A DNA stretch of 64,000 nucleotides, taken from contig NZ_CP126161.1 of NCBI RefSeq assembly GCF_030127105.1, positions 1,054,001 through 1,118,000 of the forward strand, read 5' to 3'. The notes under the pieces were generated by a model. It ran no database searches and was not told where the DNA came from. It was given only the letters and a program-made list of their open reading frames with translations. Origin of the DNA: Haloarcula pelagica. GTDB lineage: Archaea > Halobacteriota > Halobacteria > Halobacteriales > Haloarculaceae. Positions within the stretch are counted from its first letter, which is position 1. Every line of letters begins with the position of its first letter. Of this stretch, positions 1-64,000 are shown in pieces. The position numbers and the translations under genes are program-made.

Positions 1-1
1 G

Positions 2-424
2 TGGCTCTACTCCCAGCAACTCCCCAGCGTCAACACCTACGGGACCAGCAGTATCTACCGGCTGACCGCCAACCACCCCAGCGGGCAGTTGACGACTTAC
101 ATCGACGGCGGCACGACGGACGTGTTCCACGAGTCACAGCGGCTCCAGCTCTCGACGATCAGGGCCAGTGAGACCCGCGTGACGATCAACGACTCCGTCC
201 GGGTCGAAGTGACACGGACCTACGAGACCGGACCGGTCCGCGTCTCGGTCCGGAACAACGACACCGGCGCCCCGATGGCCGGAACGGTCGCCGTCAGCGG
301 CCGGGAGGTCGGGACGACCGGCGACGACGGCACGCTCTGGACAGTCGAACCACGCGGGAGCTACTCCGTCGAGGTACGGACACGGAGCGGGACGAACACG
401 ACCGTCGCGGTGCTTGGGACGTAG
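2..424 (+). CDS. C-terminal part of an unrecognised (probably secreted) protein, truncated by window edge
   Basis: An open frame runs from base 2 to the TAG at 422-424 with no start inside it that must be used, so this is the 3' end of a gene that begins upstream. The readable part (about 140 residues) is Thr/Ser/Val-rich, with alternating beta-type residues ending in a module containing VSVRNNDTGAPMAGTVAVSG, which looks like an Ig-like or carboxypeptidase-regulatory-like beta sandwich (a substituent introduced by 'G...T..DG'). Such modules are usual in exported haloarchaeal proteins. No catalytic motif is seen. The next gene starts just upstream of or at its stop. Function not recognised. 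Confidence 0.6.
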   Translation, partial: WLYSQQLPSVNTYGTSSIYRLTANHPSGQLTTYIDGGTTDVFHESQRLQLSTIRASETRVTINDSVRVEVTRTYETGPVRVSVRNNDTGAPMAGTVAVSGREVGTTGDDGTLWTVEPRGSYSVEVRTRSGTNTTVAVLGT

Positions 425-827
425 GCGACGCGTAACTTTTTGCGGCGGCGAGACGATAGCCGAGCCACTGGTGGGGTCCGATCGCTCGTGGATCGACAGC
501 GTCCGACGACGAGTGCCGAACCAGCGCCAGCTCTCGGAGAACCACGCCGTCCTCTGGACGGTCGTCATCCTGGCCTCGCTGTTCGACGTGGTGACGACGA
601 TGGTCGGCCTGGAACTGGGTCTGACCGAGGGCAACGCCGTCGCTCGCGCCTTTATCGCGACCTACGGGACGCCGGGGATCGGCCTGCTGAAGTTCAGCGC
701 GCTGGTGCTCGTGGTCACGCTCTGGGCGATGTTCGACGACCACCGAGCGACCGTGGTGCTTGCCGTCTTCGCCGTCGTCTCGCTGGCCGTCGTGGCGCTG
801 AACGCCCTGACCCTCGCGAGCGTGTAG
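414..827 (+). CDS. Small membrane protein, DUF5658-like
   Basis: The product has a short basic, hydrophilic N-terminus and then three hydrophobic helices: one around VVILASLFDVVTTMVGLELG, one beginning GIGLLKFSALVLVVTLWAM, and one at the C-terminus. The layout of an Asp in the first helix, a conserved-looking 'E.N' loop (LTEGNAVARAF) and a Lys at the head of the second helix matches the DUF5658 pattern as I recall it; the role of that family is unknown. The ATG at 414 overlaps the previous stop. A GTG at 471 is in frame and gives a shorter protein starting MGSDRSW, and is at least as likely because the intervening residues look untranslated. Integral membrane protein, function unknown. Confidence 0.7.
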   Translation: MGRRRRVTFCGGETIAEPLVGSDRSWIDSVRRRVPNQRQLSENHAVLWTVVILASLFDVVTTMVGLELGLTEGNAVARAFIATYGTPGIGLLKFSALVLVVTLWAMFDDHRATVVLAVFAVVSLAVVALNALTLASV

Positions 828-947
828 CTACTCCGCGGCCGGGTTGGAGATGATGTCGCCGCCACACTCGGGGCAGAACGCCCGGAGCACGTCCGTTCCG
901 TAGTCACACTTCCGGCAGACGAACGGCTGCTGTGCCGTCTGTGCCAT
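828..947 (-). CDS. 39-residue zinc-ribbon microprotein
   Basis: This tiny gene reads MAQTAQQPFVC at the start and carries two CxxC knuckles, CRKC and CPEC, 14 residues apart, followed by GGDIISNP. That is a complete treble-clef/zinc-ribbon and nothing else. It lies on the opposite strand, with its stop abutting the stop of the DUF5658-like gene (convergent). Zinc-ribbon microproteins of 35-60 residues are common in haloarchaea; a few have been linked to biofilm or stress phenotypes, but this one cannot be assigned. The four cysteines at codon-consistent spacing make chance translation unlikely. Confidence 0.72.
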   Translation of the reverse strand: MAQTAQQPFVCRKCDYGTDVLRAFCPECGGDIISNPAAE

Positions 948-1028
948 ACCGGCGCTTCGCCCCCCGTCGTGTTAACTATTGTCACCACTTCCGGACGGTT
1001 TTAGCTATTTCGGGCCGACAGCCACAGT

Positions 1029-1190
1029 ATGGGCACTACGCATCGGTGTGTCTGCGGGAAGACCCTCCGATACAGGCAGGACCTCGCAATCGACCGGAGC
1101 GGGACCACCCGGACCTGGAAGTGCACCGACTGTGGGACGCCGGTGCCCGGCGGCGTCGCCGAGCGCATCGGCCACCAACATCCGTCGTGA
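1029..1190 (+). CDS. 53-residue zinc-finger protein
   Basis: The ATG at 1029 opens a 53-residue frame beginning MGTTHRCVCGKTLRY and containing CVCG and CTDCG knuckles, so four cysteines in two CxxC-type pairs with a basic loop (TLRYRQDLAIDRSG) between. An AT-richer stretch (TTTTAGCTATT, near 999-1009) sits about 25-30 bases upstream and could be the promoter, giving a nearly leaderless message. It is codirectional with rpl20A-pfdA-ftsY but separated from them by a 314-base structured gap. Probably a zinc-binding microprotein; partner unknown. Confidence 0.7.
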   Translation: MGTTHRCVCGKTLRYRQDLAIDRSGTTRTWKCTDCGTPVPGGVAERIGHQHPS

Positions 1191-1504
1191 GCGGGAGCGC
1201 CTGGGGAGGACCGGGTGCGGTGCTGTGCGGTCGGCCGGGAGGCCGCTCCGTCGGCCGACCCGGGGACGGGCGGGGCCGCTGGAGCGCATACCGCGCCGCA
1301 GGAGCGGTTTCCCCGGAAGGGCAGCGAAGCCGCGCCTTCCGGCATGGCGAGCGGCGTCGCCGTCTCGAACCATCTCGTTCGCTCCGCCCACGAAAACCAC
1401 GTTTTTCGAAGAGTGGTTCGAGCCCGCCGACAGCGCGACTCGAACCCGACGACGAAAAAGGTGGAAGGGGAAGATACTTCCCTGCCCTGCTCACACCAGA
1501 AGGT
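1191..1504. other. Gene-free stretch rich in inverted repeats
   Basis: No convincing gene is present. The stretch holds several perfect inverted repeats: GGTCGGCC/GGCCGACC at 1229-1236 and 1253-1260; CCGGAAGG/CCTTCCGG at 1313-1320 and 1335-1342; CTCGAACCA/TGGTTCGAG at 1364-1372 and 1414-1422, the last enclosing a smaller CGAAAA/TTTTCG dyad. The density suggests either a structured transcript or a mobile remnant. The translations here are Arg/Ser/Pro-rich and look like non-coding GC-rich DNA. Confidence 0.5.
1468..1482 (+). promoter_or_regulatory. GGGAAG-ATA-CTTCCC palindrome in the rpl20A promoter position
   Basis: A perfect 6-base dyad with a 3-base centre lies 23-37 bases before the rpl20A ATG, in the usual place of the TATA/BRE element of a leaderless haloarchaeal gene. 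It could be an operator overlapping the core promoter; that is inference from position and symmetry only. Confidence 0.35.
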
Positions 1505-1678
1505 ATGAGCACGTACACTGTTCGCGGCAGTTTCCCGGCCCGAGACGGGCCCCAGGAGTTCGAGAAGGAGGTCGAGGCGCCAAACGAGAAAGTTGCCGAG
1601 GAGCGCGTCTACAGCAACTTCGGCTCCCAGCACAACCTCAAGCGCACACAGATCACCATCGACGAGGTGGCAGCATGA
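1505..1678 (+). CDS. rpl20A: Large-subunit ribosomal protein L20a/L18a (LX)
   Basis: A 57-residue protein beginning MSTYTVRGSFPARDGPQEF and ending with KRTQITIDEV. The pattern of a strand, a Lys/Glu-rich EKEVEAPNEKVAEERVY helix and the terminal 'LKR.QI.I' strand is typical of archaeal L18Ae/LX proteins. It binds the large ribosomal subunit. The start at 1505 gives the normal family length; longer readings upstream pass through non-coding GC-rich DNA. The stop overlaps the pfdA start (ATGA), and the order rpl20A-pfdA-ftsY is the classical archaeal arrangement, which supports the call strongly. Confidence 0.9.
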   Translation: MSTYTVRGSFPARDGPQEFEKEVEAPNEKVAEERVYSNFGSQHNLKRTQITIDEVAA

Positions 1679-2148
1679 TGGGCGGTGGCGGCGGTGGCGG
1701 CGGCGGCCAGATGCAGCAGCTGTCCCAGGAGATCGAGCAGATGGAGCAGGAAGTCCAGGCCATCGACGACGAGATCGAGCGCCTGCGCGACAAGAAAGTC
1801 GACATCGACGACGCCATCGAGGCCATCGAGACGCTGGAAACTGGCTCGACGGTCCAGGTCCCGGTCGGCGGCGACGCCTACATCCGCGCGACGGTCGACG
1901 ACATCGACCAGGTTGTCGTCTCCCTGGGTGGCGGCTACGCCGCCGAGCGCGACCAGAACGGCGCCATCAGCACGCTGGAGACCAAACAGGAGACGCTGGA
2001 CGACCAGATCGAGGACCTCCAGTCCGACAAGGCCGAAGTCGAGACCGAGAAAGAGGAACTCGAACAGCAGGCCCAGCAGATGCAACAACAGCAGATGCAG
2101 CAGATGATGCAGCAGCAACAGCAGCAGGAAGACGCCGACGACGAGTAA
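1675..2148 (+). CDS. pfdA: Prefoldin subunit alpha
   Basis: The product (157 residues) starts with a Gly run, then a long coiled coil (MQQLSQEIEQMEQEVQAIDD), a central beta segment with GSTVQVPVGGDAYIRATVDD, and a second coiled coil ending in a Gln/Met-rich tail. Coil-beta hairpin-coil is the prefoldin alpha fold; two alpha and four beta subunits make the jellyfish-shaped cytosolic chaperone that passes unfolded proteins to the thermosome. The ATG at 1675 overlaps the rpl20A stop by four bases; 1678 is an equivalent second Met. The Gly9 N-terminus and the Q-rich tail are species-specific decorations. ftsY follows 7 bases later, so the three genes are probably one transcript. Confidence 0.93.
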   Translation: MMGGGGGGGGGQMQQLSQEIEQMEQEVQAIDDEIERLRDKKVDIDDAIEAIETLETGSTVQVPVGGDAYIRATVDDIDQVVVSLGGGYAAERDQNGAISTLETKQETLDDQIEDLQSDKAEVETEKEELEQQAQQMQQQQMQQMMQQQQQQEDADDE

Positions 2149-2155
2149 GGCCGCC

Positions 2156-3442
2156 ATGTTCGACGGACTGAAAGACAAGCTCAGCAGTTTCACCAGCGAT
2201 GTCGAGGAGGATGTCGACGAGGAGGCTGTCGACGAAGACGCTGGCGAGGACGAACTGGCCGACGCCGAGCCGACGCCAGAAGCCGACGACAGCGACGCTG
2301 GTGAGCCCGCCGACGCGGTGAGCGAGACGGCAGAGACGCCCGCCGCTGGCACTGCGGATGGGACTGCTGCCGACGAGTCCGCGGAGACCACGGACGACGA
2401 ACCCTCGGACGACGCCGAGGGCGACACGGCGGCTGTCGGGATCGGTGGTGCGGACACCGCGTCGTCGACCGACGAGAGTGATGCGGCCAGCGAGACGGCC
2501 GACTCCGACGACAGCGATGCCGTCGGCGAAACGGACGACGCGGACGACGATGGCGGCCGGAGCCTCACCGAGAAGGCCAAGATCATGGCCACCGGCAAGA
2601 CCGTCATCGAGGAGGACGACCTGCAGGACCACCTCGACGACCTGGAACTGGCGCTTTTGTCCAGCGACGTGGAGATGGGCGTCGCCAACGAGATCCTGCA
2701 GGGGGTCAAGGCGAACCTCACAGGCCAGACCCGCCGCCGTCTCTCCAGTACGGGCAACATGGTCCAGGACGCGGTTCGGGAAGCGCTGTACGACGTGATC
2801 AGCGTCGGCCAGTTCGACTTCGACGAGCGCGTGGCCGCGGCCGACAAGCCCGTCGTCATCGTCTTCACCGGCGTCAACGGCGTCGGGAAGACGACCACCA
2901 TCGCCAAACTCGCGCAGTACTTCGAGGACCGCGGGCTCTCGACGGTGCTGGCGAACGGCGACACCTACCGTGCCGGCGCCAACGAACAACTCCAGCAACA
3001 CGCCCAGAACCTCGACAAGAAAGTCATCGCCCACGAGCAGGGGTCGGACCCGACGGCAGTCATCTACGACGCCGTCGAGTACGCCAACGCCAACGACATC
3101 GACGTGGTGCTTGGCGATACGGCCGGTCGCCTGCACACCTCCGACGACCTGATGGCCCAACTGGAGAAGATCGACCGCAACATCGACCCGGACATGACGC
3201 TGTTCGTCGACGAAGCGGTCGCCGGCCAGGACGCGGTCAACCGCGCTCGGGAGTTCAACGACGCCGCCGAGGTCGACGGCGCGGTACTGACGAAAGCCGA
3301 CGCCGATCCACAGGGCGGGGCCGCCATCTCGATCGCCCACGTGACCGGCAAGCCGATCCTCTTCCTGGGGACCGGGCAGGACTACGACGATCTGGAGCAG
3401 TTCGATCCCGAGGAGATCGTCGATCAGTTGCTCGGGGAGTAG
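2156..3442 (+). CDS. ftsY: Signal recognition particle receptor FtsY (SRP GTPase)
   Basis: A 428-residue protein with a very acidic, low-complexity N-terminal domain (about residues 10-140, Asp/Glu/Ala/Ser), then the NG domain. Visible motifs are the P-loop GVNGVGKTTT (about 238), the DTYRAGANEQL insertion-box segment, DTAGR (G3, about 318), TKAD (G4, about 378) and the GGAAIS closing loop. It docks the SRP-ribosome complex at the membrane and hydrolyses GTP together with SRP54. The acidic domain stands in for the membrane-binding A domain and fits a high-salt cytoplasm. It lies 7 bases after pfdA. A short ACCCG-TTTT-CGGGT hairpin directly follows the stop. Confidence 0.96.
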   Translation: MFDGLKDKLSSFTSDVEEDVDEEAVDEDAGEDELADAEPTPEADDSDAGEPADAVSETAETPAAGTADGTAADESAETTDDEPSDDAEGDTAAVGIGGADTASSTDESDAASETADSDDSDAVGETDDADDDGGRSLTEKAKIMATGKTVIEEDDLQDHLDDLELALLSSDVEMGVANEILQGVKANLTGQTRRRLSSTGNMVQDAVREALYDVISVGQFDFDERVAAADKPVVIVFTGVNGVGKTTTIAKLAQYFEDRGLSTVLANGDTYRAGANEQLQQHAQNLDKKVIAHEQGSDPTAVIYDAVEYANANDIDVVLGDTAGRLHTSDDLMAQLEKIDRNIDPDMTLFVDEAVAGQDAVNRAREFNDAAEVDGAVLTKADADPQGGAAISIAHVTGKPILFLGTGQDYDDLEQFDPEEIVDQLLGE

Positions 3443-3446
3443 CCAC

Positions 3447-3460
3447 ACCCGTTTTCGGGT
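3447..3460 (+). terminator. Short hairpin after ftsY
   Basis: ACCCG and CGGGT arms flank a TTTT loop, beginning 5 bases after the ftsY stop. Archaeal termination relies on T-runs more than hairpins, so this is a weak terminator candidate. Its position between an operon end and an independent promoter is the main support. Confidence 0.3.
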
Positions 3461-3514
3461 AGTCCCCGGGCCGCCCGTCAATACTTACCCACAGAGTCCA
3501 TACCACAGACAGAG

Positions 3515-5179
3515 ATGCGTAGCGTCGGCGAACTGACGGCCGGCCGGTTCACCGGTCCCGGAATCGCGGTGTTCGTCTCGGGGGTGGCCAGCATGGGCCT
3601 GGAGATCCTCGCCGGCCGTATCGTCGCCCCACAGTTCGGTAGCAGTATCTACACCTGGGGGAGCATCATCGGCGTCTTCCTCGCGGCGCTGAGTCTGGGT
3701 TATCACTACGGCGGCAAGCGAGCCGCCCGGCGGGCCAGTCGGCCGCGCCTCGCCCGGCTGCTGGTCTGGACGGCCGCCTACGTCGCCGTCGTGATCTTCG
3801 CCAGCGACCTGATGCTCTCGCTCGGTGCCGCGTTCCCGCTGCCCAGTCGGTTCGCCTCGCTGCCGGCGATCACCCTGTTGTTCGGGCCGCCGACGTACCT
3901 GCTGGGGTTCATCAGCCCGTACGCGGCACAGCTCTCGGCGACCGAGGGGGTCGGCGAGGCCTCCGGCGAGGTGTACGCGATCGGCACCATCGGCAGCATC
4001 ATCGGCGCGTTCGGCACGACCTTCCTGTTGATCCCGTCGTTCAGTATCGAGGTCATCGGCTTCGTCTTCGGCGCGCTCCTGATCGTGACGGCAGCGGGGC
4101 TCGTGCTCACCTCCGCCGGGCGGGACCCGCTGTACTCGACCGTCGCCGTCGGCGTCCTCCTCGTCGCCGCGGTCTCCAGCGGCGCGATCGGCGTCTCGAC
4201 GGGCGGCCAGGTCGTCTACCAGACCCAGACGCCGTACCAGGAACTGGAGGTGACCGAACTCGGCGGCACGCGAACCCTCTATCTCGACGGTCAGCGCCAC
4301 AGCGCGATGGACATCGACGACCCCGATAGACACGTCTTCACGTACACGCGGTACTTCCACCTGCCCTACCTCCTGGCCGACGACCCCGACGACATCGACC
4401 GGGTGCTGTTCGTCGGCGGCGGCGGGTTCAGCGGCCCCAAGCGGTTCGTCTCCGAGTACGACGCGACCGTCGATGTCGTCGAGATCGACCCAGCGGTCAT
4501 CCGTGTCGCCAAGGAGTACTTCGCCGTCGAGGAGTCCGAGCGGTTGAACGTCTACAACGACGACGGTCGGCGGTTCCTCCGGGAGACGAACCACACCTAC
4601 GACCTCATCGTCCTCGACGCCTACAAGAAGGACAAGGTGCCCTTCCAGCTCACGACGGTGGAGTTCATGGCGTTGACCCGGGAGCGACTGTCCGAGGACG
4701 GCATCCTCGTGTCGAACCTCATCTCCGCGCCCGCCGGCCCCGCCTCCAAATTCTATCGCTCGGAGTACCGCACCGTGAACGAGGTCTACCCGCAGGTCTA
4801 CAGTTTCTCGACGGCGTCGGGGTCGACCGTCGTCCAGAACATCGAACTCGTCGCGACCAGGGACACGGCCCGGCTCTCGGAGGCCGAACTCCGACAGCGG
4901 AACCGCCAGCGCGACATCGGGATCGACCTCTCGGGGGCGGTCAACAGCTACCAGAACCCGCCCCCGACCGGAGACGTGCCGGTGCTCCGGGACGACCGCG
5001 CCCCGATCGACAGCCTGCTCGACCCGATGGTCGGTCAGGAGTACGTGATCGAGCAGGCCCCGCCGAATGGGAGCACAGCGACGCCATCGCTCGACGCGAG
5101 TGCTGTGTCGTCGGAACGATTCTCACCATCGGTTCGTCCGGGTACAGGAAACGGAACGGAAAGCGGTGTCGGCGTTTAG
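3515..5179 (+). CDS. Membrane-anchored spermidine-synthase-like protein
   Basis: The 554-residue protein has about seven hydrophobic helices in residues 15-230 followed by a Rossmann methyltransferase-like domain with VGGGGFSG (about 300), the acidic DVVEIDP strand end (about 320) and YDLIVLDAY. This is the architecture of fused MFS-like/spermidine-synthase proteins. The soluble half resembles SpeE aminopropyltransferases, but whether it makes polyamines is uncertain: these fused forms often lack proof of that activity. The start at 3515 follows a CAATACTTACCC stretch about 30 bases upstream that may be the promoter. It stands alone, downstream of ftsY and convergent with the amidohydrolase gene. 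Confidence 0.82.
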   Translation: MRSVGELTAGRFTGPGIAVFVSGVASMGLEILAGRIVAPQFGSSIYTWGSIIGVFLAALSLGYHYGGKRAARRASRPRLARLLVWTAAYVAVVIFASDLMLSLGAAFPLPSRFASLPAITLLFGPPTYLLGFISPYAAQLSATEGVGEASGEVYAIGTIGSIIGAFGTTFLLIPSFSIEVIGFVFGALLIVTAAGLVLTSAGRDPLYSTVAVGVLLVAAVSSGAIGVSTGGQVVYQTQTPYQELEVTELGGTRTLYLDGQRHSAMDIDDPDRHVFTYTRYFHLPYLLADDPDDIDRVLFVGGGGFSGPKRFVSEYDATVDVVEIDPAVIRVAKEYFAVEESERLNVYNDDGRRFLRETNHTYDLIVLDAYKKDKVPFQLTTVEFMALTRERLSEDGILVSNLISAPAGPASKFYRSEYRTVNEVYPQVYSFSTASGSTVVQNIELVATRDTARLSEAELRQRNRQRDIGIDLSGAVNSYQNPPPTGDVPVLRDDRAPIDSLLDPMVGQEYVIEQAPPNGSTATPSLDASAVSSERFSPSVRPGTGNGTESGVGV

Positions 5180-5216
5180 CTGTCCCGATCTGCGGTCGGA
5201 CGCCTGTGGGCTCCTG

Positions 5217-6158
5217 TCACGGATCGACGAGAAGCGAGAGCGCGTTCTCGGCTAACACCTGTTGTGCCGCCCCCTCTGGGGAGCAGCGATCGACAGCGGC
5301 GGCCAATTCGTCGATTTCGTCCCCGTCGCGGGGCTCGAAGGGGTAGTCGGTTCCGAACACCACCTGCGAGGTCGGGATCTCGTCGAAGGTCGCTCGAAGG
5401 GGCTGTTCATATCCGAAGAATCCGGACGTATCGAGGTAGATTCGCTCGTCGAGATACCGCTTGAACTCCTCGTAGGGGACTACCGAGTCCTGCCCCGGCC
5501 AGCGGCCCGCGTCTAGCTGGAGGTGGACCCGCCCGAGCATGCTGGCGATGTTCCCGCCGAGATGGTGGAAGACGAGGTTCAGGTCCTGGTAGGAGTCGAG
5601 GACGCCCTCGTGGATCACCTTACAGATGCTCTCGGAGAGGGCCGCCTCCCGTCCGAAGATCGCGTTCAGCAGGTACGTGTCGTCCAGCGCCTCGGGATGG
5701 ACCGACTCGTGGAGTTTGGGGTGGACGAGCAGTGGCGCGTCGTGGCGTTCCGCGACCTCGAAGACCGGTTCCAGTTGGCTGTCGGTCAGTTCGACGCCTT
5801 CGGTCTTCGTCTCGACCGCGCCACCGTGGTAGCCCTGGTCCAGTGCCCGCTCGAACTCCCGTGCGGCGGCCTCGCCGCCAGCGGCAACCGGGATCGCTGC
5901 CAGTCCGTAGAACCGGTCGTAGTCGGTGACGACTTCCAGCAGCGCGTCGTTTGCGCTGCGGACGCCCTCGACATCCGACGAGCCCATGTAGAAGGGCTGT
6001 GAGAGGACGACCTCGTCGACGCCCGCGGCGTCGTACAGGTCAACGAGGGTATCGGGATCGGAGAGCCGAGGGCCGAGTAACTCACCGAGTTGCCCCTCGC
6101 GTATCGGATCGGGATACACCGACTCCGGGTAGAGGTGACCGCCGAAGTCGACCGTCAT
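5217..6158 (-). CDS. Amidohydrolase-2 (ACMSD-like) family protein
   Basis: A 313-residue TIM-barrel amidohydrolase. Visible marks are VDFGGHLYPE at the N-terminus, LVHPKLH in mid-chain, LVFHHLGGN, and the terminal VFGTDYPFEP with the catalytic-type Asp. Members decarboxylate or hydrolyse small carboxylated substrates in the cytosol. In the expected D-x-H-x-H metal motif the first His is Gly (D4, G6, H8), so the metal site may be altered. Its start overlaps the end of the allantoinase-like gene upstream by 4 bases, so the two are co-transcribed and probably act in sequence on one substrate. Confidence 0.85.
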   Translation of the reverse strand: MTVDFGGHLYPESVYPDPIREGQLGELLGPRLSDPDTLVDLYDAAGVDEVVLSQPFYMGSSDVEGVRSANDALLEVVTDYDRFYGLAAIPVAAGGEAAAREFERALDQGYHGGAVETKTEGVELTDSQLEPVFEVAERHDAPLLVHPKLHESVHPEALDDTYLLNAIFGREAALSESICKVIHEGVLDSYQDLNLVFHHLGGNIASMLGRVHLQLDAGRWPGQDSVVPYEEFKRYLDERIYLDTSGFFGYEQPLRATFDEIPTSQVVFGTDYPFEPRDGDEIDELAAAVDRCSPEGAAQQVLAENALSLLVDP

Positions 6159-7513
6159 TCGGCCTCACCTCGGCGGACGAACTCCCCGTATCCGGGGTCG
6201 CCGACGACTTCACCCTCGTGGTAGACTGGCTCGCCACGGACCAGCGTCGTCTCCACGTCGCCGGTGATCGTCAGCCCGTCGAGCGGCGTCCAGCCACACT
6301 TCGCGACGACGTTCTCGTTCCGGAGTGTCTGCTCGCGGTCGAGATCGACGATGGTGAGGTCGGCGTCGGCACCGACCTGCAGGCTGCCTTTCCGCGGGTA
6401 AAGGTCGAGTATCTTCGCGGGGTTGGTAGCGAAGACCTCTGCGATTCGCTCGATCGAGACCTTACCTTCGGCGACACCGTTCAACAACAGCGGTAATACC
6501 GTCTCGACGCCCGGAATGCCGAAGGGGGCGTCGAAGACGTTGTCTTCCCCCTCGGCTTTCTGCTCCAGTGTCGAGGGTGCGTGGTCGGCGTTGATCATGT
6601 CGATCTCGCCAGCGTCTAACCGCTCCCACAGCTCTCGCCGGTCAGACTCCTCGCGAGCGGGCGGCGTGAACATCGTGTACGGCGCGTCCTCGACGATATC
6701 TTCACGAGTCAGATAGAAGTAGTGTGGACAGCTCTCGGCGTACACGTCGACCCCCTGTGACTTGTAGTGGTTCACCTGATCGATCAGTTCGGGGTGGCTC
6801 AGGTGTGCAAACCAGAACGGGACGCCGGTCTGTTTCGCGATCCGGAGCGTCGTCGAGACGGCGACCTGTTCTGCCTCCTTCGATCGCCAGTCCGGGATGA
6901 CGCTGCCGTCGGTGCGGCCCTCCTCGCGGATCCGCTCCTCGTTTGCGTTCAACATCAGTTCGTCCTCGGGGTGGACCATGCTGATCCCACCGACCCGGTC
7001 GATCTCCTCGTAGAGTCGGTGCATGTCCGCGCTCTGGAGGGCGGGGACGCCGTGGACATCGCAGGTGAAGCTCTTGTACGCGAGTGTCCCTTCCGCTTCG
7101 AGCCCCGCGATCTCGTCGACGTTGTCGGGGTGGCCACCCGCGAGCAGGCCGAAGTCGACGCGCGCTCGGTCCGAGAGGTAGTCGCGCTTGTCGGTGAGGA
7201 TGTCGGCTGTCAGGACCGTCGGATCTGTCCGGTGGTGTTCGCCCACGGTCGTGATGCCGCCGGCGGCCGCCGCGGCCGTCCCGGTCGGGAAGTCCTCCCG
7301 CTCCGTGTCGCCGGGGTCCATCATGTGGACGTGTGGATCGACGCCGCCTGGAAGGATGTGCTTGCCAGCAGCGTCGATGGTACGCTCGGCCTCCACTGTC
7401 TCTGCTGGATCGAGGACGGCCGCGATCCGGCCGTCCCGGATCGCGACTGTCGCCGGGAACTGCTCGGTAGCAGTGACTACCGTGCCGTCGGTGATTGCAG
7501 TGTCGTACACCAT
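6155..7513 (-). CDS. Cyclic amidohydrolase: allantoinase/hydantoinase/dihydroorotase family
   Basis: The 452-residue protein has the full metal centre of the urease-superfamily cyclic amidases: H61 and H63 (DPHVHMMDPG), the probable carboxylated lysine K147 (AYKSFTC), H181 (HPEDE), H237/H240 (HLSHP) and D310 (INADHAPS). The C-terminal region (KCGWTPLDG, TLVRG) is most like allantoinases. It should open a cyclic amide ring to an N-carbamoyl or ureido acid. The ATG at 7513 (MVYDTAITDG) is preferred over the longer reading from 7534 because a TTATAC box lies about 30 bases upstream of it. It is translationally coupled to the amidohydrolase-2 gene. The true substrate (allantoin, hydantoin, dihydropyrimidine or other) is not decidable here. 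Confidence 0.88.
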   Translation of the reverse strand: MVYDTAITDGTVVTATEQFPATVAIRDGRIAAVLDPAETVEAERTIDAAGKHILPGGVDPHVHMMDPGDTEREDFPTGTAAAAAGGITTVGEHHRTDPTVLTADILTDKRDYLSDRARVDFGLLAGGHPDNVDEIAGLEAEGTLAYKSFTCDVHGVPALQSADMHRLYEEIDRVGGISMVHPEDELMLNANEERIREEGRTDGSVIPDWRSKEAEQVAVSTTLRIAKQTGVPFWFAHLSHPELIDQVNHYKSQGVDVYAESCPHYFYLTREDIVEDAPYTMFTPPAREESDRRELWERLDAGEIDMINADHAPSTLEQKAEGEDNVFDAPFGIPGVETVLPLLLNGVAEGKVSIERIAEVFATNPAKILDLYPRKGSLQVGADADLTIVDLDREQTLRNENVVAKCGWTPLDGLTITGDVETTLVRGEPVYHEGEVVGDPGYGEFVRRGEAE

Positions 7514-7566
7514 GACAACACGTTTCATCCCCAAGCACGTATAACTTTTCTACATTAGCAGTCATT

Positions 7567-7589
7567 TCTAGAGAGAATACTACTCTAGA
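7567..7589. promoter_or_regulatory. TCTAGAG-N9-CTCTAGA dyad between divergent genes
   Basis: A perfect 7-base inverted repeat with a 9-base AT-rich centre lies between the allantoinase-like gene (minus) and the asparaginase-like gene (plus). Its place between two divergent promoters suggests an operator for a dimeric regulator, such as the Lrp/AsnC protein encoded at 11.7-12.2 kb. Confidence 0.4.
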
Positions 7590-7676
7590 TCTCTTTTCAC
7601 AACCCTAACCGACCCGATACCCGACTTCAATTTCGTCATCAGAAATTTTTAGGTATCTCTCACAGAAGGAGTGTAT

Positions 7677-8636
7677 ATGACAATCGTTGTCATCTCGACA
7701 GGCGGGACGATCGCTTCGACGGAGGACGCCGGTGGGGACGCGAGTCCGGAGTTGACGGGCGAAGACCTCGTCGCCAGTGTGCCCGGCTTCGACGACCAAC
7801 TGTCGCTCCGGACGGAGGACTTCTCCAACGTGCCCAGCGCACACTTCACTGTCGAACAGATGCACGAACTGAGCCAGTTGATCGCCGAGTACGACAGCGA
7901 CGACGTGGTCGACGGCATCGTCGTCACGCAGGGGACGGACGTGCTCGAAGAATCGGCGTACTTCGTCGACCGGAGCTACGACGGCGAGACACCGGTCGTG
8001 TTCACCGGGGCGATGCGAAACCCGTCGCTCGCAAGCCCTGACGGGCCGGCCAACCTGCTGACGGCCGTCCGAACGGCCCAGAGCGAGGGCGCCCGTGGCC
8101 GCGGTGCGTTGGTCGCGTTCAACGACCGAATCCACGCTGCGAAGTACGTGACCAAGACGAACTCGATGAACCTCGATACGTTCCGCTCGCCGGAGTTCGG
8201 CCCGTTGGCGACCCGCGACGAGGAGACGATCCGGTGGAGTGTCGCGACCGAGCGGACGGAGTCGGTCGACATCGACCCCGCAGCCCTCACGAACGAGGTC
8301 GTCGGTATCACCGTCACGGCCGACATGCATCCGTCACAGATACCAGCGCCCGACGAGTGTGCGGCGGTCGTGCTGGCGGCGACCGGCGCCGGTCACATCC
8401 CGCCGAAACTCATCGAACCGCTGGAAGCGCTGGCCGAGGCAGACATCCCGCTCGTGGCGACCACGCGCTGTCCGGAGGGGCGACTCGCGACGGACACGTA
8501 CGACTTCCCCGGCAGTGAGGTCACACTACAGCGGCTGGGGTGTTATTACTCGGAGCGGAACCTCCAGAAAGCGCGCGTCGAGACGATCGTCGGACTCGCC
8601 GGCGGCGGCGTCGGATCGGTGCTGTCACGGCCCTGA
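7677..8636 (+). CDS. L-asparaginase family amidohydrolase
   Basis: The product (319 residues) has both signature blocks of the asparaginase/glutaminase family: MTIVVISTGGTIAST with the nucleophilic Thr11, and VTQGTDVLEE with the second Thr-Asp pair. It hydrolyses a side-chain amide, normally Asn to Asp plus ammonia. The ATG at 7677 is chosen because GAAGGAG lies about 5 bases upstream; a GTG two codons earlier is less well placed. It is divergent from the allantoinase-like gene and convergent with the ABC importer genes. In this context it may act on an amide intermediate of the pathway rather than on asparagine itself. Confidence 0.88.
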   Translation: MTIVVISTGGTIASTEDAGGDASPELTGEDLVASVPGFDDQLSLRTEDFSNVPSAHFTVEQMHELSQLIAEYDSDDVVDGIVVTQGTDVLEESAYFVDRSYDGETPVVFTGAMRNPSLASPDGPANLLTAVRTAQSEGARGRGALVAFNDRIHAAKYVTKTNSMNLDTFRSPEFGPLATRDEETIRWSVATERTESVDIDPAALTNEVVGITVTADMHPSQIPAPDECAAVVLAATGAGHIPPKLIEPLEALAEADIPLVATTRCPEGRLATDTYDFPGSEVTLQRLGCYYSERNLQKARVETIVGLAGGGVGSVLSRP

Positions 8637-8662
8637 TCTCGGCAGTCTCGCGGCCAGCGTTC

Positions 8663-9484
8663 TCAGGTCATGTCCAGTTCCATCACGGTCTCGGTCAACG
8701 ATTCGTCGTACTCGACGAATGCATCGAGCGTGCGCGTGTCTTCGCTACGCGGGCGCGGAAGGTCGACATCGACGATGTCGTGAACCTCGCCGGGTTGGGG
8801 AGAGAGGACGATCACCCGGTCGGAGAGCCACACCGCCTCGGTGATGTGGTGCGTGACGAAGACCGTCGTCTTCTGGATCTCCTGGTGGATCCGCAACAGC
8901 TCCCGGTTCATCTTCCGACGGGTCAGTTCGTCGAGGGCCGCGAACGGTTCGTCCATCAGGAAGATCTCTGGATCGTAGACGAATCCGCGGGCGAGCGCGA
9001 CGCGCTGGCGCATCCCGCCGCTGAGTTGCTGTGGGGTGCTGTCCTCGAACCCGCCGAGACCGACCGTCTCGATTACTTCCTCGGCCTGCTCTCGAACCTC
9101 GGGATCGCTCGTGTCTTTCCCCTGGATCTCCAGGGGGAGCAGCACGTTGTCGATGACACTGCGCCACGGGAGTAACACGTCCTCTTGAAAGAAAAAGGAC
9201 ATGTCGTTGTTCTCGCGGGCCTGGGCGGCCGTCCCGTCCCCGACGTGTATCGTCCCCCGAGTCGGTTCGATGATGTCACCGAGACACTTCAGCAACGTCG
9301 TCTTCCCGCATCCGCTCGGACCGATGATCGAGACGAACTCGTTCTCGTAGATGTCGAGGTTGATATCGTGTAGCGCCTGTACCGGGTTGGCCGTGTCCCG
9401 GCCGTAGATCTTGTCGATACCGTCGATGGAGATCTTCGCCTCGCTGCTCGTCCGCTCGACGTGTGGGTTATCCGCTTCGGACAT
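8663..9484 (-). CDS. ABC importer ATPase, NitT/TauT (SsuB/TauB-like) family
   Basis: A 273-residue ATPase with Walker A GPSGCGKTT, Q-loop FFFQEDVLLPWRSV, signature LSGGMRQRVALARGF, Walker B IFLMDEPFAALDE and the switch His in FVTHHITEAVWLSDR. The phrase 'LLPW..V..NV' and the ending LSPQPGEV are typical of nitrate/sulfonate/taurine-type importers. It powers uptake through the permease encoded immediately upstream, with which its start shares one base. It lies in the run substrate-binding protein, permease, ATPase on the minus strand. Confidence 0.92.
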   Translation of the reverse strand: MSEADNPHVERTSSEAKISIDGIDKIYGRDTANPVQALHDINLDIYENEFVSIIGPSGCGKTTLLKCLGDIIEPTRGTIHVGDGTAAQARENNDMSFFFQEDVLLPWRSVIDNVLLPLEIQGKDTSDPEVREQAEEVIETVGLGGFEDSTPQQLSGGMRQRVALARGFVYDPEIFLMDEPFAALDELTRRKMNRELLRIHQEIQKTTVFVTHHITEAVWLSDRVIVLSPQPGEVHDIVDVDLPRPRSEDTRTLDAFVEYDESLTETVMELDMT

Positions 9485-10299
9485 TATCGGGTGGCACCTC
9501 CGCTACTCTGGTTCTCCCAGTCGATGAGATACGATTCGACGAACACGAGGAGTCCGAACCACACTGTCGAACACAGCCCGATGATCAACAGTGCGCGGAA
9601 CAACAATAGCGTCGAGAGCTGGTTGTTCGCGACGAGGATGAGATAGCCCAGCCCCTCGTTACCGGCCAGCCACTCGCCGACGACGGCGCCGACGAACGTC
9701 AGCGCGACGCTGATCCGCAGGGCCGAGAAGATGTAGGGGAGCGCGTTGTACAGTTTCACCTTCCGGAACACCTGCCAGCGACTGGCGTTGAGCGAGTGCA
9801 TCAGCTCCTTGGTCAGCTTGTCCGTCGAGGAAAAGCCCGCGATGCTGTTGACCAGCGACGGGAAGAACGTCGTGATCGTCGCGGCCGCGATGATCGGCCC
9901 CTGGTTGATCCCCATCCAGATGATCAGCAGTGGGGCGAACGCGATCACCGGGAGCGACCGGAGGATGACCATGTACGGGTAGATCGAGCGTTTGAGCGTG
10001 TTGAACTCGGCCATGACGGCACCCAGCGAGATGCCGATGGCGTTGCCCAACACCCAGCCCAGTATCGCCTCGATCAGAGTAACCCGGGCGTGTCCTGCCA
10101 GACTCCCCAGTTCTCCCTGGAAACTCAGGATGATCTCCGCGGGAGCCGGTAGGACGTACGTCGGGACAGCGTACACTCTGACCCCGAGCGTCCACAGCCC
10201 GAGGAAGGCAACGAGGAACGCCACCGGGTATTTGTACTTGTCGACGAGATTGCCGGCTCTGGTCCCGAAGTCCATCTGGTTTGGAGTGTCTGTCGCCAT
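9484..10299 (-). CDS. ABC importer permease, NitT/TauT family
   Basis: The 271-residue membrane protein has about six helices and the family EAA loop near the middle (SIAGFSSTDKLTKELMHSL...ASRWQVFRKVKLYNALPYIF), which contacts the ATPase. It resembles SsuC/TauC-type permeases. It starts 5 bases after the substrate-binding protein gene ends and touches the ATPase gene, so the three form one operon. Substrate unknown; the surrounding hydrolases suggest a nitrogenous compound. Confidence 0.92.
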   Translation of the reverse strand: MATDTPNQMDFGTRAGNLVDKYKYPVAFLVAFLGLWTLGVRVYAVPTYVLPAPAEIILSFQGELGSLAGHARVTLIEAILGWVLGNAIGISLGAVMAEFNTLKRSIYPYMVILRSLPVIAFAPLLIIWMGINQGPIIAAATITTFFPSLVNSIAGFSSTDKLTKELMHSLNASRWQVFRKVKLYNALPYIFSALRISVALTFVGAVVGEWLAGNEGLGYLILVANNQLSTLLLFRALLIIGLCSTVWFGLLVFVESYLIDWENQSSGGATR

Positions 10300-10304
10300 C
10301 GGTG

Positions 10305-11459
10305 TTAGTTACCCGACCATTGAAGCTCCCCGTCACTGTGGACAGCTTCGACCAGCGAGTTGTCGACGATGTCCGACTCCGCAGTCGTCGCACCCTCGCT
10401 GATCGCACCAGCCCGGACACCGAGGTTCTGCACCTCGGCGTAGTCGCCGGGGTCGTTGTAGCCGACGCCGTTTGCGTCCCAGGAGTCGTCGGGGCGGTAT
10501 TCGAGGAACTGATCGAAGTTCGACCGCTCGACTTCCATCGGATCGACGCCACCGAGGAACACGTCGGCGTCGGCATCGTTGAGCCGTCCGAGCGTCATCT
10601 CCGCGAACCGATCGCGGTTTTCGGGGTTGAGCGACTCCTCGCAGGACTTGCACCACGCCCGCGTGAACTCCCGGAACGTCTCGGGGTAGTCGTCGACGAG
10701 GTCTTGCGATGCGAGTGCGACGTTCCCGCCGGCGTCGGTGTAGTCACGAGCCTCGAAGAGGTTGAACTCCGTCCCCTGGAGCCGCAGGGAGTTGTAGTCG
10801 GAGTTCGTCGGGTACAGCGACATCACGTCGACGTTTCCTTCGGTGAGGTTCGTCACCGAGTAGCCGATGTTGGTCCGGGTGATGTCCTCCTGTGACAGGC
10901 CCTCTTCCTCCAGGACGACCGGCGTGACCCAGTTACGGTCGGCCTCGTTCTGTAGTCCGACGGTGTTGCCGGCCCAGTCCGGAACGCTTTCGATCCCGGA
11001 GTCGCCCATGGACGCGTAACTCAGCGGGGTGTTCCCGATCGTAGTGAACAGCGTCTGGACCGGGATGCCCCGGGCCAGTGCTGTCACGTACGAGAACGGG
11101 GTCGCGACGACCACGTCGATCTCACCGTTGACTAGGATCTGCAGCGGGTTCTGGACCTGTAGCGACGTGGTGATCGAGACATCCAGTCCAACATCGTCGA
11201 AGTAGCCAAACTCCACGGCCCCAGTCATCGGGGAGAACACCATGTCCGGGAAGTACGTCAGTAGCACGCTGACCTCGGTTTTCTCGAGGCCACCGTCGCC
11301 CGAACCGCTGTCAGTCGAGCCGCCGTCACTGCCGCTCCCGCCGTCGCCGCCGTCCCCGCCGCTGCCCCCGTCACCGCCGGAACAGCCAGCGAGCCCTGCG
11401 AGTGCAGCGGCTCCGGTCGCTTTGATGAATCGACGCCGGTTCGTGGGTTTTCGTGCCAT
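10305..11459 (-). CDS. ABC importer substrate-binding lipoprotein (NMT1/THI5-, SsuA-like)
   Basis: A 384-residue exported protein. The N-terminus MARKPTNRRRFIKATGAAAL has a Tat twin-arginine motif and is followed by the lipobox LAGLAGC, then a Gly/Ser/Asp-rich tether (about residues 30-60). The rest is a type II periplasmic-binding fold of the NMT1/SsuA kind, with VSVLLTYFPDMVFSPMTGAV at its start and VNGEIDVVVATP further on. It captures the substrate outside and delivers it to the permease. The ATG at 11459 puts the Tat motif at the N-terminus, so the longer reading from 11522 is rejected; that region holds a TATA-like ATTATATTTACC instead. Confidence 0.9.
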   Translation of the reverse strand: MARKPTNRRRFIKATGAAALAGLAGCSGGDGGSGGDGGDGGSGSDGGSTDSGSGDGGLEKTEVSVLLTYFPDMVFSPMTGAVEFGYFDDVGLDVSITTSLQVQNPLQILVNGEIDVVVATPFSYVTALARGIPVQTLFTTIGNTPLSYASMGDSGIESVPDWAGNTVGLQNEADRNWVTPVVLEEEGLSQEDITRTNIGYSVTNLTEGNVDVMSLYPTNSDYNSLRLQGTEFNLFEARDYTDAGGNVALASQDLVDDYPETFREFTRAWCKSCEESLNPENRDRFAEMTLGRLNDADADVFLGGVDPMEVERSNFDQFLEYRPDDSWDANGVGYNDPGDYAEVQNLGVRAGAISEGATTAESDIVDNSLVEAVHSDGELQWSGN

Positions 11460-11723
11460 GATACCCGTTGTTTTGAGAGAGGGTAACAAGTAGCTTTGGG
11501 TAAATATAATCCAAATTACCATTATTTTGTACTAAATCGCCACTATATTCTTTATACTGTAGATTTCCTCAGGTGGGAGAGACTTTTGTTAGAAATATAA
11601 TTTCCGGGCCGGATCGAGGATACTAAAACGGGGTGGGAGACGGTCAGTCGGGGCATACGAGAAAGATGGATCTGTCGTGTCGCGGTCACGACACCGGTCG
11701 ATAAGTGACCGCCCGGGGCCGGA
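11460..11723. promoter_or_regulatory. Promoter of the importer operon and 3' region of the Lrp gene
   Basis: The AT-rich half (11460-11620) contains GGTAA and TTACC arms around an ATTATATT box on the minus strand about 45 bases before the lipoprotein ATG, a likely core promoter. The other half has a hairpin with TGTCGTG/CACGACA arms (11673-11679 and 11687-11693), 31-51 bases past the Lrp stop, a possible terminator. No gene is seen. Confidence 0.4.
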
Positions 11724-12227
11724 TCAGTCTTCCACGGAGGCGACTGTCTGCTCGGCCGCGTCCTCCTCGTCGGACATCAGAACCGTACTGCCGTCGTCGA
11801 TCACCGACCGCGTCACGATCGACGACTCGTATGAGGCGATCCCCTCGACTGCGTGAAGCACGTCGTGGGTGAACGACTGAAAGTGTTCAGTGTCCTCGAA
11901 CCGCGCGTCGAAGATGATGTTGTGCGTTCCGGAGAGGACCCAGAGCTTGTAGACACAATCGGTCTCGGCGATCTCCTCGGCGATGTCGTCCGTGCGGCCA
12001 GCCTCCGTGCTGAGCCCGAACGCGACGGTCAGATAGTCGAGCTTCGCCGGGTCGGTCATCACGGTGAACTTCCGGATGATCCCCTCCTCACGCATCCGGT
12101 CCATCCGCCGTCTGACCGTGTTTCCTGTGATCCCGAGTTCCTCGCCGATGTCGTTGTACGTCGCTCTCCCTTCGTCGTGAAGGAGATCCAGGATCTGTTT
12201 GTCGACTGTGTCTAGTTCCGTTGCCAT
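11724..12227 (-). CDS. Lrp/AsnC family transcriptional regulator
   Basis: The 167-residue protein starts with the Lrp winged helix (LDTVDKQILDLLHDEGRATY, then GITGNTVRRRMDRMREEG) and continues into a RAM/AsnC-type ligand-binding beta-alpha domain (about residues 65-145) with VYKLWVLSGTHNIIFDARF. A short acidic tail follows. It probably senses an amino acid or the pathway substrate and controls the flanking operons. It sits between the cysteine-hydrolase gene and the importer genes, all on the minus strand. The nearest candidate operators are the dyads at 7567-7589 and in the 11.5 kb promoter. Confidence 0.9.
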   Translation of the reverse strand: MATELDTVDKQILDLLHDEGRATYNDIGEELGITGNTVRRRMDRMREEGIIRKFTVMTDPAKLDYLTVAFGLSTEAGRTDDIAEEIAETDCVYKLWVLSGTHNIIFDARFEDTEHFQSFTHDVLHAVEGIASYESSIVTRSVIDDGSTVLMSDEEDAAEQTVASVED

Positions 12228-12313
12228 CCACTGGATGTAGAATAGTGACTCAGTTAACCCTTTCCTTGAGCCGAAAGCTACGCCAGACCACAGCGGAAAG
12301 TCTGAAAGTTAGT

Positions 12314-12931
12314 TCAGTTCTCGAACGACTCGGTAACCTGATCGAGGGATTCGACGGTCCCGAGTGCCTGATCGATGTTCTTGAGACCGAGTTGATGGAA
12401 CTCCTCGCCATCCATGCTTCCGACACAGTCCTCAACGACGACGACTTCGTAGTCGCGGTTGGTTGCCTCGAAACAGGTGCACTGTACGCAGGTGTTCGTG
12501 TTGACGCCCGCGACGACCAGTGTCTCGATGTCGTTGACCCGGAGCACGAAAGGGAGGTCCGTTTCGAGGAACGGCGAGTACCGCTTTTTCGGCTGGAGGA
12601 ACGTATCCTCGTCCGCAGCGAGTGCCGGCATAATCTCCATCCCCTCGGTGTTCCCGTAGACGTTGTGTTCGGAGATTGCCTCCCGGGAGTCTCCGTCACT
12701 GACCTCTGTCTCGTTCCACTTCGGGTTGGACGTGATCTCGCTGGCGTCACGGTACGCGGTCGTGACGTGGATCACCGGAAAATCGTTCGCTCTGGCCGCC
12801 GTGACGAGCCGCTCCGACGCGTCGACGATCTCTTCCGCTCGGTCCGCGGGTACTGGTAGGGTCGCGATCTCCGGATCGAGATGGCCCCGGTGGAGATCGA
12901 CTGTGAGGACAGCCGTGGTCTCAGGATCCAT
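12314..12931 (-). CDS. Isochorismatase-type cysteine hydrolase (N-carbamoylsarcosine amidase/RutB-like)
   Basis: A 205-residue alpha/beta hydrolase with the Asp-Lys-Cys triad of the isochorismatase-like family: D12 (LTVDLHRGH), K115 (QPKKRYSPF) and C148 (GVNTNTCVQCTCFEA). Relatives with this triad cleave carbamoyl or amide C-N bonds (N-carbamoylsarcosine amidase, ureidoacrylate hydrolase, nicotinamidase). After a cyclic amidase opens a ring, such an enzyme would release ammonia and CO2 from the carbamoyl product. The ATG at 12931 is preferred because a TTATAAA box lies about 25-30 bases upstream (minus strand); the longer frame would run through that box. Confidence 0.85.
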   Translation of the reverse strand: MDPETTAVLTVDLHRGHLDPEIATLPVPADRAEEIVDASERLVTAARANDFPVIHVTTAYRDASEITSNPKWNETEVSDGDSREAISEHNVYGNTEGMEIMPALAADEDTFLQPKKRYSPFLETDLPFVLRVNDIETLVVAGVNTNTCVQCTCFEATNRDYEVVVVEDCVGSMDGEEFHQLGLKNIDQALGTVESLDQVTESFEN

Positions 12932-13072
12932 ACTCTGTGTAGTAAAGCCACACTGTTTATAAGTTTTCATGGTGTAAATCAACCTTTCTTAGAATATCGA
13001 GTAGTATATCTTCACAATATGATTTACAATCCCCCAAATTTTATATCGGGAGAGAGTAAGGGTGTATGTAGC
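12932..13072. promoter_or_regulatory. Divergent promoter region, two TATA boxes
   Basis: The AT-rich spacer has TTTATAAG at 12956-12963, which on the minus strand is a TATA box about 28 bases before the cysteine-hydrolase ATG, and TTTTATAT at 13039-13046, about 30 bases before the M24 gene ATG. Both genes should therefore make nearly leaderless messages from one shared control region. Confidence 0.6.
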
Positions 13073-14317
13073 ATGGTACCACAGAATGACCAACTGCGCG
13101 GCATCGGATCCCAGCTACGTGATCGACGGGGGAGCGATTACGATGACGTGCGGTTTTCCGGGTCAGAGTACGAGCGACGATACGACAATCTCCGCGAGGA
13201 GATGTTCTTTCGCGGCCTCGACTGTCTCGTCGTGTACGGAAGTTCCGCACACACGGACTCGAACCAGGCGAACATCCGCTATCTGAGCGGCTACATCGAC
13301 CAGATACAGTCCTACATCGTCTTCCCCGCCGACGGTGAGCCGACACTGTTCGCAGACCTCTACCCACACGTACCCGACGCACATCTCATGAGCCATATCG
13401 ACGACGTGCGGTGGGGGACCGAGGACAAGGGACAGGCTGTCGTCGACCGACTCGAAGAACTGGGGTACGAGGACGGCTCGATCGGCTTCGTCGGATCACC
13501 CGGCCCGGCGACGACGGAGTTGCCCGCCAACGACTACCTGACGATCACGGAGGCGCTGGACGATGCCAGTTTCCAGTTCGTCTCCGATATGCTCGACCGG
13601 ATCCGGCTCAAGAAGAGCGAAGAAGAACTGGAGGCGATCCGGGAGGGCGTCGAACTCACCGACAAGGCGATGCGCGCACTCGAAGCGGCCGCCCGGCCGG
13701 GGGTAACCGAGCGGGAACTCAAAGCCGAGATCATGTCATCGTATCTCGACGAAGGCGAGTACTTCTTCCAGCTGCTGGGGAGTACGAGCATGCACGACCC
13801 CGACATGCCCTATCCCTGGGAACACCAGTCCGACCGGACCATCGAGGAAGGCGATGTCATACTCACGGAGATCAGCGCCCGGAACGTCAAGGGATACTCC
13901 GGACAGATTCTCCGCGGGATCGCCGTCGGCGAGGAGCCGACAGACCACTATCAGGAACTGTACGATGTCGGCGAGCAGGTCTTCTACGACGTACTCGACG
14001 CCCTTGAGCCGGGGGCGACGACCGAGGACGTGCTCGCGGCCGCGACCGAACCGATAGAGAGCCGCGACTGGACCGTCCACGCGCCGATCATCCACGGGTG
14101 GGGGCTGGGCATCCAGCGTCCGCTCATCGGGACGCGCAACGAGGGTGGGTTCCCGAACCCGCCGTTCGAGTTCCAGGAGGGCCACACGGTCGTCGTCGAG
14201 CCGAACCCCGTGGCCAGCGACGAGATGAGCGGGATGTTCCTCGGCGAGTACGTTCACATCACCGAGGACGGCGCGGAGCGACTACACGAGTACCCGATGG
14301 AGTTCGTCCAGACATGA
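13073..14317 (+). CDS. M24 family (creatinase/ectoine-hydrolase/prolidase-like) protein without canonical metal ligands
   Basis: The 414-residue protein has an N-terminal creatinase-type domain (about 35-165) and a C-terminal pita-bread domain (about 175-410). The usual metallopeptidase ligands D..D are replaced: the first falls at E266 (ILTEIS) and the second at G277/Q278 (KGYSGQILRG), while H341 (IHGWGLG), E376 (VEPN) and E392 (GEYVH) remain. Loss of the two Asp is what creatinase shows, and that enzyme works without metal; ectoine hydrolases belong to the same broad group. It should cleave a non-peptide C-N bond of a small guanidino or amide substrate. ATG 13073 follows a TATA box. It overlaps the aldehyde dehydrogenase gene by four bases. 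Confidence 0.83.
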   Translation: MVPQNDQLRGIGSQLRDRRGSDYDDVRFSGSEYERRYDNLREEMFFRGLDCLVVYGSSAHTDSNQANIRYLSGYIDQIQSYIVFPADGEPTLFADLYPHVPDAHLMSHIDDVRWGTEDKGQAVVDRLEELGYEDGSIGFVGSPGPATTELPANDYLTITEALDDASFQFVSDMLDRIRLKKSEEELEAIREGVELTDKAMRALEAAARPGVTERELKAEIMSSYLDEGEYFFQLLGSTSMHDPDMPYPWEHQSDRTIEEGDVILTEISARNVKGYSGQILRGIAVGEEPTDHYQELYDVGEQVFYDVLDALEPGATTEDVLAAATEPIESRDWTVHAPIIHGWGLGIQRPLIGTRNEGGFPNPPFEFQEGHTVVVEPNPVASDEMSGMFLGEYVHITEDGAERLHEYPMEFVQT

Positions 14318-15798
14318 CCGACCACGACTACCACGACTGGGGACTGTTCGTCGACGGGGAGTTCACACAGAGCGAGAGCGGAGAGCGGTTCGATGTCGAG
14401 AATCCCGCCGACAAGACCGTCATCGGTTCGGCGCCGGAGGGGACCGCCGGCGACATCGACGAGGCCGTCCGCGTCGCTCGCGAGACCTACGAGGAGACCT
14501 GGCGCCACGTCAGCGCCCGCGAACGGGTCGACTACCTCCTCGAAGTCGCGGACCGCGTCGAAGAACGCGCCGAGGAGTTCGTGTTGCTTGAGACCCTGGA
14601 GAACGGGAAACCGCTCTCCGAATCACGGACCGACGTGGAGGAGGCCATCGACGGCTACCGCTACTACGCGGGGACGGCGGACAAGACCCACGGGGACACG
14701 ATCCCCGAGCGGGACGACCTGTTCGACTACACCGTCCGCGAACCGTACGGGGTCGTCGGTGTCATCATCCCGTGGAACTGGCCGCCGATGCACACCGCTG
14801 ACTTCACCGCGCCGGCGCTGGCCGCGGGCAACACCGTCGTGCTCAAGCCCGCGCCGGAGACGCCGCTTTCCTCCCTACTGATGGCCGAACTCTGGCAGGA
14901 CGTGCTCCCCGACGGCGTCGTCAACGTCGTCACCGGCGATGTCGCACCCGGCGCGCGCCTGACCGAACACCCGGATGTCGATAAGCTCGCCTTTACCGGT
15001 CACACCGAGACGGGGTCGAAGGTGATGAAAGCCGCCGCCGAGGACATCACCGACGTAATGCTGGAACTGGGCGGCAAAAACGCAAACATCGTCCTCCCGG
15101 ACGCCAACATCGAGAAGGCCGTCGACGGCTCCTACGACGGAATCTTCAACAATCAGGGACAGGCCTGTGCCAGCGGCTCCCGTCTCTATCTCCACGACAG
15201 TATCTACGACGAGTTCATCGAGCAGTTCGTCGCCAAGGCCGAGGGGATGGTGATCGGCCCGGGCACCGACGAGGAGACCGATCTCGCACCGCTTGCCAGC
15301 CAACAGCAGTACGACAAGGTGCGAAAGTACATCGAACTCGGTAAGGAGGAAGGTGCCTCGGTGATTCACGAAGGCAAACTGCCGGCCGACCTCCCGGATG
15401 GCTACTACGTCCCGCCGGTCGTGTTCGGCGACGTGACCCAGGACATGCGCATCGCCCGCGAGGAGATCTTCGGGCCCGTCCTCACGGTTCAGCGGTACGA
15501 GCGAGTCGAGGACGCCATCGAGATGGCGAACGACACCGAGTACGGGCTCACCGGTGCGGTCTGGTCACGGAACATGGAAGTCGCAAATCGCGTCGCCCGG
15601 CGGTTGGAGGCCGGACTCATCTTCGTCAACAACTTCGTCAACGGGTTCCTCGGTGCCCCGTTCGGCGGCTACAAACGGAGCGGGATCGGACGGAAGCTCG
15701 GCTTCGAGGAGACCCTAGACGAGTTCACGCAGGTGAAGACGATCCGGTCGCAGATCGCCCCGAGCGAGGACGGCGCCATCGACGAGTACTACGACTGA
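14314..15798 (+). CDS. NAD(P)-dependent aldehyde dehydrogenase
   Basis: A full-length (494 residue) ALDH: IPWNWPPM and KPAPETPLS for cofactor binding, FTGHTETGSK, catalytic Glu in LELGGKNANI, nucleophilic Cys in NNQGQACASGS, and EEIFGPVL near the C-terminus. It oxidises an aldehyde to the acid, with betaine-aldehyde/succinate-semialdehyde-like sequence character. Its ATG overlaps the M24 stop (ATGA), so it probably oxidises an aldehyde derived from the M24 product after deamination or oxidation by an enzyme encoded elsewhere. The start at 14314 is fixed by this overlap. Confidence 0.93.
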   Translation: MTDHDYHDWGLFVDGEFTQSESGERFDVENPADKTVIGSAPEGTAGDIDEAVRVARETYEETWRHVSARERVDYLLEVADRVEERAEEFVLLETLENGKPLSESRTDVEEAIDGYRYYAGTADKTHGDTIPERDDLFDYTVREPYGVVGVIIPWNWPPMHTADFTAPALAAGNTVVLKPAPETPLSSLLMAELWQDVLPDGVVNVVTGDVAPGARLTEHPDVDKLAFTGHTETGSKVMKAAAEDITDVMLELGGKNANIVLPDANIEKAVDGSYDGIFNNQGQACASGSRLYLHDSIYDEFIEQFVAKAEGMVIGPGTDEETDLAPLASQQQYDKVRKYIELGKEEGASVIHEGKLPADLPDGYYVPPVVFGDVTQDMRIAREEIFGPVLTVQRYERVEDAIEMANDTEYGLTGAVWSRNMEVANRVARRLEAGLIFVNNFVNGFLGAPFGGYKRSGIGRKLGFEETLDEFTQVKTIRSQIAPSEDGAIDEYYD

Positions 15799-15847
15799 CC
15801 GTCTCGATCGGCCGACACGGCCGTTCGGGATCCGCCGGTGATCGAGA

Positions 15848-17104
15848 ATGGAATCGGACCGACCACTCCCGTTTTCGCGCTGGTGGCTCGTCGTCAGCGC
15901 CGCGTTCGCGATGGGGATCGCCGGCACCTTCCAGTTCGTCTGGTCGTCGATCAGAGGGCCGCTGGGAGCGCAGGTCGGGGCGACCGAGACGACCGTCGGT
16001 ACGCTGTTTACGGTCGTCATCGCGACACAGACGCTCTCGCAGTTTCCGGCTGGGTGGGTCCGTGACCGGTACGGGCCACGGCTCCCGACGGCCGTCGGTG
16101 GTATCCTCATGGCCGGGGGGTTCGTCGGTATAGCGACGGCGTCGACGCCGATCACTGCCGGTGTGGGGGCAGTCGCCGGTGGTGCCGGCTCCGGAGCCAT
16201 CTACACGATCGCGGTCAACACGCCTGTCAAGTGGTTCGACGAGCGACGCGGGCTCGCGACCGGCGTCCTGACGATGTCGTACGCAGTTCTGAGCTTCGCA
16301 CTGATCCCGGTGGTGAGACGTGACCTGCTGGGCAGTCTCGGGCGCTCGCTACTCGCCTTCGCCGTGTTGGCCGCTGTCGCGTGTCTCGTTGCGGCGCTCG
16401 TCCTCCGTGATCCCGACACGGAGACGGTGCCGACAGACGGGGCGGCCGCGGACGGCCGTCAGGCAGCCGAAACTGGGCGACCGGCCGAACCGTACAACTG
16501 GCGCCAGGCGCTTACGACGTGGCAGTTCTGGGTCCTCTACGGCGTCTTCGTCGTCGTGAACGGCGTCGGACTCATGCTCATCGGGAAGCTCATCGCCTTC
16601 GCGACGGCACTGCAGTTGGCCACAGGAACGGCGACGCTGGCCGCCTCGGTCATCGCTGTCGCCGACGGGGCCGGCGGGCTGATCGTTGGCGGGCTCTCCG
16701 ACCGATTCGGCCCGCTCCGGACCGCCGGCACTTCGCTGCTCTGTAGCGCCGCGGGGATCGGCGGCGCCGTCCTGGCGGGGAACCTCGGTATCGGGCTCGC
16801 CTTCGTCGCCTGTATCCTCGTCGCGGGGTTCTTCCGGAGCCCGGTCTTTGCGATCTTTCCGACAGTCGTCGGGGAGTACTACGGGCGGACGTACTCCTCG
16901 GAGAACTACGCCGTCCTCTACACCGCGAAGCTGTGGGGAAGTGTGTTCGCCGGGACGGGAGCGAGCGTCCTCGTGTCGACCGTCGGGTGGTCACGGTCGT
17001 TCCTGCTGGGCGCGGGGGTGCTGGCACTCGGTGGTGCGGTGCTGTTCACGGTTCGGCCGGTCAAGCGGCCCACGCGTCCGGACGGCGGGAGCCAGAACCG
17101 GTGA
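15848..17104 (+). CDS. MFS transporter, oxalate:formate antiporter (OFA)-like
   Basis: The 418-residue protein has about 12 helices. It begins WWLVVSAAFAMGIAGTFQF and has GWVRDRYGPRLP in the loop between helices 2 and 3, and the repeated GGLSDRFGPLRTAG between helices 8 and 9, both MFS signatures. KWFDERRGLATGV is typical of OFA/monocarboxylate carriers. It lies 49 bases after the aldehyde dehydrogenase and is likely to move a carboxylate substrate or end product of this cluster across the membrane. Confidence 0.87.
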   Translation: MESDRPLPFSRWWLVVSAAFAMGIAGTFQFVWSSIRGPLGAQVGATETTVGTLFTVVIATQTLSQFPAGWVRDRYGPRLPTAVGGILMAGGFVGIATASTPITAGVGAVAGGAGSGAIYTIAVNTPVKWFDERRGLATGVLTMSYAVLSFALIPVVRRDLLGSLGRSLLAFAVLAAVACLVAALVLRDPDTETVPTDGAAADGRQAAETGRPAEPYNWRQALTTWQFWVLYGVFVVVNGVGLMLIGKLIAFATALQLATGTATLAASVIAVADGAGGLIVGGLSDRFGPLRTAGTSLLCSAAGIGGAVLAGNLGIGLAFVACILVAGFFRSPVFAIFPTVVGEYYGRTYSSENYAVLYTAKLWGSVFAGTGASVLVSTVGWSRSFLLGAGVLALGGAVLFTVRPVKRPTRPDGGSQNR

Positions 17105-17241
17105 GAACCCCGTCGAACCGCAACCGAGTCGTTTCGGTCGGTCCCGAGTCGGGGGGAGACGACCGGGAAGTCTCTGGCTGCCCCGGTTCCGTTCTCTCGG
17201 CGCGGCGATTGGCTCTTGGCTGTCGCGACCCTACAGGGAGT

Positions 17242-17844
17242 GTGCTCTCGGATAGCGACCGATCCAAGCTCGATTCGGGCCCGGACGACGCCTTCTACGA
17301 CAGCCCGCGGTTCGTGACCCACGCCGACGACGCCTTCCTGGCCCGCCTCACCGAGGTGTACGCCTCGGTCCTCTCGCCCGGCGACCGCGTCTTCGACGCG
17401 ATGGGGAGCTGGGTGTCACACCTCCCCGAGATCCGGTTCGACCGCGTCGTCGGCCACGGACTCAACGAGGCCGAACTCGCCGCGAACGACGCCCTCGACG
17501 AGTGGTTCGTCCAGGACCTCAACGAAGACCAGACGCTCCCCCTGGCCGACGACGCGTTCGACGCCGTCCTCTGTGCGCTGTCGGTCCAGTACCTCCAGTA
17601 CCCCACAGCGGTGTTCGCGGAGTTCGGTCGTGTCCTCGCGCCGGGCGGTGTCCTGGTGGTGAGTTTCACCAATCGGATGTTCCCGACGAAGGCGATTCGG
17701 GCCTGGCGAACTGCCAGCATGGCCGAGCGCCAGGCACTCGTCGAATCGTACTGCGAGGCGGGCGGACTGACGGTCGTGGATGTCGTCAGCGAGACGCCGG
17801 GCCGGGACCCACTCGTTGCCGTCGTCGCCCGGAAGGAAAGATAA
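17242..17844 (+). CDS. Class I SAM-dependent methyltransferase
   Basis: The protein (about 200 residues) contains VFDAMGSWVSHLPE in place of the usual motif I glycine loop, LADDAFDAVLCALSVQYLQ (the acidic motif II and post-II region) and LAPGGVLVVSFTNRMF (motif III). It therefore folds as a class I methyltransferase, though the motif I loop is unusually poor in Gly and SAM binding may be modified. The GTG at 17242, with GGAG just before it, gives the family length; the frame is open much further upstream but inside the MFS gene region. Substrate unknown. Confidence 0.72.
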   Translation: MLSDSDRSKLDSGPDDAFYDSPRFVTHADDAFLARLTEVYASVLSPGDRVFDAMGSWVSHLPEIRFDRVVGHGLNEAELAANDALDEWFVQDLNEDQTLPLADDAFDAVLCALSVQYLQYPTAVFAEFGRVLAPGGVLVVSFTNRMFPTKAIRAWRTASMAERQALVESYCEAGGLTVVDVVSETPGRDPLVAVVARKER

Positions 17845-17929
17845 ATCAGCCAAGGCAGGTCGTCCGCCAGCGAGTGTCGAGACCGCTCCGGAGATGCACC
17901 ACCACTAATGGGTCCCGTAGCGAACGCCC

Positions 17930-18826
17930 GTGACGATGCGCTGGTTCCCGCTCGCTCGCAAGGAGTGTCGCACGATTCTCACCTCCAAGGGATCGTGGGC
18001 CCTGGTCGTCCTAGTCGTCCTCTGGGGGTATCGCCCCACGTACGTCGGCTGGGACGGGCTCGGCCCCGACCTGACGATCGCGTTCGTCCAGTACGTCGCG
18101 CTGGTGATCCCGCCGCTTGGGATCTTGCTGTTGAGTTTCCAGTCCATCGTCGGTGAGCGAACTGCCGGGAGTCTCAAGTTCGTCCTCGGGTTGCCACTGA
18201 CACGGACGGACATCCTCACCGGGAAGGTGGTCGGTCGGGCCGCCGGCATCGGCGGTGCCGTCCTGCTCGGAATCGTGTTGCTGACTGGTGTCGGACTCGT
18301 CAGGTTCGGGAGCTTCGATGTCCTCACCTACGGTGGCGTCGTCCTCGTGACGTTGCTGTACGTCGCCGTCCTCGTCTCGGTGGGGGTCGCGATCTCGGCC
18401 GTGAGTACCACTGCCGTCCGGGCGACAGGGGCGCTGGTCGGCGGGTTCTTCCTCCCGTTCGTCCTGTTCTGGAGCCTGCTCGCCAACACTATCTACGGAC
18501 AACTGACCGGACAGCCGGTCAATCCGTACGACCCGCCCGCGAGTGGCCCACTGTTCTTGCTCCATCGGCTGTCGCCGACCGGGGCTTACAACGTGGTCAC
18601 CAACTGGCTGCTGGGTGTCGGCAACTCCGCGGCGCCGTACACCAGTGTCCTGACCAAACGCGCGCCGGGGTCGAATATCAACGCGCTCGTCGTCGAGACG
18701 ACGTTCGACGCGGGGGCGATCCCGTTCTATCTCCAGGAGTGGGTCGCCGTCCTCGTGCTGTTGGTGTGGCTCCTCGGACCGCTGGGCCTGGCTCGCTACG
18801 CGTTCGAACGGGGTGACCTGGTGTGA
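17930..18826 (+). CDS. ABC-2 type exporter permease
   Basis: A 298-residue membrane protein with about six helices and the ABC-2/NosY hallmark at the N-terminus (MRWFPLARKECRTILTSKGS), followed by SFQSIVGERTAGSLKFVLGL, the segment that carries a conserved E..G.L in these permeases. Translation may begin at GTG 17930 or ATG 17936. It overlaps the ATPase gene by 4 bases. The pair exports an unknown molecule or acts in maturation of an envelope component. Confidence 0.87.
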   Translation: MTMRWFPLARKECRTILTSKGSWALVVLVVLWGYRPTYVGWDGLGPDLTIAFVQYVALVIPPLGILLLSFQSIVGERTAGSLKFVLGLPLTRTDILTGKVVGRAAGIGGAVLLGIVLLTGVGLVRFGSFDVLTYGGVVLVTLLYVAVLVSVGVAISAVSTTAVRATGALVGGFFLPFVLFWSLLANTIYGQLTGQPVNPYDPPASGPLFLLHRLSPTGAYNVVTNWLLGVGNSAAPYTSVLTKRAPGSNINALVVETTFDAGAIPFYLQEWVAVLVLLVWLLGPLGLARYAFERGDLV

Positions 18827-19572
18827 CCGCACCCGCGATCGAGTGCGCTGGGCTGACGAAACGGTACGGCTCGACGGTCGCACTCGACAGTCTGGACCTC
18901 ACCGTCGACGCCGGGACCGTGTATGGCTTTCTCGGTCCGAACGGAGCGGGGAAATCGACGACGATCAACCTCCTGATGAACTACCTCCGTCCGTCGGCTG
19001 GCGAGGCGACCGTCCTCGGCTACGATCCGTGGGACGAAGTCGTCGCTCTCCACAAGCGGGTCGGTATCCTCCCCGACCGCTTCGAGACGTACGACGGCTT
19101 CTCGGCGCGCCGCCACGTCGCGCTCGTGGCCGACACCAAAGGGGTCGAGACGGCACCAGAGACGCTGCTGGAGCGGGTCGGACTCGGCGATGTCGTCGAC
19201 GACGACGCCGGCAGCTTCTCACAGGGGATGGAGCAGCGACTCGCCCTCGCGATGGCGCTCGTCGGCGAGCCGGACTTGCTGATCCTCGACGAGCCGTTCA
19301 CCGGGCTCGACCCCCACGGCGTCGACATGGTCCGGGCGGTCGTCAGTGCGGAGGCCGACCGTGGCGCGACGGTCTTCTTTTCGAGTCACGTCCTCGGACA
19401 GGTCGAACTGGTCTGTGACCGGCTCGGGGTCCTCCACCAGGGCCGACTCGTGACGGAGGGAACGCCGGAGCGACTCCGGACTGACGCCGGCCTCGACAGC
19501 GATGCGACCGTCGAAGACATCTTCCTCGAACTGACCGACGACGCTATCGGGGCCAGGGAGGGCGAGTCGTGA
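18823..19572 (+). CDS. ABC exporter ATPase
   Basis: The 249-residue ATPase carries Walker A GPNGAGKSTT, signature SFSQGMEQRLALAMAL, Walker B LLILDEPFTGLDP and the switch His in FFSSHVLGQVE. The DR/CcmA-like C-terminal part (LHQGRLVTEGTPERL) is typical of ATPases that pair with ABC-2 permeases. Its GTG start sits inside the permease stop (GTGTGA) and its stop overlaps the next gene, so the three are translationally coupled. Confidence 0.93.
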   Translation: MTAPAIECAGLTKRYGSTVALDSLDLTVDAGTVYGFLGPNGAGKSTTINLLMNYLRPSAGEATVLGYDPWDEVVALHKRVGILPDRFETYDGFSARRHVALVADTKGVETAPETLLERVGLGDVVDDDAGSFSQGMEQRLALAMALVGEPDLLILDEPFTGLDPHGVDMVRAVVSAEADRGATVFFSSHVLGQVELVCDRLGVLHQGRLVTEGTPERLRTDAGLDSDATVEDIFLELTDDAIGAREGES

Positions 19573-20141
19573 AGCGCAGAGAGGTGCTGACGCTGGCGAG
19601 CGCCTCGGTGCTTGGTACGGCCGGCTGTCTGGGGCGGACCGAGTACGAACTGGGGTCTCCGTCGGTCGCCTCGATCGACGGCCCGCTGACTCTCGCGATC
19701 GAAGTGACCGATCGAAGGGTCACCGTCGACAGTCCGGGCGAACTGGTACTGACGATCAGCAACGAGAGCGACCGCGCTGTGCAGGTCCGGAATACGGGGG
19801 TCTGGCCGCTGGGGCTGCTCGCGCTCTCGCCACAAGGGAGCGACCAGATGCAGCGGTCGCTGCTCCTCACTGACGCATACACCGACACCGACCGGGTCGA
19901 AGTGACGCCCAGAAGCGTCGAGGGGAGCAACGAGGAACTCGTCGACTCGCTCAACCCGAGCCAGTCGGTAACCGTTCCCTATCGACTCGACGGCGCTCGG
20001 GTGCGCCGGACCGGCGTCCACGATCTGCAGGGATACTTCGAGCCACCGCTGCTGTCCGTTCGAGGCCAGGGGAGCGAAGATTGGACGACGGTCACGGACG
20101 CCGCGACGGTCGAGATAGCCGAACTCTCACTGCTGCCGTAG
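19569..20141 (+). CDS. Putative Tat lipoprotein of the ABC-2 operon
   Basis: A 190-residue protein that begins MKRREVLTLASASVLGTAGC: a twin-arginine motif with a lipobox Cys at residue 20. The mature part is beta-rich (LAIEVTDRRVTVDSPGELVL, then TISNESDRAVQVRNTG), resembling an intracellular-proteinase-inhibitor or Ig-like fold. It is coupled to the ABC ATPase gene by a 4-base overlap, so it probably works outside the cell with that exporter. No enzymatic motif is seen. Confidence 0.75.
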   Translation: MKRREVLTLASASVLGTAGCLGRTEYELGSPSVASIDGPLTLAIEVTDRRVTVDSPGELVLTISNESDRAVQVRNTGVWPLGLLALSPQGSDQMQRSLLLTDAYTDTDRVEVTPRSVEGSNEELVDSLNPSQSVTVPYRLDGARVRRTGVHDLQGYFEPPLLSVRGQGSEDWTTVTDAATVEIAELSLLP

Positions 20142-20598
20142 CGCCTGCTGGCCGTCGACGGTGGGACACGAGAGTCGGTGAGCCATCACGACGGATGTTT
20201 CGACCGAGTGGTAAGAGGGATTCCGGAGGGGGCCGGCCAACGCCGCCCCGTTCGGACAGCGGTTCTCCGTGGCGGGTAATCACAGTAACGGTGTGGAGCG
20301 GGGTACGAAAGGGGAGGGGAACCCGACGAGCGTTCGCCAACGGGGACCATCCGTTGTGGCGGTCGGTTCCGAGTCGCTCGGACGACCGGACACACTCCAG
20401 CGAGAGGCCAAGGGGGAGGACCGCACTCGGTCGGGTTCTCGAAGGGCTGTCACGGGAGCGTGCACTGTCACCGAGCCGAATCAGCTTGATAAGTATTGTC
20501 ACGTAGAGTCCCAACACGTGTTGTCCGAACTCCGGACAGATGGCACAACAGCCGTTGTGCTACGGGTTTCTTGGCCACGGGTCCGGAAACCGACGAGT
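20142..20598. promoter_or_regulatory. Long spacer with three clustered dyads before the TrmB-type gene
   Basis: No gene is recognised in the 457 bases. Near its end are the 12-base palindrome CAACACGTGTTG (20512-20523), GTCCG-N5-CGGAC (20523-20537) and GCACAAC-N4-GTTGTGC (20543-20560). A TTGATAAGTATT stretch (20487-20498) just upstream could be the TATA element, which would place the dyads at and after the transcription start. This suggests autoregulation or a structured leader. Confidence 0.5.
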
Positions 20599-21669
20599 AT
20601 GGAGACAGACGAGTTGGTCGAGGTGCTGAAACGGTACGGGCTGTCGCCGTATCAGGCAGACGCATACGTGTCCTTGCTCACACGAGGAAGCGTCGCCGCA
20701 CAGGACATCGCCGAGTTGAGTACTGTCCCAGGGCCCCGTGTGTACGACGTGCTCCGGGACCTCGAATCGAGGGGGTTCGTCACCACGTACGAACAGGACA
20801 AACTCTACGCGCAGGCGCTCGACCCGAGCGACGCGCTCACGGGCCTCACGACGCAGGCTCGTGCGTTCGAGCGGGCCGTCGAAGAGATCACAGATCGCTG
20901 GGAGCAGCCGACTCTCCAGGAACATACGATCAGTCTCGTACAGCGGGCCCAGACCGTCTTCGAGAAGGCCGAAGAAGAACTCGACCACGCGCTCGACTAC
21001 GTACAGGCCGTCCTCTCCGTCTCCCACCTCGATGCGCTCCAGCACGCGCTCGCCTCGGCACACGATCGGAACGTCTTCGTCGACCTCACGGTGTACGATG
21101 CCGGGGACGACGCCCTCTCGGACTACGACTGCACGTCGCTGTGCACGCAGGCGCGAGCGATCTCCCATCCGCTTCGTTCGGACCCGTTCGGGGTGCTCGT
21201 CGACCGCCGACGTGCGTGCTACTCCTGGCACCAGGAGACGGACGAGGAACACGGGATATACGTCGACGACAGCGCCCACGAGAACATGATATGGCACTAC
21301 ATGACGACTCTCCAGCAGGCAGCGACGGAGGTCTACGTCGAGACGCCCTACGAGACGCCGCTGCGCTTCGGGTCGCTTCGTGACTGCCTGGCAGTAATCG
21401 AGCCACTCGTTCGTGACGGTGTGACACTCAGCGCGGAGGTCACCGGGGAGTCCGTCGCGACCGGCCGGGAGCGCAGGGAGGTCGGGACGGTCGAAGCGAT
21501 CGACTATCCCGGCTTCGAGACTGGTGCGTCACCGACGCCACAACAGACGTTCGCCGAGGCGACGCTCACGCTCTCGACAGACCACGAGACGTATTCGATC
21601 GGCGGCTTCGACGCTCGCACCGAGGATATCGAAGCCACACGAATCGTCGTCACGGAGCTCCACGGATGA
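20599..21669 (+). CDS. TrmB-family transcriptional regulator
   Basis: The 356-residue protein starts with a winged helix (VLKRYGLSPYQADAYVSLLT, then LSTVPGPRVYDVLRDLESRG) of the TrmB class, followed by a coiled coil (about 85-125) and a C-terminal effector region resembling the TrmB sugar-binding/PLD-like fold. TrmB proteins of haloarchaea govern carbohydrate metabolism genes. The ATG at 20599 is the start that puts the HTH at the N-terminus; 110 further codons are open upstream but pass through the dyad region. It is followed by an SDR and a propeller protein on the same strand, possible targets. Confidence 0.85.
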   Translation: METDELVEVLKRYGLSPYQADAYVSLLTRGSVAAQDIAELSTVPGPRVYDVLRDLESRGFVTTYEQDKLYAQALDPSDALTGLTTQARAFERAVEEITDRWEQPTLQEHTISLVQRAQTVFEKAEEELDHALDYVQAVLSVSHLDALQHALASAHDRNVFVDLTVYDAGDDALSDYDCTSLCTQARAISHPLRSDPFGVLVDRRRACYSWHQETDEEHGIYVDDSAHENMIWHYMTTLQQAATEVYVETPYETPLRFGSLRDCLAVIEPLVRDGVTLSAEVTGESVATGRERREVGTVEAIDYPGFETGASPTPQQTFAEATLTLSTDHETYSIGGFDARTEDIEATRIVVTELHG

Positions 21670-21754
21670 GACCGCTCGGCCATCCCTCGACGGGCGGATT
21701 CGGAACCCCCGCGGAGACTGCCGGGCCGACCGGAACCGATCGGCTGTGCTCGCG

Positions 21755-22456
21755 ATGATGTCTTCCCCGGACATCTCGCTCTTCGAGACGCTCGCGGGGC
21801 AGACTGCTCTCGTGACCGGGTCGTCTCGGGGCATCGGCGCGGAGATCACGCGCCAACTGGCCGAACTGGGGGCCACGGTGTATGCGAGTGCCCGTACCCC
21901 GTCCGAGATCGATGTCGAGGCAGACAGCACCCTCGAACTGGACGTAACCGACGCCTCAGAGGTCGAGACAGCAGTCGGGACGATCGAGCGGGAGGCGGGG
22001 GAACTGGATATCCTCGTCAACAACGCCGGGATCCACGGGCCGGCGGGGCCGCTCGAAACGATCGGGCCCGAACCGATCGCGGAGACGTTCGGCGTGAATC
22101 TGGCCGGCCCCATCCGACTGGTACGGAACTCCCTCCCGCTGTTGACCCGCGCAGCGACTCCCCGGGTCGTCAACGTCGCCAGCGGGTCCGGGCAGTTCGC
22201 CGGCGAGATGGAGGCCAGCCATCTCCCCTACAGCGTCTCGAAGGCAGGGCTCAACGCCTTCACCCGAACCCTTTCCGCCCAGTATCCGGGGCTCCTGGTG
22301 AACAGTGTCGACCCCGGGTGGGTTCGGACGGACAACGGCGGCCCGGACGCCCCACGAAGTGTCTCCGACGGGGCGGCGACGGCGATCTGGCTGGCCCGGT
22401 TCGAACGCGGGCCGAGCGGCCGGTTCTGGCGTGACGAGCAGCAAATCGAGTGGTGA
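21755..22456 (+). CDS. Short-chain dehydrogenase/reductase (SDR)
   Basis: A 233-residue classical SDR: TGSSRGIGAEI for cofactor binding, LDVTDASEVE, LVNNAGIHG, and the catalytic YSVSK with VNVASGSG before it and VDPGWVRTDNGG after it. It oxidises or reduces a carbonyl/hydroxyl with NAD(P)H. Tandem ATGs at 21755 and 21758 are possible starts; a GTG at 21746 is also in frame. It lies 85 bases after the TrmB-type gene. Substrate unknown. Confidence 0.9.
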   Translation: MMSSPDISLFETLAGQTALVTGSSRGIGAEITRQLAELGATVYASARTPSEIDVEADSTLELDVTDASEVETAVGTIEREAGELDILVNNAGIHGPAGPLETIGPEPIAETFGVNLAGPIRLVRNSLPLLTRAATPRVVNVASGSGQFAGEMEASHLPYSVSKAGLNAFTRTLSAQYPGLLVNSVDPGWVRTDNGGPDAPRSVSDGAATAIWLARFERGPSGRFWRDEQQIEW

Positions 22457-22483
22457 TCGAAGCGACCGAGCAGTTCCCTACCG

Positions 22484-23494
22484 ATGACTGAGACGAGCAC
22501 CCCGAACGGACCCGAACGCAGTCGTACCGAAACGCTGGACACCGCGACGACCGACGGACTCCTCGTCGGGACGACCGAAGCCGTCTTTCGCGCAGCCTCA
22601 CTCCCGGTCGAAGACCCCGATCGCCGTCTGGACTGTGGACTCGTCCACCGCCTCGAACAGTTGTCGGCGACGGAGGGAGTGCTGGCGGCCACCGAGACCG
22701 GCCTGTTCCGGACGCGAGACGGTGGGCGTACGTGGACGGATCTGGCCGTCCCGACGACACACGTCCACGCGGTGACCGAACAGGACGGATCGCTGTACGC
22801 CGGGACGTTACCCGCGGCGGTCTACCGATCGGACGACGGCGCGACGTGGACCGAGTGTCAGGGGTTCCAAGACATCCCAGGGCGCAGCGAGTGGCCGACC
22901 GACCCGAATCAAGACGAGGTTCGTGTCCACACGCTCGCGGCGCATCCGTCTGCCCCCGCGCGTCTCGTCGCCGGCGTCGAGGTCGCGGGACTGTATTCGT
23001 CGACGGATCACGGAGAGACCTGGGATCGGATATCAGGGCCGTTCCACGACGACGTTCATCAGGTGGTCATGACCACCCCCGAGACCTGGCTCCTCGCCGG
23101 CAGAGAGGGCGTCTACCGGACACAGGACGCGGGAGCATCGTGGACGAAACTGCCGCTCGGAGCACGCCAGTACGTCCGCCAACTGCTCGTCTGCGAGGAG
23201 CGCCTCTACGTGCCGGTCGCTCGCTCGGGGCCGCTGTGGGAGGGCGAAGCGGGTGCCGATGCGACCCTCTACGCGGTCGATCGGTCGACGGACCGGCTCA
23301 CTCGGCTCTCCTATCCCGGCGCGCCGGTCGAGAAAATCCTCTCGTGGACGACAGTCGGGAACCGCGTCCTGGGCGGGACGACACACGGGACGCTGCTCGA
23401 ACTCGCTCCAGAGGGCGCCCAGATCGTCGGCCGAGTCCCGGTCGCGGCGGATGCACACCTGGCCTACGGAGCGACCGCGCTCTGTTCGGTCTGA
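22484..23494 (+). CDS. BNR/Asp-box beta-propeller protein
   Basis: The 336-residue protein carries four Asp-box repeats: TRDGGRTWTD, SDDGATWTE, STDHGETWDR and TQDAGASWTK, spaced by 40-70 residues, and repeated 'LLAGREGVYRT'-type strands. This is a sialidase/YCF48-like propeller. No signal peptide is visible and the sialidase Arg triad is not identifiable, so it is more likely a binding or sensor scaffold than a glycosidase. It follows the SDR gene by 27 bases and is probably co-transcribed. Confidence 0.8.
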   Translation: MTETSTPNGPERSRTETLDTATTDGLLVGTTEAVFRAASLPVEDPDRRLDCGLVHRLEQLSATEGVLAATETGLFRTRDGGRTWTDLAVPTTHVHAVTEQDGSLYAGTLPAAVYRSDDGATWTECQGFQDIPGRSEWPTDPNQDEVRVHTLAAHPSAPARLVAGVEVAGLYSSTDHGETWDRISGPFHDDVHQVVMTTPETWLLAGREGVYRTQDAGASWTKLPLGARQYVRQLLVCEERLYVPVARSGPLWEGEAGADATLYAVDRSTDRLTRLSYPGAPVEKILSWTTVGNRVLGGTTHGTLLELAPEGAQIVGRVPVAADAHLAYGATALCSV

Positions 23495-23625
23495 GCGCCA
23501 GTCGACAGTCGCAACGCCGCGAGCGCCTCGAAATCTCGGCTTATGTCGTCCAAAAGTACGTTCTTCGGTGACTGTGAGCTCGCCGAGGACGGGCGTGGCT
23601 CGCCCCCGGTGTTCCAGGGGATTCG

Positions 23626-24390
23626 CTAGTCGACCACGGGTTCGGCGGGCGCGTCGATGTCACGCTCTCGCGGAACGTGAGCCCCGCGAGGACCGTCCGT
23701 CGCTCGTGCTCGATTGCGGACGACCCGATACGCGACGCTCGCAACGCCGATCGTGAGGCCCACGACGAGGGCGGCCCGGACACCAGTTCCGTCAGGGAGG
23801 GCGGTAACCGGCTTTCGCCAGGGGACGGCTCGGCCGCGCTCCGTCTCGACGAGGTCCCCGAACTCGCTCGCGAACCGTTCGACCGCGTCCCAGTCCGTGT
23901 ATTCGTAGTCGCGGGACGTGTCGGTGTCGCCGGTCGTCACCGCCGAGAGGAGCGTAAACAGCCACTTCACTGGGCGGCTGTACTCGGTGTACTTGACTGC
24001 GCCGGCGAAGTTGCCGACGCGGTCGGGCTGCCAGCCGGTGTCCTGGACGAAATCGTCGACCCACTCGAGCGCCCCTGCCCGGGCCGCCTCCGAGGGGGCA
24101 GCGGCGGCAAAAGAGAGCTGGAAGAAGCCCGAGGGGCGCGATTCGAGGGCCTCGCGGTGTGTCTCGACGAAGCTGACGACGCCCCGCTGGTGTCGGTTGT
24201 AGTTCACCGACGCCCCGACGAGGATCGCGTCGAACGAATCGACGGGATCTGCCGGCGGGTTCGAGACGTGTCTGGTGGTCACGGCGTGGCCGCGGGCCGA
24301 GAGCACGCCGTCGATGTGTCGCGCGACCGCAGCCGTCTGGCCGTGTCCGGTCCCGTAGACGATGAGGATCGATGGCAAGGGTGCGTGCAC
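23626..24390 (-). CDS. Flavodoxin-domain protein, HemG-like, with C-terminal membrane helix
   Basis: The 254-residue protein starts with a flavodoxin fold: ILIVYGTGHGQTAAVARHI (FMN phosphate loop), then FDAILVGASVNYNRHQRGVV, which resembles menaquinone-dependent protoporphyrinogen oxidase (HemG). It is longer than HemG because of a C-terminal hydrophobic helix (VRAALVVGLTIGVASVAYRV) and a basic, then acidic tail, so it is probably membrane-tethered. It may pass electrons between quinone and a soluble acceptor. A role in haem synthesis is possible but not shown by neighbours. Confidence 0.78.
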   Translation of the reverse strand: MHAPLPSILIVYGTGHGQTAAVARHIDGVLSARGHAVTTRHVSNPPADPVDSFDAILVGASVNYNRHQRGVVSFVETHREALESRPSGFFQLSFAAAAPSEAARAGALEWVDDFVQDTGWQPDRVGNFAGAVKYTEYSRPVKWLFTLLSAVTTGDTDTSRDYEYTDWDAVERFASEFGDLVETERGRAVPWRKPVTALPDGTGVRAALVVGLTIGVASVAYRVVRNRARATDGPRGAHVPRERDIDAPAEPVVD

Positions 24391-24402
24391 CTGCTTTGGA
24401 GT

Positions 24403-24888
24403 TCAGTCGCGCGGTGACCCGACTGGGGTCACCGGCACGAAGTAGTCGTAGGGCGAGTCGGGATTCCCCGGGTCGTACGCGTCGCCGTACCGTTCGAACT
24501 CGGGGCCGGGCCGACGCTCGTATGGCGAGTCGGGGAGCCACTCCTCGGTCACCCGGGCGTAATCCGCCTCCATCGAGGCCAGGGCGGTCTCGAACCGCGC
24601 GTACGTGCCGCCCGGGACCTCGACGACGACGAAGCTGTTCGGCACCGAACCGGGGCGTTCGGTCGCGACTCCGGCGACGTAGTCGAACACGCGCTGGTCC
24701 GGTTGGACGTTCGTCATCACGCCGAAAGTCTCGTCGTCGGCCCCGATGCGCTCGAACTCGTCCCAGCGCTCCGAGAGGGATTCCCAGACCCGGCCGAGAA
24801 CCGACTGGTCCCCGGCGTAGTGCGTCTGGAGTCCGGCGACCGTCATCGGCTCCCGTTCGACGACGGTCGGCGTCTCTGTTCGGTTCAC
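24403..24888 (-). CDS. GyrI-like/effector-binding domain protein
   Basis: A protein of about 161 residues opening with VVEREPMTVAGLQTHY and containing GGTYARFETAL and EEWLPDSPYERRPGPEFERY. This is the pattern of stand-alone GyrI-like (AraC effector-binding, SOUL-related) domains, with a C-terminal Glu/Tyr-rich strand. Such domains bind small hydrophobic ligands. The GTG at 24888 is preferred; the ATG at 24909 adds seven residues in a GC-rich leader. It starts just 12 bases upstream of the flavodoxin gene end and is followed by it, so they may be one transcript. Confidence 0.75.
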   Translation of the reverse strand: MNRTETPTVVEREPMTVAGLQTHYAGDQSVLGRVWESLSERWDEFERIGADDETFGVMTNVQPDQRVFDYVAGVATERPGSVPNSFVVVEVPGGTYARFETALASMEADYARVTEEWLPDSPYERRPGPEFERYGDAYDPGNPDSPYDYFVPVTPVGSPRD

Positions 24889-24930
24889 GACGTGACCTCC
24901 CGGAGCCACGACCGGGCAGACGGGTAGGGG

Positions 24931-25317
24931 TTATACGGTCGCATCGCTCTCCATCACGCCGAAGCGGTTACCCTCCGTATCGTGGCAGGAGGCCAACCGG
25001 CCAACGCCGGGGATCGTCTCGGCCTCGTCGGCGACTCGACCGCCGTGTTCGGCCACCGATTCGAGCACCCCGTCGATGTCGTCGACACCGATCGTGCAGG
25101 TGTATGTCGACGAGGCTCCGTCGTCTCCGGGAGCAGGCCCGTCGCGCCTGGCGAGGCCGCCGTCGATCCCGGGCTCGTCGCCCTCACCCGTAGAAATCAT
25201 CCAGTAGTCAATCGGACCGTCCCATTTCTCGAACTCCCAGCCGAATACGTCGTGATAGAACGCGATCGCCCGGTCGGGATCGTCGGCCTCGATATCGAAG
25301 TGTACGACTCGTGCCAT
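24931..25317 (-). CDS. VOC-family (glyoxalase/bleomycin-resistance-like) protein
   Basis: The 128-residue protein has two beta-alpha-beta-beta-beta modules: VVHFDIEADDPDRAIAFYHD with FGWEFEKW, and a second module with VDDIDGVLESVAEHGG and CHDTEGNRFGVME. Potential metal ligands are H6, the Glu in the last strand (GVME) and the mid-chain acidic residue. It belongs to the CFP32-like branch of VOC proteins. Function not assignable. The gene is codirectional with and 42 bases upstream of the effector-binding gene. Confidence 0.88.
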   Translation of the reverse strand: MARVVHFDIEADDPDRAIAFYHDVFGWEFEKWDGPIDYWMISTGEGDEPGIDGGLARRDGPAPGDDGASSTYTCTIGVDDIDGVLESVAEHGGRVADEAETIPGVGRLASCHDTEGNRFGVMESDATV

Positions 25318-25534
25318 GGTTTCTCGTTCGCTCGTCCGGGGCGACGATTCGGGCGGTGATTAGTATACGTTCGTTAGCGATGCGAAAGGGACGCCCTCGC
25401 GGCTGGCGCTCTGGTAACACCCGCGTAGTGCCGTTGCTAACCGACACTTACCGACCACGGACGCGGTCTATGGCCACTTCGGGCGGACGGCTCGGGGGAC
25501 GACGCGTCTTTCCTCGATCTCCTGAATATCGATG

Positions 25535-27250
25535 TCATCCGCTGTTGAACGCGGCGATGATGTCCACCAGATCACCCACCGAGAGGTCGCCGTGTCCTGG
25601 GAGGTCCTGTCCGGAGTTGAACCGCACGATCGCGTCCACTGCTTCCTCGACAGTGACACGACCGTCGTCGCTGCGGTAGACTTCGACGGGTGAACGACCG
25701 CCCGCGGACAGGACCGTGACCGTCGTAGACGCGTTACCCACGGAGACCGTCTTCGTTCCGGCGCTCTCGAACGAGTGGGTGAAGACGATCTGTCGGGAGC
25801 TGCGAGCGGGCATCCGCACGTTTCCGCTCGCGACGGGTTCGCCGTCGACCTGGAGGACAGCGGTGTAGGTGCCGGCAACGGGTCCGTCGTTGGTGACGGG
25901 CGCGATGACGGTTTCGCTCCCGCTATTTGTGACGGTCCCGGGCACGTCGATCCCGGTCACGGTGAAAGACGGCTCCCCTGGCGGTGGCGTCGGTGTATCC
26001 GTTGGCGTCGGCGTGAAAGTCGGTGTATCCGTCGGCGTTGGTGTCGGTACCTCGACGGTGACCGTCGTCGACTCGGTCCCGGCCGTCAGGGTACGATCAC
26101 CGGCGGTACCGAACGTGTACGCGAACGAGACTGTCGCCGTCCTCCCAGGCTCGACAGGCACCGACTCGATACCGACACTCGTCCCGTCGACTTTCAGCTC
26201 GGCGGTGTAGATCCCCTCGGCCGACCCTGTGTTCGAGATCGTCACGTCGACCGTCTCAGTCTGTCCCTGGTCGACCGTCCCGGGCGCTGAGACACTCGTC
26301 ACTGACAGCGACGGCGACGGGTCCGGGGTCGGCGTTGGAGTGGCTGTCGGCGTCGGTGTCGGCGTCGGTGTCGGCGTCGGTGTCGGCGTTGGTGTCGGTG
26401 TCGGCGTTGGTGTCGGTGTCGGCGTTGGTGTGGGCGTTAGTGTCGGTGTTGGCGTTGGTGTTGACGTTGGTGTCGGTGTCGGCGTCGGTGTTGACGTTGG
26501 TGTCGGTGTCGGCGTCGGTGTTGGAGTAGCTGTCGGCGTCGGTGTCGGTGTCGCCGTTGGCGTTGGCGTCGGCGTTGGAGTAGCTGTTGGTGTCGGCGTC
26601 GGTGTCTCCCGACTGATCCGGAGGTCGGCCTCGACCGTCCCTGCCGGGAGGGAGTCGAGAGTTAGGCTCCCGCCAGTGACCGTCGCAGTATCGACCTCGA
26701 TACCGTCGCCGTCGACAGCGACGACAGTGGTGCCATCGTCGAGGTTAGTCTCGATGGTCACCGCAGCGGGCTCGGTGGCATCGTACGCGATGTCAGCTTC
26801 GCCGTCCGCAGCCCCGTCGAAGACCGGGTCCCGAAACGCCAGCCCCATGTATGCGCCCGCGACGGTGAGACTGCTCTCTTCGACGGGTGCGATCGTGATG
26901 TCGTGCTGGGTCGCGTCGATACCGCCCAGACAGGTCGTGTCGCCGCTCACACTGTCGACCCGGACCTGTGCGTTACCGGCTGCCGAGAGCGTCGTGTCGC
27001 CGAACGTGACCGAGTTCCCGTCATCCGGAAACGTTCCGAAGTACACGCTTGGGGCGTTCTCGTACGCAGTCAGCCCGGAATCGGTGACGTAGGCGGCCCC
27101 ACCGGGGCTCCCGACACACGAGAGAGCGACGCCGTCGCCGCTTGCAGCCGCTGCGAACCCGATACCGCCGGCGAAACTGGTAGCGACTGCTGCGAGCACG
27201 AGAAACGCAGCCACGTAAACCGCGGCGACTTTTTTCGACGAACGGGTCAT
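25535..27250 (-). CDS. Secreted modular protein: Pro/Thr linkers, two CARDB-like domains, dockerin-like C-terminus
   Basis: A 571-residue exported protein. The N-terminus [20 protein letters not shown] is a signal peptide. Then come a beta-rich domain (about 40-200), a Thr-Pro repeat linker of about 95 residues, a CARDB-type domain ([19 protein letters not shown]), a second PT linker, another CARDB-type domain ([18 protein letters not shown]) and two Ca-loop-helix repeats at the end: [20 protein letters not shown] and [17 protein letters not shown]. The last two resemble dockerin. ATG 27250 places the signal peptide correctly. No surface-anchor tail is seen, so attachment may be via the dockerin-like end. 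Expected to bind another surface protein. Confidence 0.82.
26326..26607. repeat. Hexamer/dodecamer DNA repeat encoding the Thr-Pro linker
   Basis: Near-perfect tandem copies of GGTGTC/GGCGTT-type hexamers (plus strand) run for about 280 bases and encode alternating Thr-Pro on the minus strand. Occasional GTAGCT or GTTGAC interruptions give Ala or Ser. Such arrays change length by slippage, so linker length may vary among strains. The plus-strand reading (Val-Gly repeats) is an antisense shadow. Confidence 0.85.
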
Positions 27251-27910
27251 CGAACCCCCTCCACGGCCCATTCGGGGAACGTACTTCGAGTGCCGTTCGA
27301 CACGTGAGGGATACGTCCACCTCTCAGGTCACTCCGGCCAGCACCACCCGGTTCCGCAGGGCACCCACGAGCCTCGACGCGCACCTGCTGACGGCGTTCG
27401 GATCGCTGCTGCCGCTCGTCGAGCGGCGATCCAAGCTTCGGTCCGTCGCTCGGCGTCGTACCGTACACCTCACCCACCTGGGGGCGGAGCCCCGCCCCGG
27501 CGTCTGTCCTGACCATCGGTTCCATGCGGCGACGACAACCACATAAAAAGGATACCAGCATGTGCAGGGGCGCCCGGTCGCAGCGGTTCGATCGTCACCG
27601 ACAGCGCCGATCAGGTCCACTGCGCCGGGATCGTCTGGCGAACCCGAGACAGCGACCACACCGAATCGATCCTGAGGTCGACTCGACCCGCGAGGCACAC
27701 TGGCCGTCCGGTGTCGATCCCCGGAGGTTTCGATCATCACTGGACTGTGTCCGCGAGACCACTGACGCGGCTCGCGCCGTGTGCCAGCGGTGGCGCCTGC
27801 CGGGAACGCCGACCGACAGGCCGCCAAGCGTCTGAGACAGCCGTCTTCGAGGCGAGTGACCAGCATACGAAGGTACACGCTTTAGGGTCGCCGGCTGTGA
27901 CGCGGTACCA
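27251..27910. other. 660-base gene-free spacer between divergent genes
   Basis: Translations on both strands are Arg/Ser/Pro-rich without recognisable domains and I call no gene. A CATAAAAAGG box at 27542-27551 and a CGCTTTAGG stretch at about 27879-27887, roughly 30 bases before the response-regulator ATG, are candidate promoter elements. Confidence 0.4.
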
Positions 27911-29503
27911 ATGACGGCCGTGAGAGGTGACATCGAGGGCGGCTCGGTCACTGTCTTGCTCATCGACGACGACGAGACGTGGGCTCGGGTGACCGGTCGG
28001 CTCCTGGAGACGAACACCGATGCGCTGGAGGTGACGACTGCCCACAGTCTCGCGGCTGGTCGGGAAGCGTTCGAGCGGGTCGACCCCGACTGCGTCGTCT
28101 GCGATTACCAACTCGGAGACGGCACGGGGCTGGCGCTGCTGGAGACGGTTCGCTTGGCTGATCCCGACCGGCCGTTCTTGCTGGTGACTGGCCGCGGCGA
28201 CGAGGCGGTGGCCAGCGAAGCTATCGGTCAGGGGGTCACCGACTACATCCGCAAGGACCAAGACGACGACGAGGCCGGGTTGCTGGCGAGTCGCATCACG
28301 AACGCCGTCCGCTCGTACCGGACCGAGCGTGCGCTCGAACGCGAGCGCCGGAGCAAGACCGCGCTGCTCGACGTGTTTACAGGGACGACCGCAGAAACCG
28401 ACCTCTCGCAGGAGTTCTGTACCCGTCTCGTCTCCGAGCGGAACTACACGTGTGCGTGGATCGCTCGCGAGACGACCACGGGTCCTGCGGTCCCAAAAGC
28501 CGTCGCCGGTCGGGAGGGCTATCTCGACGCGATACACGCCCCCGACGGATCGCTCCCTGACGGCGAGCCCGCACAGGTAGCGCTCGACCGCGACGAATCC
28601 GTGAGCTTCACCGTCGACGATCACTCGGCATCGGACGGTTGGCGCTCGCTTGCTTCCGACTACGGCTTCGAGGGTGCGATCGCCGTGCCGATCCGCCACG
28701 ACGGGGTGCGATTCGGTGTCCTCGCTGCGTACACCGACGACGCGACCCTCGGAGAACGAGAGCGTGCTGCCGTCGAGGAGTACGCCGAGACGGTCGGCTA
28801 CGCGCTGACGAACGCGGAGCGAAAGCGGTCGCTACTGTCCACACGGGCAGTCAGCGTGCGCGCTGACCTCGACGCCGACGCGGTACCGCTGGGCGCGCTC
28901 ACCGGAGCGCTCCCGCACACTACCTCCGCCGAAGTGCTGTCGACCGTCTCCCGCGATGACGGGACGACGCTGTACGTCACAGCGCTCGACGAGACCCCCA
29001 AAGACGACATCGCCGACGCGGTGGCTAGCGCGGACGGCGTCGAATCGGTTCGTATCGACCGAACGACATCACCGACCCGGTGTGAACTCGTCGTCGACGC
29101 ACCCACTCCCGAAGAGCGGCTCGCGGCCCACGGTGTCGCCGTCCGGGAGACAGCCGTCAGCGGCGGGACGATCACGCTCTCGCTGGCCATCCCCGACGAC
29201 GAACAGGTCGCGACGGTTCAGGATGTCCTCGCCGGGGCGTTCAGCGGTGCCGGCGTCTCGACGATATGGAGCGAGCGGGAGACCGACCCACGGATCGACG
29301 GCGACAGTATGGCGATAACCGAGCGTCAGGGCGAGGTGCTCCGACACGCGCTCGATGTCGGATACTTCGAACGCCCCCGCGAGACGAACGCGACAGAACT
29401 CGCCGAGCATTTCGGACTCAGCCGGGCGACCGTCAGCCAGCACCTTCGGTCGGCTCAGCGGAAAGTCCTTGCCCACGTGTTCGACCGTCCCAGCGCCGAC
29501 TGA
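27911..29503 (+). CDS. Response regulator with GAF and Bat-type HTH_10 output
   Basis: The 530-residue protein has a receiver domain (VTVLLIDDDETW, phospho-Asp in VVCDYQLGDGTG, switch Thr in LLVTGRGDEA, Lys in YIRKDQ; about residues 12-130), a coiled linker, a GAF domain (about 155-300) and the bacterio-opsin-activator region with a C-terminal HTH_10 (ITERQGEVLRHALDVGYFER, then LAEHFGLSRATVSQHLRSAQ). Phosphorylation or ligand binding in GAF would control DNA binding. The sensor kinase gene starts 166 bases downstream on the same strand and is the obvious partner. Its targets are unknown. Confidence 0.9.
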   Translation: MTAVRGDIEGGSVTVLLIDDDETWARVTGRLLETNTDALEVTTAHSLAAGREAFERVDPDCVVCDYQLGDGTGLALLETVRLADPDRPFLLVTGRGDEAVASEAIGQGVTDYIRKDQDDDEAGLLASRITNAVRSYRTERALERERRSKTALLDVFTGTTAETDLSQEFCTRLVSERNYTCAWIARETTTGPAVPKAVAGREGYLDAIHAPDGSLPDGEPAQVALDRDESVSFTVDDHSASDGWRSLASDYGFEGAIAVPIRHDGVRFGVLAAYTDDATLGERERAAVEEYAETVGYALTNAERKRSLLSTRAVSVRADLDADAVPLGALTGALPHTTSAEVLSTVSRDDGTTLYVTALDETPKDDIADAVASADGVESVRIDRTTSPTRCELVVDAPTPEERLAAHGVAVRETAVSGGTITLSLAIPDDEQVATVQDVLAGAFSGAGVSTIWSERETDPRIDGDSMAITERQGEVLRHALDVGYFERPRETNATELAEHFGLSRATVSQHLRSAQRKVLAHVFDRPSAD

Positions 29504-29669
29504 GTGCGTGTTCTCGAACAAGTAGTTTTATTTATATTCTCTCCTGAAACGTACCGAACGACAGTACCGGGCTGACAGGCGACCGGGACTGTGGATCGCT
29601 CTGTCACTCGCCTGTCGGGCCGGGTTCCAGCCACTGATCGGTTCACGGAGCCAAGACAGTCTCTCGACT

Positions 29670-31442
29670 ATGTACAGTGTCGCAGTGCTTTCAGTCGTCC
29701 TGTCGGTCGTGGTCGGTGGGACCGCAGCAGCGTGGCTGCTCGCTCGCCACGACCGGGGAACCACGACGTTCGCGCTGGGGGTGTTCCTCCTCGTCCTCAC
29801 GGGCTGGACGGCGACGCATCTGGGCGCACTGTTCGCCGACAGTCGCCAGTGGTTGTTGGTGAGCAAGCAACTCTCCTACGTCGGCGTCGTCACCACACCG
29901 ATAGCGTGGTTCGCCTTCGCGCTTCGATACACCGATCGCGGCGACTGGCTCACCTGGCGTCGGCTCGTGCTCCTGTCGGTCGTCCCCGTGACGACACTCC
30001 TCATGGTCTTTACCGCCCAGTACCACTCCCTGTACTACACGAGCATCGGTGTCAGCTCGGTCAACGGGCACGCGGTCCTCCGGACCACCCCTGGCCCCTG
30101 GCACGCCGTGAACATCATTTACTCCTACTCGCTGTTGCTCGGAGGGACCGGGCTGCTGGTCGCGGCAGCACTGTCTGACAACCGGCTCTACCGTCGCCAG
30201 TCGGCTGTCCTGGTCGGGTGTATCACGGTACCGTGGCTCGTGAACATGAGCTATCATCTCGACCGCACACCGTTTCCGTGGTTCGACGCGACCCCGATGG
30301 CGTTCATCGCCACCGGCATCCCGCTGGCTGTCGTCGTTCTTCGAACCGACCTGGCGTCGTTTCTCCCGGTCGCATACGAGCGGGTCTTTCGCTCGCTCGA
30401 CGATCCGATCGTCGTTATCGCGCCCGACGGTCGGATAATCGACGCCAACGACGCCGCACGGACCGTTCTCGGCAGCGGTGCAGCCGTCGAAGGTCGCCCC
30501 GCAACCGCGGTGCTTCCCGACGAACTCCACGACGCGGGCACGCTCTGTCTCGACTTCGGCGAGACGATCGAGTGTGCACAGCGCTACGCTGGACAGTCCC
30601 GCCGGTATCTGGGCCGCCGACAGCCTATCGCGTCGGACACCAACGGCGTCGAACGTGGGTCGATCGTTACACTCACCGAGATCACCGCGCGAGTCGAACG
30701 GAACCGCGAACTGGAACAGCTCTCGAAGCAGGCTCGACGGAAGAACGAACAGCTCGAACGCATGGCCGGCGTCATCTCACACGATATGGCGGCACCGTTG
30801 TCGACTGCCGAAAAGACCCTCTCCTTGCTTCGTTCGGACCTTGCCGATCCAGACCCACCGGTCGAACAGTCACTCGACGACCTCGCCTCGGTACACGACC
30901 GGCTCCGCGGGTTCGCTGAGAACCTTCCACGGCTGGCCCGGGAAAGCGTCGACGTGCAGACGACAGACGAGTACGACCTCGAGGCCGTCGTTCAGGCGGC
31001 CTGGAACACCGTCGACACTGGCACCCTCGAACTAACGGTTACGGACAGCCGGTCGATACACGCGGACAGAGGACGCCTCCAGCAGGTCTTCGAGAACCTC
31101 TTTCGAAATACCGTACAGCATGCCACGATAGGGGACCACACAGTCACAACCACAACCCGGACGGGACAGGCGAGTTCAAACGAACAAGCGAGCGCGACGA
31201 CTGTCCGCGTCGGCACCTGCGAACGCGGAGTGTTCGTAGAAGACGACGGCCCGGGGATCAGCCCCAAACAACGCGAGACCGTCTTCGAGTACGGTATGAG
31301 CACCGCCGACAGTTCGGGCTTCGGGTTGGCGATCGTCAGAACGATCGTCGAGGCTCACGGGTGGGAGATCGACGTTGCTGATTCGGGCTCGGAGGGTGCC
31401 CGGTTCGAGATCACGATCGACGACGCTCCCACCGAGCCGTGA
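29670..31442 (+). CDS. Membrane sensor histidine kinase (7TM-PAS-HisKA-HATPase)
   Basis: A 590-residue kinase with about seven N-terminal helices (residues 1-215, the histidine-kinase 7TM type), a PAS domain (RVFRSLDDPIVVIAPDGRII, about 230-340), a HisKA helix with the phospho-His in MAGVISHDMAAPLST, and an ATPase domain: N-box FENLFRNTVQHA, G1 VEDDGPGI, and SSGFGLAIVRTIVEAHGW. The H-box reads SHDMAAPL instead of the usual SHDLRNPL. It probably phosphorylates the response regulator encoded just upstream. Signal unknown; 7TM sensors respond to lipid-soluble or membrane cues. Confidence 0.92.
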   Translation: MYSVAVLSVVLSVVVGGTAAAWLLARHDRGTTTFALGVFLLVLTGWTATHLGALFADSRQWLLVSKQLSYVGVVTTPIAWFAFALRYTDRGDWLTWRRLVLLSVVPVTTLLMVFTAQYHSLYYTSIGVSSVNGHAVLRTTPGPWHAVNIIYSYSLLLGGTGLLVAAALSDNRLYRRQSAVLVGCITVPWLVNMSYHLDRTPFPWFDATPMAFIATGIPLAVVVLRTDLASFLPVAYERVFRSLDDPIVVIAPDGRIIDANDAARTVLGSGAAVEGRPATAVLPDELHDAGTLCLDFGETIECAQRYAGQSRRYLGRRQPIASDTNGVERGSIVTLTEITARVERNRELEQLSKQARRKNEQLERMAGVISHDMAAPLSTAEKTLSLLRSDLADPDPPVEQSLDDLASVHDRLRGFAENLPRLARESVDVQTTDEYDLEAVVQAAWNTVDTGTLELTVTDSRSIHADRGRLQQVFENLFRNTVQHATIGDHTVTTTTRTGQASSNEQASATTVRVGTCERGVFVEDDGPGISPKQRETVFEYGMSTADSSGFGLAIVRTIVEAHGWEIDVADSGSEGARFEITIDDAPTEP

Positions 31443-31639
31443 GGAAGCCCGCCTACCGGTGTCCTGGCGATGGGTCGGTCCGTGTCCACCGAGCACGGGA
31501 CAGCGTGATATTCGTCTAGGACGGTCGCTGGCGACGTAGGTGGGCGCACGACAACTGCCACGTGTGTTTCGCTACCAGCTGGTCGAAAAGCGATTTCAAC
31601 GCCACGTGATCGGCGATCCCAGCGACGGTCCAGAGTCCG

Positions 31640-32005
31640 TCAGGAGCGACCGTCTCTAGGGAGAGCCCGATAGCCGAACCCGATGGAGATGGTGAGACAG
31701 AGCACGTAACTGAAGACGAGTTCACGACTCGGTCGATTGCCGCGTGACCAGACCAGTCCGGTCGTGAGGCTGGCAAAGACCGTTCCGACGAGCGCGAACA
31801 GCAGCCACTCCTGTGGTTCGGTGAGGAAGGCGTCGATGACCCGTCTGAGAAAGAGATACCCCAGCGCGAGCGCCACGACCACTCCGCCGGCGAAGTCCCA
31901 CCCGCCAGGCGTTAGCCCGACGGCGACCGAGCCACTCATCGAGACAACTGCGAGCAGTATCAGTAGTCCGTGTCGAATCGAGCGGAGCCGCTGTGTCGAC
32001 ACCAC
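31640..32005 (-). CDS. Small four-helix membrane protein, unrecognised
   Basis: The 121-residue product has four hydrophobic stretches (about residues 12-30, 38-56, 66-84 and 93-112) with a basic N-terminus (MVSTQRLRSIRHG) and a positively charged loop LFLRRVIDAFLTEPQEW. It resembles small haloarchaeal membrane proteins of unknown function. It converges with the sensor kinase gene. Four regularly spaced helices and Arg-rich cytoplasmic loops argue for a real gene. Confidence 0.6.
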   Translation of the reverse strand: MVSTQRLRSIRHGLLILLAVVSMSGSVAVGLTPGGWDFAGGVVVALALGYLFLRRVIDAFLTEPQEWLLFALVGTVFASLTTGLVWSRGNRPSRELVFSYVLCLTISIGFGYRALPRDGRS

Positions 32006-32602
32006 GTCTCGGTCTGGTCAGGCCACGACTATCCGTGTTCGGATCGTGCGGTCGGGTGTGGCTGCCCGGCGGCTCTCTGAACGTGGTTCGCTCACTGCGC
32101 TGTATCGATCACTTGCTCCAGGGTGTACATCACCGTACAGCCGGTGATGGGACGGGGTGTCGGACAGACGACGACCGAACGGGTCCACCGTCGACGGCGA
32201 CGCGCCACTACGGCGGCATCTCATCGGAGAGCGGACGGATAGTTGATAGTCGCGACGCTTTTCGAGCGGGGTTTCAGCCGTCTTTGTGGTCTCCAAGAGC
32301 CCCCTTGTCTGCCCGCGCCCGAGAGGGCGGTTCCACGCCGTTCGAACCGGGGCCGAGACACGCCGCGAGGGGAAAACCTCGGAGCGAAGCGTCGAAACCC
32401 GGTTTCACACACGAATGTAGGGGTAAAACAGCCGTTCTCACGCGACAAGAACCGCCGTGTCGTACGTTGTGAGCGGCGTACACACGACTGTGATCGGGGG
32501 TTCGAGACAAGACCCCGTATCGTGTGATTTTGGCCAATTAAACGGCTCTACAGACCATTTGTGAATGATAGACACGTCCCCGGCGTGTGAACGGTGGGCA
32601 GG

Positions 32603-32610
32603 TATATATA
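32603..32610 (+). promoter_or_regulatory. TATATATA box, probable lctP promoter
   Basis: TATATATA stands out in GC-rich DNA. Transcription from it would begin near 32633, which leaves a leader of about 150 bases before the LctP GTG, unusual where most genes are leaderless. Confidence 0.5.
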
Positions 32611-32633
32611 CAACTACTCAGATGACACGTTCG

Positions 32634-32783
32634 ATGCTTCGACACAGCGAGCGTGGTAGCAGCGGACTCCAGGCGAGACAGCTCCTCGAACCGGACGGGA
32701 ACGTGAGACGGTCGACCGCGATCCGAACCAGGTCGGCACACGGAGGGTCGACCAGTCGGGACCCGTTCGTGGAGGCGAACTAG
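32634..32783 (+). CDS. Possible 49-codon upstream ORF in the lctP leader
   Basis: An ATG at the predicted transcription start opens a frame beginning MLRHSERGSSGLQARQLL and ending FVEAN, with its TAG one base before the LctP GTG. The Arg-rich composition could be that of non-coding GC-rich DNA. The leaderless position and the tight abutment to the next start suggest a leader peptide or translational coupling. In-frame ATGs at 32565 and 32622 lie upstream of the expected transcript. Confidence 0.3.
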   Translation: MLRHSERGSSGLQARQLLEPDGNVRRSTAIRTRSAHGGSTSRDPFVEAN

Positions 32784-32784
32784 C

Positions 32785-34563
32785 GTGGCAGACCTCACAC
32801 TGGCACTGCTTGCGGTGCTCCCGCTTGCGGTCATCGGCGTGTTGATGGTCGGGTTGTACCAGCCGGCCACCCGAACGATGCCGATCGCATGGGTGATCGC
32901 GGCCGTGGTCGCCTTCGTCGGCTGGGGGATGGCGCCGCGGCTCATCGCCGCCGCGTCGATACGCGGCGCGCTGACGGCGACACGGATACTCGTCATCGTG
33001 TTCGGCGCGATACTCCTGTTGTACACGCTCAAACAGTCCGGCGCGTTCGAGGTCATCAACGCCGGCTTCTCCTCGATCAGCGACGACCGGCGCGTCCAGG
33101 TGGTGTTGCTCTGTTTCCTGATGGGTTCGTTCATCGAGGGCGCGGCCGGCTTCGGGACTCCAGCGGCCATCGTCGGCCCGCTGCTGGTCGGGCTCGGTTT
33201 CCCACCGCTGGCAGCGGTGGTCGTCGCGCTGACCGGGAACCTGCTCGCCATCACGTTCGGCGCAGTCGGGACGCCCCTGATCATCGGCCTCCGTGACGTG
33301 GTCTTCGCCGAGGGGACGGGAGCAGCACAGCAGGTCGTCCAGCAGGGCGGCTTCGAGAGCGTGGGCGCCTACGTCGCCCAGATCGGCGTCTGGGCGGCGG
33401 TCATCCACGCGATCGTGGGGATCGCCGTCCCCTTCATCGGCGTCGCGATGATGACCCGATTCTTCGGCGAGGAACGGTCCATCAAACCCGCGCTGGAGGT
33501 GCTCCCGCTGACGCTGTTCGCGTGGGCTTCCTTCGCGGTCCCGTACGTCGCGACGGCGGTCTTCCTCGGGCCGACGTTCCCCGCGCTGTTGGGGTCGATG
33601 GTCGGCCTGCTCGTCGTCACGGCGACGCTGCGGGCGGGGTACTTCCTCCCGGACGAGGAGTGGGACTTCGGCCCCCAAGACCAGTGGCCCGACCACTGGA
33701 TCGGGAGCGTCGAGCCCGGACAGGGCGTCGGTACCGGTGGGAGCACCAGCCGTGAGGGCACGGTCGCCGCGGACGGCGGCGTGGCGACGTTCGAGGACAG
33801 CCACTCGCAGGACATGTCCCTGGGGATGGCGTGGCTGCCGTACATCCTCGTGGCCGCACTGCTGGTCCTGACCCGCGTGGTCGGCCCGGTCCAGGAGTTC
33901 CTCGCGACGACCGGCGTGCTCGCTTGGAACAACATCCTCGGGACGCCGTTCTCGGAGGGTGTCGAACTGCTGTACCTACCGGGGAGCCTGTTCGTGCTGG
34001 TCGCGGTCGTCACCTACGCGCTCCACGGGATGAACCGCCGGGAGATCAAAGACTCGTGGGCAGAAGCACTGCGCAACATCGCCCCCGCAGTCGTCGCGCT
34101 GTGGTTCGCGGTCGCGACCGTCATGATCATGCAGCGGACCGGCAGTGCGGTGGTGCTGGAGACGGCCCCGGTCGACGCCGGCATGCTCGGCTTGCTCTCG
34201 GAGATCACCGCGGACACGACGGGACAGCTCTTCCCGTTCTTCTCCGGGTTCATCGGCGCGTTCGGGGCCTTCATCGCCGGCTCGAACACGGTGAGCGACA
34301 TCCTCTTCGGACTCTTCCAGTTCCAGGCCGCAGAGCAGATCGGCGCGCCGACCCAGGTCGTCGTCGCTGCCCAGGCCGTCGGGGGCGCGTTCGGTAACCT
34401 CATCGCCATCCACAACGTGGTCGCCGCGCTCACTGTCGTGGGGCTCATTGGCGAGGAGGGGCGTGTCATCCGGCTCGAACTGATCCCGGTGCTGTACTAC
34501 GGCGTGTTGACGGGGATCGTGACGATGATCCTCGCCTACGTCGTCGCGCCGGGAGCCTTTTGA
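32785..34563 (+). CDS. lctP: L-lactate permease family transporter (LctP)
   Basis: The 592-residue carrier has about 12-14 helices and the LctP family segments SFIEGAAGFGTPAAIVGPLL, VALTGNLLAITFGAVGTPLI and, near the end, FIAGSNTVSDILFG with QAVGGAFGNLIAIHNVVAA. It imports lactate (and related 2-hydroxy acids such as glycolate). A soluble Gly/Ser/Glu loop (about 310-345) interrupts the middle. Start is the GTG at 32785. The FAD/Fe-S dehydrogenase gene follows by 22 bases, giving a transport-oxidation pair. Confidence 0.93.
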   Translation: MADLTLALLAVLPLAVIGVLMVGLYQPATRTMPIAWVIAAVVAFVGWGMAPRLIAAASIRGALTATRILVIVFGAILLLYTLKQSGAFEVINAGFSSISDDRRVQVVLLCFLMGSFIEGAAGFGTPAAIVGPLLVGLGFPPLAAVVVALTGNLLAITFGAVGTPLIIGLRDVVFAEGTGAAQQVVQQGGFESVGAYVAQIGVWAAVIHAIVGIAVPFIGVAMMTRFFGEERSIKPALEVLPLTLFAWASFAVPYVATAVFLGPTFPALLGSMVGLLVVTATLRAGYFLPDEEWDFGPQDQWPDHWIGSVEPGQGVGTGGSTSREGTVAADGGVATFEDSHSQDMSLGMAWLPYILVAALLVLTRVVGPVQEFLATTGVLAWNNILGTPFSEGVELLYLPGSLFVLVAVVTYALHGMNRREIKDSWAEALRNIAPAVVALWFAVATVMIMQRTGSAVVLETAPVDAGMLGLLSEITADTTGQLFPFFSGFIGAFGAFIAGSNTVSDILFGLFQFQAAEQIGAPTQVVVAAQAVGGAFGNLIAIHNVVAALTVVGLIGEEGRVIRLELIPVLYYGVLTGIVTMILAYVVAPGAF

Positions 34564-34585
34564 ACGACTGCGGACCCATCTTTTC

Positions 34586-37500
34586 ATGGCATACGACTCA
34601 CGACCCACCGACAGGCCCGATCCGGCGACCGATCCGAGTGCGAACTACGACTACCGCGGCGGGGACGACCACCGACCCGACCTCGAAGCGGCTCTGACGG
34701 CCCGCGTCGACGGCGACGTACGCTTCGATACGTACACCCGCGAACTGTTCGCGACCGACGCCAGCGCGTACGAACAGCGCCCGATCGGCGTCGTCTCGCC
34801 GCGGTCGGTCGAGGATGTCGTCGCTGTCGTCGAGTACTGTGCCGACCACGAGATTCCCGTGCTTCCACGCGGCGGCGGCACTCGCCTCGCCGGCCAGGCG
34901 GTCAACGAGGCGGTCGTGCTGGATTTCAAACGGCACATGGATCGGGTCGTCTCGGTCGACGCGGACGAAGCCCGCGCGAAAGCAGAAGCCGGAATCACGA
35001 TCGCTCGCCTCAACGACCGCCTCGACCCCCACGGACTGAAGTTCGCGCCCGACCCGGCCTGGGGGGACAAGAGCGTCCTCGGGGGTGCGATCGGCAACAA
35101 CACCACGGGCGCTCACTCCCTGAAGTACGGGAAGACCGACGCGTACATCGAGGAGTGTGAGGCCGTCCTCGCCGACGGGACACGAACGACCTTCGGCTGG
35201 GTCGGCGTCGACGAGATCCAGCGACGGGCCAGGGAAGTAGACGAGGACGCCGACATCGAGGGGCGAATCTACGCCGCCGTCGCGCGCATCCTCGCGGAGG
35301 ACGCCGAAGAGATCGACGAGAAGTACCCCGATCTCAAGCGCAACGTCTCGGGGTACAACCTCGACGAACTCGTCGACACCGCCAGAGAACGCGGCGAAGT
35401 CAACCTCGCACGCCTGCTGGCCGGCAGCGAGGGGACGCTTGCGATCGTCACCGCGGCGACCGTCTCGCTCGAACCGGTCCCCCAGTCGACGGCCGTCGTG
35501 CTGTTGACCTACGACGACATCCTCGCCGCGATGCGTGACGTGGCTCCGATCCTCGATCACGACCCCGCCGCCGTGGAGGTGATGGACGACACCCTGCTCG
35601 ACCTCGCTGCCGACACCGCCGAGTTCGCCGACGTGGTCTCCCTGTTGCCCGACGGCACCGACTCGACGCTCCTCGTGGAGTTCTACGCCGACTCCCCGAC
35701 GGACGCGGAGCGGAAGATCGCCGACCTGCTTGCCGATCGGCTCCCCGGGCACGACGCGAGGGCCACGCCGACCGAGGGGGCGGAGGACGTGACGGCCGAT
35801 CCCGTCCACGCCGTCGACGCGCTGGAGGCCTACGACGACGACCGGCAGGCGAAGTTCTGGAAGATGCGCAAGGCCGGCCTCCCGATCTTGCTCTCCCGGA
35901 CCGGCGACGACAAACACTGGCCGTTCGTCGAGGACACCGCGGTGCCGGCCCGGAACCTCCCGGAGTACGTCGCCGACATCCAGGCGCTCCTCGACGAGCA
36001 CGACACGTTCGCCTCCTACTACGCCCACGCCGGCCCCGGCGTCTTGCACATCCGGCCGTTGCTGAACCTCAAATCCGAGGACGGCATCGAGACGATGGAG
36101 GCCATCTCGGAGGGGATCACCGACCTCGTTATCGAGTACGAGGGGTCCGTCTCCGGCGAACACGGCGACGGCCGCGCCCGGACCCAGTGGAACCGGAAAC
36201 TGTACGGCGAGGACCTCTGGGCGACGTTCCGGGAGCTGAAAACGGCGTTCGACCCGGACTGGATCCTCAACCCGGGCAACGTCTGTGGCGACCACGACCC
36301 CACCGAGACGCTCCGGTACGACGCCGAGTACACGTTCGACGCGGGGTTCGAACCGACGCTGAACTGGGACATCGAGAACGGCTTTCAGGGGATGGTCGAA
36401 CTGTGTCACGGCTGTGCCGGCTGTACCGGCCACCAGGAGACGACCGGTGGCGTCATGTGTCCGACCTACCGGGCCAGTGAGGAGGAACTGACGAGTACCC
36501 GGGGCCGGGCGAACATGCTCCGGTCGGCGATGGACGGCGACCTGCCCGACGACCCCACGGACGAGGAGTTCGTCACCGAAGTGCTCGACCTCTGTATCGG
36601 CTGTAAAGGCTGCAAGAAGGACTGCCCGAGCGGGGTCGACATGGCGAAACTGAAAGCCGAAGTCGTCCACGAACACCACCAGCGGGAGGGAATCTCCCTG
36701 CGGGACAAACTGTTCGCCAACGTGGAGACGGTGCTCTCACTGGGGAGTGCGTTCGCTCCCGTCTCGAACTGGCTGATGGACCTCCCCGGGGCGGGCCACC
36801 TCGCCGAACGGACCGTCGGGATCAGCAGCGAGCGAACCCTCCCGGGGTTTCACCGGACGACGTTCCGCGACTGGATGGCCGAGCGCGGCGGATCACGCGT
36901 TCCCGAACGCAACGCCGACAGGAAGGCGCTGGTCCTCGCGGACCCGTACACGGACTACTCCCACCCCGATGTCGGGAGAGCGACGGTCCGGGTCCTCGAA
37001 GCCGCGGGCGTCCACGTCTCGGTGCCCGACGGCGTGACCGACAGCGGCCGTCCCGCGTTCTCCAAGAGCATGCTCGATCACGCCCGCGAGACGGCCCGCG
37101 AGAACGTCGCCGCGCTCGCGCCACGGATCCGGGAGGGGTGGGATATCGTCGCCGTCGAGCCCTCGGACGCGGTCATGTACCAGTTGGACTACCGCGACCT
37201 GCTCTCGACTGCCGAGGTCGACACGGTCGCCACGAACACCTACGGCGTCTGTGAGTATCTCGACACCCACCGCCTGCTCGACGGCGTCGAGTTCGGACCG
37301 GCCGAGACGGCGCTGGCCTACCACGGCCACTGTCACCAGAAAGCCACCACGAAGGACCACCACGCGGTCGGTGTCTTGCGCCGCGCCGGCTACGATGTCG
37401 ACCCGCTCGATTCGGGCTGTTGTGGGATGGCCGGCTCCTTCGGCTACGAGGCCGAACACTACTCGATGAGCGAGGCCATCGCCGGCGTGTTGGTGGACCA

Positions 37501-37627
37501 GATCGGAGACTCGGCGGCCCAGCAGGTGGTCGCTCCTGGGGCCTCCTGTCGGTCACAACTCGACGACTTCGGCGAGGACGGCGAGCCGCCCCATCCGATC
37601 GAGATGGTCGCGGCGGCGCTGGTCTAG
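34586..37627 (+). CDS. D-lactate/glycolate dehydrogenase, FAD + Fe-S fusion (GlcD-GlcF type)
   Basis: A 1013-residue two-part enzyme. The N-terminal half is a PCMH-type FAD oxidase (IPVLPRGGGTRLAGQAV, about 90; GGAIGNNTTGAHSLKYGK; C-terminal cap ending SGEHGDGRARTQWN). The C-terminal half has two Fe-S knuckle sets (CHGCAGCTGH with GGVMCP, about 608; CIGCKGCKKDCPSG, about 672) and two cysteine-rich CCG-type modules, the second being DSGCCGMAGSFG with HGHCHQKAT before it. It oxidises D-lactate or glycolate and passes electrons to the quinone pool. Pairing with lctP indicates lactate catabolism. Confidence 0.93.
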   Translation: MAYDSRPTDRPDPATDPSANYDYRGGDDHRPDLEAALTARVDGDVRFDTYTRELFATDASAYEQRPIGVVSPRSVEDVVAVVEYCADHEIPVLPRGGGTRLAGQAVNEAVVLDFKRHMDRVVSVDADEARAKAEAGITIARLNDRLDPHGLKFAPDPAWGDKSVLGGAIGNNTTGAHSLKYGKTDAYIEECEAVLADGTRTTFGWVGVDEIQRRAREVDEDADIEGRIYAAVARILAEDAEEIDEKYPDLKRNVSGYNLDELVDTARERGEVNLARLLAGSEGTLAIVTAATVSLEPVPQSTAVVLLTYDDILAAMRDVAPILDHDPAAVEVMDDTLLDLAADTAEFADVVSLLPDGTDSTLLVEFYADSPTDAERKIADLLADRLPGHDARATPTEGAEDVTADPVHAVDALEAYDDDRQAKFWKMRKAGLPILLSRTGDDKHWPFVEDTAVPARNLPEYVADIQALLDEHDTFASYYAHAGPGVLHIRPLLNLKSEDGIETMEAISEGITDLVIEYEGSVSGEHGDGRARTQWNRKLYGEDLWATFRELKTAFDPDWILNPGNVCGDHDPTETLRYDAEYTFDAGFEPTLNWDIENGFQGMVELCHGCAGCTGHQETTGGVMCPTYRASEEELTSTRGRANMLRSAMDGDLPDDPTDEEFVTEVLDLCIGCKGCKKDCPSGVDMAKLKAEVVHEHHQREGISLRDKLFANVETVLSLGSAFAPVSNWLMDLPGAGHLAERTVGISSERTLPGFHRTTFRDWMAERGGSRVPERNADRKALVLADPYTDYSHPDVGRATVRVLEAAGVHVSVPDGVTDSGRPAFSKSMLDHARETARENVAALAPRIREGWDIVAVEPSDAVMYQLDYRDLLSTAEVDTVATNTYGVCEYLDTHRLLDGVEFGPAETALAYHGHCHQKATTKDHHAVGVLRRAGYDVDPLDSGCCGMAGSFGYEAEHYSMSEAIAGVLVDQIGDSAAQQVVAPGASCRSQLDDFGEDGEPPHPIEMVAAALV

Positions 37628-37651
37628 AGTCTTCGGTCAGATGATGAGAGG

Positions 37652-37936
37652 CTAGTCGTCGTCAGCGGTATACGTGCCGCCGCGTTGCTTGATTCGAGCG
37701 ACGACGAGCTGTTAGTCGCCCTGTCGAAAGATCACAGCGAGGCGGAATTCGCCGATGCGTCTCTTCTTGTAGGGGCTGTTTTCCAGTGGTTCGCCGTAGG
37801 CTGGTGGGTCTCACCACGGAGACGTGACAATTTCATCGAGTTTGTCGAGGAGACGGTCTTGATCCGCGGCCGAGAGGCCGTTCAAGTCGGCCTGTGCTTT
37901 GGACGAGAGTTCCCATGTCCACACCTCGTCACTCAT
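37652..37936 (-). pseudogene. RelE/ParE-type toxin gene with two in-frame stops
   Basis: Reading from ATG 37936, the frame gives MSDEVWTWELSSKAQADLNG, then a stop TGA (37811-37813) after EIVTSPW, continues DPPAYGEPLENSPYKKRRIG, meets TAA (37712-37714) after FRQGD and finishes QLVVARIKQRGGTYTADDD before TAG. No frameshift is needed. The whole aligns along its length with the intact toxin at 42572-42853, which has Arg at the TGA position (EWRNPP) and also ends RGGDAYRSDDD. It overlaps the antitoxin gene by 8 bases, exactly as the intact pair does. Both stops are single C-to-T steps away from Arg or Gln codons, consistent with inactivation. Confidence 0.8.
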
Positions 37937-38261
37937 CGTCCGTCCCGAACTGCTCGCGAGCCGCATCCGCGCTCATCGTCTTCCCCTCACGGATGTCCTC
38001 CTCGGCTTTGAGGAGCGCAATGAGTTCGTCGCGGTCGAACATTGGAAACTCGATTGCATCTCGGAGCGTATAGCGGATGAATTCGCTTCGACTGTTGAAG
38101 CCCTGACCCTGCCAGGTGTCGTCGGTCTCTTCGAGGAACGATTCAGTGGCTTTGAAATTCACCGTCACGATATCGTCCTTACCGGCCTTGTTGAAACCCT
38201 CAATCAGTGATGGGTTCCTGCGGATGTGCCGAATACTGGGCGCGAATCGATCAACCACCAT
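37929..38261 (-). CDS. Ribbon-helix-helix antitoxin next to a dead toxin
   Basis: The core VTVNFKATESFLEETDDTW and GFNSRSEFIRYTLRDAIEF form an RHH DNA-binding domain (CopG/ParD type), followed by an acidic tail (LKAEEDIREGKTMSADAA) that would wrap the toxin. It is close to the antitoxin at 42292. ATG 38261 fits a leaderless start because an ATTATCC box lies about 28 bases upstream; GTG 38168, with AAGGA before it, would give the family-size N-terminus and is the alternative. The toxin partner downstream is interrupted, so this may be an orphan antitoxin that could still neutralise the related toxin or repress its own promoter. Confidence 0.72.
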   Translation of the reverse strand: MVVDRFAPSIRHIRRNPSLIEGFNKAGKDDIVTVNFKATESFLEETDDTWQGQGFNSRSEFIRYTLRDAIEFPMFDRDELIALLKAEEDIREGKTMSADAAREQFGTDDE

Positions 38262-38334
38262 CCAAGCGGGAACTACGGTGAGAGAAGGATAATGTTACTC
38301 GGGTTAACGGCGGTTTCGGTTGTGTCTCTCAGAC

Positions 38335-39978
38335 TCAGTGTTCATGAGGGAACGGGGGAGTTTCACTATCTTCCGGGATTACCGTGCCGGCCCCTGTATC
38401 GTCTGTCCGCGGTATCGGCCCGTCACCGATAGTGTGCTCCTCAATCCACTCGCGGGTATCTATCGGAACGAACCGCCCTTCGTCTTCTATTGGGTACCGA
38501 ATCGGCTGGCCAGGTTTGACCGAGAGTAGCTCGGAATCCTCTACGACGACGGTTCCATTGACGATTACGTACGGGATGCCGGTAGATGGCAGGCCATTCT
38601 CACCGTGTTTGTAGGTTGAATTGTCGGTCACTGTCTCCGGATCGAACAGCGTCAGATCGGCGACGCTCCCCACCTGGACACGGCCCCGCTCTTTCATGTC
38701 GTCGATGCCGGCGTCCCCGAGGTGCTTCGCAGGCCAGTAGCTCAACTGGGCGAGCGAGAACATAAGTGGGACGTCGTGCTCTCGACCGAGCCGTAGCGTC
38801 TTCGCCTTCGCTCCTGCCGTGCGCGGGTGGCCCGCGTACGACTCGTAGTCGGCGTCCCACGCCAACAGTTCGCCGTCCTCTCCCACGCCGGCCATTGCGT
38901 CGGTGGCCACGGTCATATGAGGTATCTGCAACCAGTACGGCAGCCACTGCTTCCGCGTCGGCATGAACACGACGACGGTATGGCCAGGGTCCTCTGCGAC
39001 CAGGTTCTCGTACGCTTCCTTGTCGAGGAACGAGTCTCCCACTGGGTCGTATATCGTCTCCTCGTAGACGTTCCCGTACGTCTCCTCCCAGATCTCGGGG
39101 CGGAGGAAGTCGGCGCTCACCACGGTCGACCCGGCATCGTACGGATAGTGCTCTCCCCACACGTTATAGCCCTTCTCGCGAGCTAGCCGAAGCTTCTCCT
39201 CGTTCTCCCACCAGCCGTAGTCGTTGTCGTGACACAGGATCAGCGGGGCGTCGAGCAGCATCGCGTTGGTGAGCACCTCATCGAACGCGATCGGCGCCTC
39301 TGTCGGCGTCTGGCTGCTCAGGTGGTATCGAGTGTGAATCGCCGCGAGCCGATCGTAGCGGGCGGCCGTCCGCTGGGCCTCGAACTGCTCGTAACTCGTC
39401 ATTCCACGGGCCATGTACGCCGCACCGACGCCGATTCCGAGGGCACCCTGGCGGAGGTCCTCGTCAAGTAGCCCCATGACCTGGTTCATCTGTTCGATGT
39501 CGCTCCGGGTGACGGACCAACCCTGGACGCCGTCTTCGGCGGACTCGTTGAGATAGCTCGGCCCGTTCGAGAAGTCGATCGGTTCCTCGATGTCGACCTC
39601 GGGGTCGTGGACGGCTAACCGGGCGAAGTTGAGGCTGGCGGTCGTGCCGTAGTTCACCTGCCAGCCCTCCTCGGCCTTCTTGTCGTACCAGTCACCGACG
39701 TGGAGCGCGCCGAGTTCGAGGTCCATCCCGGTCGTCGTCCCGTCCCGAAGCGACAGCTTCGTGGCGAACGGATCGACCGCGTGGAAGTGCGTATCGATGA
39801 AGCCGGGAGCGACGACGAGTCCGGTGGCGTCGATGGCCTCGTCACCGGAAATCTCGTCGGTGGTTATCGCCTCGATACGGCCATCGCTCACGCCGACGTT
39901 CCTGACTGCGTCGAGCATCGTCTCCGGATCGATGACCCGTCCATTGGAGATGACGAGGTCGTAGTGTTGCGTACCCAT
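38335..39978 (-). CDS. D-aminoacylase/N-acyl-D-amino-acid deacylase family amidohydrolase
   Basis: The 547-residue enzyme has the amidohydrolase start GFIDTHFHAVDPF (HxH), DGTTTGMDLELGALHVG, the metal-site His in IHTRYHLS, ILCHDNDYGWW, and the catalytic-type Asp in MTVATDAMAG. The C-terminal part GSVADLTLFDPETV completes the composite beta-sandwich. The family removes acyl groups from D-amino acids or hydrolyses related amides. It is not in an evident operon: toxin-antitoxin remnants lie downstream and a channel gene upstream on the same strand. It could salvage D-amino acid derivatives. Confidence 0.85.
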   Translation of the reverse strand: MGTQHYDLVISNGRVIDPETMLDAVRNVGVSDGRIEAITTDEISGDEAIDATGLVVAPGFIDTHFHAVDPFATKLSLRDGTTTGMDLELGALHVGDWYDKKAEEGWQVNYGTTASLNFARLAVHDPEVDIEEPIDFSNGPSYLNESAEDGVQGWSVTRSDIEQMNQVMGLLDEDLRQGALGIGVGAAYMARGMTSYEQFEAQRTAARYDRLAAIHTRYHLSSQTPTEAPIAFDEVLTNAMLLDAPLILCHDNDYGWWENEEKLRLAREKGYNVWGEHYPYDAGSTVVSADFLRPEIWEETYGNVYEETIYDPVGDSFLDKEAYENLVAEDPGHTVVVFMPTRKQWLPYWLQIPHMTVATDAMAGVGEDGELLAWDADYESYAGHPRTAGAKAKTLRLGREHDVPLMFSLAQLSYWPAKHLGDAGIDDMKERGRVQVGSVADLTLFDPETVTDNSTYKHGENGLPSTGIPYVIVNGTVVVEDSELLSVKPGQPIRYPIEDEGRFVPIDTREWIEEHTIGDGPIPRTDDTGAGTVIPEDSETPPFPHEH

Positions 39979-40221
39979 GGTAGCTCAACCAAGGGAGTTG
40001 TTCAGTAGGTGAATCGTCCCCGGTCGAACGCTGAATAGACGGCCTCCGTGTTTGTTATTGTCTCATATTATCCTCGGTACCCTTCCTTACTGCCGGTCGT
40101 CTGATTTCATCACAGAGTAACGAGCAATTATTCCGAGCGGTCGACGCTCGTACTGGCACATCGGAGCAAGTTCGCCGCGACCACCTCCGTCAATATCGAC
40201 CCAGTTTGCGATGCCCTCGCC

Positions 40222-40860
40222 CTAAACATTCGACTCGTCTTCGAGTCTCTCGGCGAGCCGTGAGTTCAGGGCGCCGTTGATCGGAATCAGGAAGACCCAG
40301 GTGAGCATCGCCCAAACTGGGTTGACGCTCGCCACGGCGATCGAGCTGGCGAACACGATCGGTGAGGCCAGAAAGCGCGCGGCCTGGATCCCGACGGCGC
40401 GGGAGGCGATACCTTCCTCGATGAGTTGCTTTCGCGCGGCGTAGATCCAGAGGGCGGCCAGGGAGAAGCCGGTGAGTGCGAGGACTGCAGCAATGAAGGA
40501 GACGCCGAAGCGGTTCGGATACGTGCTAAAAACACTCGTCCCGTATGGGACGAACGCCACAAGGAGCAAAAAGAGGAGGTTAAGCCAGACGATTCCCCGG
40601 TCGTGGACCTCGATGTGGACGAAGATGCGTCGGTGAAGCATCCAGTAGAGTCCGATGACCAGGAAGCTCAACATATATCCGAGGTACTCGTGCCACTGCT
40701 CGAAGACGAGGCCCGCGACGACCGATGGGGGTGTGCCTGCCGGGACCTCTGGGACGGTGATCTCTAGGACGAGCAGCGTGATGGCGATGGCGATGACTCC
40801 GTCGGAGAGAGCCAGCAGCCGGTCGGTCTCCTCGGATTCGCGTCTAAAAGGGAGTGCCAT
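40222..40860 (-). CDS. TMEM175-like (DUF1211) potassium-channel family protein
   Basis: A 212-residue protein with six helices. The first helix RLLALSDGVIAIAITLLVLE carries the '..FSDGV.AIA.TLL' signature of TMEM175 (here L-A-L-S-D). Prokaryotic members have a single six-helix repeat and assemble as tetrameric K+ channels without the TVGYG filter. It would conduct K+ across the membrane, important for a salt-in organism. No operon partner; an IS element lies upstream. Confidence 0.87.
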   Translation of the reverse strand: MALPFRRESEETDRLLALSDGVIAIAITLLVLEITVPEVPAGTPPSVVAGLVFEQWHEYLGYMLSFLVIGLYWMLHRRIFVHIEVHDRGIVWLNLLFLLLVAFVPYGTSVFSTYPNRFGVSFIAAVLALTGFSLAALWIYAARKQLIEEGIASRAVGIQAARFLASPIVFASSIAVASVNPVWAMLTWVFLIPINGALNSRLAERLEDESNV

Positions 40861-41057
40861 ACGGTATCTACGGCTCCTATCACCAAGGAACTATGCGAGG
40901 ACGAGCGGTGGAAAGGGAGAGGAGCCGGTCGGTCCTCGCTCAACAGGATAGGCTGCGAACCGTCTGGCCGCAGTGTGTCTCTTGTAATAAGCCAATGACG
41001 CCAGCGATGGCTCAACTGATGTAGAGCAACCACGGATACTCGACTTTCGGTACCGAT

Positions 41058-41086
41058 CTGCTGCATGTATCCTCTGAATGCAGCAG
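41058..41086. repeat. 9-base perfect hairpin next to the transposase gene
   Basis: CTGCTGCAT and ATGCAGCAG arms flank an 11-base loop, 17 bases beyond the transposase stop. It may be a terminator that blocks read-through or a subterminal feature of the insertion element. Confidence 0.45.
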
Positions 41087-41102
41087 TCCGTTCCACTCGG
41101 AA

Positions 41103-41957
41103 TCACTGATATTCACCTCGCTCGTGTGAAACAGCGAGGCTTCGCTCCAGATTGTAAACGACACACTTGATAACGAGTCCGCGAAATTGCTTCCACCAGA
41201 GGCGTGAACGAACGAATGCCCCGAATTTCTGTTTGATCGCAGCGTTGACTGTCTCGTTCATGTTTCGTCGATTGTAGAAATCGCTGTCAAGCCGTGCATT
41301 CCACGCTTTATGGAGCGGTGTGAACTCACGGTACTTGATGAGCGGGCGAATATTGAGATCACGGGCGAGTTGCCGGAGGTTTTCGTCGTCGTATCCCTTG
41401 TCACCGGTTAACACTGCGATAGACCCTGCGTTCCGTCGGACTACCTGTGGTGCAATCTGGGTATCGTGTTTTCGTGTCGTCGTCACGTGAATATCGAGAA
41501 CGGCGTTGGTTGCCGTATCGATCAATAGGGTCGTCTTCAACTGCTGGATGGTGAGGTTCGTTCGCTTCGTGTAGTGAGCGGAGGCGTGAGCGCGTTCAAA
41601 TCCGGACGCATCGATACCAGTGACACCGGTCACCGATAGATCAGCGAGCGAGACGTTCAGTAGTACTCGCCAGACAGCCATCTCTAAGCGATCGAATGCT
41701 TTGCAGAGTGTCGAGGGGGTAGGAATCGATTCGAGATCAATAGCCTCTCGGATACGGGGCATTTCTATGAGTTCGTCAACGAGATCGCGGTACGTGGTCG
41801 TCTTCTTCACCTTCAGACAGAGCAAGACGACGTGTTGACGGAGCGTAAATCGCTTGCGCGAATAGCGTGTCGAGAACCGTGGCATGGCACGGCGAGCCAA
41901 CACGACAGCTTGTTCAACAAATCGAAGGAGGCGTGACTTCGGGAGTGAGTCCATCAA
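41103..41957 (-). mobile_element. IS5-family transposase
   Basis: The 284-residue transposase reads MMDSLPKSRLLRFVEQAVVL at its start. DDE residues are visible in TGIDASGFERAHAS, LTGDKGYDDENL and RRNMNETVNAAIKQKFG, the last being the Y-R-E-type signature of IS5/IS1182-like elements. The frame is intact, so the copy may be active. A GGGTTTCAACAGGGCC segment near 41991-42006 would suit the right terminal repeat, but I could not find its inverted partner left of the gene, so element ends are not defined. Confidence 0.85.
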
Positions 41958-42291
41958 ACCCCGCTACTCACTCGTTGTGTTTCTCAGCAAGGGTTTCAAC
42001 AGGGCCTCCTTACCGTTTCCGTCCGTAGTTGCTTCGGATATATGTTAGTAACACACATGTCTTATCAATAGTCGTTTCGACGAAATCCGCCTTCTTGCCC
42101 CGCTGCTGTATCCATGCTCTGTGTCGGTCACGCCGATACTGACAGGCGTCGGGTGGATTCTATCTGACGTGCTGGATACAGGGCGCGTATGCAGCACGTG
42201 TACCTGAGAATCAGGGCACGTCTGATTCGGTCAGTACAGTGGATGCAGTAATCGCCGTAACCCTTATTGATACACAATTTCAACACATCAT
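41958..42291. other. Spacer between the IS and the RHH/toxin pair
   Basis: AT-richer than its surroundings, without a recognised gene. It contains the possible right end of the IS (about 41991-42006) and, at 42262-42272, CTTATTGATA about 20-30 bases before the antitoxin ATG, a plausible TATA element. Confidence 0.4.
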
Positions 42292-42579
42292 ATGTCAGAA
42301 GCCGAGTCATCCCCGGAGAAAACGACAGTAAATATTCGGATGACCGAGACGTTCTTGGAGGATGTAGACGCAACGTGGGAGGAATACGGATTCAATAGTC
42401 GCAGCGAGTTCATCCGGACTGTCCTTCGGGATGCGCTCAAACATCCCGAATTTAATCGTGCAGATCTGAAGGCAATGCTCACCAGCGAAGCCGAGATTCG
42501 TGAGGGTCGTACCCACAGTAGTGACGATGTGAAGACCGAATACGGTCTCGACCAACTGATGCCTGACAGCGATGAGTGA
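42292..42579 (+). CDS. Ribbon-helix-helix antitoxin
   Basis: A 95-residue protein with an RHH core (TTVNIRMTETFLEDVDATW, then YGFNSRSEFIRTVLRDALKH) and an acidic C-terminal arm (LTSEAEIREGRTHSSDDV). It should dimerise, bind its own promoter and neutralise the toxin encoded downstream. Its stop lies 8 bases inside the toxin gene, so translation is coupled. It is clearly homologous to the antitoxin at 37929-38261. Confidence 0.85.
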   Translation: MSEAESSPEKTTVNIRMTETFLEDVDATWEEYGFNSRSEFIRTVLRDALKHPEFNRADLKAMLTSEAEIREGRTHSSDDVKTEYGLDQLMPDSDE

Positions 42580-42853
42580 GTGGGACTGGGAACTTACTGA
42601 CACAGCCAAGCGAGATTTCGATAGCCTTGACGGTCACGCGCGTGACCGTATCGCAGCCAAACTTGACGAGATTGTAACCGACGAATGGCGGAACCCACCC
42701 GACCACCTCGAACCACTGCAAGGGACGCCTAACGACAAGCTTCGGATTGGTCCGTTTCGGCTCGGGTGTCGTGCTGATCGTACCGAACAAGTCCTCTACG
42801 TGTTACGAATTCGGAAACGCGGTGGCGATGCATATCGCAGTGATGACGACTGA
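42572..42853 (+). CDS. RelE/ParE-family toxin
   Basis: The 93-residue protein (MSEWDWELTDTAKRDFDSLD, then EWRNPPDHLEPLQGTPNDKL, RIGPFRLGCRADRTEQVLYV, LRIRKRGGDAY) has the beta-alpha-alpha-beta-beta-beta pattern of the RelE/ParE superfamily, with the Arg-rich third and fourth strands that hold catalytic residues in RelE mRNA interferases. Whether it cuts mRNA or targets gyrase cannot be read from sequence. It overlaps its antitoxin by 8 bases. Intact counterpart of the broken gene at 37652. Confidence 0.83.
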   Translation: MSEWDWELTDTAKRDFDSLDGHARDRIAAKLDEIVTDEWRNPPDHLEPLQGTPNDKLRIGPFRLGCRADRTEQVLYVLRIRKRGGDAYRSDDD

Positions 42854-42859
42854 GTGAAC

Positions 42860-43191
42860 CCGCATGGAGGCCACCGTCCCGTCCGCGGACCGCACGACGA
42901 CCGTCGGGCGGCCGAACTGTCCGCCGTCGTGGACATCGACACTCTCGATACGCTCGTACTCGTGTGTCTCGACTGCCTCGGCGGCGTCGATCGTCGCGGC
43001 GACCCCCCTCGCTGGTGCTCCGCTCTGCGAAGGCTCGCACTCGCCGCGTCGTCGAGGCGACGGCGATGTCGAACCGCATCAAGTAGCCGGACTCGACGTA
43101 TCTGACCGTTTCGGTACACAAGAGGAGGTCGAGCAGTCTGATCGGGTACTTCCCCGCATCCCGAAGTGGAGGTTCACCCGCAATTCGTCGA
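42860..43191 (-). pseudogene. Decayed protein-coding remnant
   Basis: Two different minus-strand frames read like real haloarchaeal protein in succession: IRLLDLLLCTETVRYVESGY followed by LMRFDIAVAS in one frame (about 43055-43165), then AATIDAAEAVETHEYERIES and VDVHDGGQFGRPTVVVRSAD in another (about 42875-43005). Neither frame has a proper start and the whole is cut by the toxin gene end. A frameshift near 43010-43050 would join them. The parent family is not recognised. Confidence 0.35.
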
Positions 43192-44919
43192 TCACTGGAA
43201 CCAGCCCGCGGCGACTTCCGCCCGCTCAACCGTGCCGCTGGCAGCGACTTTCGCGCGTGCGACCCGATACATCGTGTATAGCTGGACGAGTGCGTAGCCG
43301 GCCCAGAGGGCGTAGCCGCCCGCAGCGCTCCCGATCACGCCGGGACTAACAGTGAAAGCCTGCAAGCCGAACTGACTCGCCAGTCCTGTCCCGACCAGGC
43401 GGACGCTGAAGTAGCCGAAAAACGCCGCCGCGAACCACATCGCGACGACGCGGCCCCAGCCCGGCATGGTGTGTTCCGGGAGCCTGACGGTGTTGACTAC
43501 CTGGACGACGACGATGTAGGGCCACATCATCAACCCGGACATCGCCGCCCCGACGACGAGCAGTCCAAAGGGATCGTCGATGGCGATCGGGAACAGGAGG
43601 ATGACGACGCCCCAGCCACAGAAGACGGTCAACAGTCCCCAGAACAGCTCCGGGAGACTCCAGCCGGCCTCGCGCCCGTACAGTTCGTAGATGATGTCGG
43701 AGCTGTTGCGGACGAACGACTCGACGATGGCGTACTCGGTCGTAAAGAGGGCCAGAAACAGCGTGACGTAGATGACCCCGGTAGTGACACCACCGGAGGC
43801 CGGTGCGATCTGGACGAGCCACATATCGACGGCCCCGAGCGCCGTCCCGGGCGCCAGCGACACCGCGATGACGACCAGCGCCGTGGTGACGACGAGCAGT
43901 CCCGAGAAGAACGTCAGCAGGTGTTCAAGCTGCGTCACTCGCCACCAGCCACGCCACCGTTCGAGGTTCGTCCTGTCGGCCGGGAACGTGAACCCGTCTT
44001 CGTGGACCGTCTCGGGGTCGTCGCCGGCGAAGGGGTTCTTGATGCGGCCCTGGTACCGTCCCATCCCGTATCCCTTCTCCCGGATCCAGAGGCTCTGTGA
44101 GAGGTTGAGATAGCCGCCAGCCCCGGCGTAGGCCAGGGCCCCGACGAGGACGGCGATGGACCCCGTCGGAGCGCTTCCCCCGATAGCCGTCACACTGGCC
44201 GGAATGGCCAGCAGGACATCGACCGAGCCGATGAGCGCAAAGAGGACGAGTGTGAACACGATCGACAGGCTCACGAGGACGATCTGTATCCGCTCGACCA
44301 CGTTGTACATCAGCGGCGTCACCTGGTAGGTGATCCAGATGAACACCATCAGGACGATGCCGAACAGCCGCCAGCCGGCCAGTTCGACCCCGCCGACGGT
44401 GTAGGTGCCGAGTGCGAGCCCCTCGGCGCCGATCTGTGCGGCACTGGCCGCCCACCCGGGCCAGCCGAGGCTGACGAACCCGCCGACCAGCATCGCCAGC
44501 GGGACGACCGGATGGACCCGCTCGAACGCACGGAAGATGCTCTCCCCGGTCGCGAGCGTCCAGCGCTGTATCTCCGTGTTGACGACGAACTGGATACAGA
44601 CCGCCGCGATGAACAGCCAGTAGAGCCCCCAGCCGTAGCGAGCGACCAGTTGCGGCCAGAACAACGTCTCACCGCTCCCGATGGAGGCTCCCAGCATGAT
44701 CGCACTGGGGCCGACGATGCGCCGGAGTTTCGGGACCTTCGGGAGGTCGAGTTGTTTGAACTGGCCGCCCGAACCGGGGTCCGGGGCGTCGTCGCCGTCC
44801 GGCGCCGGTTCGAGGTTGTCGTAGGCGACAGGCGTGTACGTGGACATCAGGGACCGCTGCTCGTCCGCAGAGACGTACACGTCGACTGACTCGTCGTCCC
44901 CACCGCCTGTCCCCGACAT
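43192..44919 (-). CDS. Nramp-related (APC-fold) transporter lacking canonical metal motifs
   Basis: A 575-residue membrane protein with an acidic, soluble N-terminus (about 1-65) and about 11-12 helices. It begins in the core with RRIVGPSAIMLGASIGSGET where Nramp proteins have DPGN in helix 1, and helix 6 reads LVGALAYAGAGGYLNLSQSL where Nramps have MPH. The rest of the fold and loop LEHLLTFFSGLLVV match Nramp-like proteins. The metal-ligating Asp, Asn and Met are absent, so Mn/Fe transport is doubtful and the substrate is unknown. It begins 3 bases after the HTH gene ends, so the two are co-transcribed. Confidence 0.8.
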   Translation of the reverse strand: MSGTGGGDDESVDVYVSADEQRSLMSTYTPVAYDNLEPAPDGDDAPDPGSGGQFKQLDLPKVPKLRRIVGPSAIMLGASIGSGETLFWPQLVARYGWGLYWLFIAAVCIQFVVNTEIQRWTLATGESIFRAFERVHPVVPLAMLVGGFVSLGWPGWAASAAQIGAEGLALGTYTVGGVELAGWRLFGIVLMVFIWITYQVTPLMYNVVERIQIVLVSLSIVFTLVLFALIGSVDVLLAIPASVTAIGGSAPTGSIAVLVGALAYAGAGGYLNLSQSLWIREKGYGMGRYQGRIKNPFAGDDPETVHEDGFTFPADRTNLERWRGWWRVTQLEHLLTFFSGLLVVTTALVVIAVSLAPGTALGAVDMWLVQIAPASGGVTTGVIYVTLFLALFTTEYAIVESFVRNSSDIIYELYGREAGWSLPELFWGLLTVFCGWGVVILLFPIAIDDPFGLLVVGAAMSGLMMWPYIVVVQVVNTVRLPEHTMPGWGRVVAMWFAAAFFGYFSVRLVGTGLASQFGLQAFTVSPGVIGSAAGGYALWAGYALVQLYTMYRVARAKVAASGTVERAEVAAGWFQ

Positions 44920-44922
44920 CGC

Positions 44923-45495
44923 TTACCCGCCGCCGTAGTGCCAGACGCGATCGCTGTCGCTCGCTATCTCGACGTTCGGGAGCGATTCGAGCGCAGGGCC
45001 GATCGCGTCCCACCACTCGTCGGCCGTGGTGTACCCGGCGGGATGCTCCGGGAACACGTCGTTGAGGAAGGTCCCGTGGTCGGTGTCGGGGTGCTCGACG
45101 AGGTAGTCGTAAGACGCTCGGAGCGCGTCGCGGTGTCGCTCTAGCAGTTCGCCGCTTCCCGGTAAGTCCGCGTTCGCGATACTGATCTCGACCAGCGGGT
45201 CCCGCGGGAGGTCCGAGAGCCCCTCTCGATCCCGTCGTCGCACGAGTGGGACCCACCAGATACGGCTCCGTGCGCCGACTTTCCGGGTCTCTAAGACGCC
45301 CTGTTCGACGAGTTCGTCCAGTTTGTCGTGTGCCGTCCGCCGGGAGCACCCCAGAGCCTCCATCACGTCGTTTGCGGTCAGCGGCTTGGAGAGATCCCGT
45401 CGCGTTTCGAACACCGAGATGACCCGCTCGGTCGTGAATGTAGCCGTGGACGGTGGCGAGTTCTCGTCACGCCCGTCGTCCGCGGAATCGCTCAT
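44923..45495 (-). CDS. Winged-helix regulator co-transcribed with the Nramp-like transporter
   Basis: The 190-residue protein has a winged helix (ERVISVFETRRDLSKPLTAN, DVMEALGCSRRTAHDKLDEL, then GVLETRKVGARSRIWWVP; about 22-85) and a C-terminal helical region without an obvious ligand motif. The HTH resembles IclR/MarR-like haloarchaeal regulators. It is first in a two-gene operon with the transporter and probably controls it. An ATACAC-N8-GTGTAT dyad lies just upstream (45501-45520). Confidence 0.8.
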   Translation of the reverse strand: MSDSADDGRDENSPPSTATFTTERVISVFETRRDLSKPLTANDVMEALGCSRRTAHDKLDELVEQGVLETRKVGARSRIWWVPLVRRRDREGLSDLPRDPLVEISIANADLPGSGELLERHRDALRASYDYLVEHPDTDHGTFLNDVFPEHPAGYTTADEWWDAIGPALESLPNVEIASDSDRVWHYGGG

Positions 45496-45868
45496 ATTCG
45501 ATACACACAGTCGCGTGTATTATCAGTTATCATGGTCACTGTCAGATCGGAACCTGTCCCGTGGTGAACGGAGAGAGAGCGAAGGTCTTCACCTGGTTGG
45601 ACAGCGCCCGACGACGGAACGGTTTTCCTGCATGGGACTATCGGCGACTCGCCGGCAGTCGGTTTCGACCCGAAATCACCCCCACAGGGACCATTCGGGG
45701 CACAGATCGGGTTCGAGAGGCCCGGAGACACTTGTTTGGAGCACTGCGGACTTGTAGGTAAGAGACAGGTCTTCAGGCGCGGGAGGGGTCAGCGTCTCTC
45801 TCGGCGACTACGATCTGTTCGAGTGAGCTGGCGAAACAAATACAGGTGCTAATATACAACGTATACGC
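45496..45868. promoter_or_regulatory. Intergenic region with dyads at both ends
   Basis: No gene is seen in the 373 bases. ATACAC-N8-GTGTAT at 45501-45520 starts 6 bases before the regulator gene on the minus strand and overlaps its core promoter. TATAC-AAC-GTATA at 45853-45865 ends 4 bases before the vapB ATG and suits an autoregulatory operator. Confidence 0.45.
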
Positions 45869-46105
45869 ATGACCACTACAATCCGAGTTTCCGATCAGAT
45901 CAAGGATCGGCTCGAACGGCTGAAGCGCGACGACGAGACGTTTGATGAGTTACTTGATCGACTCAGCCGAGACGAGAAGGATATCGAAGCTATCGCTGGC
46001 AGTTTCGATAGGCCAGAAGACGAAGGGCTGGGCGAATCCGTCACCGAAACACACGAGGAATTGAACGAGTCGCTCGAAGAGCGAACAGAACGGTCTGAAC
46101 AGTGA
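45869..46105 (+). CDS. VapB-type antitoxin
   Basis: The 78-residue protein starts MTTTIRVSDQIKDRLERLKR, a beta strand and helix of an AbrB/RHH-like archaeal VapB (DUF7557-type), with LLDRLSRDEKDIEAIAGSFD and a long acidic C-terminus that would occupy the toxin active site. It overlaps the PIN toxin gene by 4 bases (the GTGA at 46102-46105). A TATAC/GTATA dyad immediately upstream may be its operator. Confidence 0.85.
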   Translation: MTTTIRVSDQIKDRLERLKRDDETFDELLDRLSRDEKDIEAIAGSFDRPEDEGLGESVTETHEELNESLEERTERSEQ

Positions 46106-46503
46106 TCGTACTCGACAACGACGTTGCGGTGAAACTTCTTCGAGAAGACGATCCAGGGGTGAAATCACATCTGAACCAGTACAGCAGTGAGGTATGGGCG
46201 ATCCCGTCACTGGTTAGCTTCGAGTTCTTCCAGCACTACCACCGACTCGATGTCGCTTCTCAGACTCAACAGCAGCTTCTCAGAGTCTTTGACGAGATCC
46301 TTCCCTTCACCGATGATGTCGCAGTCGAGGCGTGGCGTCTCAATGATCAGCTTCTCTCACAGGAGATCATACTCGACAAACTCGACCTCCTGAATCTCGC
46401 CATCGCTCACGAAGCTGGAGCGACATTCGTCACTCACAACAGCAACGACTTCGACAAGACTCCGATCCACCAACTCACCGATATCGACGTTATCGTCTCC
46501 TGA
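46102..46503 (+). CDS. vapC: VapC-type PIN-domain toxin
   Basis: A 133-residue PIN nuclease. Acidic residues of the metal site are visible in VLDNDVAVKLL (Asp5 and Asp7), SFEFFQ (Glu), LDKLDLLNLAIAHE (Asp) and FVTHNSNDFD. It should cleave RNA with Mg2+/Mn2+ and be held by the upstream VapB. The start is GTG 46102. Later acidic positions all appear intact, so the toxin is probably functional. Confidence 0.88.
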   Translation: MIVLDNDVAVKLLREDDPGVKSHLNQYSSEVWAIPSLVSFEFFQHYHRLDVASQTQQQLLRVFDEILPFTDDVAVEAWRLNDQLLSQEIILDKLDLLNLAIAHEAGATFVTHNSNDFDKTPIHQLTDIDVIVS

Positions 46504-46566
46504 CCCCTGTCCGGTTCTGCCTCCAGTCGGGGGGCAGATACTCACCTGATTTGGACCAGATCGATC

Positions 46567-46707
46567 TCAATATTGGAAGTGATACGTTTTCTCCCCGGCG
46601 TTAGCAAACTCTTGTTCGAACACGAGCTGAAGGAGGGGATCAAGGAACTCCGCTCTTGTGTGGCTACCATACGGTTTGATGCCGAAATCGAGTTCCGGGT
46701 ACAACAT
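46567..46707 (-). CDS. Short ORF of 46 residues, unrecognised
   Basis: The frame begins MLYPELDFGIKPYGSHTRAE and continues FLDPLLQLVFEQEFANAGEK. The composition (acidic, aromatic, few Arg) is protein-like and unlike the antisense translations around it. It may be the remnant of a longer gene cut at its 3' end. Its start lies next to the dyad-rich AT region that could serve as promoter. Confidence 0.35.
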   Translation of the reverse strand: MLYPELDFGIKPYGSHTRAEFLDPLLQLVFEQEFANAGEKTYHFQY

Positions 46708-46711
46708 TAAC

Positions 46712-46740
46712 AATACTTTGAAGTATTATACTTTGGAGTA
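46712..46740. promoter_or_regulatory. Overlapping palindromes in an AT-rich divergent promoter
   Basis: AATACTT-TG-AAGTATT (46712-46727), AAGTAT-T-ATACTT (46721-46733) and TACT-TTGG-AGTA (46729-46740) overlap one another. Such stacked ACTT/AAGT arms suit cooperative binding by a dimeric regulator near a TATA box. Confidence 0.45.
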
Positions 46741-46782
46741 CGATTATCTAAAGTACGATATTCGCAGATAGGCTATGAAAAC

Positions 46783-46854
46783 TTGACAGTCTTCGTCAAC
46801 CGAACTGAAGAGCTCTCTCGGCTTCACGCTCTCTACGAGTCAGACGAAGCCGAG
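46783..46854 (+). pseudogene. Truncated start of a haloarchaeal AAA-type ATPase
   Basis: The translation VFVNRTEELSRLHALYESDE matches the N-terminus of archaeal AAA ATPases of the DUF234/'FVNRE.EL..L...Y' type, which normally continues into a Walker A loop. Here homology ends after about 22 codons and the frame runs into unrelated sequence and a stop by 46980. An ATG 8 bases upstream (46775) is out of frame. The gene is thus both truncated and probably frameshifted. Confidence 0.55.
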
Positions 46855-47004
46855 CACGCGAGCCGCCCGGCTGCGTCCTCAGAGTTTATTTGCACTTCGC
46901 ACAGTCAAATAGGAGAGATACCGACCGAAACCACTGATTTCGTCCAGTCGAAGGGGTCAAAAAGTTCGATGGATTTTTAGCTCATAGAGTGTCAGAGACG
47001 AGTA

Positions 47005-48114
47005 GTGACTGATAGAGAGGGTATTGAGGCGTCGAGCTATCATTTCGATCGCCTCCCAGCCGATATATGGCTGGTTTTCGCTCTGACCGTGTTGCTCTGG
47101 ATCGTCACGCTTGTCCCACTACTGAATGGGAGTCCGCTCAGAGTTGGCCTGGCGGTCTTCTATGCCCTGTTCGTTCCTGGTTACACACTTATCGCCACAC
47201 TGTTCCCAGAACGTCCCCCCGCCGACGAGACACCTGTAGACGACGAAGGGACAGGGGATGAAAGCGGTATCGACGGCCTCGAACGGCTCGTCCTCTCGTT
47301 CGGAAGTTCGATCGCACTCGTCCCGCTTGTCGGATTGGGACTCAACTTCACGCCTTGGGGCCTCCGTTTGATCCCGATTCTGGTTGCACTCACTGCCGTA
47401 ACTGTCGGGTTTGCGGGACTGGCATCTGTACGCCGGTCGCGCCTCGCCCCCGAACAGCAGTTCGATCCGAAGCCACTCACGCTCCTCAGAGAGAGTATGG
47501 TAGATCTTCGGGAACCGGATGATCAAGTCGAGCTAGTGATCAACATCGTCCTCGTTCTCAGTGTCTGTCTCGCAGCCGGAAGCGTTGTCTACGCCACTAC
47601 ATCCCCGGTCCCCGGTGAATCGTTCACCGAGTTTTACCTGTTACCCGAGAACGAATCTGGCGAACTCGTTGCCGAGGGATATCCAACGAACATGACTCAC
47701 GGGCAACGACAATCGCTGGTCGTCGGCATTGGAAACAGCGAAGCTGACACAGTCCGGTATACCGTCGTCGCCGAACTCCAGCGTGCCACCGTCGAGGGAG
47801 ACCAAGTAACAGTTGTCGACCGTAGGAAACTCGATCAGTTCTCCCGGCAGCTCGCTCCCAACGAGACTGTCCAGGTGCGCCGGACGATCACTCCCGAAGA
47901 GCTGGTCGGAGACCGATTGCGTCTTCAATTCCGGCTCTACCGAGGCCAGGCAGCCGCTGTCAACGAGAGCGAAGCTCCCTACCGTGAGCTCCATCTCTGG
48001 GTCAACGTTACCTCTACCCCGGAGGGCCAAAAAGCTGAAGCGATGGCAGTAAGTGGTGAGAATATAAAGACAACTTTCTTGCCGTACGGCACGCAGAGTA
48101 TGCGTACTGAATAA
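47005..48114 (+). CDS. DUF1616 membrane protein
   Basis: The 369-residue protein has four helices at the N-terminus (about 18-40, 43-65, 95-115 and 120-140), a cytosolic loop, a further helix (LVINIVLVLSVCLAAGSVVY, about 175) and an extracellular beta domain with SFTEFYLLPENESGELVAEG. This layout, ending in an Ig-like domain, is typical of DUF1616 proteins found in archaeal glycosylation clusters. Several N-glycosylation sequons occur in the outside domain. GTG 47005 is the start. It probably works on or with the glycan machinery encoded downstream. Function unknown. Confidence 0.82.
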   Translation: MTDREGIEASSYHFDRLPADIWLVFALTVLLWIVTLVPLLNGSPLRVGLAVFYALFVPGYTLIATLFPERPPADETPVDDEGTGDESGIDGLERLVLSFGSSIALVPLVGLGLNFTPWGLRLIPILVALTAVTVGFAGLASVRRSRLAPEQQFDPKPLTLLRESMVDLREPDDQVELVINIVLVLSVCLAAGSVVYATTSPVPGESFTEFYLLPENESGELVAEGYPTNMTHGQRQSLVVGIGNSEADTVRYTVVAELQRATVEGDQVTVVDRRKLDQFSRQLAPNETVQVRRTITPEELVGDRLRLQFRLYRGQAAAVNESEAPYRELHLWVNVTSTPEGQKAEAMAVSGENIKTTFLPYGTQSMRTE

Positions 48115-48131
48115 CTCCAGCGGGGACCCAT

Positions 48132-49337
48132 ATGTCATTAGATACTAGATCATCACAGGCGTCGGCGGATGTGTCGGTACAATCCGACGAGGTACTGGTG
48201 GGGCCGGAGTCGGATATTACACCGACGGTGAGCTTCGTAATGCCCACCATGAACGAAGAGGAGGGCATCGCCGAATGTATCAGTCGCGCTCGGAACGCGC
48301 TCTCGGAACTCGGACTGACTGGCGAGGTCATCATCAGTGACGCCTCCGATGACAGAACCCCCGAGATAGCTCGTGAGATGGGGGCGATCGTCGTCGAACC
48401 CGACAAGCCTGGCTACGGGTACGCATACCGCTACGCGTTCCGGCATACACGCGGAGAGTACCTTGTCATGGGCGATGCCGACACGACCTACGACTTCGAG
48501 GAGCTACCAAAGCTTCTCGCGCTTGTCCGTGACGAGGGAGCAGACATCGCCATGGGAAGTCGACTTGACGGAACGATCAGGCCAGGTGCGATGCCCTCGC
48601 TGCACCAGTACATCGGTAACCCACTGTTGACGAAGTTCCTGAACGTCTTCTACGACGCTGGCGTCTCGGATGCTCACTCGGGCTTTCGGGTGTTCACCCG
48701 GGAGGCCATAGATACCCTCGAACTGGATACTGACGGGATGGAGTTCGCTAGTGAGATGATTATGGATGCCGGTGCTAAGGACCTCGTGATCAAGGAAGAA
48801 CCGATCACGTACCACCCCCGAGAGGGCGAGGCGAAACTTGACAGCTTCCAAGATGGCTGGCGCCACGTGAAGTTCATGCTCGTCAACGCGCCTGGATACT
48901 TGTTCTCTATCCCTGGGTTGGTCATGGGTGTGTTGGGCGTGTCGATCATGGCGCTTGCATACACCGGGACCGCGATTCTGGGCCAACCCTTTGGCATCCA
49001 CTCGCTAATCGCCGGGAGTCTGCTGACGATCCTTGGCTACCATGTCGGAAGTTTCGGGCTGCTGGCGGGATCTATCTCGAACCCCATCCGTCGCCCGGAT
49101 GACCCGATCACGAACTGGGTCCGTGAGCACTTCACGCTGGAGCGGGGTGCGACTTTGGGTGCGGCGCTGTTCCTGCTCGGGTCAGGGATAGCGACGTACC
49201 TGATCTGGCAGTGGTTCGAGAGCGGCTTCACTGATCTCCCGCTGGTATCGGCCGATATCGTCGCATTCACGATGATCGTCCTGGGTATCCAAACAGTGTT
49301 CGGGTCGTTCTTCGCAAGTATCGTGTCGAAATCTTGA
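48132..49337 (+). CDS. GT2 glycosyltransferase (dolichol-phosphate sugar synthase type) with membrane tail
   Basis: The 401-residue enzyme has a GT2 domain (FVMPTMNEEEGIAECI near 32; metal-binding MGDADTTYDF near 112; AHSGFRVFTREA) and four C-terminal helices (about 255-400). It resembles DPM/AglD/AglJ-type transferases that load a nucleotide sugar onto dolichol phosphate on the cytosolic face. It lies 17 bases after the DUF1616 gene and is likely in one transcript with it. Assignment to a named Agl protein is not justified. Confidence 0.88.
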   Translation: MSLDTRSSQASADVSVQSDEVLVGPESDITPTVSFVMPTMNEEEGIAECISRARNALSELGLTGEVIISDASDDRTPEIAREMGAIVVEPDKPGYGYAYRYAFRHTRGEYLVMGDADTTYDFEELPKLLALVRDEGADIAMGSRLDGTIRPGAMPSLHQYIGNPLLTKFLNVFYDAGVSDAHSGFRVFTREAIDTLELDTDGMEFASEMIMDAGAKDLVIKEEPITYHPREGEAKLDSFQDGWRHVKFMLVNAPGYLFSIPGLVMGVLGVSIMALAYTGTAILGQPFGIHSLIAGSLLTILGYHVGSFGLLAGSISNPIRRPDDPITNWVREHFTLERGATLGAALFLLGSGIATYLIWQWFESGFTDLPLVSADIVAFTMIVLGIQTVFGSFFASIVSKS

Positions 49338-49344
49338 TTTTTTG

Positions 49345-50493
49345 TTAGCCATCGATTGCATCGCCGTACCGGTCAAGTGCTTCCTTAGCAACCGTATCCC
49401 AATCGAATCTCCGTGCCCGGTCCACTGGCTCGGTCGCCGGTTGGTAGCCTGAGAGCGCACGTTCGAGTCCCGCACGGACGCCCTCTGTGGTGGGATCAAC
49501 TAAGAGGCCTGCGTCGCCAATGACCTCGTCAACTGCCGATTCGGGGTGATCAGCCGCGACAACCGTACATCCGGCAGCCATCGCTTCGACGGCCGTGATA
49601 CCGAACCCCTCTCTGGTTGACGGTGAGGCGAAAACTCTCGCAGCCTGCATCTGTGCCAGCACGTCGTCGTGGTCCTCGACAAAGCCGAGGAAGTCGATCC
49701 GGTCGCTCGCGTCGAGGCTTTGCGCGAGTCGAGTCAAGCGGTCGGCCTCCGGGCCGTCGCCGATTACGCCGAGGGTGAGATCGTACTCCGGAGCAACTCT
49801 ATCGAACGCCCGTAAAAGGAGGTTAACCCGCTTGTCCTCAATCAGCCGGCCGACGAACAACACGTCATACCCAGGTTCTGCCGGATCGACGCCCCGGACG
49901 AAGTCGTAGTCGATCCCATTGGGGACGACTGAGATACTCTTACGGCTTGGGCCGATACGCGCGAGTCTGTCGGCCGTGTTCTCGGAGACAGCGATAGGAT
50001 GCTGGGGGACAGCCGCCGTGAGTCGTTCTACTGTCTTTCCGCCGAAAGCGAGACGCCCCAGATAGTCGTTCCAGTAGTCGAGCCATACCTCGTGCCACGT
50101 CGTAATCAGCGGTGTGTCGGTTCGCAGGCGAGCGAGGGCGGCAGAGAAGACCGGAAAGTACGGAAAGGTGGATGCGACAAAGGCGTCATGTTCGTCGTGG
50201 TTCCGTCGGAGTGGGCGGAGAGTGTCGATGGCGAATTCGATCGCCTCTGGGATTGACCGGCGATCGTCAGTGTAGAGATCACGTCTGTCGCTGACCGCTC
50301 TGAGTGTCATACCTTCCAGTGTCGTCTCTCGTGGACCGTCCCAGTAGTGGCGACCGTAAACCGTCACGTCGTGACCCTCACGCGCGAGACGGCGACCGAT
50401 CTCGTAGATTCGTTTCTCGGCCCCGCCAGTGACGTACGGGTAGACGACGTTGGAGACGAACGCGATACGCACTGTCGGAATACGGACCGGCAT
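49345..50493 (-). CDS. GT4 family glycosyltransferase
   Basis: A protein of about 382 residues with two Rossmann domains: VRIAFVSNVVYPYVTGGAEK at the N-terminus, and in the C-terminal half DVLFVGRLIEDKRVNLLLRA, VIGDGPEADRL and the GT4 motif STREGFGITAVEAMAAGC (the E-x7-E motif). It transfers a sugar from a nucleotide sugar with retention. The start MPVRIPTVRIAF (50493) is preferred; the frame extends to 50538. It converges with the GT2 gene, separated only by a T-rich run. Confidence 0.88.
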   Translation of the reverse strand: MPVRIPTVRIAFVSNVVYPYVTGGAEKRIYEIGRRLAREGHDVTVYGRHYWDGPRETTLEGMTLRAVSDRRDLYTDDRRSIPEAIEFAIDTLRPLRRNHDEHDAFVASTFPYFPVFSAALARLRTDTPLITTWHEVWLDYWNDYLGRLAFGGKTVERLTAAVPQHPIAVSENTADRLARIGPSRKSISVVPNGIDYDFVRGVDPAEPGYDVLFVGRLIEDKRVNLLLRAFDRVAPEYDLTLGVIGDGPEADRLTRLAQSLDASDRIDFLGFVEDHDDVLAQMQAARVFASPSTREGFGITAVEAMAAGCTVVAADHPESAVDEVIGDAGLLVDPTTEGVRAGLERALSGYQPATEPVDRARRFDWDTVAKEALDRYGDAIDG

Positions 50494-50568
50494 AGGGTAA
50501 TTGTGTTTCGGTGTCGCTGTCATGAGAACCCGAAGCATCTAACTCCGAGGGCTGGGTGATACCGAATA

Positions 50569-51843
50569 ATGGACGGCTACAGGAACGTCGTACTACTAAC
50601 TGTCGACGCTCTCAGGGCGGACCATCTCTCCTGTTATAGCTACGGGCGGGAGACCTCGCCCGCGTTGGATACACTCGCCAAGGAGGGCCTTCGATTCCAG
50701 CGTGCTTACAGCCAGAGTTCCCACACGCGGGAGGCAGTGCCGGCGATGCTGACCGGGCGCGATCCCGACGAGGCTGTCGACGAGCAATATCTCCTCTCTG
50801 CTGATACAGTAGCGAGTCGGCTGGCAGATACTGGTATCGCTACAGCCGGCTTCCACTCAAACCCCTTCGTTTCGCGTGCCTACGGATTCGATCGGGACTT
50901 CGATGTCTTCGATGACGATCTCCACCTCGGCCAGCACAAACTTCTCGCGTTGGCCCAACGCGCCCTCGACAAACTCCGGAACCGCCACTACGCACGTGCA
51001 GATCGGATCAACGAACGGGCGTTCGACTGGCTAGACAGCCGGGATTCAAACCGGTTCTTCCTCTGGAGCCACTACATGGACGTACACGGTCCGTACGAGC
51101 CACCAGAACCGTACCGCAGTCGGTTCGGCGATCCACAGCTGAGTGACCGAGACGCACAGCGGCTGTATAAGCGAGCCATCGACGATCCCGATTCGATTAC
51201 CGCCGACGAACAACAGGCGCTGATTGACCTGTACGACGGCGAAATTGCCTACGTGGACGACCAGATTCGCCGGTTCATAAACGGCTTACGAGAGCGGAAC
51301 CTGTGGGATGAGACGCTCGTTCTGGTCTCGGCGGATCACGGCGATGCCTTTGGCGAACACGGCTACTACGAACATCCGCGCTACCTCCACGAGGAGTTGA
51401 CGCGCGTGCCGTTGCTCGTGCTTGGGGAGGCAGTCGAGGCGGGGTCACCGTCGATTCCCGCGAGTACGGCTGATCTGGTGCCGACAATACTGGACGCACT
51501 GGGTTTCGACGCCAGTGGTCTCAACGGCGAGCCATTTGGGGAACTCGTCGGTTCGGTAGAAGGTTGGTCAGATCGGACAGTGTTTTCACAGGCTCGTGGA
51601 GAGGGGGACGACGACGGTCTCAGGCGGTTCGCTGTCCGCGACCGGGACGGCGAGTGTTTCCTCGAACGCGAACTTTCGACCGGGGAGATACGATCGGAAG
51701 ACACGAGCGACGGAGACCGTGATCTGCTGACCGTACTGCGGGAATACAGCCGCGACCGCATCGACTTCGGGGACGCGACAGCCGATGCGAGCGAAACCGA
51801 AGCGGTGTCAGACCGGCTGGAAGCGCTGGGGTACAAGGAATGA
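50569..51843 (+). CDS. Sulfatase/alkaline-phosphatase-superfamily protein with Thr nucleophile position
   Basis: The 424-residue protein starts with a metal-binding VVLLTVDALRADH (Asp13). The position of the sulfatase Cys/Ser is Thr53 in SSHTREAVPAMLTG, and VSADHGDAFGEHGYYEHPRY supplies the second metal pair and a His. With Thr there, formylglycine cannot form, and the enzyme is more like phospho- or alcohol-phosphate transferases of this superfamily than a true sulfatase. It ends LEALGYKE. It lies between glycosyltransferase genes and may modify the surface glycan. Confidence 0.85.
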   Translation: MDGYRNVVLLTVDALRADHLSCYSYGRETSPALDTLAKEGLRFQRAYSQSSHTREAVPAMLTGRDPDEAVDEQYLLSADTVASRLADTGIATAGFHSNPFVSRAYGFDRDFDVFDDDLHLGQHKLLALAQRALDKLRNRHYARADRINERAFDWLDSRDSNRFFLWSHYMDVHGPYEPPEPYRSRFGDPQLSDRDAQRLYKRAIDDPDSITADEQQALIDLYDGEIAYVDDQIRRFINGLRERNLWDETLVLVSADHGDAFGEHGYYEHPRYLHEELTRVPLLVLGEAVEAGSPSIPASTADLVPTILDALGFDASGLNGEPFGELVGSVEGWSDRTVFSQARGEGDDDGLRRFAVRDRDGECFLERELSTGEIRSEDTSDGDRDLLTVLREYSRDRIDFGDATADASETEAVSDRLEALGYKE

Positions 51844-51893
51844 GTTGGGCTGAAGAGTGCGATATCAAGGGTTGGCGGTGAATAGGAGAACGA

Positions 51894-52964
51894 ATGCACG
51901 TTGGAATTAACGGACGGGCGTTCGTGACCGACGAGCCGGGCGGCGCAGTGCAGACCGCGAAGTGTCTCACGCAGGAACTTATTCGGCGTCCTGACGTTGA
52001 GACGACCCTGTTCGGCCACCAGGCGCTCTCGGACGAGTTCGGCACGGATGTCGAAAGCAAGGGGTATCTCTCGCGGTCACAGTTCTTCGGAGTCGGGTGG
52101 GAGCGAACGGTACTCCCGCTTCTCGCCCGCCGACACGACATCGACATTCTGTTCTGTCCCAATGCCAACGCACCGCTTCACAGGACCCCCTACCCGGTTG
52201 TCACATATATCCACGACGTTGGTGCGATGCACGACTGGTCGTCGTCGGTACATGGTCTGTACCGAAAAACGACTGTTCCACGCGTCGCCGATGTGTCAGA
52301 TCGTATCGTGACGGTCTCGGCGTTTTCGCGGGACGAGATCGTAGAGCAGTTGGGCGTTGATCCGGCTAGAGTCAATGTCGTCCACAATGGTATCAACAAG
52401 CGCTTTCTCAGCGATAAGCCCGGCGAACCTATTGAGGTTCCGGATCAGTTCGTACTCTACGTCGGAGCGTTGAACCCCCGGAAGAACGTCTCCGGACTCG
52501 TAGAAGCGTATCGGCGTGTTAGCGACGACTTTAATCACGAGCTCGTCCTGACAGGCCCACGGAACAAGGAACTGTTCGACTCGTTTGAAATCAGAGAGAC
52601 AGACGACGTACATATGACGGGGTTCGTTTCACAAGAAGAACTGAAGTTTCTCTACGATGAGGCTGACGTGTTCGCATACCCCTCGTTCTACGAGGGATTT
52701 GGGCTGCCGCCGCTGGAGGCGGCGGCGTGTAAGACACCCGTGGTTACGTCCCGAACCGGCGCAATTCCAGATGTTCTCGGCAACGCGGCACGGTACGTTG
52801 ATCCGAAAGACAGGGCAGACATTGGGTCCGCGCTTCTATGGGCTACGAGGAACCCGGCGGCAATGAAGAATACCACGGCAGCACGTCAGCGCGTTCAATC
52901 ACTAACCTGGAAACACGCCGCTAAAGACCTGTATTCGGTTCTCAAAGAGGAGTCGCGGCAATAA
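51894..52964 (+). CDS. GT4 family glycosyltransferase
   Basis: The 356-residue enzyme has an N-terminal acceptor domain (HVGINGRAFVTDEPGGAVQT) with IVTVSAFSRDEIVEQLGV before the hinge, and a donor domain: LYVGALNPRKNVSGLVEAYR, MTGFVSQEELKFLYDEADVF and the E-x7-E motif in SFYEGFGLPPLEAAAC. It is of the mannosyl/rhamnosyltransferase-like GT4 group. It follows the sulfatase-like gene by 50 bases. Confidence 0.9.
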   Translation: MHVGINGRAFVTDEPGGAVQTAKCLTQELIRRPDVETTLFGHQALSDEFGTDVESKGYLSRSQFFGVGWERTVLPLLARRHDIDILFCPNANAPLHRTPYPVVTYIHDVGAMHDWSSSVHGLYRKTTVPRVADVSDRIVTVSAFSRDEIVEQLGVDPARVNVVHNGINKRFLSDKPGEPIEVPDQFVLYVGALNPRKNVSGLVEAYRRVSDDFNHELVLTGPRNKELFDSFEIRETDDVHMTGFVSQEELKFLYDEADVFAYPSFYEGFGLPPLEAAACKTPVVTSRTGAIPDVLGNAARYVDPKDRADIGSALLWATRNPAAMKNTTAARQRVQSLTWKHAAKDLYSVLKEESRQ

Positions 52965-53026
52965 ACACCAACGCATATCAGTATATCTTATTTCCGTGCT
53001 ACAGTGTAAATTATCTGTATAGAACG

Positions 53027-54355
53027 CTACTTCTCCAGATAGTGTCTAATCCGCATGATGATAAGCCCCCCAAATGACAGTATGCTGAAATGCATGGATC
53101 CGAAGGCTATGGGATCAACCCATGTCGGAAGTATCCAACTTGCAGTAAAATGATAATCAAGCCACACACGCTGTAGGCTTTCAACCGACGAAACCTGCTC
53201 AGTACTCGTATTAGTGTCAGAACCGCGGATTTCGTACATCGGTGGGCCCTGTGGCTCGTCACCTAAGCCAGCGATCTCTGCGTCGTAAGGCGCTTGCGCT
53301 ATTTCAGTGGTATTGACTATTTCGCCGTCTGGAGTCACTTCGATCACTCGGTCGTTGCCGGTGTCCACGATCAAGGTATTCCCACTCGGAAGTCGGTCAG
53401 CGTCGCGCGGCCATCGTAACTCATTTTTATATATCCACGTCTGCTTCCACGACCCGTTTCTCCGGGTATACTCAACGATACGATCGTTACCACTGTCAGC
53501 AACAAGGACTGTCGGAGGAGAGTTCGACAGGAGTACGGGATTGTGTTGCTCATGAAGGGTCGAGTACTCGTCTTCAGCACCGAGCGTCCAGCGTGTCTCT
53601 TTAGTCTCCTTGTCGATCAACACCACGCGATCGAACTCGCGTGGACTCAGTAGCACGGCCGAACCGTTATCCACAACATCAACATCATTCAAATGAGTAT
53701 AGTCGTTAGCGTAGCCGTCGCCGGCGTTCTTAGGAAAGTGGTCTACGAACCGATATTCCCAGACGATTTCGTCGCTCGTGGCGTTATAAATGTATACGAG
53801 ATGCGAGTGGGTCTCTCTTGATTCGTTGATCCAACCCTGACGTTTCGCTTCTCGAAGCCACGCTTGCTCGGCACTATCGTGTAGTATCTTGTTAGCGACA
53901 ATGTATCGCCCGTCGCCCAGATAGTCGATATCGTGCGTCTCCGGTGGAACGCTGAACTGTCTGTAGATTTCTCCAGTCGACCTGTTCAGGTGTGTCGCTT
54001 TCCAATTGTACGAGTCGCTTCCGTTGATCTGGAACGGTTTCTTTTCGCCTGTTTTCGAGACAAACAGTGTCTCGCCATCACCAAGTGGATCGACGTCGAA
54101 ACACTTGTTCGGACAGTCGGTCCATTTCCAGATAATTCGATCAGACGATCGGTTGAACGAAAATATGCCCGCACCGAATTCGACTGAAGCACCTTGTGTC
54201 GAGACGAGCAGCGTCTGATTGGGCGGTACTGATGACTCCGTGGACTGAACCGCACTTTCGGCTGTGAGAGCCGCATTGGCAACTGGGAAAAACGAAACGA
54301 TGAGAATGCCTACGAGGACCAACCGAATGGTACGATCATTCATGAATGAAGCCAT
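53027..54355 (-). CDS. Arylsulfotransferase (ASST)-like secreted propeller protein
   Basis: A protein of about 442 residues with a signal segment (TIRLVLVGILIVSFFPVANA), a six-bladed propeller with the ASST marks THDIDYLGDGRYIVANK, THLNDVDVVDNGSAVLLSPR, LHEQHNPVLL and DADRLPSGNTLIVDTGNDRV, and a C-terminal membrane helix (SILSFGGLIIMRIRHYLEK). ASST enzymes move sulfate between phenolic or other esters without PAPS, through an active-site His. His residues in THDID and EQHNP are candidates. It probably acts outside, tethered to the membrane. The start is ATG 54355 or 54343; the longer frame lacks a plausible signal peptide. Confidence 0.72.
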   Translation of the reverse strand: MASFMNDRTIRLVLVGILIVSFFPVANAALTAESAVQSTESSVPPNQTLLVSTQGASVEFGAGIFSFNRSSDRIIWKWTDCPNKCFDVDPLGDGETLFVSKTGEKKPFQINGSDSYNWKATHLNRSTGEIYRQFSVPPETHDIDYLGDGRYIVANKILHDSAEQAWLREAKRQGWINESRETHSHLVYIYNATSDEIVWEYRFVDHFPKNAGDGYANDYTHLNDVDVVDNGSAVLLSPREFDRVVLIDKETKETRWTLGAEDEYSTLHEQHNPVLLSNSPPTVLVADSGNDRIVEYTRRNGSWKQTWIYKNELRWPRDADRLPSGNTLIVDTGNDRVIEVTPDGEIVNTTEIAQAPYDAEIAGLGDEPQGPPMYEIRGSDTNTSTEQVSSVESLQRVWLDYHFTASWILPTWVDPIAFGSMHFSILSFGGLIIMRIRHYLEK

Positions 54356-54610
54356 CAACTCTCTTAACAAAAAAGACTCGAAACGAAAGTTACGGACCGA
54401 ACATAACAATCGTCGGATCCAAACGATCCCTGGCAAATGTGCATCAGCCGCATCGGATGAAGAACGAGGAGACGTGGTTTTTACCACACGAAGCCAAGCC
54501 AACGACTGTTACACTGGCTCGCTCATGTAGGAATTTGCACTGACCTCCGGTGCCACCGGCAGACCGTGACACAGGCTTGAAATCCCTATGCCCCCCGTTA
54601 GTTTCAGAAA

Positions 54611-55921
54611 CTAAGCATATCCCAAGTCCTCGAGTTGTTCTCGCACTGCATCGTTGACATCGGTTCCGGTGCGTTCCAGTTGCGTAGGAACGGTCCCACA
54701 GAAATCTTCTATCAGCTTCTGGTGGGCTTGAAAATCGATACTCTGGGTAGGTCGTTCGACGGACTGGTATCCGTATCCGTCTTCAAGATGCCAGACGCCG
54801 TACAGCGGTTCGTCATAGGTGTCGTACTGATCCGAAACGCCGTAGTTCTCCAACTGTGCTTCGATCCACTGCGGAAGTCCATGGAACTCGGTGAATTGTG
54901 GTTCTGGGTCAAGTGGCGACAACAGTGATCTTCCTCGTCCGTCAGTACGATTTGCGACTCCAAGCAACTCGGCAGCCGTCCGATGAACATCAAGCAAGCT
55001 TACGACCATCTCCGTGTTCTCTTCTGGAACGTCAGCACCCGAGATCACGAGCGGAACGTGAGTTAGTTCAGGAAACAGACCGTGAACGTGGTTCCAGTGG
55101 CCGTGATCACCGAGGAGTTCGCCATGATCTGCAACCGTAACGACATAGTCGACTGCGTCGGCTAGTTCGGTGAATATCTCTTCATAAACATCGGAAAGAT
55201 ACCGCACTGCGTCGTCGTACGCCTGCTGGGCGACCTGTTTATCTGGTGGGTCGTCAGCCCACCTGTCCACGAACACCGGATCGACCGTCTCATCAATGGT
55301 TTGGTACTCCGTAGGCGGCGTGTACGGCGAATGTGCTTCCATGAGGTTGACGAAAATAAACTCCTCATCATCGAAGGAGCTCCTACGGAGCTGGTCACGG
55401 ATTGCACGCGCACCGGAGTCGTCCGAGTCGGTCCTGTCAAGCATAGACGCCTCGTAGCCCTTCTTCAGCGACTGGAGCGTCGGGCCATTGTGTTGGATCG
55501 CAGTCTTCAACGCCTCGAAATACCGCTTCGGTCCAGTTTCGTCGCAAGTGACCGCGAACTGGTCCCAGTCTACGAGGTGTGTTGAATCTGGTTGTTTAAT
55601 CTCCCATGGGGACATCACGTCGTCGTACGGCTCGGTCCACCCCTCAAAATAGCCCATCTGTGGGTTCGCCGAGTAGAACCGCGACGTATGGTTGGTCGTC
55701 ACTCCTCCGAGAGTCGGATAGTCGTTGCCGAGGTCGGTTGACCGTGCGTATGTCCCAACCTCGGAAGCGTACCGGCCGGTGAACAGACTGGCGTGGGTCG
55801 GAATCGTCCAGTTCGAAGTCGTGAGGCATTGCTCAAATCGGGTACCTGGAAGCCAGTTGAAGTGCTCCTCGAAATAGTCTTGACGGAGAGTATCAAGGAC
55901 AACTATTGCAACGGAAGGCAT
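54611..55921 (-). CDS. Sulfatase/alkaline-phosphatase-superfamily protein with Thr nucleophile position
   Basis: The 436-residue protein begins SVAIVVLDTLRQDYF (Asp10), has Thr39 at the nucleophile position (SNWTIPTHASLFTGRY), VTVADHGELLGDHGHWNHVH for the metal-binding Asp-His and a His-rich loop, and ends LEDLGYA. The sulfatase consensus C-x-P-S-R reads T-I-P-T-H here, so neither the formylglycine precursor nor its Arg is present. A phosphodiesterase or phosphotransferase activity on cell-surface glycan is more likely. It is divergent from the next member of the family at 56122. Confidence 0.85.
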   Translation of the reverse strand: MPSVAIVVLDTLRQDYFEEHFNWLPGTRFEQCLTTSNWTIPTHASLFTGRYASEVGTYARSTDLGNDYPTLGGVTTNHTSRFYSANPQMGYFEGWTEPYDDVMSPWEIKQPDSTHLVDWDQFAVTCDETGPKRYFEALKTAIQHNGPTLQSLKKGYEASMLDRTDSDDSGARAIRDQLRRSSFDDEEFIFVNLMEAHSPYTPPTEYQTIDETVDPVFVDRWADDPPDKQVAQQAYDDAVRYLSDVYEEIFTELADAVDYVVTVADHGELLGDHGHWNHVHGLFPELTHVPLVISGADVPEENTEMVVSLLDVHRTAAELLGVANRTDGRGRSLLSPLDPEPQFTEFHGLPQWIEAQLENYGVSDQYDTYDEPLYGVWHLEDGYGYQSVERPTQSIDFQAHQKLIEDFCGTVPTQLERTGTDVNDAVREQLEDLGYA

Positions 55922-56121
55922 ATTATTTCACCGAGTGGAAGAAGATAATGATATTTACGGACTTTTTCATCACTCTTGATACAATGATACGACGGTAATT
56001 ATGCTCACCGAATGCAGTGGACTATTATAAGCCTACTGCTTGTGTGTCTGTGTTGTTGGCTCTGAACCAGGTCGATACAAACATACTTTTATTCACCGGT
56101 GGCTCATTCGCATACGATTGA
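55922..56121. promoter_or_regulatory. AT-rich divergent promoter region
   Basis: Two sulfatase-like genes diverge here. ACTTTTATT at 56085-56093 lies about 30 bases before ATG 56122 and is a good TATA candidate for the plus-strand operon. The minus-strand start has an equally AT-rich approach. Confidence 0.45.
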
Positions 56122-57039
56122 ATGTCCGAAATCAGTTTTATAAACAGAGTATACCACCGTAGCAAACTCTTTTTGCGGAACGCTAACCTCTCATACCTCC
56201 GCTGGAAGCATGGAAATGAATATTACAGAGACGGAGTGGATATACTCTCTGCGGACTGGGATAACCTATTGCTGATGGACGCCTGCCGATACGATATGTT
56301 CGTTGAGCACGTTGACCTTCCGGGCATTCTATCTCGAAAAAAGTCCAAAGGATCGATGACAGCGCAGTTTTTGGCAGGTAATTTCAACGGTCGTGATGCA
56401 ACCGATGTCGTCTATCTCACCGGAAACCCGATGTACCGGCGTATCGAAGCCAACTACGACTTCCAGTTTCATGCCGTAGTAGATGCGTGGCATGAGTGGG
56501 ATGAAGAGAACTCAACTGTCCTCCCGGAAACGATGGTCAGAGAGGCACGTCGGGTGAGAGAGGAATACCCCAATAAGCGACTCCTTGTCCACTTTCTCCA
56601 GCCGCACTTCCCGTTCATCGGCTCCAAAACCAAGTTCGATAAGCAGATTCCAGACCCAAAGGAGGGCGACGAAGCGCAGTTCTGGGAGCAACTTCGCACA
56701 GGGAAGTTGTCACTCTCACCAGAAGAGGTCTGGAAGCCCTACAATAGAAATCTCCGACATCTCGTTCCGTCACTCGAAACACTAGTGAAAGAGCTTGACG
56801 GAAAAACAGTTGTCACATCCGATCACGGAAACATGGTAGGGGACCGGTCACGCCCAATTCCAGTCTCCGACTGGGGCCATCCACGCGGACTCTACACTCC
56901 GGAACTGATTGATGTTCCATGGCTGGTCTGTGACTCGGAAGACCGGCGAAAGGTGGTTGCCGAACCTCCGGAAGGGAATAGCGAGGTCAATGAAGATATA
57001 GTGCAGAATCGACTCCACAACCTCGGGTACACGGAGTAA
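56122..57039 (+). CDS. Alkaline-phosphatase-superfamily protein, 'DACR' subtype
   Basis: A 305-residue protein with NLLLMDACRYDMFVEHV (metal Asp53), a Ser/Thr pair in SKGSMTAQFLAGNF (S78-T80), VHFLQPHFPFIG, VVTSDHGNMVGDR and WGHPRGLYTPELIDVPWLV. It is shorter than sulfatases, lacks the Cys and has an N-terminal soluble extension (about 1-40). It ends LHNLGYTE. Same subtype as 58636-59622. It shares one base with the flippase gene that follows, so its function is probably tied to glycan export or modification. Confidence 0.8.
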   Translation: MSEISFINRVYHRSKLFLRNANLSYLRWKHGNEYYRDGVDILSADWDNLLLMDACRYDMFVEHVDLPGILSRKKSKGSMTAQFLAGNFNGRDATDVVYLTGNPMYRRIEANYDFQFHAVVDAWHEWDEENSTVLPETMVREARRVREEYPNKRLLVHFLQPHFPFIGSKTKFDKQIPDPKEGDEAQFWEQLRTGKLSLSPEEVWKPYNRNLRHLVPSLETLVKELDGKTVVTSDHGNMVGDRSRPIPVSDWGHPRGLYTPELIDVPWLVCDSEDRRKVVAEPPEGNSEVNEDIVQNRLHNLGYTE

Positions 57040-58529
57040 TGAGCGACGAAGTCGAGTCAGCACTACAGTCCACCGCACGGGGTGCGTCAATATTCACCAT
57101 CGGTCGGATCACGAGTCAGCTTCTCGGGTTCGTGTTCAATGCGATACTAACGAACTACCTTGGCCCGATCGGCTACGGGATTATCACATATGCCGACACG
57201 GTCATGATGACGATACTTAACATCGCGGATCTTGGTGCTGACAAAGCACTATTACGTTTCTTACCGGATGACAATCCAGATGAGCGGGAAAATACGCTCG
57301 GTCTCGCTGGCCTTTCGGTTATTCTCGCAGGGGTCGGGTCTGGGGTTATTCTCTACGTGACCGCACCGGTCATTTCCTCATACACCATTGCGAACGATTC
57401 CTTCATTACCGTCCTCCGTGTGATGGCGTTCGTTCTTCCGTTCAGAGCACTCACGAAAATCGTTCAAAGCAGTTTCCGGGCACTTGAGCGACCTACGTAC
57501 CAGTTAGGCATCTCAGAAGGATTGTTACCAGTCTCCCGGTTAGTCGCCGCAATGGTCTCTGTCGTGCTTGGTTTGGCCGTTGAGGGGATTGCTACCGCAC
57601 TGCTGGTCTCTACAATTCTATTGTCTGCTGCCGCCCTGTCGTTATTTCTATCAAGGACTGAACTCCGACCACGTCCGGAAGCGTCTCGTGAACGTATTTC
57701 CCGCTTTTTTTCGTATTCGTTACCATTGACAGTCAATTCGGCCGGCTCGTACCTAGTCAACAATGTTGATCTGATAATGGTCGGGTTTCTTGGCCTTGGT
57801 AGTGCTGCAGTTGGGCAGTATCGTGCTGCTGCTCTGATGACGACCGCAGCGGCTCTCCCGCTCTCCGGCATCAATCAGATATTCCCAGCGCGGGCATCGC
57901 GATTGTTTGATCAAGGACAGAAAGAGGAGTTGGACTCGCTGTATAAAACCGTGACACGGTGGGCACTAACCGCTACGCTTCCAATCGCCGTCGGGTTGGT
58001 TGTGTTCCGGGCACCCCTTTTGTCAGTATTAGGAAGCGAGTTCGTCACTGCGCAGTTCGTACTTGCTGTGCTGTTAATTCGTCGTCTATCAGATGCGGGT
58101 GCTGGGCCATGTGGATACCTACTAATGATGACAGATCATGAACGCTTGGTGACAGCCAATAATGTCATTCTTGGGCTTTCAAACGTAGCTCTCAATTTCA
58201 TATTAATCGCAGAATTCGGTGTGATCGGTGCTGCTGCTGCCACTGCGGCCTCAGTCACAGTATTTAATTTTATCAAGGTATTCGAGGTGTGGTGGTTTGA
58301 ACGATTGGTTCCGTACTCAGGTGCCTTTTTAAAGCCATTGTTTGCAGGTTTGGTCTGCGGGGGAGTGATGATTCTGTTAGAAAGATTGTTGTTATTGGTT
58401 GGCCTTGATATCGGCATGATTCGTGCTTTTGTAGGAGGTATTGTTGGTGTGTGTGCATACCTTATCATATTATATGCACTAGGAGTGGATGAAAAGGATA
58501 AGAAATTGGTTGAGAATTTATATGTATAG
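57039..58529 (+). CDS. Polysaccharide/lipid-linked oligosaccharide flippase (Wzx/MATE-like)
   Basis: The 496-residue protein has 14 predicted helices and the polysaccharide-biosynthesis signature at the N-terminus (ARGASIFTIGRITSQLLGFV, FNAILTNYLGPIGYG). A cytosolic Arg-rich loop (LSRTELRPRPEASRERISRF) and the second-half repeat YRAAALMTTAAALPLSGINQ are typical of Wzx/AglR-like flippases. It turns the dolichol-linked glycan to the outside. The later part of the gene is markedly AT-rich in its third codon positions compared with the core genes at 1-20 kb. Confidence 0.9.
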   Translation: MSDEVESALQSTARGASIFTIGRITSQLLGFVFNAILTNYLGPIGYGIITYADTVMMTILNIADLGADKALLRFLPDDNPDERENTLGLAGLSVILAGVGSGVILYVTAPVISSYTIANDSFITVLRVMAFVLPFRALTKIVQSSFRALERPTYQLGISEGLLPVSRLVAAMVSVVLGLAVEGIATALLVSTILLSAAALSLFLSRTELRPRPEASRERISRFFSYSLPLTVNSAGSYLVNNVDLIMVGFLGLGSAAVGQYRAAALMTTAAALPLSGINQIFPARASRLFDQGQKEELDSLYKTVTRWALTATLPIAVGLVVFRAPLLSVLGSEFVTAQFVLAVLLIRRLSDAGAGPCGYLLMMTDHERLVTANNVILGLSNVALNFILIAEFGVIGAAAATAASVTVFNFIKVFEVWWFERLVPYSGAFLKPLFAGLVCGGVMILLERLLLLVGLDIGMIRAFVGGIVGVCAYLIILYALGVDEKDKKLVENLYV

Positions 58530-58635
58530 ATGGATTGGCGATATGGGTGGTTTGTAAACATCTTACGTTGTAAAGAGAACCCGACCGCCGGACAGAAAGA
58601 TTCAATTGGACATTGGTCTTGTTAACTTAGCAGAG

Positions 58636-59622
58636 ATGGGAGCGGAGTCACTCGAAGAAAAAATCCGCAAGGGTGTAAATAACCCGATCGAGGCCGTGAA
58701 ATATCTCACCACCCCAATTATAAAGGGAACAACACTGACATTGTCATCAAGTTTTCCGCTGGGTGAGAATTTTTTCAAAAAAGATTGGGACCTACTTATT
58801 ATCCTTGACACGTGCCGGCCGGACGCTCTGCGGTCAGTCGCAAGTGAGTACTCATATTTAAACGAGGATGAGATTGGAGAAACCATTTCAGTTGGCACAT
58901 CTACACTCGAGTGGACTGCTGCTACGTTTATAGAGAGATATAAAAATGAGATTTCCGATACCGCTCTTGTTTCTGCAAATGGATGGCCGATGCGGATTCT
59001 TGATGACGGATATCGGCCAGAGATGAGATTTCGGGCTTCTTCGGCGCCGACCAACTGGGGAACTGTTGACAACAGTTCGCTTGGGAGACACATACCAGCT
59101 TGGCGATATGGAGAGGGGCGATCGGGTTACTCTCAGCAGCCCCAAGCGGACGCTGAAACTGTGGTGGATATAGTGATTGATGTCGGTCGAAGAGATGAGT
59201 TTGACCGTGTCATAGCTCACATTATCGAACCACATTATCCGTTCTCTGCTGCAGCAGCCAAACGTGGGGCAGCAGAATTGTCCCAATCGGAACAATACCC
59301 TTGGGAATATGTGAGAAGGACTGGAGATAAGCACACAGTTTGGAATAAATACCTTACTGAACTTCGGTCAGGGCTTGATGCCGTTGGCCGCCTATTGAAC
59401 AATTTTGAAGCGGAGAGGACCCTAATTTCGGCAGACCATGGAGAGTGTTTTGGAGAGTGGGGACGATGGGGTCACACGAGTGGCTCATTCAATCCATATC
59501 TTCGGCGTGTGCCGATTACAGAAGTCAAAGCAAGCGACAAAAATACAAGTGAGCCAGAAATTGGTGTTGAAAACACTGAGATCAATTTAGAAGAAAACTT
59601 GCGCTCGCTCGGCTACATGTGA
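58636..59622 (+). CDS. Alkaline-phosphatase-superfamily protein, 'DTCR' subtype
   Basis: A 328-residue protein: WDLLIILDTCRPDALRSV (metal Asp58), the Ser/Thr group in ISVGTSTLEWTAATF, HIIEPHYPFSAAAAK, ISADHGECFGEWGRWGHTSG, and an ending LRSLGYM. It matches the 56122 protein motif by motif. The ATG at 58636 is chosen; a TTG at 58606 would add ten residues. It overlaps the following GT4 gene by 4 bases. Codon use is AT-rich. The substrate may be a glycan phosphodiester, but activity is inferred only. Confidence 0.78.
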   Translation: MGAESLEEKIRKGVNNPIEAVKYLTTPIIKGTTLTLSSSFPLGENFFKKDWDLLIILDTCRPDALRSVASEYSYLNEDEIGETISVGTSTLEWTAATFIERYKNEISDTALVSANGWPMRILDDGYRPEMRFRASSAPTNWGTVDNSSLGRHIPAWRYGEGRSGYSQQPQADAETVVDIVIDVGRRDEFDRVIAHIIEPHYPFSAAAAKRGAAELSQSEQYPWEYVRRTGDKHTVWNKYLTELRSGLDAVGRLLNNFEAERTLISADHGECFGEWGRWGHTSGSFNPYLRRVPITEVKASDKNTSEPEIGVENTEINLEENLRSLGYM

Positions 59623-60785
59623 AAAAGGAGGTGATTCCGGTGAGAGATGGCCAAACTAAAGTTCTCATATTTACGTTCAGCACAAGGGGAGCCACCAGTG
59701 ATTACCCCGTTAAACTCGCAAACGGTCTTGCTGGCCTTGTGGAAGTCCATGTCGTCTGCCCTGACAGTACAGACATTCAGGAACTATTTCATGATGAAGT
59801 CAGGACTCACCCGTACCAGACGGAGCTGAAGTCCGGGATCCGTTCATTCACGACCGGAATTCAAGGCCTTTCCGAGCAATTCAGGCTTGTGCGAGAAATT
59901 TCCCCGGATGTAATCCACTTCCCATTCCTCACGCCACTCCGGTCGGTGACCCTTCTTCCGCTTCTTGCCACGCTAAAAACGCCGATGGTCGGAACGATAC
60001 ACGACCCAATTTCTCACAGCGGAATGCAAGTTGGACCAAGAAACATGGACCTCGGAGGGCGGGTGAACGCAGTCGCTAGCCACCTTCTGGATCAGATTAT
60101 CGTACACGGGCAGGCCTGCCGGAAACAGGCGTCTGGGCTATGGTACCCGACAGACCGAATCTCGATTGTTCCACATGGACTGTTTGATCACTTTACAGAG
60201 TACGACTACGAGAGTGCACAGACAGAAGATGACACCGTGTTGTTTTTCGGTAATATCAGGCCAAACAAGGGATACGACAGAATCCCAGAGATATTAGATC
60301 GGGTCGAAGAATTCGTTCCAGAAATAACTGCACTCATCGCCGGCAGCCCCTCAAATGCCCGGACTGTCGACACAAATCGTATTGAACGGACCATTAAAAA
60401 GCTTGAAGATGACGACCGGATCGAGTTGCATAATCGGTTTATACCAAATGAAGAAGTCGGGACGTTTTTTTCACGTGCAACAGTGACTGTTCTGCCATAT
60501 TATGATGCCAGTTTCAGTGGTGTCGCAATGATCGCATATGCTTTCGGGGTACCGATAGTCGCGACCGATGTCGGTGATGTTGGCCGTCTGGTACGAGCAG
60601 ATAAGAGTGGAATCGTTACTGAAAACGGGTCGCGCGCAGTGGCAGACGGAATTACAGAACTACTCACAGATGAAACACGGAGGCGAGAATGTCGAGAAAA
60701 TATTATTATGAATCGTAGTCGTTACCAATGGGAGAATATCGCACGCGAAGTCATAGACGTGTATCGAACTGCGGTACAGGAATAA
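59619..60785 (+). CDS. GT4 family glycosyltransferase
   Basis: The 388-residue protein has an acceptor domain (TKVLIFTFSTRGATSDYPVK) and a donor domain with TVLFFGNIRPNKGYDRIPEI, RIELHNRFIPNEEVGTFFSR, and YYDASFSGVAMIAYAFGVPI at the C-terminal motif. In place of the E-x7-E motif the first Glu position is occupied by Asp/Ser (DASFSG), which is seen in some WcaC/WbaZ-like transferases. It starts at GTG 59619, overlapping the previous stop; a GTG at 59640 would also do. Confidence 0.87.
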   Translation: MKKEVIPVRDGQTKVLIFTFSTRGATSDYPVKLANGLAGLVEVHVVCPDSTDIQELFHDEVRTHPYQTELKSGIRSFTTGIQGLSEQFRLVREISPDVIHFPFLTPLRSVTLLPLLATLKTPMVGTIHDPISHSGMQVGPRNMDLGGRVNAVASHLLDQIIVHGQACRKQASGLWYPTDRISIVPHGLFDHFTEYDYESAQTEDDTVLFFGNIRPNKGYDRIPEILDRVEEFVPEITALIAGSPSNARTVDTNRIERTIKKLEDDDRIELHNRFIPNEEVGTFFSRATVTVLPYYDASFSGVAMIAYAFGVPIVATDVGDVGRLVRADKSGIVTENGSRAVADGITELLTDETRRRECRENIIMNRSRYQWENIAREVIDVYRTAVQE

Positions 60786-60832
60786 CCGATGGTTAAATAT
60801 CAGATACTATCGCACAATCGAAATGCCAGTCT

Positions 60833-62029
60833 ATGAACGTTCTATTAGTAAACGCTCAGTTTGATACTGACTCTGCAAGTGGCGCGCGGAACTACGTTTA
60901 CAGGACTGGTACGGCACTTCAGGAACGTGGTCACAAGATTTCAGTACTCACGACGAGACCGTATAGCGGTCGAGAGTCGCTATCACCGAGTCGAACTACA
61001 GAGGCAGGACTCGATGTGTGGCGGTTCTATCCGGCAAACCTCTCGCATCGCGGTGAAGGAACAGGCAGAAATCCGGTAAGCAAAGGTCTCTGGCACGGGA
61101 TTGATGCCATCAATCCGCACAGTAGGCATGCGGTCGAAAAAGTGCTAGATCAGATTGAACCGGATGTCGTCCACACCAATAACCTCGTAGGTATCTCACC
61201 ATCAATCGGGAGCGTGATCGCCAATTGGGACGTCCGTCACATCCATACACTCCACGATTACAGCCTGATCTGCCCAAAGAGCAACCTCCTACGAAAACTA
61301 ACCGCCCCTGACGAAGAACGAATCGTCTGTGAAGACCCGCCAGCTCCCTGTCGCCTCCTCGCTCGGCAGAAACGTAAAAGACTTGGGGATCCAGACGTAG
61401 TTACCGGCCCTAGCCAACACGTCATTGATGTACATCGTCGACATGGGTTTTTCAATGACTCACACTGTGAGCGTGTCCAACTAGGCGTGGAATCCGTTGT
61501 TGACCGTCCACAGAGTGTGCCTGATGATCCAGCTCTCCTCTATGTCGGTGCACAAAAGGAGTCAAAAGGTCTCGATACGCTCTTTGCGGCTGTAGAACAA
61601 CTTCCCAACGTAACCACTCATATTTGTGGAGATGGGCCCTATGCCAATGTAACCGAACGTCGGGCATCCGAACTGGACAACGTGGTGTATCACGGGTTCG
61701 TCTCCGAGGCAGAACTCACCCGCCTCAGGCAAGAATCAACTGCTTCGGTCGTTCCATCAATTTGGATGGAAAATTCACCATTAACGATTTACGAAAGTTT
61801 CGCGGCTGGGCTCCCCGTTGTCGGCAGTGACATCGGTGGAATTCCGGAGCTTGTCGCAGATGGGAAACGCGGCTACACGTTTGAGCCGAAGTCTACCAGC
61901 GGATTCGTCGAAGCGATAGAACAGATACTCGATCACGGACCAGATATGCGGGCAGCAGTCCTCAGGTGGGCAAGGCAGCGGACCATCGAGACACACGTTA
62001 GCAATCTCGAAACCCTCTACACCGGATAG
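60833..62029 (+). CDS. GT4 family glycosyltransferase
   Basis: A 398-residue GT4: MNVLLVNAQFDTDSASGARN, HTNNLVGISPSIGSVIANWD with HIHTLHDYSLICPKSNLLR, and the donor half LLYVGAQKESKGLDTLFAAV, HICGDGPYANVTERRA, and E-x7-E motif MENSPLTIYESFAAGLPV. An internal Cys-rich stretch (RIVCEDPPAPCRLLARQ), seen in some GT4 proteins, lies between. TTAAATATC at 60793-60801 serves as promoter, so it begins a new transcript after the previous GT4 gene. Confidence 0.9.
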   Translation: MNVLLVNAQFDTDSASGARNYVYRTGTALQERGHKISVLTTRPYSGRESLSPSRTTEAGLDVWRFYPANLSHRGEGTGRNPVSKGLWHGIDAINPHSRHAVEKVLDQIEPDVVHTNNLVGISPSIGSVIANWDVRHIHTLHDYSLICPKSNLLRKLTAPDEERIVCEDPPAPCRLLARQKRKRLGDPDVVTGPSQHVIDVHRRHGFFNDSHCERVQLGVESVVDRPQSVPDDPALLYVGAQKESKGLDTLFAAVEQLPNVTTHICGDGPYANVTERRASELDNVVYHGFVSEAELTRLRQESTASVVPSIWMENSPLTIYESFAAGLPVVGSDIGGIPELVADGKRGYTFEPKSTSGFVEAIEQILDHGPDMRAAVLRWARQRTIETHVSNLETLYTG

Positions 62030-62097
62030 TCCCCCCTAACTCCAAACAAATAGCTCTCTGCTAAGTTTGTCGGAAAGATCCAGTATCTGATGGAAAT

Positions 62098-63867
62098 TTA
62101 CTCCGGCGGGGTACACCGAGACAGGCGAACAACGCCGTTGTCGTAGAGCACGCTATTATCTAGTTGTGAGGTTTTTATTTCAGCATCGGGTCGAGAAGAC
62201 TGGAGAGTCCGGCAATCGTAGTCTGATCCATATGCCAGTCTATATATACCATTCTTGAGCCAGACGCCAGTCTCCTCCCCGACAACTTTTCCATCTCCAT
62301 ACTTTGCTACCCAGTCACTCGCTGCAAACTGGGACTCGGTAAAATGCTCTTCTTCTAAGGTTGGTTCCGTCGCATCAGTGTACAGCACATCAGGGGAAAC
62401 CAGTATGAGTTGGGTCAATGCTACCAACACAACAATCACCGCAAGCACCAGTCTGCCACGGCTGAAAGTCTCTTTACGGGTAAGCGTGAATCCAAGAGCC
62501 ACCAATAGCGTCGGAACCATATAGACGAGATATCTGGAAGGGTCAAGCGGTACTATCGGTCCGAAGACTACAGAGATTCCATAGCCGAGTGCCATAACGG
62601 CACCGAACGAACCGGTCACGACTTGCCAACGGTCTCGTCCGGCCGACAGGGAACGAAGTCCAATAACGACGCTCCCCAAAACGGAGAGGAGAAGCAGATT
62701 CGAAGGGAGGAACCGCCAGTGGTTTCGGAGGTACTGAATGGCCGGATGTGACACGAGATCATTATCAGATTCCCCCGATGATTCTGTCATTGGAGTGTCG
62801 ACAGGCGAAGTCGAGGGAGTTCCTCGGGTTCCTTTCGGCGTGGACGTGGACGGGGCTGATTCTGCTGTCGGAGTTGGATCTGCTGAGCGAGGGGTTTTAG
62901 TCCCATCAGAAGTCGGTGTGGACGGTGACTCTGCTGTTGGCGTCGGTGTTGCCGTACTATCACTGGGTTCCGGTGCACTCTCACCGCCAAAAGATGGGAG
63001 ATCAACCGTGGAAATTAGACGAAGCAAAAACTGGGGGGCAATAACAAGAAACATACCTACAAACAATCCACCTGAAAGGGCAGTAATCCCCGAGAAGGGG
63101 ATTTTCTTCTGTTTCATAACTGTTTGTAATTTGTCAGAGTCTGTGAGATCCCAGAGGACAAGTAAAAATACCGTGAGAAATCCGATATAATGGTGAGCCA
63201 GGACCGTCGCAGTAGCGAAGAGGTAGCAGAGGTATTTCGCAGGGCGTCCATCACTAGCTATCAATCGTAGCGACAAGAGTAACGCGAAAAAGAGGACGAA
63301 GGCCAGCGATTCGTCAATAAATTTGATTTCAAAAGTGAATAGAGTCCGAACACCAACGAGCCCCATGGCAACGAGGAAAGCAGAGTCATCATCAATCAAC
63401 TTGCGTGCAAACGCGTAGAGCATGGTCGGGACAATCAGCGTAAACAAGGGGAGAAATCGGCCGAATGAAGATATTTCACCACCAGTTAAGAATTTGATAA
63501 TCCAAACGAGAGCGTAGAAAGCCGGCCAAGACGCTCTTTTACCGGCAATCCATAGAGGTCCGTGCTCTCGGAACTCAACCGTCGTTTGTAATGTACGGTA
63601 CGGGTCATAGCCGTAGAATCCGACCTCCAATGGATCAACGACGAGAAGCGCAGGCAATAGAGGTGTTGCGATCAGCAGTGCAACGTTGATACTTATGGGT
63701 GTATTGTGTCGAAGGACTAGTGCGGTCGGGAAAACGAAGAGAGTTCCAAGCAGTAGATACAGTGTTACAGTTGGAACACTGCTCCCATGCTGGAATCCGA
63801 CGAGTGCCGAAACGGCGTACAGCAAGGAGTACACAATCAGGGCCAGTTTTGTGTTCCTATTCATCAT
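62098..63867 (-). CDS. Large multi-pass membrane protein, glycosyltransferase-like (GT-C type)
   Basis: A protein of about 589 residues with about ten helices, an N-terminal hairpin and loop VGFYGYDPYRTLQTTVEFRE carrying acidic/Tyr residues as in GT-C transferases, and a Ser/Thr/Pro-rich extracellular insertion (SAPEPSDSTATPTPTAESPS and following, about 295-375). The C-terminal soluble part ends QLDNSVLYDNGVVRLSRC. It resembles the DUF2206-like/oligosaccharyl membrane proteins of halophiles, and may polymerise or transfer dolichol-linked sugars outside. Start could be GTG 63876 or ATG 63867/63864. The preceding gene overlaps its start. Confidence 0.7.
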   Translation of the reverse strand: MMNRNTKLALIVYSLLYAVSALVGFQHGSSVPTVTLYLLLGTLFVFPTALVLRHNTPISINVALLIATPLLPALLVVDPLEVGFYGYDPYRTLQTTVEFREHGPLWIAGKRASWPAFYALVWIIKFLTGGEISSFGRFLPLFTLIVPTMLYAFARKLIDDDSAFLVAMGLVGVRTLFTFEIKFIDESLAFVLFFALLLSLRLIASDGRPAKYLCYLFATATVLAHHYIGFLTVFLLVLWDLTDSDKLQTVMKQKKIPFSGITALSGGLFVGMFLVIAPQFLLRLISTVDLPSFGGESAPEPSDSTATPTPTAESPSTPTSDGTKTPRSADPTPTAESAPSTSTPKGTRGTPSTSPVDTPMTESSGESDNDLVSHPAIQYLRNHWRFLPSNLLLLSVLGSVVIGLRSLSAGRDRWQVVTGSFGAVMALGYGISVVFGPIVPLDPSRYLVYMVPTLLVALGFTLTRKETFSRGRLVLAVIVVLVALTQLILVSPDVLYTDATEPTLEEEHFTESQFAASDWVAKYGDGKVVGEETGVWLKNGIYRLAYGSDYDCRTLQSSRPDAEIKTSQLDNSVLYDNGVVRLSRCTPPE

Positions 63868-64000
63868 TACTTTCACCGGATAAAAAGCAGTTTCTGAGTC
63901 GCAGTCCCCAAGGTCCAGCCATGTCAGACCAAGATTCAGTCGGTTTAAAGTCAGTTTTGATATCGGTTTCCCGAAAAGGTTGGAGATAGGACGCGAAGTC
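63857..64000 (-). CDS. C-terminal fragment of a gene cut by the window edge
   Basis: From base 64000 leftward the minus strand is open for 47 codons to a TAG at 63857-63859, reading YLQPFRETDIKTDFKPTE, WSDMAGPWGLRLRNCFLSGE and SNDE. It ends inside the start of the membrane-protein gene, overlapping it by about 11 bases, so the two are translationally coupled. Protein-like composition and tight coupling support a real gene. Product not recognised. Confidence 0.5.
   Translation of the reverse strand, partial: DFASYLQPFRETDIKTDFKPTESWSDMAGPWGLRLRNCFLSGESNDE

Follow-up and report, generated by a model that had tools for sequence, protein, structure and literature searches.

Do the genes clustered at one locus of Haloarcula pelagica degrade a single nitrogenous compound, and what kind of compound would that be? 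To our knowledge, little has been described of haloarchaeal nitrogen catabolism apart from the use of amino acids, urea and nitrate. Most assignments in this field are automated family names. We analysed a stretch of 64,000 nucleotides (the window; NZ_CP126161.1, positions 1,054,001 to 1,118,000), for which a preliminary description had proposed an uptake-and-cleavage pathway within 12 kb. Pfam searches confirmed every family named there, the MFS carrier included. The locus consists of a block of ten genes (5217–15798), which encode an importer, CYC, AMH2, ASN, ISO, M24, ALDH and Lrp, and of the adjoining carrier gene:

5217–6158, minus strand: AMH2, Amidohydro_2 protein (decarboxylase/ACMSD-like subgroup) with a DFGxH variant (PF04909, 82.9 bits; alignment)
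6155–7513, minus strand: CYC, cyclic amidohydrolase with a full binuclear metal site (PF01979; best PDB match 1gkr)
7677–8636, plus strand: ASN, type II asparaginase-like amidase, divergent from CYC (PF00710, 193 bits; catalytic residues)
8663–9484, minus strand: ABC importer ATPase (PF00005)
9484–10299, minus strand: ABC importer permease (PF00528, 87 bits)
10305–11459, minus strand: substrate-binding lipoprotein, NMT1/THI5-like, with an RRRFIK...LAGC signal (PF09084, 105 bits)
11724–12227, minus strand: Lrp/AsnC regulator (PF13412 and PF01037)
12314–12931, minus strand: ISO, isochorismatase-type cysteine hydrolase (PF00857, 124.7 bits; D12/K115/C148)
13073–14317, plus strand: M24, creatinase/prolidase-fold hydrolase without a metal site (PF00557 and PF01321)
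14314–15798, plus strand: ALDH, aldehyde dehydrogenase (PF00171, 560 bits)
15848–17104, plus strand: MFS carrier, probably peripheral (PF07690)

The gene overlaps and divergent pairs reported earlier are both present. CYC and AMH2 overlap by 4 bp, permease and ATPase by 1 bp, and M24 and ALDH by 4 bp; the divergent pairs CYC/ASN and ISO/M24 are separated by 163 and 141 bp.

Does the block behave as a unit? All ten genes are found in identical order and orientation in three other haloarchaea (L012, L013/L022 and L014), one of these copies being plasmid-borne. Because this order recurs in three other genomes, the arrangement is not due to chance. The preliminary description had suggested looking for the neighbourhood in other haloarchaeal genomes and had named genes scattered in relatives without co-occurrence as evidence against a pathway; instead, the block was intact in those three. 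The MFS carrier, counted at first as a member of the set, lies outside the conserved block and accompanies one of the three related clusters (L012). All ten genes group the four taxa identically. The genes are rare: M24 was found in 7 of 292 genomes of the class, even when distant homologues (33–44%) were counted, ISO in 3 of 292, and CYC in 5 of 391, with a divergent ASN adjoining each CYC found. The block is also mobile. Its site is variable, the closest relative having 21.5 kb of unrelated DNA there, and the G+C content of the cluster is below that of its left flank. We found no exact bacterial counterpart among the plasmids searched and no description of the cluster in the open-access literature.

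Three of the four clusters carry a short motif, TGTAGNAAA, in each of the two divergent promoters. The copies of this motif in the window, and a related site, are:

7545–7554, minus strand: candidate operator TGTAGAAAAG in the CYC/ASN divergent promoter, its position conserved in L012 and L013
12236–12245, plus strand: TGTAGAATAG, one mismatch from the candidate operator, directly upstream of the Lrp gene
12938–12947, plus strand: candidate operator TGTAGTAAAG in the ISO/M24 divergent promoter

An inverted repeat in the ISO/M24 gap, TGTAAATCA...TGATTTACA (12973 and 13020), was discarded as it is not conserved in relatives. Thus, gene order conserved in four genomes, congruent relationships, joint absence elsewhere and a motif in both divergent promoters support the conclusion that the cluster genes behave as one unit. 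This much of the earlier reading is supported, without the MFS carrier in the set; the single substrate and the sequence of ring opening, decarbamoylation and C-N cleavage that it proposed are putative.

The same genes could instead form a nitrogen-scavenging island, in which independent amidases and hydrolases, each with its own substrate, are united by one Lrp-type regulator under nitrogen shortage. The GH36 plasmid of Haloarcula carries the importer, M24, ALDH and AMH2 and lacks CYC, ASN, ISO and Lrp; this partial set shows that the block is modular. Modularity would suit an island, as would the combination of CYC, ASN and AMH2 in Haloarcula JP-L23 and the ASN homologues that stand alone, in other contexts, in other haloarchaea. 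However, the strict ten-gene order in four genomes, the overlapping gene pairs, the single importer and the confinement of ISO orthologues to the block argue against independent functions, and we consider an island rather unlikely.

If the block encodes one pathway, what could its enzymes do? The metal residues of CYC (H61, H63, K147, H181, H237 and D310) are invariant in 7 orthologues and correspond to the HxH, carboxylated Lys, His, His and Asp of the cyclic amidohydrolase superfamily, so the full metal site claimed for this protein is borne out. Its best PDB match is the L-hydantoinase 1gkr (290 bits), yet CYC reaches neither the NCBIfam equivalog cut-offs for the allantoinase AllB (328.0 versus 357.9 and 325.6 versus 631) nor that for dihydropyrimidinase/D-hydantoinase (TIGR02033, 289.3 versus 393.3). 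In ASN, the catalytic T11, T87-D88 and K160 of type II L-asparaginases are invariant among 14 sequences. The asparaginase-like family is as first described, but the flexible-loop Tyr is absent from the stretch 12–29 in all 14, and ASN scores 185 bits against a TIGR00520 cut-off of 314.3. ISO has the D-K-C triad attributed to it (D12, K115, C148) and matches PF00857 with 124.7 versus 27 bits, as isochorismatase-type hydrolases do. Biuret hydrolase, RutB and CSHase are among its relatives; its scores are far below the curated cut-offs for biuret hydrolase (68.7 versus 370) and RutB (60.5 versus 378).

M24 and AMH2 have altered active sites. The start of M24 lies near 13073 rather than at the ORF start, 12881. 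Pfam confirms its family, and a family profile matches the creatinase 7yto over the full length (80.6 bits; PepQ scores higher, 96.5), but the metal ligands are not conserved. The five ligand positions of M24 metallopeptidases (D, D, H, E, E) are occupied by E266, Q278, H341, E376 and G391, and E376 is Q in 6 of 10 sequences. AMH2 is indeed a second amidohydrolase, of the Amidohydro_2 family, but it lacks the canonical first metal motif of the decarboxylases in this family, HxH (or ExH): every aligned member that covers the site has DFGxH in place of DxHxH, so that the first of the two His is replaced. It still has His146, His198/199 and Asp271. Its PDB relatives are the gamma-resorcylate, 5-carboxyvanillate and ACMS decarboxylases, and uracil-5-carboxylate decarboxylase is also among the matches. 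Since M24 and AMH2 lack canonical metal ligands, family membership does not tell which reactions they catalyse. AlphaFold models built from three-sequence alignments were too poor to be used, with a mean pLDDT of 34 for M24 and 50 for AMH2.

The importer is of the NitT/TauT type, with PF09084, PF00528 and PF00005 in consecutive genes. The nearest NCBIfam models of the ATPase are the SaoA, nitrate and taurine ATPases and those of the permease SaoP, SsuC and TauC, all with scores under the cut-offs. The best PDB match of the binding lipoprotein is 3ix1, ThiY (56 bits).

The block was compared with known systems. All its enzymes score under the curated cut-offs for ectoine, allantoin, dihydropyrimidine and biuret enzymes, and no known pathway was matched by the defining features tested, which agrees with the earlier statement that no single known pathway needs this set. 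Membership in the ectoine, creatinine, allantoin and reductive pyrimidine pathways was rejected on these cut-offs and on missing partners. The hydantoin, allantoin and dihydropyrimidine routes share with the block a CYC-like enzyme with a full metal site (about 290–330 bits to their models), but these scores miss the equivalog cut-offs for allantoinase and dihydropyrimidinase, and the block has no M20 carbamoylase or allantoate hydrolase. Could it still serve reductive pyrimidine or hydantoin catabolism? CYC would then be a dihydropyrimidinase or hydantoinase, ISO an N-carbamoyl hydrolase, AMH2 a pyrimidine-carboxylate decarboxylase and ALDH an enzyme acting on the semialdehyde, with the importer taking up a pyrimidine. 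The nearest relatives of CYC and of the ThiY/THI5-like binding protein fit this scheme, as do the relatives of ISO and one match of AMH2 among others, uracil-5-carboxylate decarboxylase, and in Haladaptatus a cytosine/purine-type permease lies a few kb outside the block. Nevertheless, besides the low dihydropyrimidinase and RutB scores, the block has no dihydropyrimidine dehydrogenase, and ASN and M24 are left unexplained; we regard this assignment as improbable.

A derived ectoine- or creatine-type route would make M24 a metal-free amidine or guanidine hydrolase, with ALDH as DoeC and Lrp as DoeX. Ectoine/hydroxyectoine degradation (DoeA/EutD, DoeC, DoeX) likewise combines an M24-family hydrolase, an aldehyde dehydrogenase and an Lrp/AsnC regulator, DoeX being, we presume, of the Lrp family type. 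ectoine_DoeA_2 is the best NCBIfam match of M24, and the creatinase profile match is full length. However, M24 is far below the cut-offs for the ectoine hydrolases DoeA and EutD (70.6 versus 575 and 40.2 versus 613 bits), no DoeB deacetylase or DoeD aminotransferase family is found among the genes at 5217–17104, and CYC, ASN, ISO and AMH2 are extra. Ectoine consumers are, moreover, reported in Proteobacteria only (PMC5924519). Such a route is highly improbable.

A functional parallel is found in the lower part of the Aspergillus nidulans nicotinate route, in which an imide is known to be opened and the resulting primary amide then hydrolysed (PMC9304392). We propose that CYC and then ASN may perform the steps of the cyclic imidase HxnM and the amide hydrolase HxnN, although HxnM (PuuE-related) and HxnN (related to FAAH-type amidases) are both unrelated to them (PMC9304392). 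Unlike that route, the block has no hydroxylases and has M24, ISO, AMH2 and a NitT/TauT-type importer in addition; the molybdenum hydroxylase and flavin monooxygenase of nicotinate/pyridine catabolism are both absent among the cluster genes.

Both oxygenase types do occur beside related CYC/ASN pairs. G307, G273 and a JP-L23 plasmid carry a divergent CYC/ASN pair (75–77% and 61–65% identity) and AMH2 together with a 2,6-dihydroxypyridine-hydroxylase-like flavoprotein monooxygenase and a CODH-like molybdenum hydroxylase. These clusters differ from the block in their own oxygenases, SDRs, HisD-like and MMSDH-like genes, other transporters and an IclR regulator, and lack ISO and an Lrp of the window type. 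In G156 and G147, the oxygenase cluster is present and CYC/ASN absent, so that pathway does not strictly require the pair. The flavoprotein was not found in the ten-gene-block hosts G000, G085 and G361 (E 1e-60). For these two reasons, we dropped as a firm claim the idea that the oxygenase clusters prove opening of a trihydroxypyridine tautomer by CYC.

Taken together, the shared order of these ten neighbouring genes in four haloarchaea, with one copy on a plasmid, argues for a single, previously undescribed degradation pathway. We favour, as the probable reading, a catabolic cluster that moves laterally and serves the breakdown of one N-heterocyclic compound, whose ring is most likely of the cyclic imide, ureide or lactam type. 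We infer the following order of reactions. The compound would enter by way of the ABC importer with its NMT1-type lipoprotein. CYC would open the ring amide, yielding a linear acid that ends in a carboxamide or ureido group, and ASN and ISO would release ammonia from the carboxamide and from a carbamoyl or amide group. The metal-free M24 may cut a further C-N bond, as do creatinase and ectoine hydrolase, which also work without metal. AMH2 would remove a carboxyl group or add water, and ALDH would oxidise a semialdehyde to an acid that feeds central metabolism. Lrp presumably binds a TGTAGNAAA-like site within each of the two divergent promoters and so controls the cluster.

Tentatively, the locus might represent an undescribed archaeal N-heterocycle pathway. 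In that case, a new clade of cyclic amide/imide hydrolases would act with an asparaginase-fold half-amidase dedicated to this route and with a metal-free M24 hydrolase of a new family (E266/Q278/H341), and all ten genes, with a regulon motif of their own, would move as an intact unit on plasmids and chromosomes from one haloarchaeal genus to another. Small and complete, with its own importer and regulator, the block is a gene set for which a single ligand screen could reveal the substrate. Its M24 and AMH2 proteins represent subfamilies with altered active sites, that of M24 being putatively metal-free, and the recurring CYC/ASN module links it to other uncharacterised ring-degradation clusters of haloarchaea.

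The window (G000:C1:1054001-1118000) belongs to a 4.46 Mb haloarchaeal genome. The cluster in it comprises eleven genes, flanked by a spermidine-synthase-like gene (3515-5179) on one side and a methyltransferase gene (near 17242-17844) on the other. Pfam confirmed each of the gene families named in the preliminary description, whose observation of the cluster was correct in nearly all details.

Genes of the cluster (window coordinates)
5217-6158, minus: Amidohydro_2 protein (AMH2), downstream of CYC with a 4 bp overlap
6155-7513, minus: cyclic amidohydrolase (CYC)
7677-8636, divergent from CYC: asparaginase-like amidase (ASN)
8663-9484, minus: importer ATPase, importer operon
9484-10299, minus: importer permease, importer operon
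10305-11459, minus: importer binding protein, importer operon
11724-12227, minus: Lrp/AsnC regulator (Lrp)
12314-12931, minus: isochorismatase-type cysteine hydrolase (ISO)
13073-14317, plus, divergent from ISO: creatinase/prolidase-fold protein (M24)
14314-15798, plus: aldehyde dehydrogenase (ALDH), 4 bp overlap with M24
15848-17104, after ALDH: MFS gene

The preliminary description stated that its pathway idea would be refuted if relatives had the genes scattered. We found the opposite: the order AMH2-CYC-ASN-ATPase-permease-binding protein-Lrp-ISO-M24-ALDH, strands included, was repeated in the MAG QH_7_66_36 (L012, 69-89% identity), in genome G361 (L014) and on the Haladaptatus halobius plasmid unnamed4 (L013/L022, 56-82% identity). 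L012 is the sole relative with the MFS gene, and an SDR gene adjoins AMH2 in L013 and L014. All ten genes grouped the four clusters identically, so the block was inherited together. The proposal of a single uptake-and-hydrolysis pathway is well supported by synteny and co-inheritance. Relatives of the importer, M24, ALDH and AMH2 occur in Haloarcula GH36 without CYC, ASN, ISO or Lrp; the block is therefore composed of at least two modules.

CYC has a complete cyclic-amidohydrolase metal site (H61, H63, K147, H181, H237, D310) that is invariant in 7 orthologues, and its closest solved structure is an L-hydantoinase. ISO carries D12, K115 and C148. Across 14 sequences, ASN retains T11, T87-D88 and K160 and lacks a flexible-loop Tyr. 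ASN relatives (57-71%) on Natrinema and Haloprofundus plasmids (L088, 12001-12960; L089, 12001-12969; L090, 8001-8972) adjoin genes for PLP enzymes, alanine racemase, or a PurB-like lyase and an aminotransferase. Two enzymes, AMH2 and M24, have noncanonical active sites. DxHxH is replaced by DFGxH in every AMH2 member covering the region, and the solved relatives are decarboxylases. M24 retains His341, and other ligand positions are replaced in 10/10 family members (first Asp to Glu266, second to Gln278, last Glu to Gly391). From these replacements, M24 is predicted to be a metal-free pita-bread protein, in kind like creatinase and ectoine hydrolase, which are both metal-free. We rate this putatively metal-free family the least expected component of the cluster. 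Distant M24 relatives (34-44%; L016, L018, L019, L023) have FrsA-like alpha/beta hydrolases or alcohol dehydrogenases in their vicinity, accompanied in some cases by NMT1-type importers, and form a wider family of putative C-N hydrolases.

Judged by curated cut-offs, no block enzyme qualified as allantoinase, dihydropyrimidinase, ergothioneine-pathway hydantoinase, RutB, biuret hydrolase, type II asparaginase, DoeA/EutD or Xaa-Pro dipeptidase. Ectoine consumers are reported from Proteobacteria only (PMC5924519). We found no description of the cluster in the open-access literature searched.

Every CYC found, whether in the four clusters or in G307, G273 and the Haloarcula JP-L23 plasmid, has a divergent ASN as its neighbour. 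The latter three have an AMH2 homologue along with the pair, amid genes that encode a flavin monooxygenase, a CODH-like molybdenum hydroxylase, SDRs, a HisD-like protein and a cyclase-family protein, a set incomplete in some loci. The flavin monooxygenase is nearest to 2,6-dihydroxypyridine 3-hydroxylase (137 bits; next match 63). Against a direct pyridine link, the pair is absent in G147 and G156, which carry the oxygenase set, and the flavoprotein was not found in the block hosts G000, G085 and G361. In the Aspergillus nicotinate route, a cyclic imide ring is opened and the amide then hydrolysed (PMC9304392). By analogy with these two steps, although the Aspergillus enzymes are unrelated, CYC and ASN may open an imide-like ring and then strip the amide nitrogen. 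A second, larger haloarchaeal cluster type (L053, L017 and L054 in G307; L055 and L056 in G273; L021 on the JP-L23 plasmid; L084 in G156; L086 in G147) combines the CODH-like hydroxylase, the flavoprotein, SDRs, HisD-like and cyclase-family genes with VOC and MMSDH-like genes, and seems to encode a pathway, not described so far, for degrading a heteroaromatic compound.

The sequence TGTAGNAAA has two exact matches in the 64 kb window, only in the CYC/ASN (7546-7554) and ISO/M24 (12938-12946) divergent promoters. Likewise, in the 21 kb loci L012 (4208, 9867) and L013 (4465, 9851) exact matches occur only in these two promoters; L014 has none. The motif thus stands at the same two promoters in three genomes. 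A further window site (12236-12245), one mismatch from the candidate operator at 7545-7554, lies just upstream of the Lrp gene. With one mismatch permitted, TGTAGAAAAG matched in 6/16 intergenic regions of the four clusters (0.24 expected from shuffles; 0/500 shuffles reached 6 regions), figures that overstate significance because the motif was picked after the promoters had been inspected. We infer that Lrp binds this motif.

The block enzymes are rare: CYC occurs in 5/391 genomes, ISO in 3/292, and M24 in 2/146 of the family and 7/292 of the class, the latter count taking in distant homologues. In the closest relative, G012 (L082/L083, C1:2414700-2437000), the flanking genes are 86-92% identical, but the 21.5 kb that they enclose are unrelated, which marks the interval from the spermidine-synthase-like gene to the methyltransferase gene as an integration hotspot. 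Elsewhere in the window, at 52000-64000, G+C falls to 0.47-0.53 versus 0.66 at the left end, a drop that suggests another acquired region. G+C within the block is 0.58-0.635 versus 0.66 in the left flank. Given its rarity, the variable site in G012 and the lower G+C, the block is a mobile accessory unit. We rate it a probable catabolic cluster for a nitrogen heterocycle.

Follow-up and report, generated by a model that had tools for sequence, protein, structure and literature searches.

The closest described counterparts of the proteins analysed here are found in Halobacterium salinarum, where Agl30 (VNG1056C) and Agl31 (VNG1057C), AlkP-fold proteins of the aglB cluster, are reported to be N-glycan sulfotransferases (PMC11980604). 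There, deletion of VNG1056C or VNG1057C reduces sulfation of a glycan defined as sulfated by NMR, Agl31 is soluble and Agl30 behaves as a membrane protein, and BT1596 and FA22070 are the structures named as nearest to Agl30/VNG1063H and Agl31 (PMC11980604). Deletion of a further gene, VNG1063H, did not affect sulfation of the tetrasaccharide (PMC11980604). A further related case is Agl7 of Haloferax volcanii, on which the sulfation of a lipid-linked glycan depends in this haloarchaeon (PMC3871713).

Four AlkP-superfamily genes in a glycosyltransferase cluster

The window, the whole stretch of 64,000 nucleotides of Haloarcula pelagica DNA that was analysed, contains four genes, S1-S4, that the initial annotation described as 'sulfatase' homologs (Table 1). 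Given the curated cut-off of 25 bits for Pfam family PF00884, S1 (E 2.6e-47, 162 bits) and S2 (E 1.1e-18, 68 bits) score above it, S3 falls below it with 17.2 bits, and the PF00884 profile search gave no match for S4. The description is therefore direct for S1 and S2 and only remote for S3 and S4. A profile-profile alignment of 57 S3/S4 sequences with 26 sequences of the S1/S2 type (99.5% probability, E 2.6e-22) points to a real, remote kinship within one superfamily. Judged by these profiles, S3 and S4 belong to an unmodelled haloarchaeal family of their own, with ~300 residues and within the same superfamily as S1 and S2. S1 is also matched by the phosphodiesterase model PF01663 (E 6.2e-10) and by an NCBIfam YejM-type model. 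The TTG start of S4 at 58606 is in frame with a possible ATG at 58636, the start taken in the initial annotation.

Table 1. Genes of the cluster, in window positions.
Feature	Position	Strand	Remarks
GT2 glycosyltransferase	48132..49337	+	
GT4 glycosyltransferase	49345..50538	-	divergent from S1
S1: Thr-type PF00884 protein, 424 aa	50569..51843	+	nucleophile T53 (codon 50725-50727); tail RLEALGYKE
GT4 glycosyltransferase	51894..52964	+	50 bp after S1
beta-propeller protein, weak arylsulfotransferase (ASST) match	53027..54502	-	directly downstream of S2
S2: Thr-type PF00884 protein, 436 aa	54611..55921	-	T39 in T-I-P-T-H (codon 55805-55807); tail QLEDLGYA
S3: short AlkP-superfamily protein, 305 aa	56122..57039	+	likely nucleophile T80 (codon 56359-56361); tail RLHNLGYTE
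polysaccharide flippase (PF01943/PF13440)	57039..58529	+	start overlaps S3 end
S4: short AlkP-superfamily protein, 338 aa	58606..59622	+	likely nucleophile T100 (codon 58903-58905); tail LRSLGYM
GT4 glycosyltransferase	59619..60785	+	start overlaps S4 end
GT4 glycosyltransferase	60833..62029	+	
592-aa membrane-type protein, no Pfam match	62098..63876	-	between cluster and AglB-like gene

The setting among glycosyltransferases and a flippase, already pointed out in the initial annotation, extends to an AglB-like gene that adjoins the cluster and ends 6 bp beyond the window. Three Thr/Ser-type genes also lie less than 9 kb from the main AglB of the genome. A sequence comparison of the ASST-like neighbour of S2 with solved ASSTs gave no match.

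Active-site residues, C-terminal tails and predicted folds

The nucleophile column holds Thr in all four proteins: T53 of S1 (T-R-E-A-V), T39 of S2 (T-I-P-T-H), T80 of S3 (T-A-Q-F-L) and T100 of S4 (T-L-E-W-T), the last two being placed by the profile-profile alignment and by where the helices begin in two predicted models. The invariant S75/S95 was dropped as a candidate S3/S4 nucleophile because both lines of evidence point to T80/T100. Throughout the S3/S4 family the column contains Ser or Thr (57 of 57 sequences) and never Cys (0/57), and the formylglycine motif C/S-x-P/A-x-R is absent from all of S1-S4. The metal-type residues are retained (D13 in S1, D10 in S2, D53 in S3 and D68 in S4, with a DHG motif in each), and D68, H210, D277, H278 and H290 are invariant across the 57 family sequences. 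The initial annotation had named Thr53 and Thr39 as nucleophiles of S1 and S2 and Ser/Thr groups, never Cys, in S3 and S4; these assignments agree with the alignments, and its view that the four cannot be formylglycine sulfatases is supported by the residues at these positions.

All four proteins end in an LGY tail, as do 57 of 57 members of the S3/S4 family. We compared 43 PF00884 proteins, comprising the 14 of the same genome and the best match from 29 of the 37 other matching genomes, a choice that favours the Cys-type; the tail is present in 27/27 Thr/Ser-type and 0/16 Cys-type proteins (Fisher 3.8e-12). A tree that includes S1 and S2 separates the two types by one change (SH-aLRT 94). With three letters only, the tail is a sign of kinship, not of function. 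Two of the 14 proteins of the genome carry C-S-P-T-R (C2:138586 and 140923) and illustrate the appearance of genuine formylglycine sulfatases, and the sole FGE gene (C2:143239) lies beside both, on a contig other than that of S1-S4. In all eight FGE-bearing genomes, this one included, the best PF00884 match is of the Cys-type. FGE presence does not account for every Cys-type protein, because the FGE search gave no match in 7 of the 14 relatives with a Cys-type best match. On these data most haloarchaeal genes named 'sulfatase' do not encode sulfatases (27 of the 43 proteins compared belong to the Thr/Ser-type), and the nucleophile residue together with the LGY tail offers a simple test that would distinguish likely glycan-building transferases from formylglycine sulfatases and correct many annotations.

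The predicted model of S2 matches sulfatases and PMHs in all 50 of the matches shown (Z 33.5-28.0), BT1596 and FA22070 among them. Within these 50 matches, S2 is predicted to have the full two-domain carbohydrate-sulfatase/PMH fold, not that of EptA/LtaS; sulfatase/PMH entries (4upl, 4upi, 4uph, 2vqr) are among the best solved relatives of S1 by sequence and of S2 by fold. Formylglycine sulfatases and PMHs of PF00884 (for example BT1596, SpAS2 and EfAS) share their two-domain fold with S2 and their profile with S1, but they use the Cys of C/S-x-P/A-x-R, whereas S1 and S2 have Thr, an LGY tail and a biosynthetic context. The predicted core of S4 is most similar to EptA (4kav, Z 15.6, rmsd 3.1, 210 aligned), with the arylsulfatase EfAS at 14.5; for the S3/S4 core fold EptA appears to lead only slightly. 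The phosphoethanolamine transferases EptA/MCR, like LtaS, resemble S1-S4 in the Thr nucleophile and the DH metal motif, and S4 in the core fold. However, they are membrane-anchored with an outward-facing catalytic domain, whereas S1-S4 contain no TM-like segment or membrane anchor (top 19-residue hydropathy 0.52-1.19) and no EptA/LtaS sequence-family match above cut-off. Neither a twin-Arg signal nor a lipobox is present in S1-S4.

Agl30 and Agl31 (PMC11980604) share with S1-S4 the AlkP-like core superfamily, the LGY tail (the primers encode the C-termini HLEDLGYL for Agl30 and LEELGYT for Agl31) and a location within an aglB-anchored glycosyltransferase cluster. Agl31 is soluble, as predicted for S1-S3, whereas the membrane protein-like Agl30 differs from S1-S4, which lack a TM segment (PMC11980604). 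Mapped onto the family profiles, neither the Agl31 qPCR-primer peptides nor those from the Agl30 primers (p 0.456 and 0.10; 4/60 and 1/60 shuffles) fit one family decisively. The VNG1063H qPCR-primer peptide VHYFQPH fits the S3/S4 family (profile p 0.002, 0/60 shuffles), in which the segment VHYxQPHxP is conserved (VHFLQPHFP in S3, AHIIEPHYP in S4). VNG1063H further resembles S3 and S4 in having no InterPro family and an LTA-synthase-like annotation among relatives. It gives no function for S3 and S4, because its deletion left tetrasaccharide sulfation unchanged, and we found no function in the literature for S3/S4 relatives beyond this negative result. Exact or near-exact Agl30/Agl31 qPCR-primer patterns occurred in none of 392 genomes of the order and in no stretch of the genome contigs, nor were the primers found in 13 genomes of one genus presumed to be Halobacterium; a degenerate start-codon primer search gave five matches, all unrelated bacterial. 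An exact HLEDLGYL tail is present in two genomes of the presumed Halobacterium genus. We do not call this gene Agl30, because it belongs to a tandem pair, whereas the deletion primers suggest a convergent arrangement in H. salinarum.

Likely chemistry and competing readings

The most likely role of S1-S4 is that of transferases modifying surface sugars, with sulfate more probable than phosphate. We give about an even chance to the reading that they are AlkP-superfamily group transferases of N-glycan/surface-glycan assembly, and not sulfatases, with S1 and S2 most likely transferring sulfate by analogy with what is reported for Agl30 and Agl31. For the VNG1063H-like S3 and S4, sulfate is somewhat more likely than a phosphodiester. 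From the observed residues, folds, tails, gene context and absence of anchor or signal, we infer a covalent Thr ester, its donor and acceptor, and sulfate itself. In this scheme a donor would give up its anionic group to a metal-activated Thr (T53, T39, T80, T100), forming a covalent Thr ester, and a sugar hydroxyl of the lipid-linked glycan would then receive the group. Transfer would occur on the cytoplasmic side, ahead of the steps carried out by the flippase and the AglB-type transferase.

Sulfate and phosphate differ in mass by ~0.0095 Da. Expression of VNG1056C or VNG1057C in Haloferax led to the gain of a sulfate-sized mass, and the printed masses do not tell sulfate from phosphate (PMC11980604). 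We favour sulfate because glycan sulfate is reported to be removed when AlkP-fold genes of the agl cluster are deleted in H. salinarum (PMC11980604). Phosphate is possible above all for S3 and S4, since their core fold is, narrowly, nearest to EptA and loss of VNG1063H had no effect on sulfation. ATP-sulfurylase (PF01747) is absent from the genome and present in 2 of 41 genomes searched; searches of the genome for APS kinase gave a partial P-loop match only, and for CysD matches below cut-off only. No canonical PAPS-making genes were detected in the genome, which leaves a sulfate donor unaccounted for and counts against the sulfate reading, as does the negative result for VNG1063H. Should S1 and S2 prove to be sulfotransferases, it would have to be explained how a fold known for sulfate removal adds sulfate instead, and from which donor, in cells where no PAPS pathway is detected. 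We speculate, tentatively, that haloarchaea have adapted the sulfatase/AlkP fold to many glycan-decorating transferases, recognisable by their LGY tail and Thr/Ser nucleophile, which would use Thr-O-sulfate from a non-PAPS donor, with S3 and S4 as a second branch moving sulfate or phosphate; the non-PAPS donor is proposed because of the undetected PAPS-making genes.

Transfer through Thr, the chemistry envisaged in the initial annotation, is supported as the likely one. Its further step from the Thr nucleophile to phosphoglycerol or phosphoethanolamine would make S1-S4 EptA/LtaS-like enzymes that put phosphodiesters on the surface glycan, which we consider possible but unlikely. EptA and LtaS share the Thr nucleophile and DHG motif with S1-S4, the resemblance to EptA holds for the S4 core (4kav), the annotation 'LTA synthase family protein' is given to 2 of 25 listed S3 relatives, canonical sulfate-activation genes were not detected in the genome, and one haloarchaeal glycan sugar is described as 'sulphated/phosphorylated' (PMC6137143). 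The step is nevertheless unsupported: S1-S4 have no membrane anchor, EptA/LtaS account for 0 of the 50 matches shown for the S2 model, and loss of Agl30 or Agl31 affects the sulfate of a sulfated glycan defined by NMR (PMC11980604). A search of titles and abstract openings yielded no report of haloarchaeal glycan phosphodiesters. The suggestion that such decorations are little described in haloarchaea overlooks the sulfatase-type genes already published in glycan clusters (PMC6137143, PMC11980604).

It is improbable that S1-S4 are hydrolases (phosphodiesterases or phosphonate/phosphate monoesterases, PMH/NPP-like) with a role in trimming or recycling of glycan or nucleotide-sugar intermediates. 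The sulfatase/PMH relatives of S1 and S2 and the PF01663 match of S1 would fit such a role, as would T-x-P-x-H of S2, which we take to resemble an NPP-type motif. PMHs, however, rely on a formylglycine Cys that is absent from S1-S4, and the biosynthetic setting, with genes overlapping those of the flippase and a glycosyltransferase, and the presence of four such proteins in one cluster argue against hydrolysis. YejM-like metal-site proteins exist, and the YejM-type match of S1 is consistent with regulatory or structural pseudoenzymes, but retention of nucleophile and metal positions in 57/57 S3/S4-family members argues against this, the least probable of the readings. Scarcely more probable are sulfatases without formylglycine that would use Thr/Ser directly to remove sulfate. 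They would suit the complete carbohydrate-sulfatase fold predicted for S2, and a choline sulfatase with unmodified Cys retains slow multiple turnover (PMC6189696); yet EfAS C61A is dead, the 20-35% activity of C61S is ascribed by the authors to formylglycine conversion (PMC12421950), S1-S4 sit in an assembly cluster, and the Thr/Ser clade stands apart from the Cys clade.

Occurrence of S3 and S4 homologues

Among 195 genomes of the order, 165 have homologues of S3 and 156 have homologues of S4. At 42 of 58 S3/S4 homologue loci, flanks of ~1.5 kb contain a relative of the glycosyltransferases, the flippase, S1-S4 or the ASST-like protein of the window, whereas none of 11 control stretches taken from the window gave such a result. 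Members of the S3/S4 family also occur in environmental viral contigs.

Nucleophile residues and the C-terminal tail

S1-S4, the four sulfatase-like proteins of the alkaline-phosphatase superfamily, are all encoded within 50569-59622. The position of the sulfatase cysteine is occupied by T53 in S1 and T39 in S2. In a profile-profile alignment (99.5%, E 2.6e-22), T100 of S4 pairs with T39 of S2, and T80 of S3 falls in the same column; in both predicted models a helix starts at this residue (100-107 in S4, 39-48 in S2). All 57 S3/S4-family members have Ser or Thr here (25 Ser and 5 Thr in the S4 group, 23 Thr and 4 Ser in the S3 group), and D68, H210, D277, H278 and H290 are invariant across the family. 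These data confirm the observation in the initial annotation that the nucleophile is Thr or Ser, never Cys, and its view that the proteins are not sulfatases, and probably transferases, is well supported.

The genome encodes 14 PF00884 (sulfatase) proteins. Two carry C-S-P-T-R and adjoin the single gene for the formylglycine-generating enzyme (FGE), and the other 12, S1 and S2 among them, have Thr (10) or Ser (2). PF00884 matches occur in 38/41 genomes, whereas FGE occurs in 8/41, leaving 30 genomes with PF00884 matches and without FGE. The best match is Cys-type in 7 of these 30 (L022, L023, L026, L030, L031, L034 and L036; six C-S-S-A-R, one C-R-P-F-R), with no FGE detected in those genomes. 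Among 43 PF00884 proteins (14 from this genome and the best match from each of 29 relatives), a C-terminal [LM]GY tail is present in 27/27 Thr/Ser-type and 0/16 Cys-type proteins (Fisher p 3.8e-12). In a tree made by a quick method, with several long branches including S2, one change separates the two types (shuffled mean 13.2; SH-aLRT 94). The tail also ends 57/57 S3/S4-family and 26/26 S1/S2-type aligned members.

Predicted folds and cellular location

The S2 model (pLDDT 76.6) has the entire sulfatase/PMH fold, including the second subdomain, and its best 50 matches listed are all sulfatases or PMHs (Z 33.5-28.0). BT1596 (5g2t: Z 33.0, 324 aligned at rmsd 2.4) is among them, as is FA22070 (6hhm: Z 32.3, 342 aligned at rmsd 3.0), and PMC11980604 reports these two as nearest to the Halobacterium salinarum proteins. 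By sequence, the solved structures that S1 matches best are likewise sulfatase/PMH entries (4upl, E 1.1e-23); those of the EptA/MCR type reach no better than 1.6e-9. For S4 (pLDDT 90.5) the nearest fold is EptA (4kav, Z 15.6, rmsd 3.1, 210 aligned), narrowly ahead of the arylsulfatase EfAS (Z 14.5, rmsd 3.6, 210 aligned).

No transmembrane-like segment, twin-arginine motif or lipobox was found in S1-S4, so the anchored, outward-facing plan of EptA and LtaS does not fit. Their absence agrees with action on the cytoplasmic side, as for Agl31, which is soluble.

Sulfate or phosphate as the group probably transferred

PMC11980604 describes VNG1056C (Agl30) and VNG1057C (Agl31), encoded in the H. 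salinarum aglB cluster, as alkaline-phosphatase-like; their deletion lowered tetrasaccharide sulfation, and Haloferax expressing either gained a sulfate-sized mass. Their C-termini, read from the cloning primers printed there (HLEDLGYL and LEELGYT), contain LGY, as do Thr/Ser-type PF00884 proteins and the S3/S4 family. For Thr/Ser-type proteins as a whole, these results support sulfate. They assign no function to the S3/S4 branch, since the third gene, VNG1063H, did not affect sulfation, and the peptide encoded by its primer, VHYFQPH, matches the S3/S4-family profile with a score of 29.0, above the null maximum of 20.9 (p 0.002; 0/60 shuffles). Haloferax Agl7 is likewise required for sulfating a lipid-linked glycan (PMC3871713, PMC5867893), and Halorubrum sp. 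PV6 is reported to have a sulfatase-annotated gene near aglB and a sulphated/phosphorylated sugar (PMC6137143).

The initial annotation had proposed that S1-S4 move a phosphate group onto the surface glycan. Against its many sulfatase-fold genes, the genome yielded no PF01747 ATP-sulfurylase, only a partial, unconvincing P-loop match for APS kinase, and only weak CysD matches below the cut-off; should the transferred group be sulfate, its donor is not accounted for by the sulfate-activation genes detected. Together with the mass values printed in PMC11980604 for the Haloferax expression test, which fail to separate sulfate from phosphate, this is the strongest remaining argument for phosphate. 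For S1 and S2 the Agl30/Agl31 precedent outweighs it; S3 and S4 may move either group.

Genomic setting and spread of the S3/S4 family

The window (G000:C1:1054001-1118000) belongs to a haloarchaeal genome of 4.46 Mb. Glycosyltransferases and a polysaccharide flippase lie around and between S1-S4, as the initial annotation described. The glycosyltransferases are four GT4 and one GT2, and the stretch also encodes a beta-propeller protein that matches no solved arylsulfotransferase (ASST) structure by sequence. The end of S3 runs into the start of the flippase gene, and the end of S4 into that of the next GT4 gene, so S3-flippase-S4-GT4 probably form one transcript.

Features in and beyond the window
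Feature	Coordinates	Strand	Remarks
S1	50569-51843	+	alkaline-phosphatase superfamily
Beta-propeller protein	53027-54502	-	arylsulfotransferase-like; weak PF05935 match, E 2.4e-9; directly downstream of S2
S2	54611-55921	-	alkaline-phosphatase superfamily
S3	56122-57039	+	alkaline-phosphatase superfamily
S4	58606-59622	+	alkaline-phosphatase superfamily
AglB-like gene	L047:4006-7059 = G000:C1:1118006-1121059	-	1017 residues; stop six bases beyond window end
Canonical AglB	C1:354159-357203		with WWDYG; three PF00884 genes of the Thr/Ser type lie less than 9 kb away
Further glycan island	L123 = G000:C1:1230001-1250000; island at C1:1231-1250 kb		two Thr/Ser-type PF00884, one S3-type and two S4-type genes

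The AglB-like gene adjoining the window encodes a divergent AglB paralogue (AglB_L1 E 2.8e-5; STT3 E 3.6e-5, slightly under the STT3 cut-off) with GNDP and DHH segments, LSNWGRN at the WWDYG position and a C-terminal Laminin-G-type domain. The further island also has GT4s, a flippase, an epimerase, a methyltransferase, an asparagine synthase and a Wzy_C match below cut-off. An aglB cluster in another genome (L119) recalls the window's layout: it brings together glycosyltransferases, a flippase and an S4-type gene, with an S1-type gene in convergent orientation.

Relatives of S3 occur in 165/195 genomes of the order and relatives of S4 in 156/195. Pfam and NCBIfam hold no dedicated model for the family, 32/57 members of which match PF00884 weakly (best E 4.8e-5). 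At 42/58 homologue loci, the flanking ~1.5 kb include a gene related to the glycan genes of the window; the same holds for 0/11 control stretches, a small set taken from the window and thus from a single genome. Environmental viral contigs (L130-L147) encode short relatives with LDACRxD and S-x-G-x-x-T-x-x-W; some carry the LGY tail, and most are truncated ahead of it.
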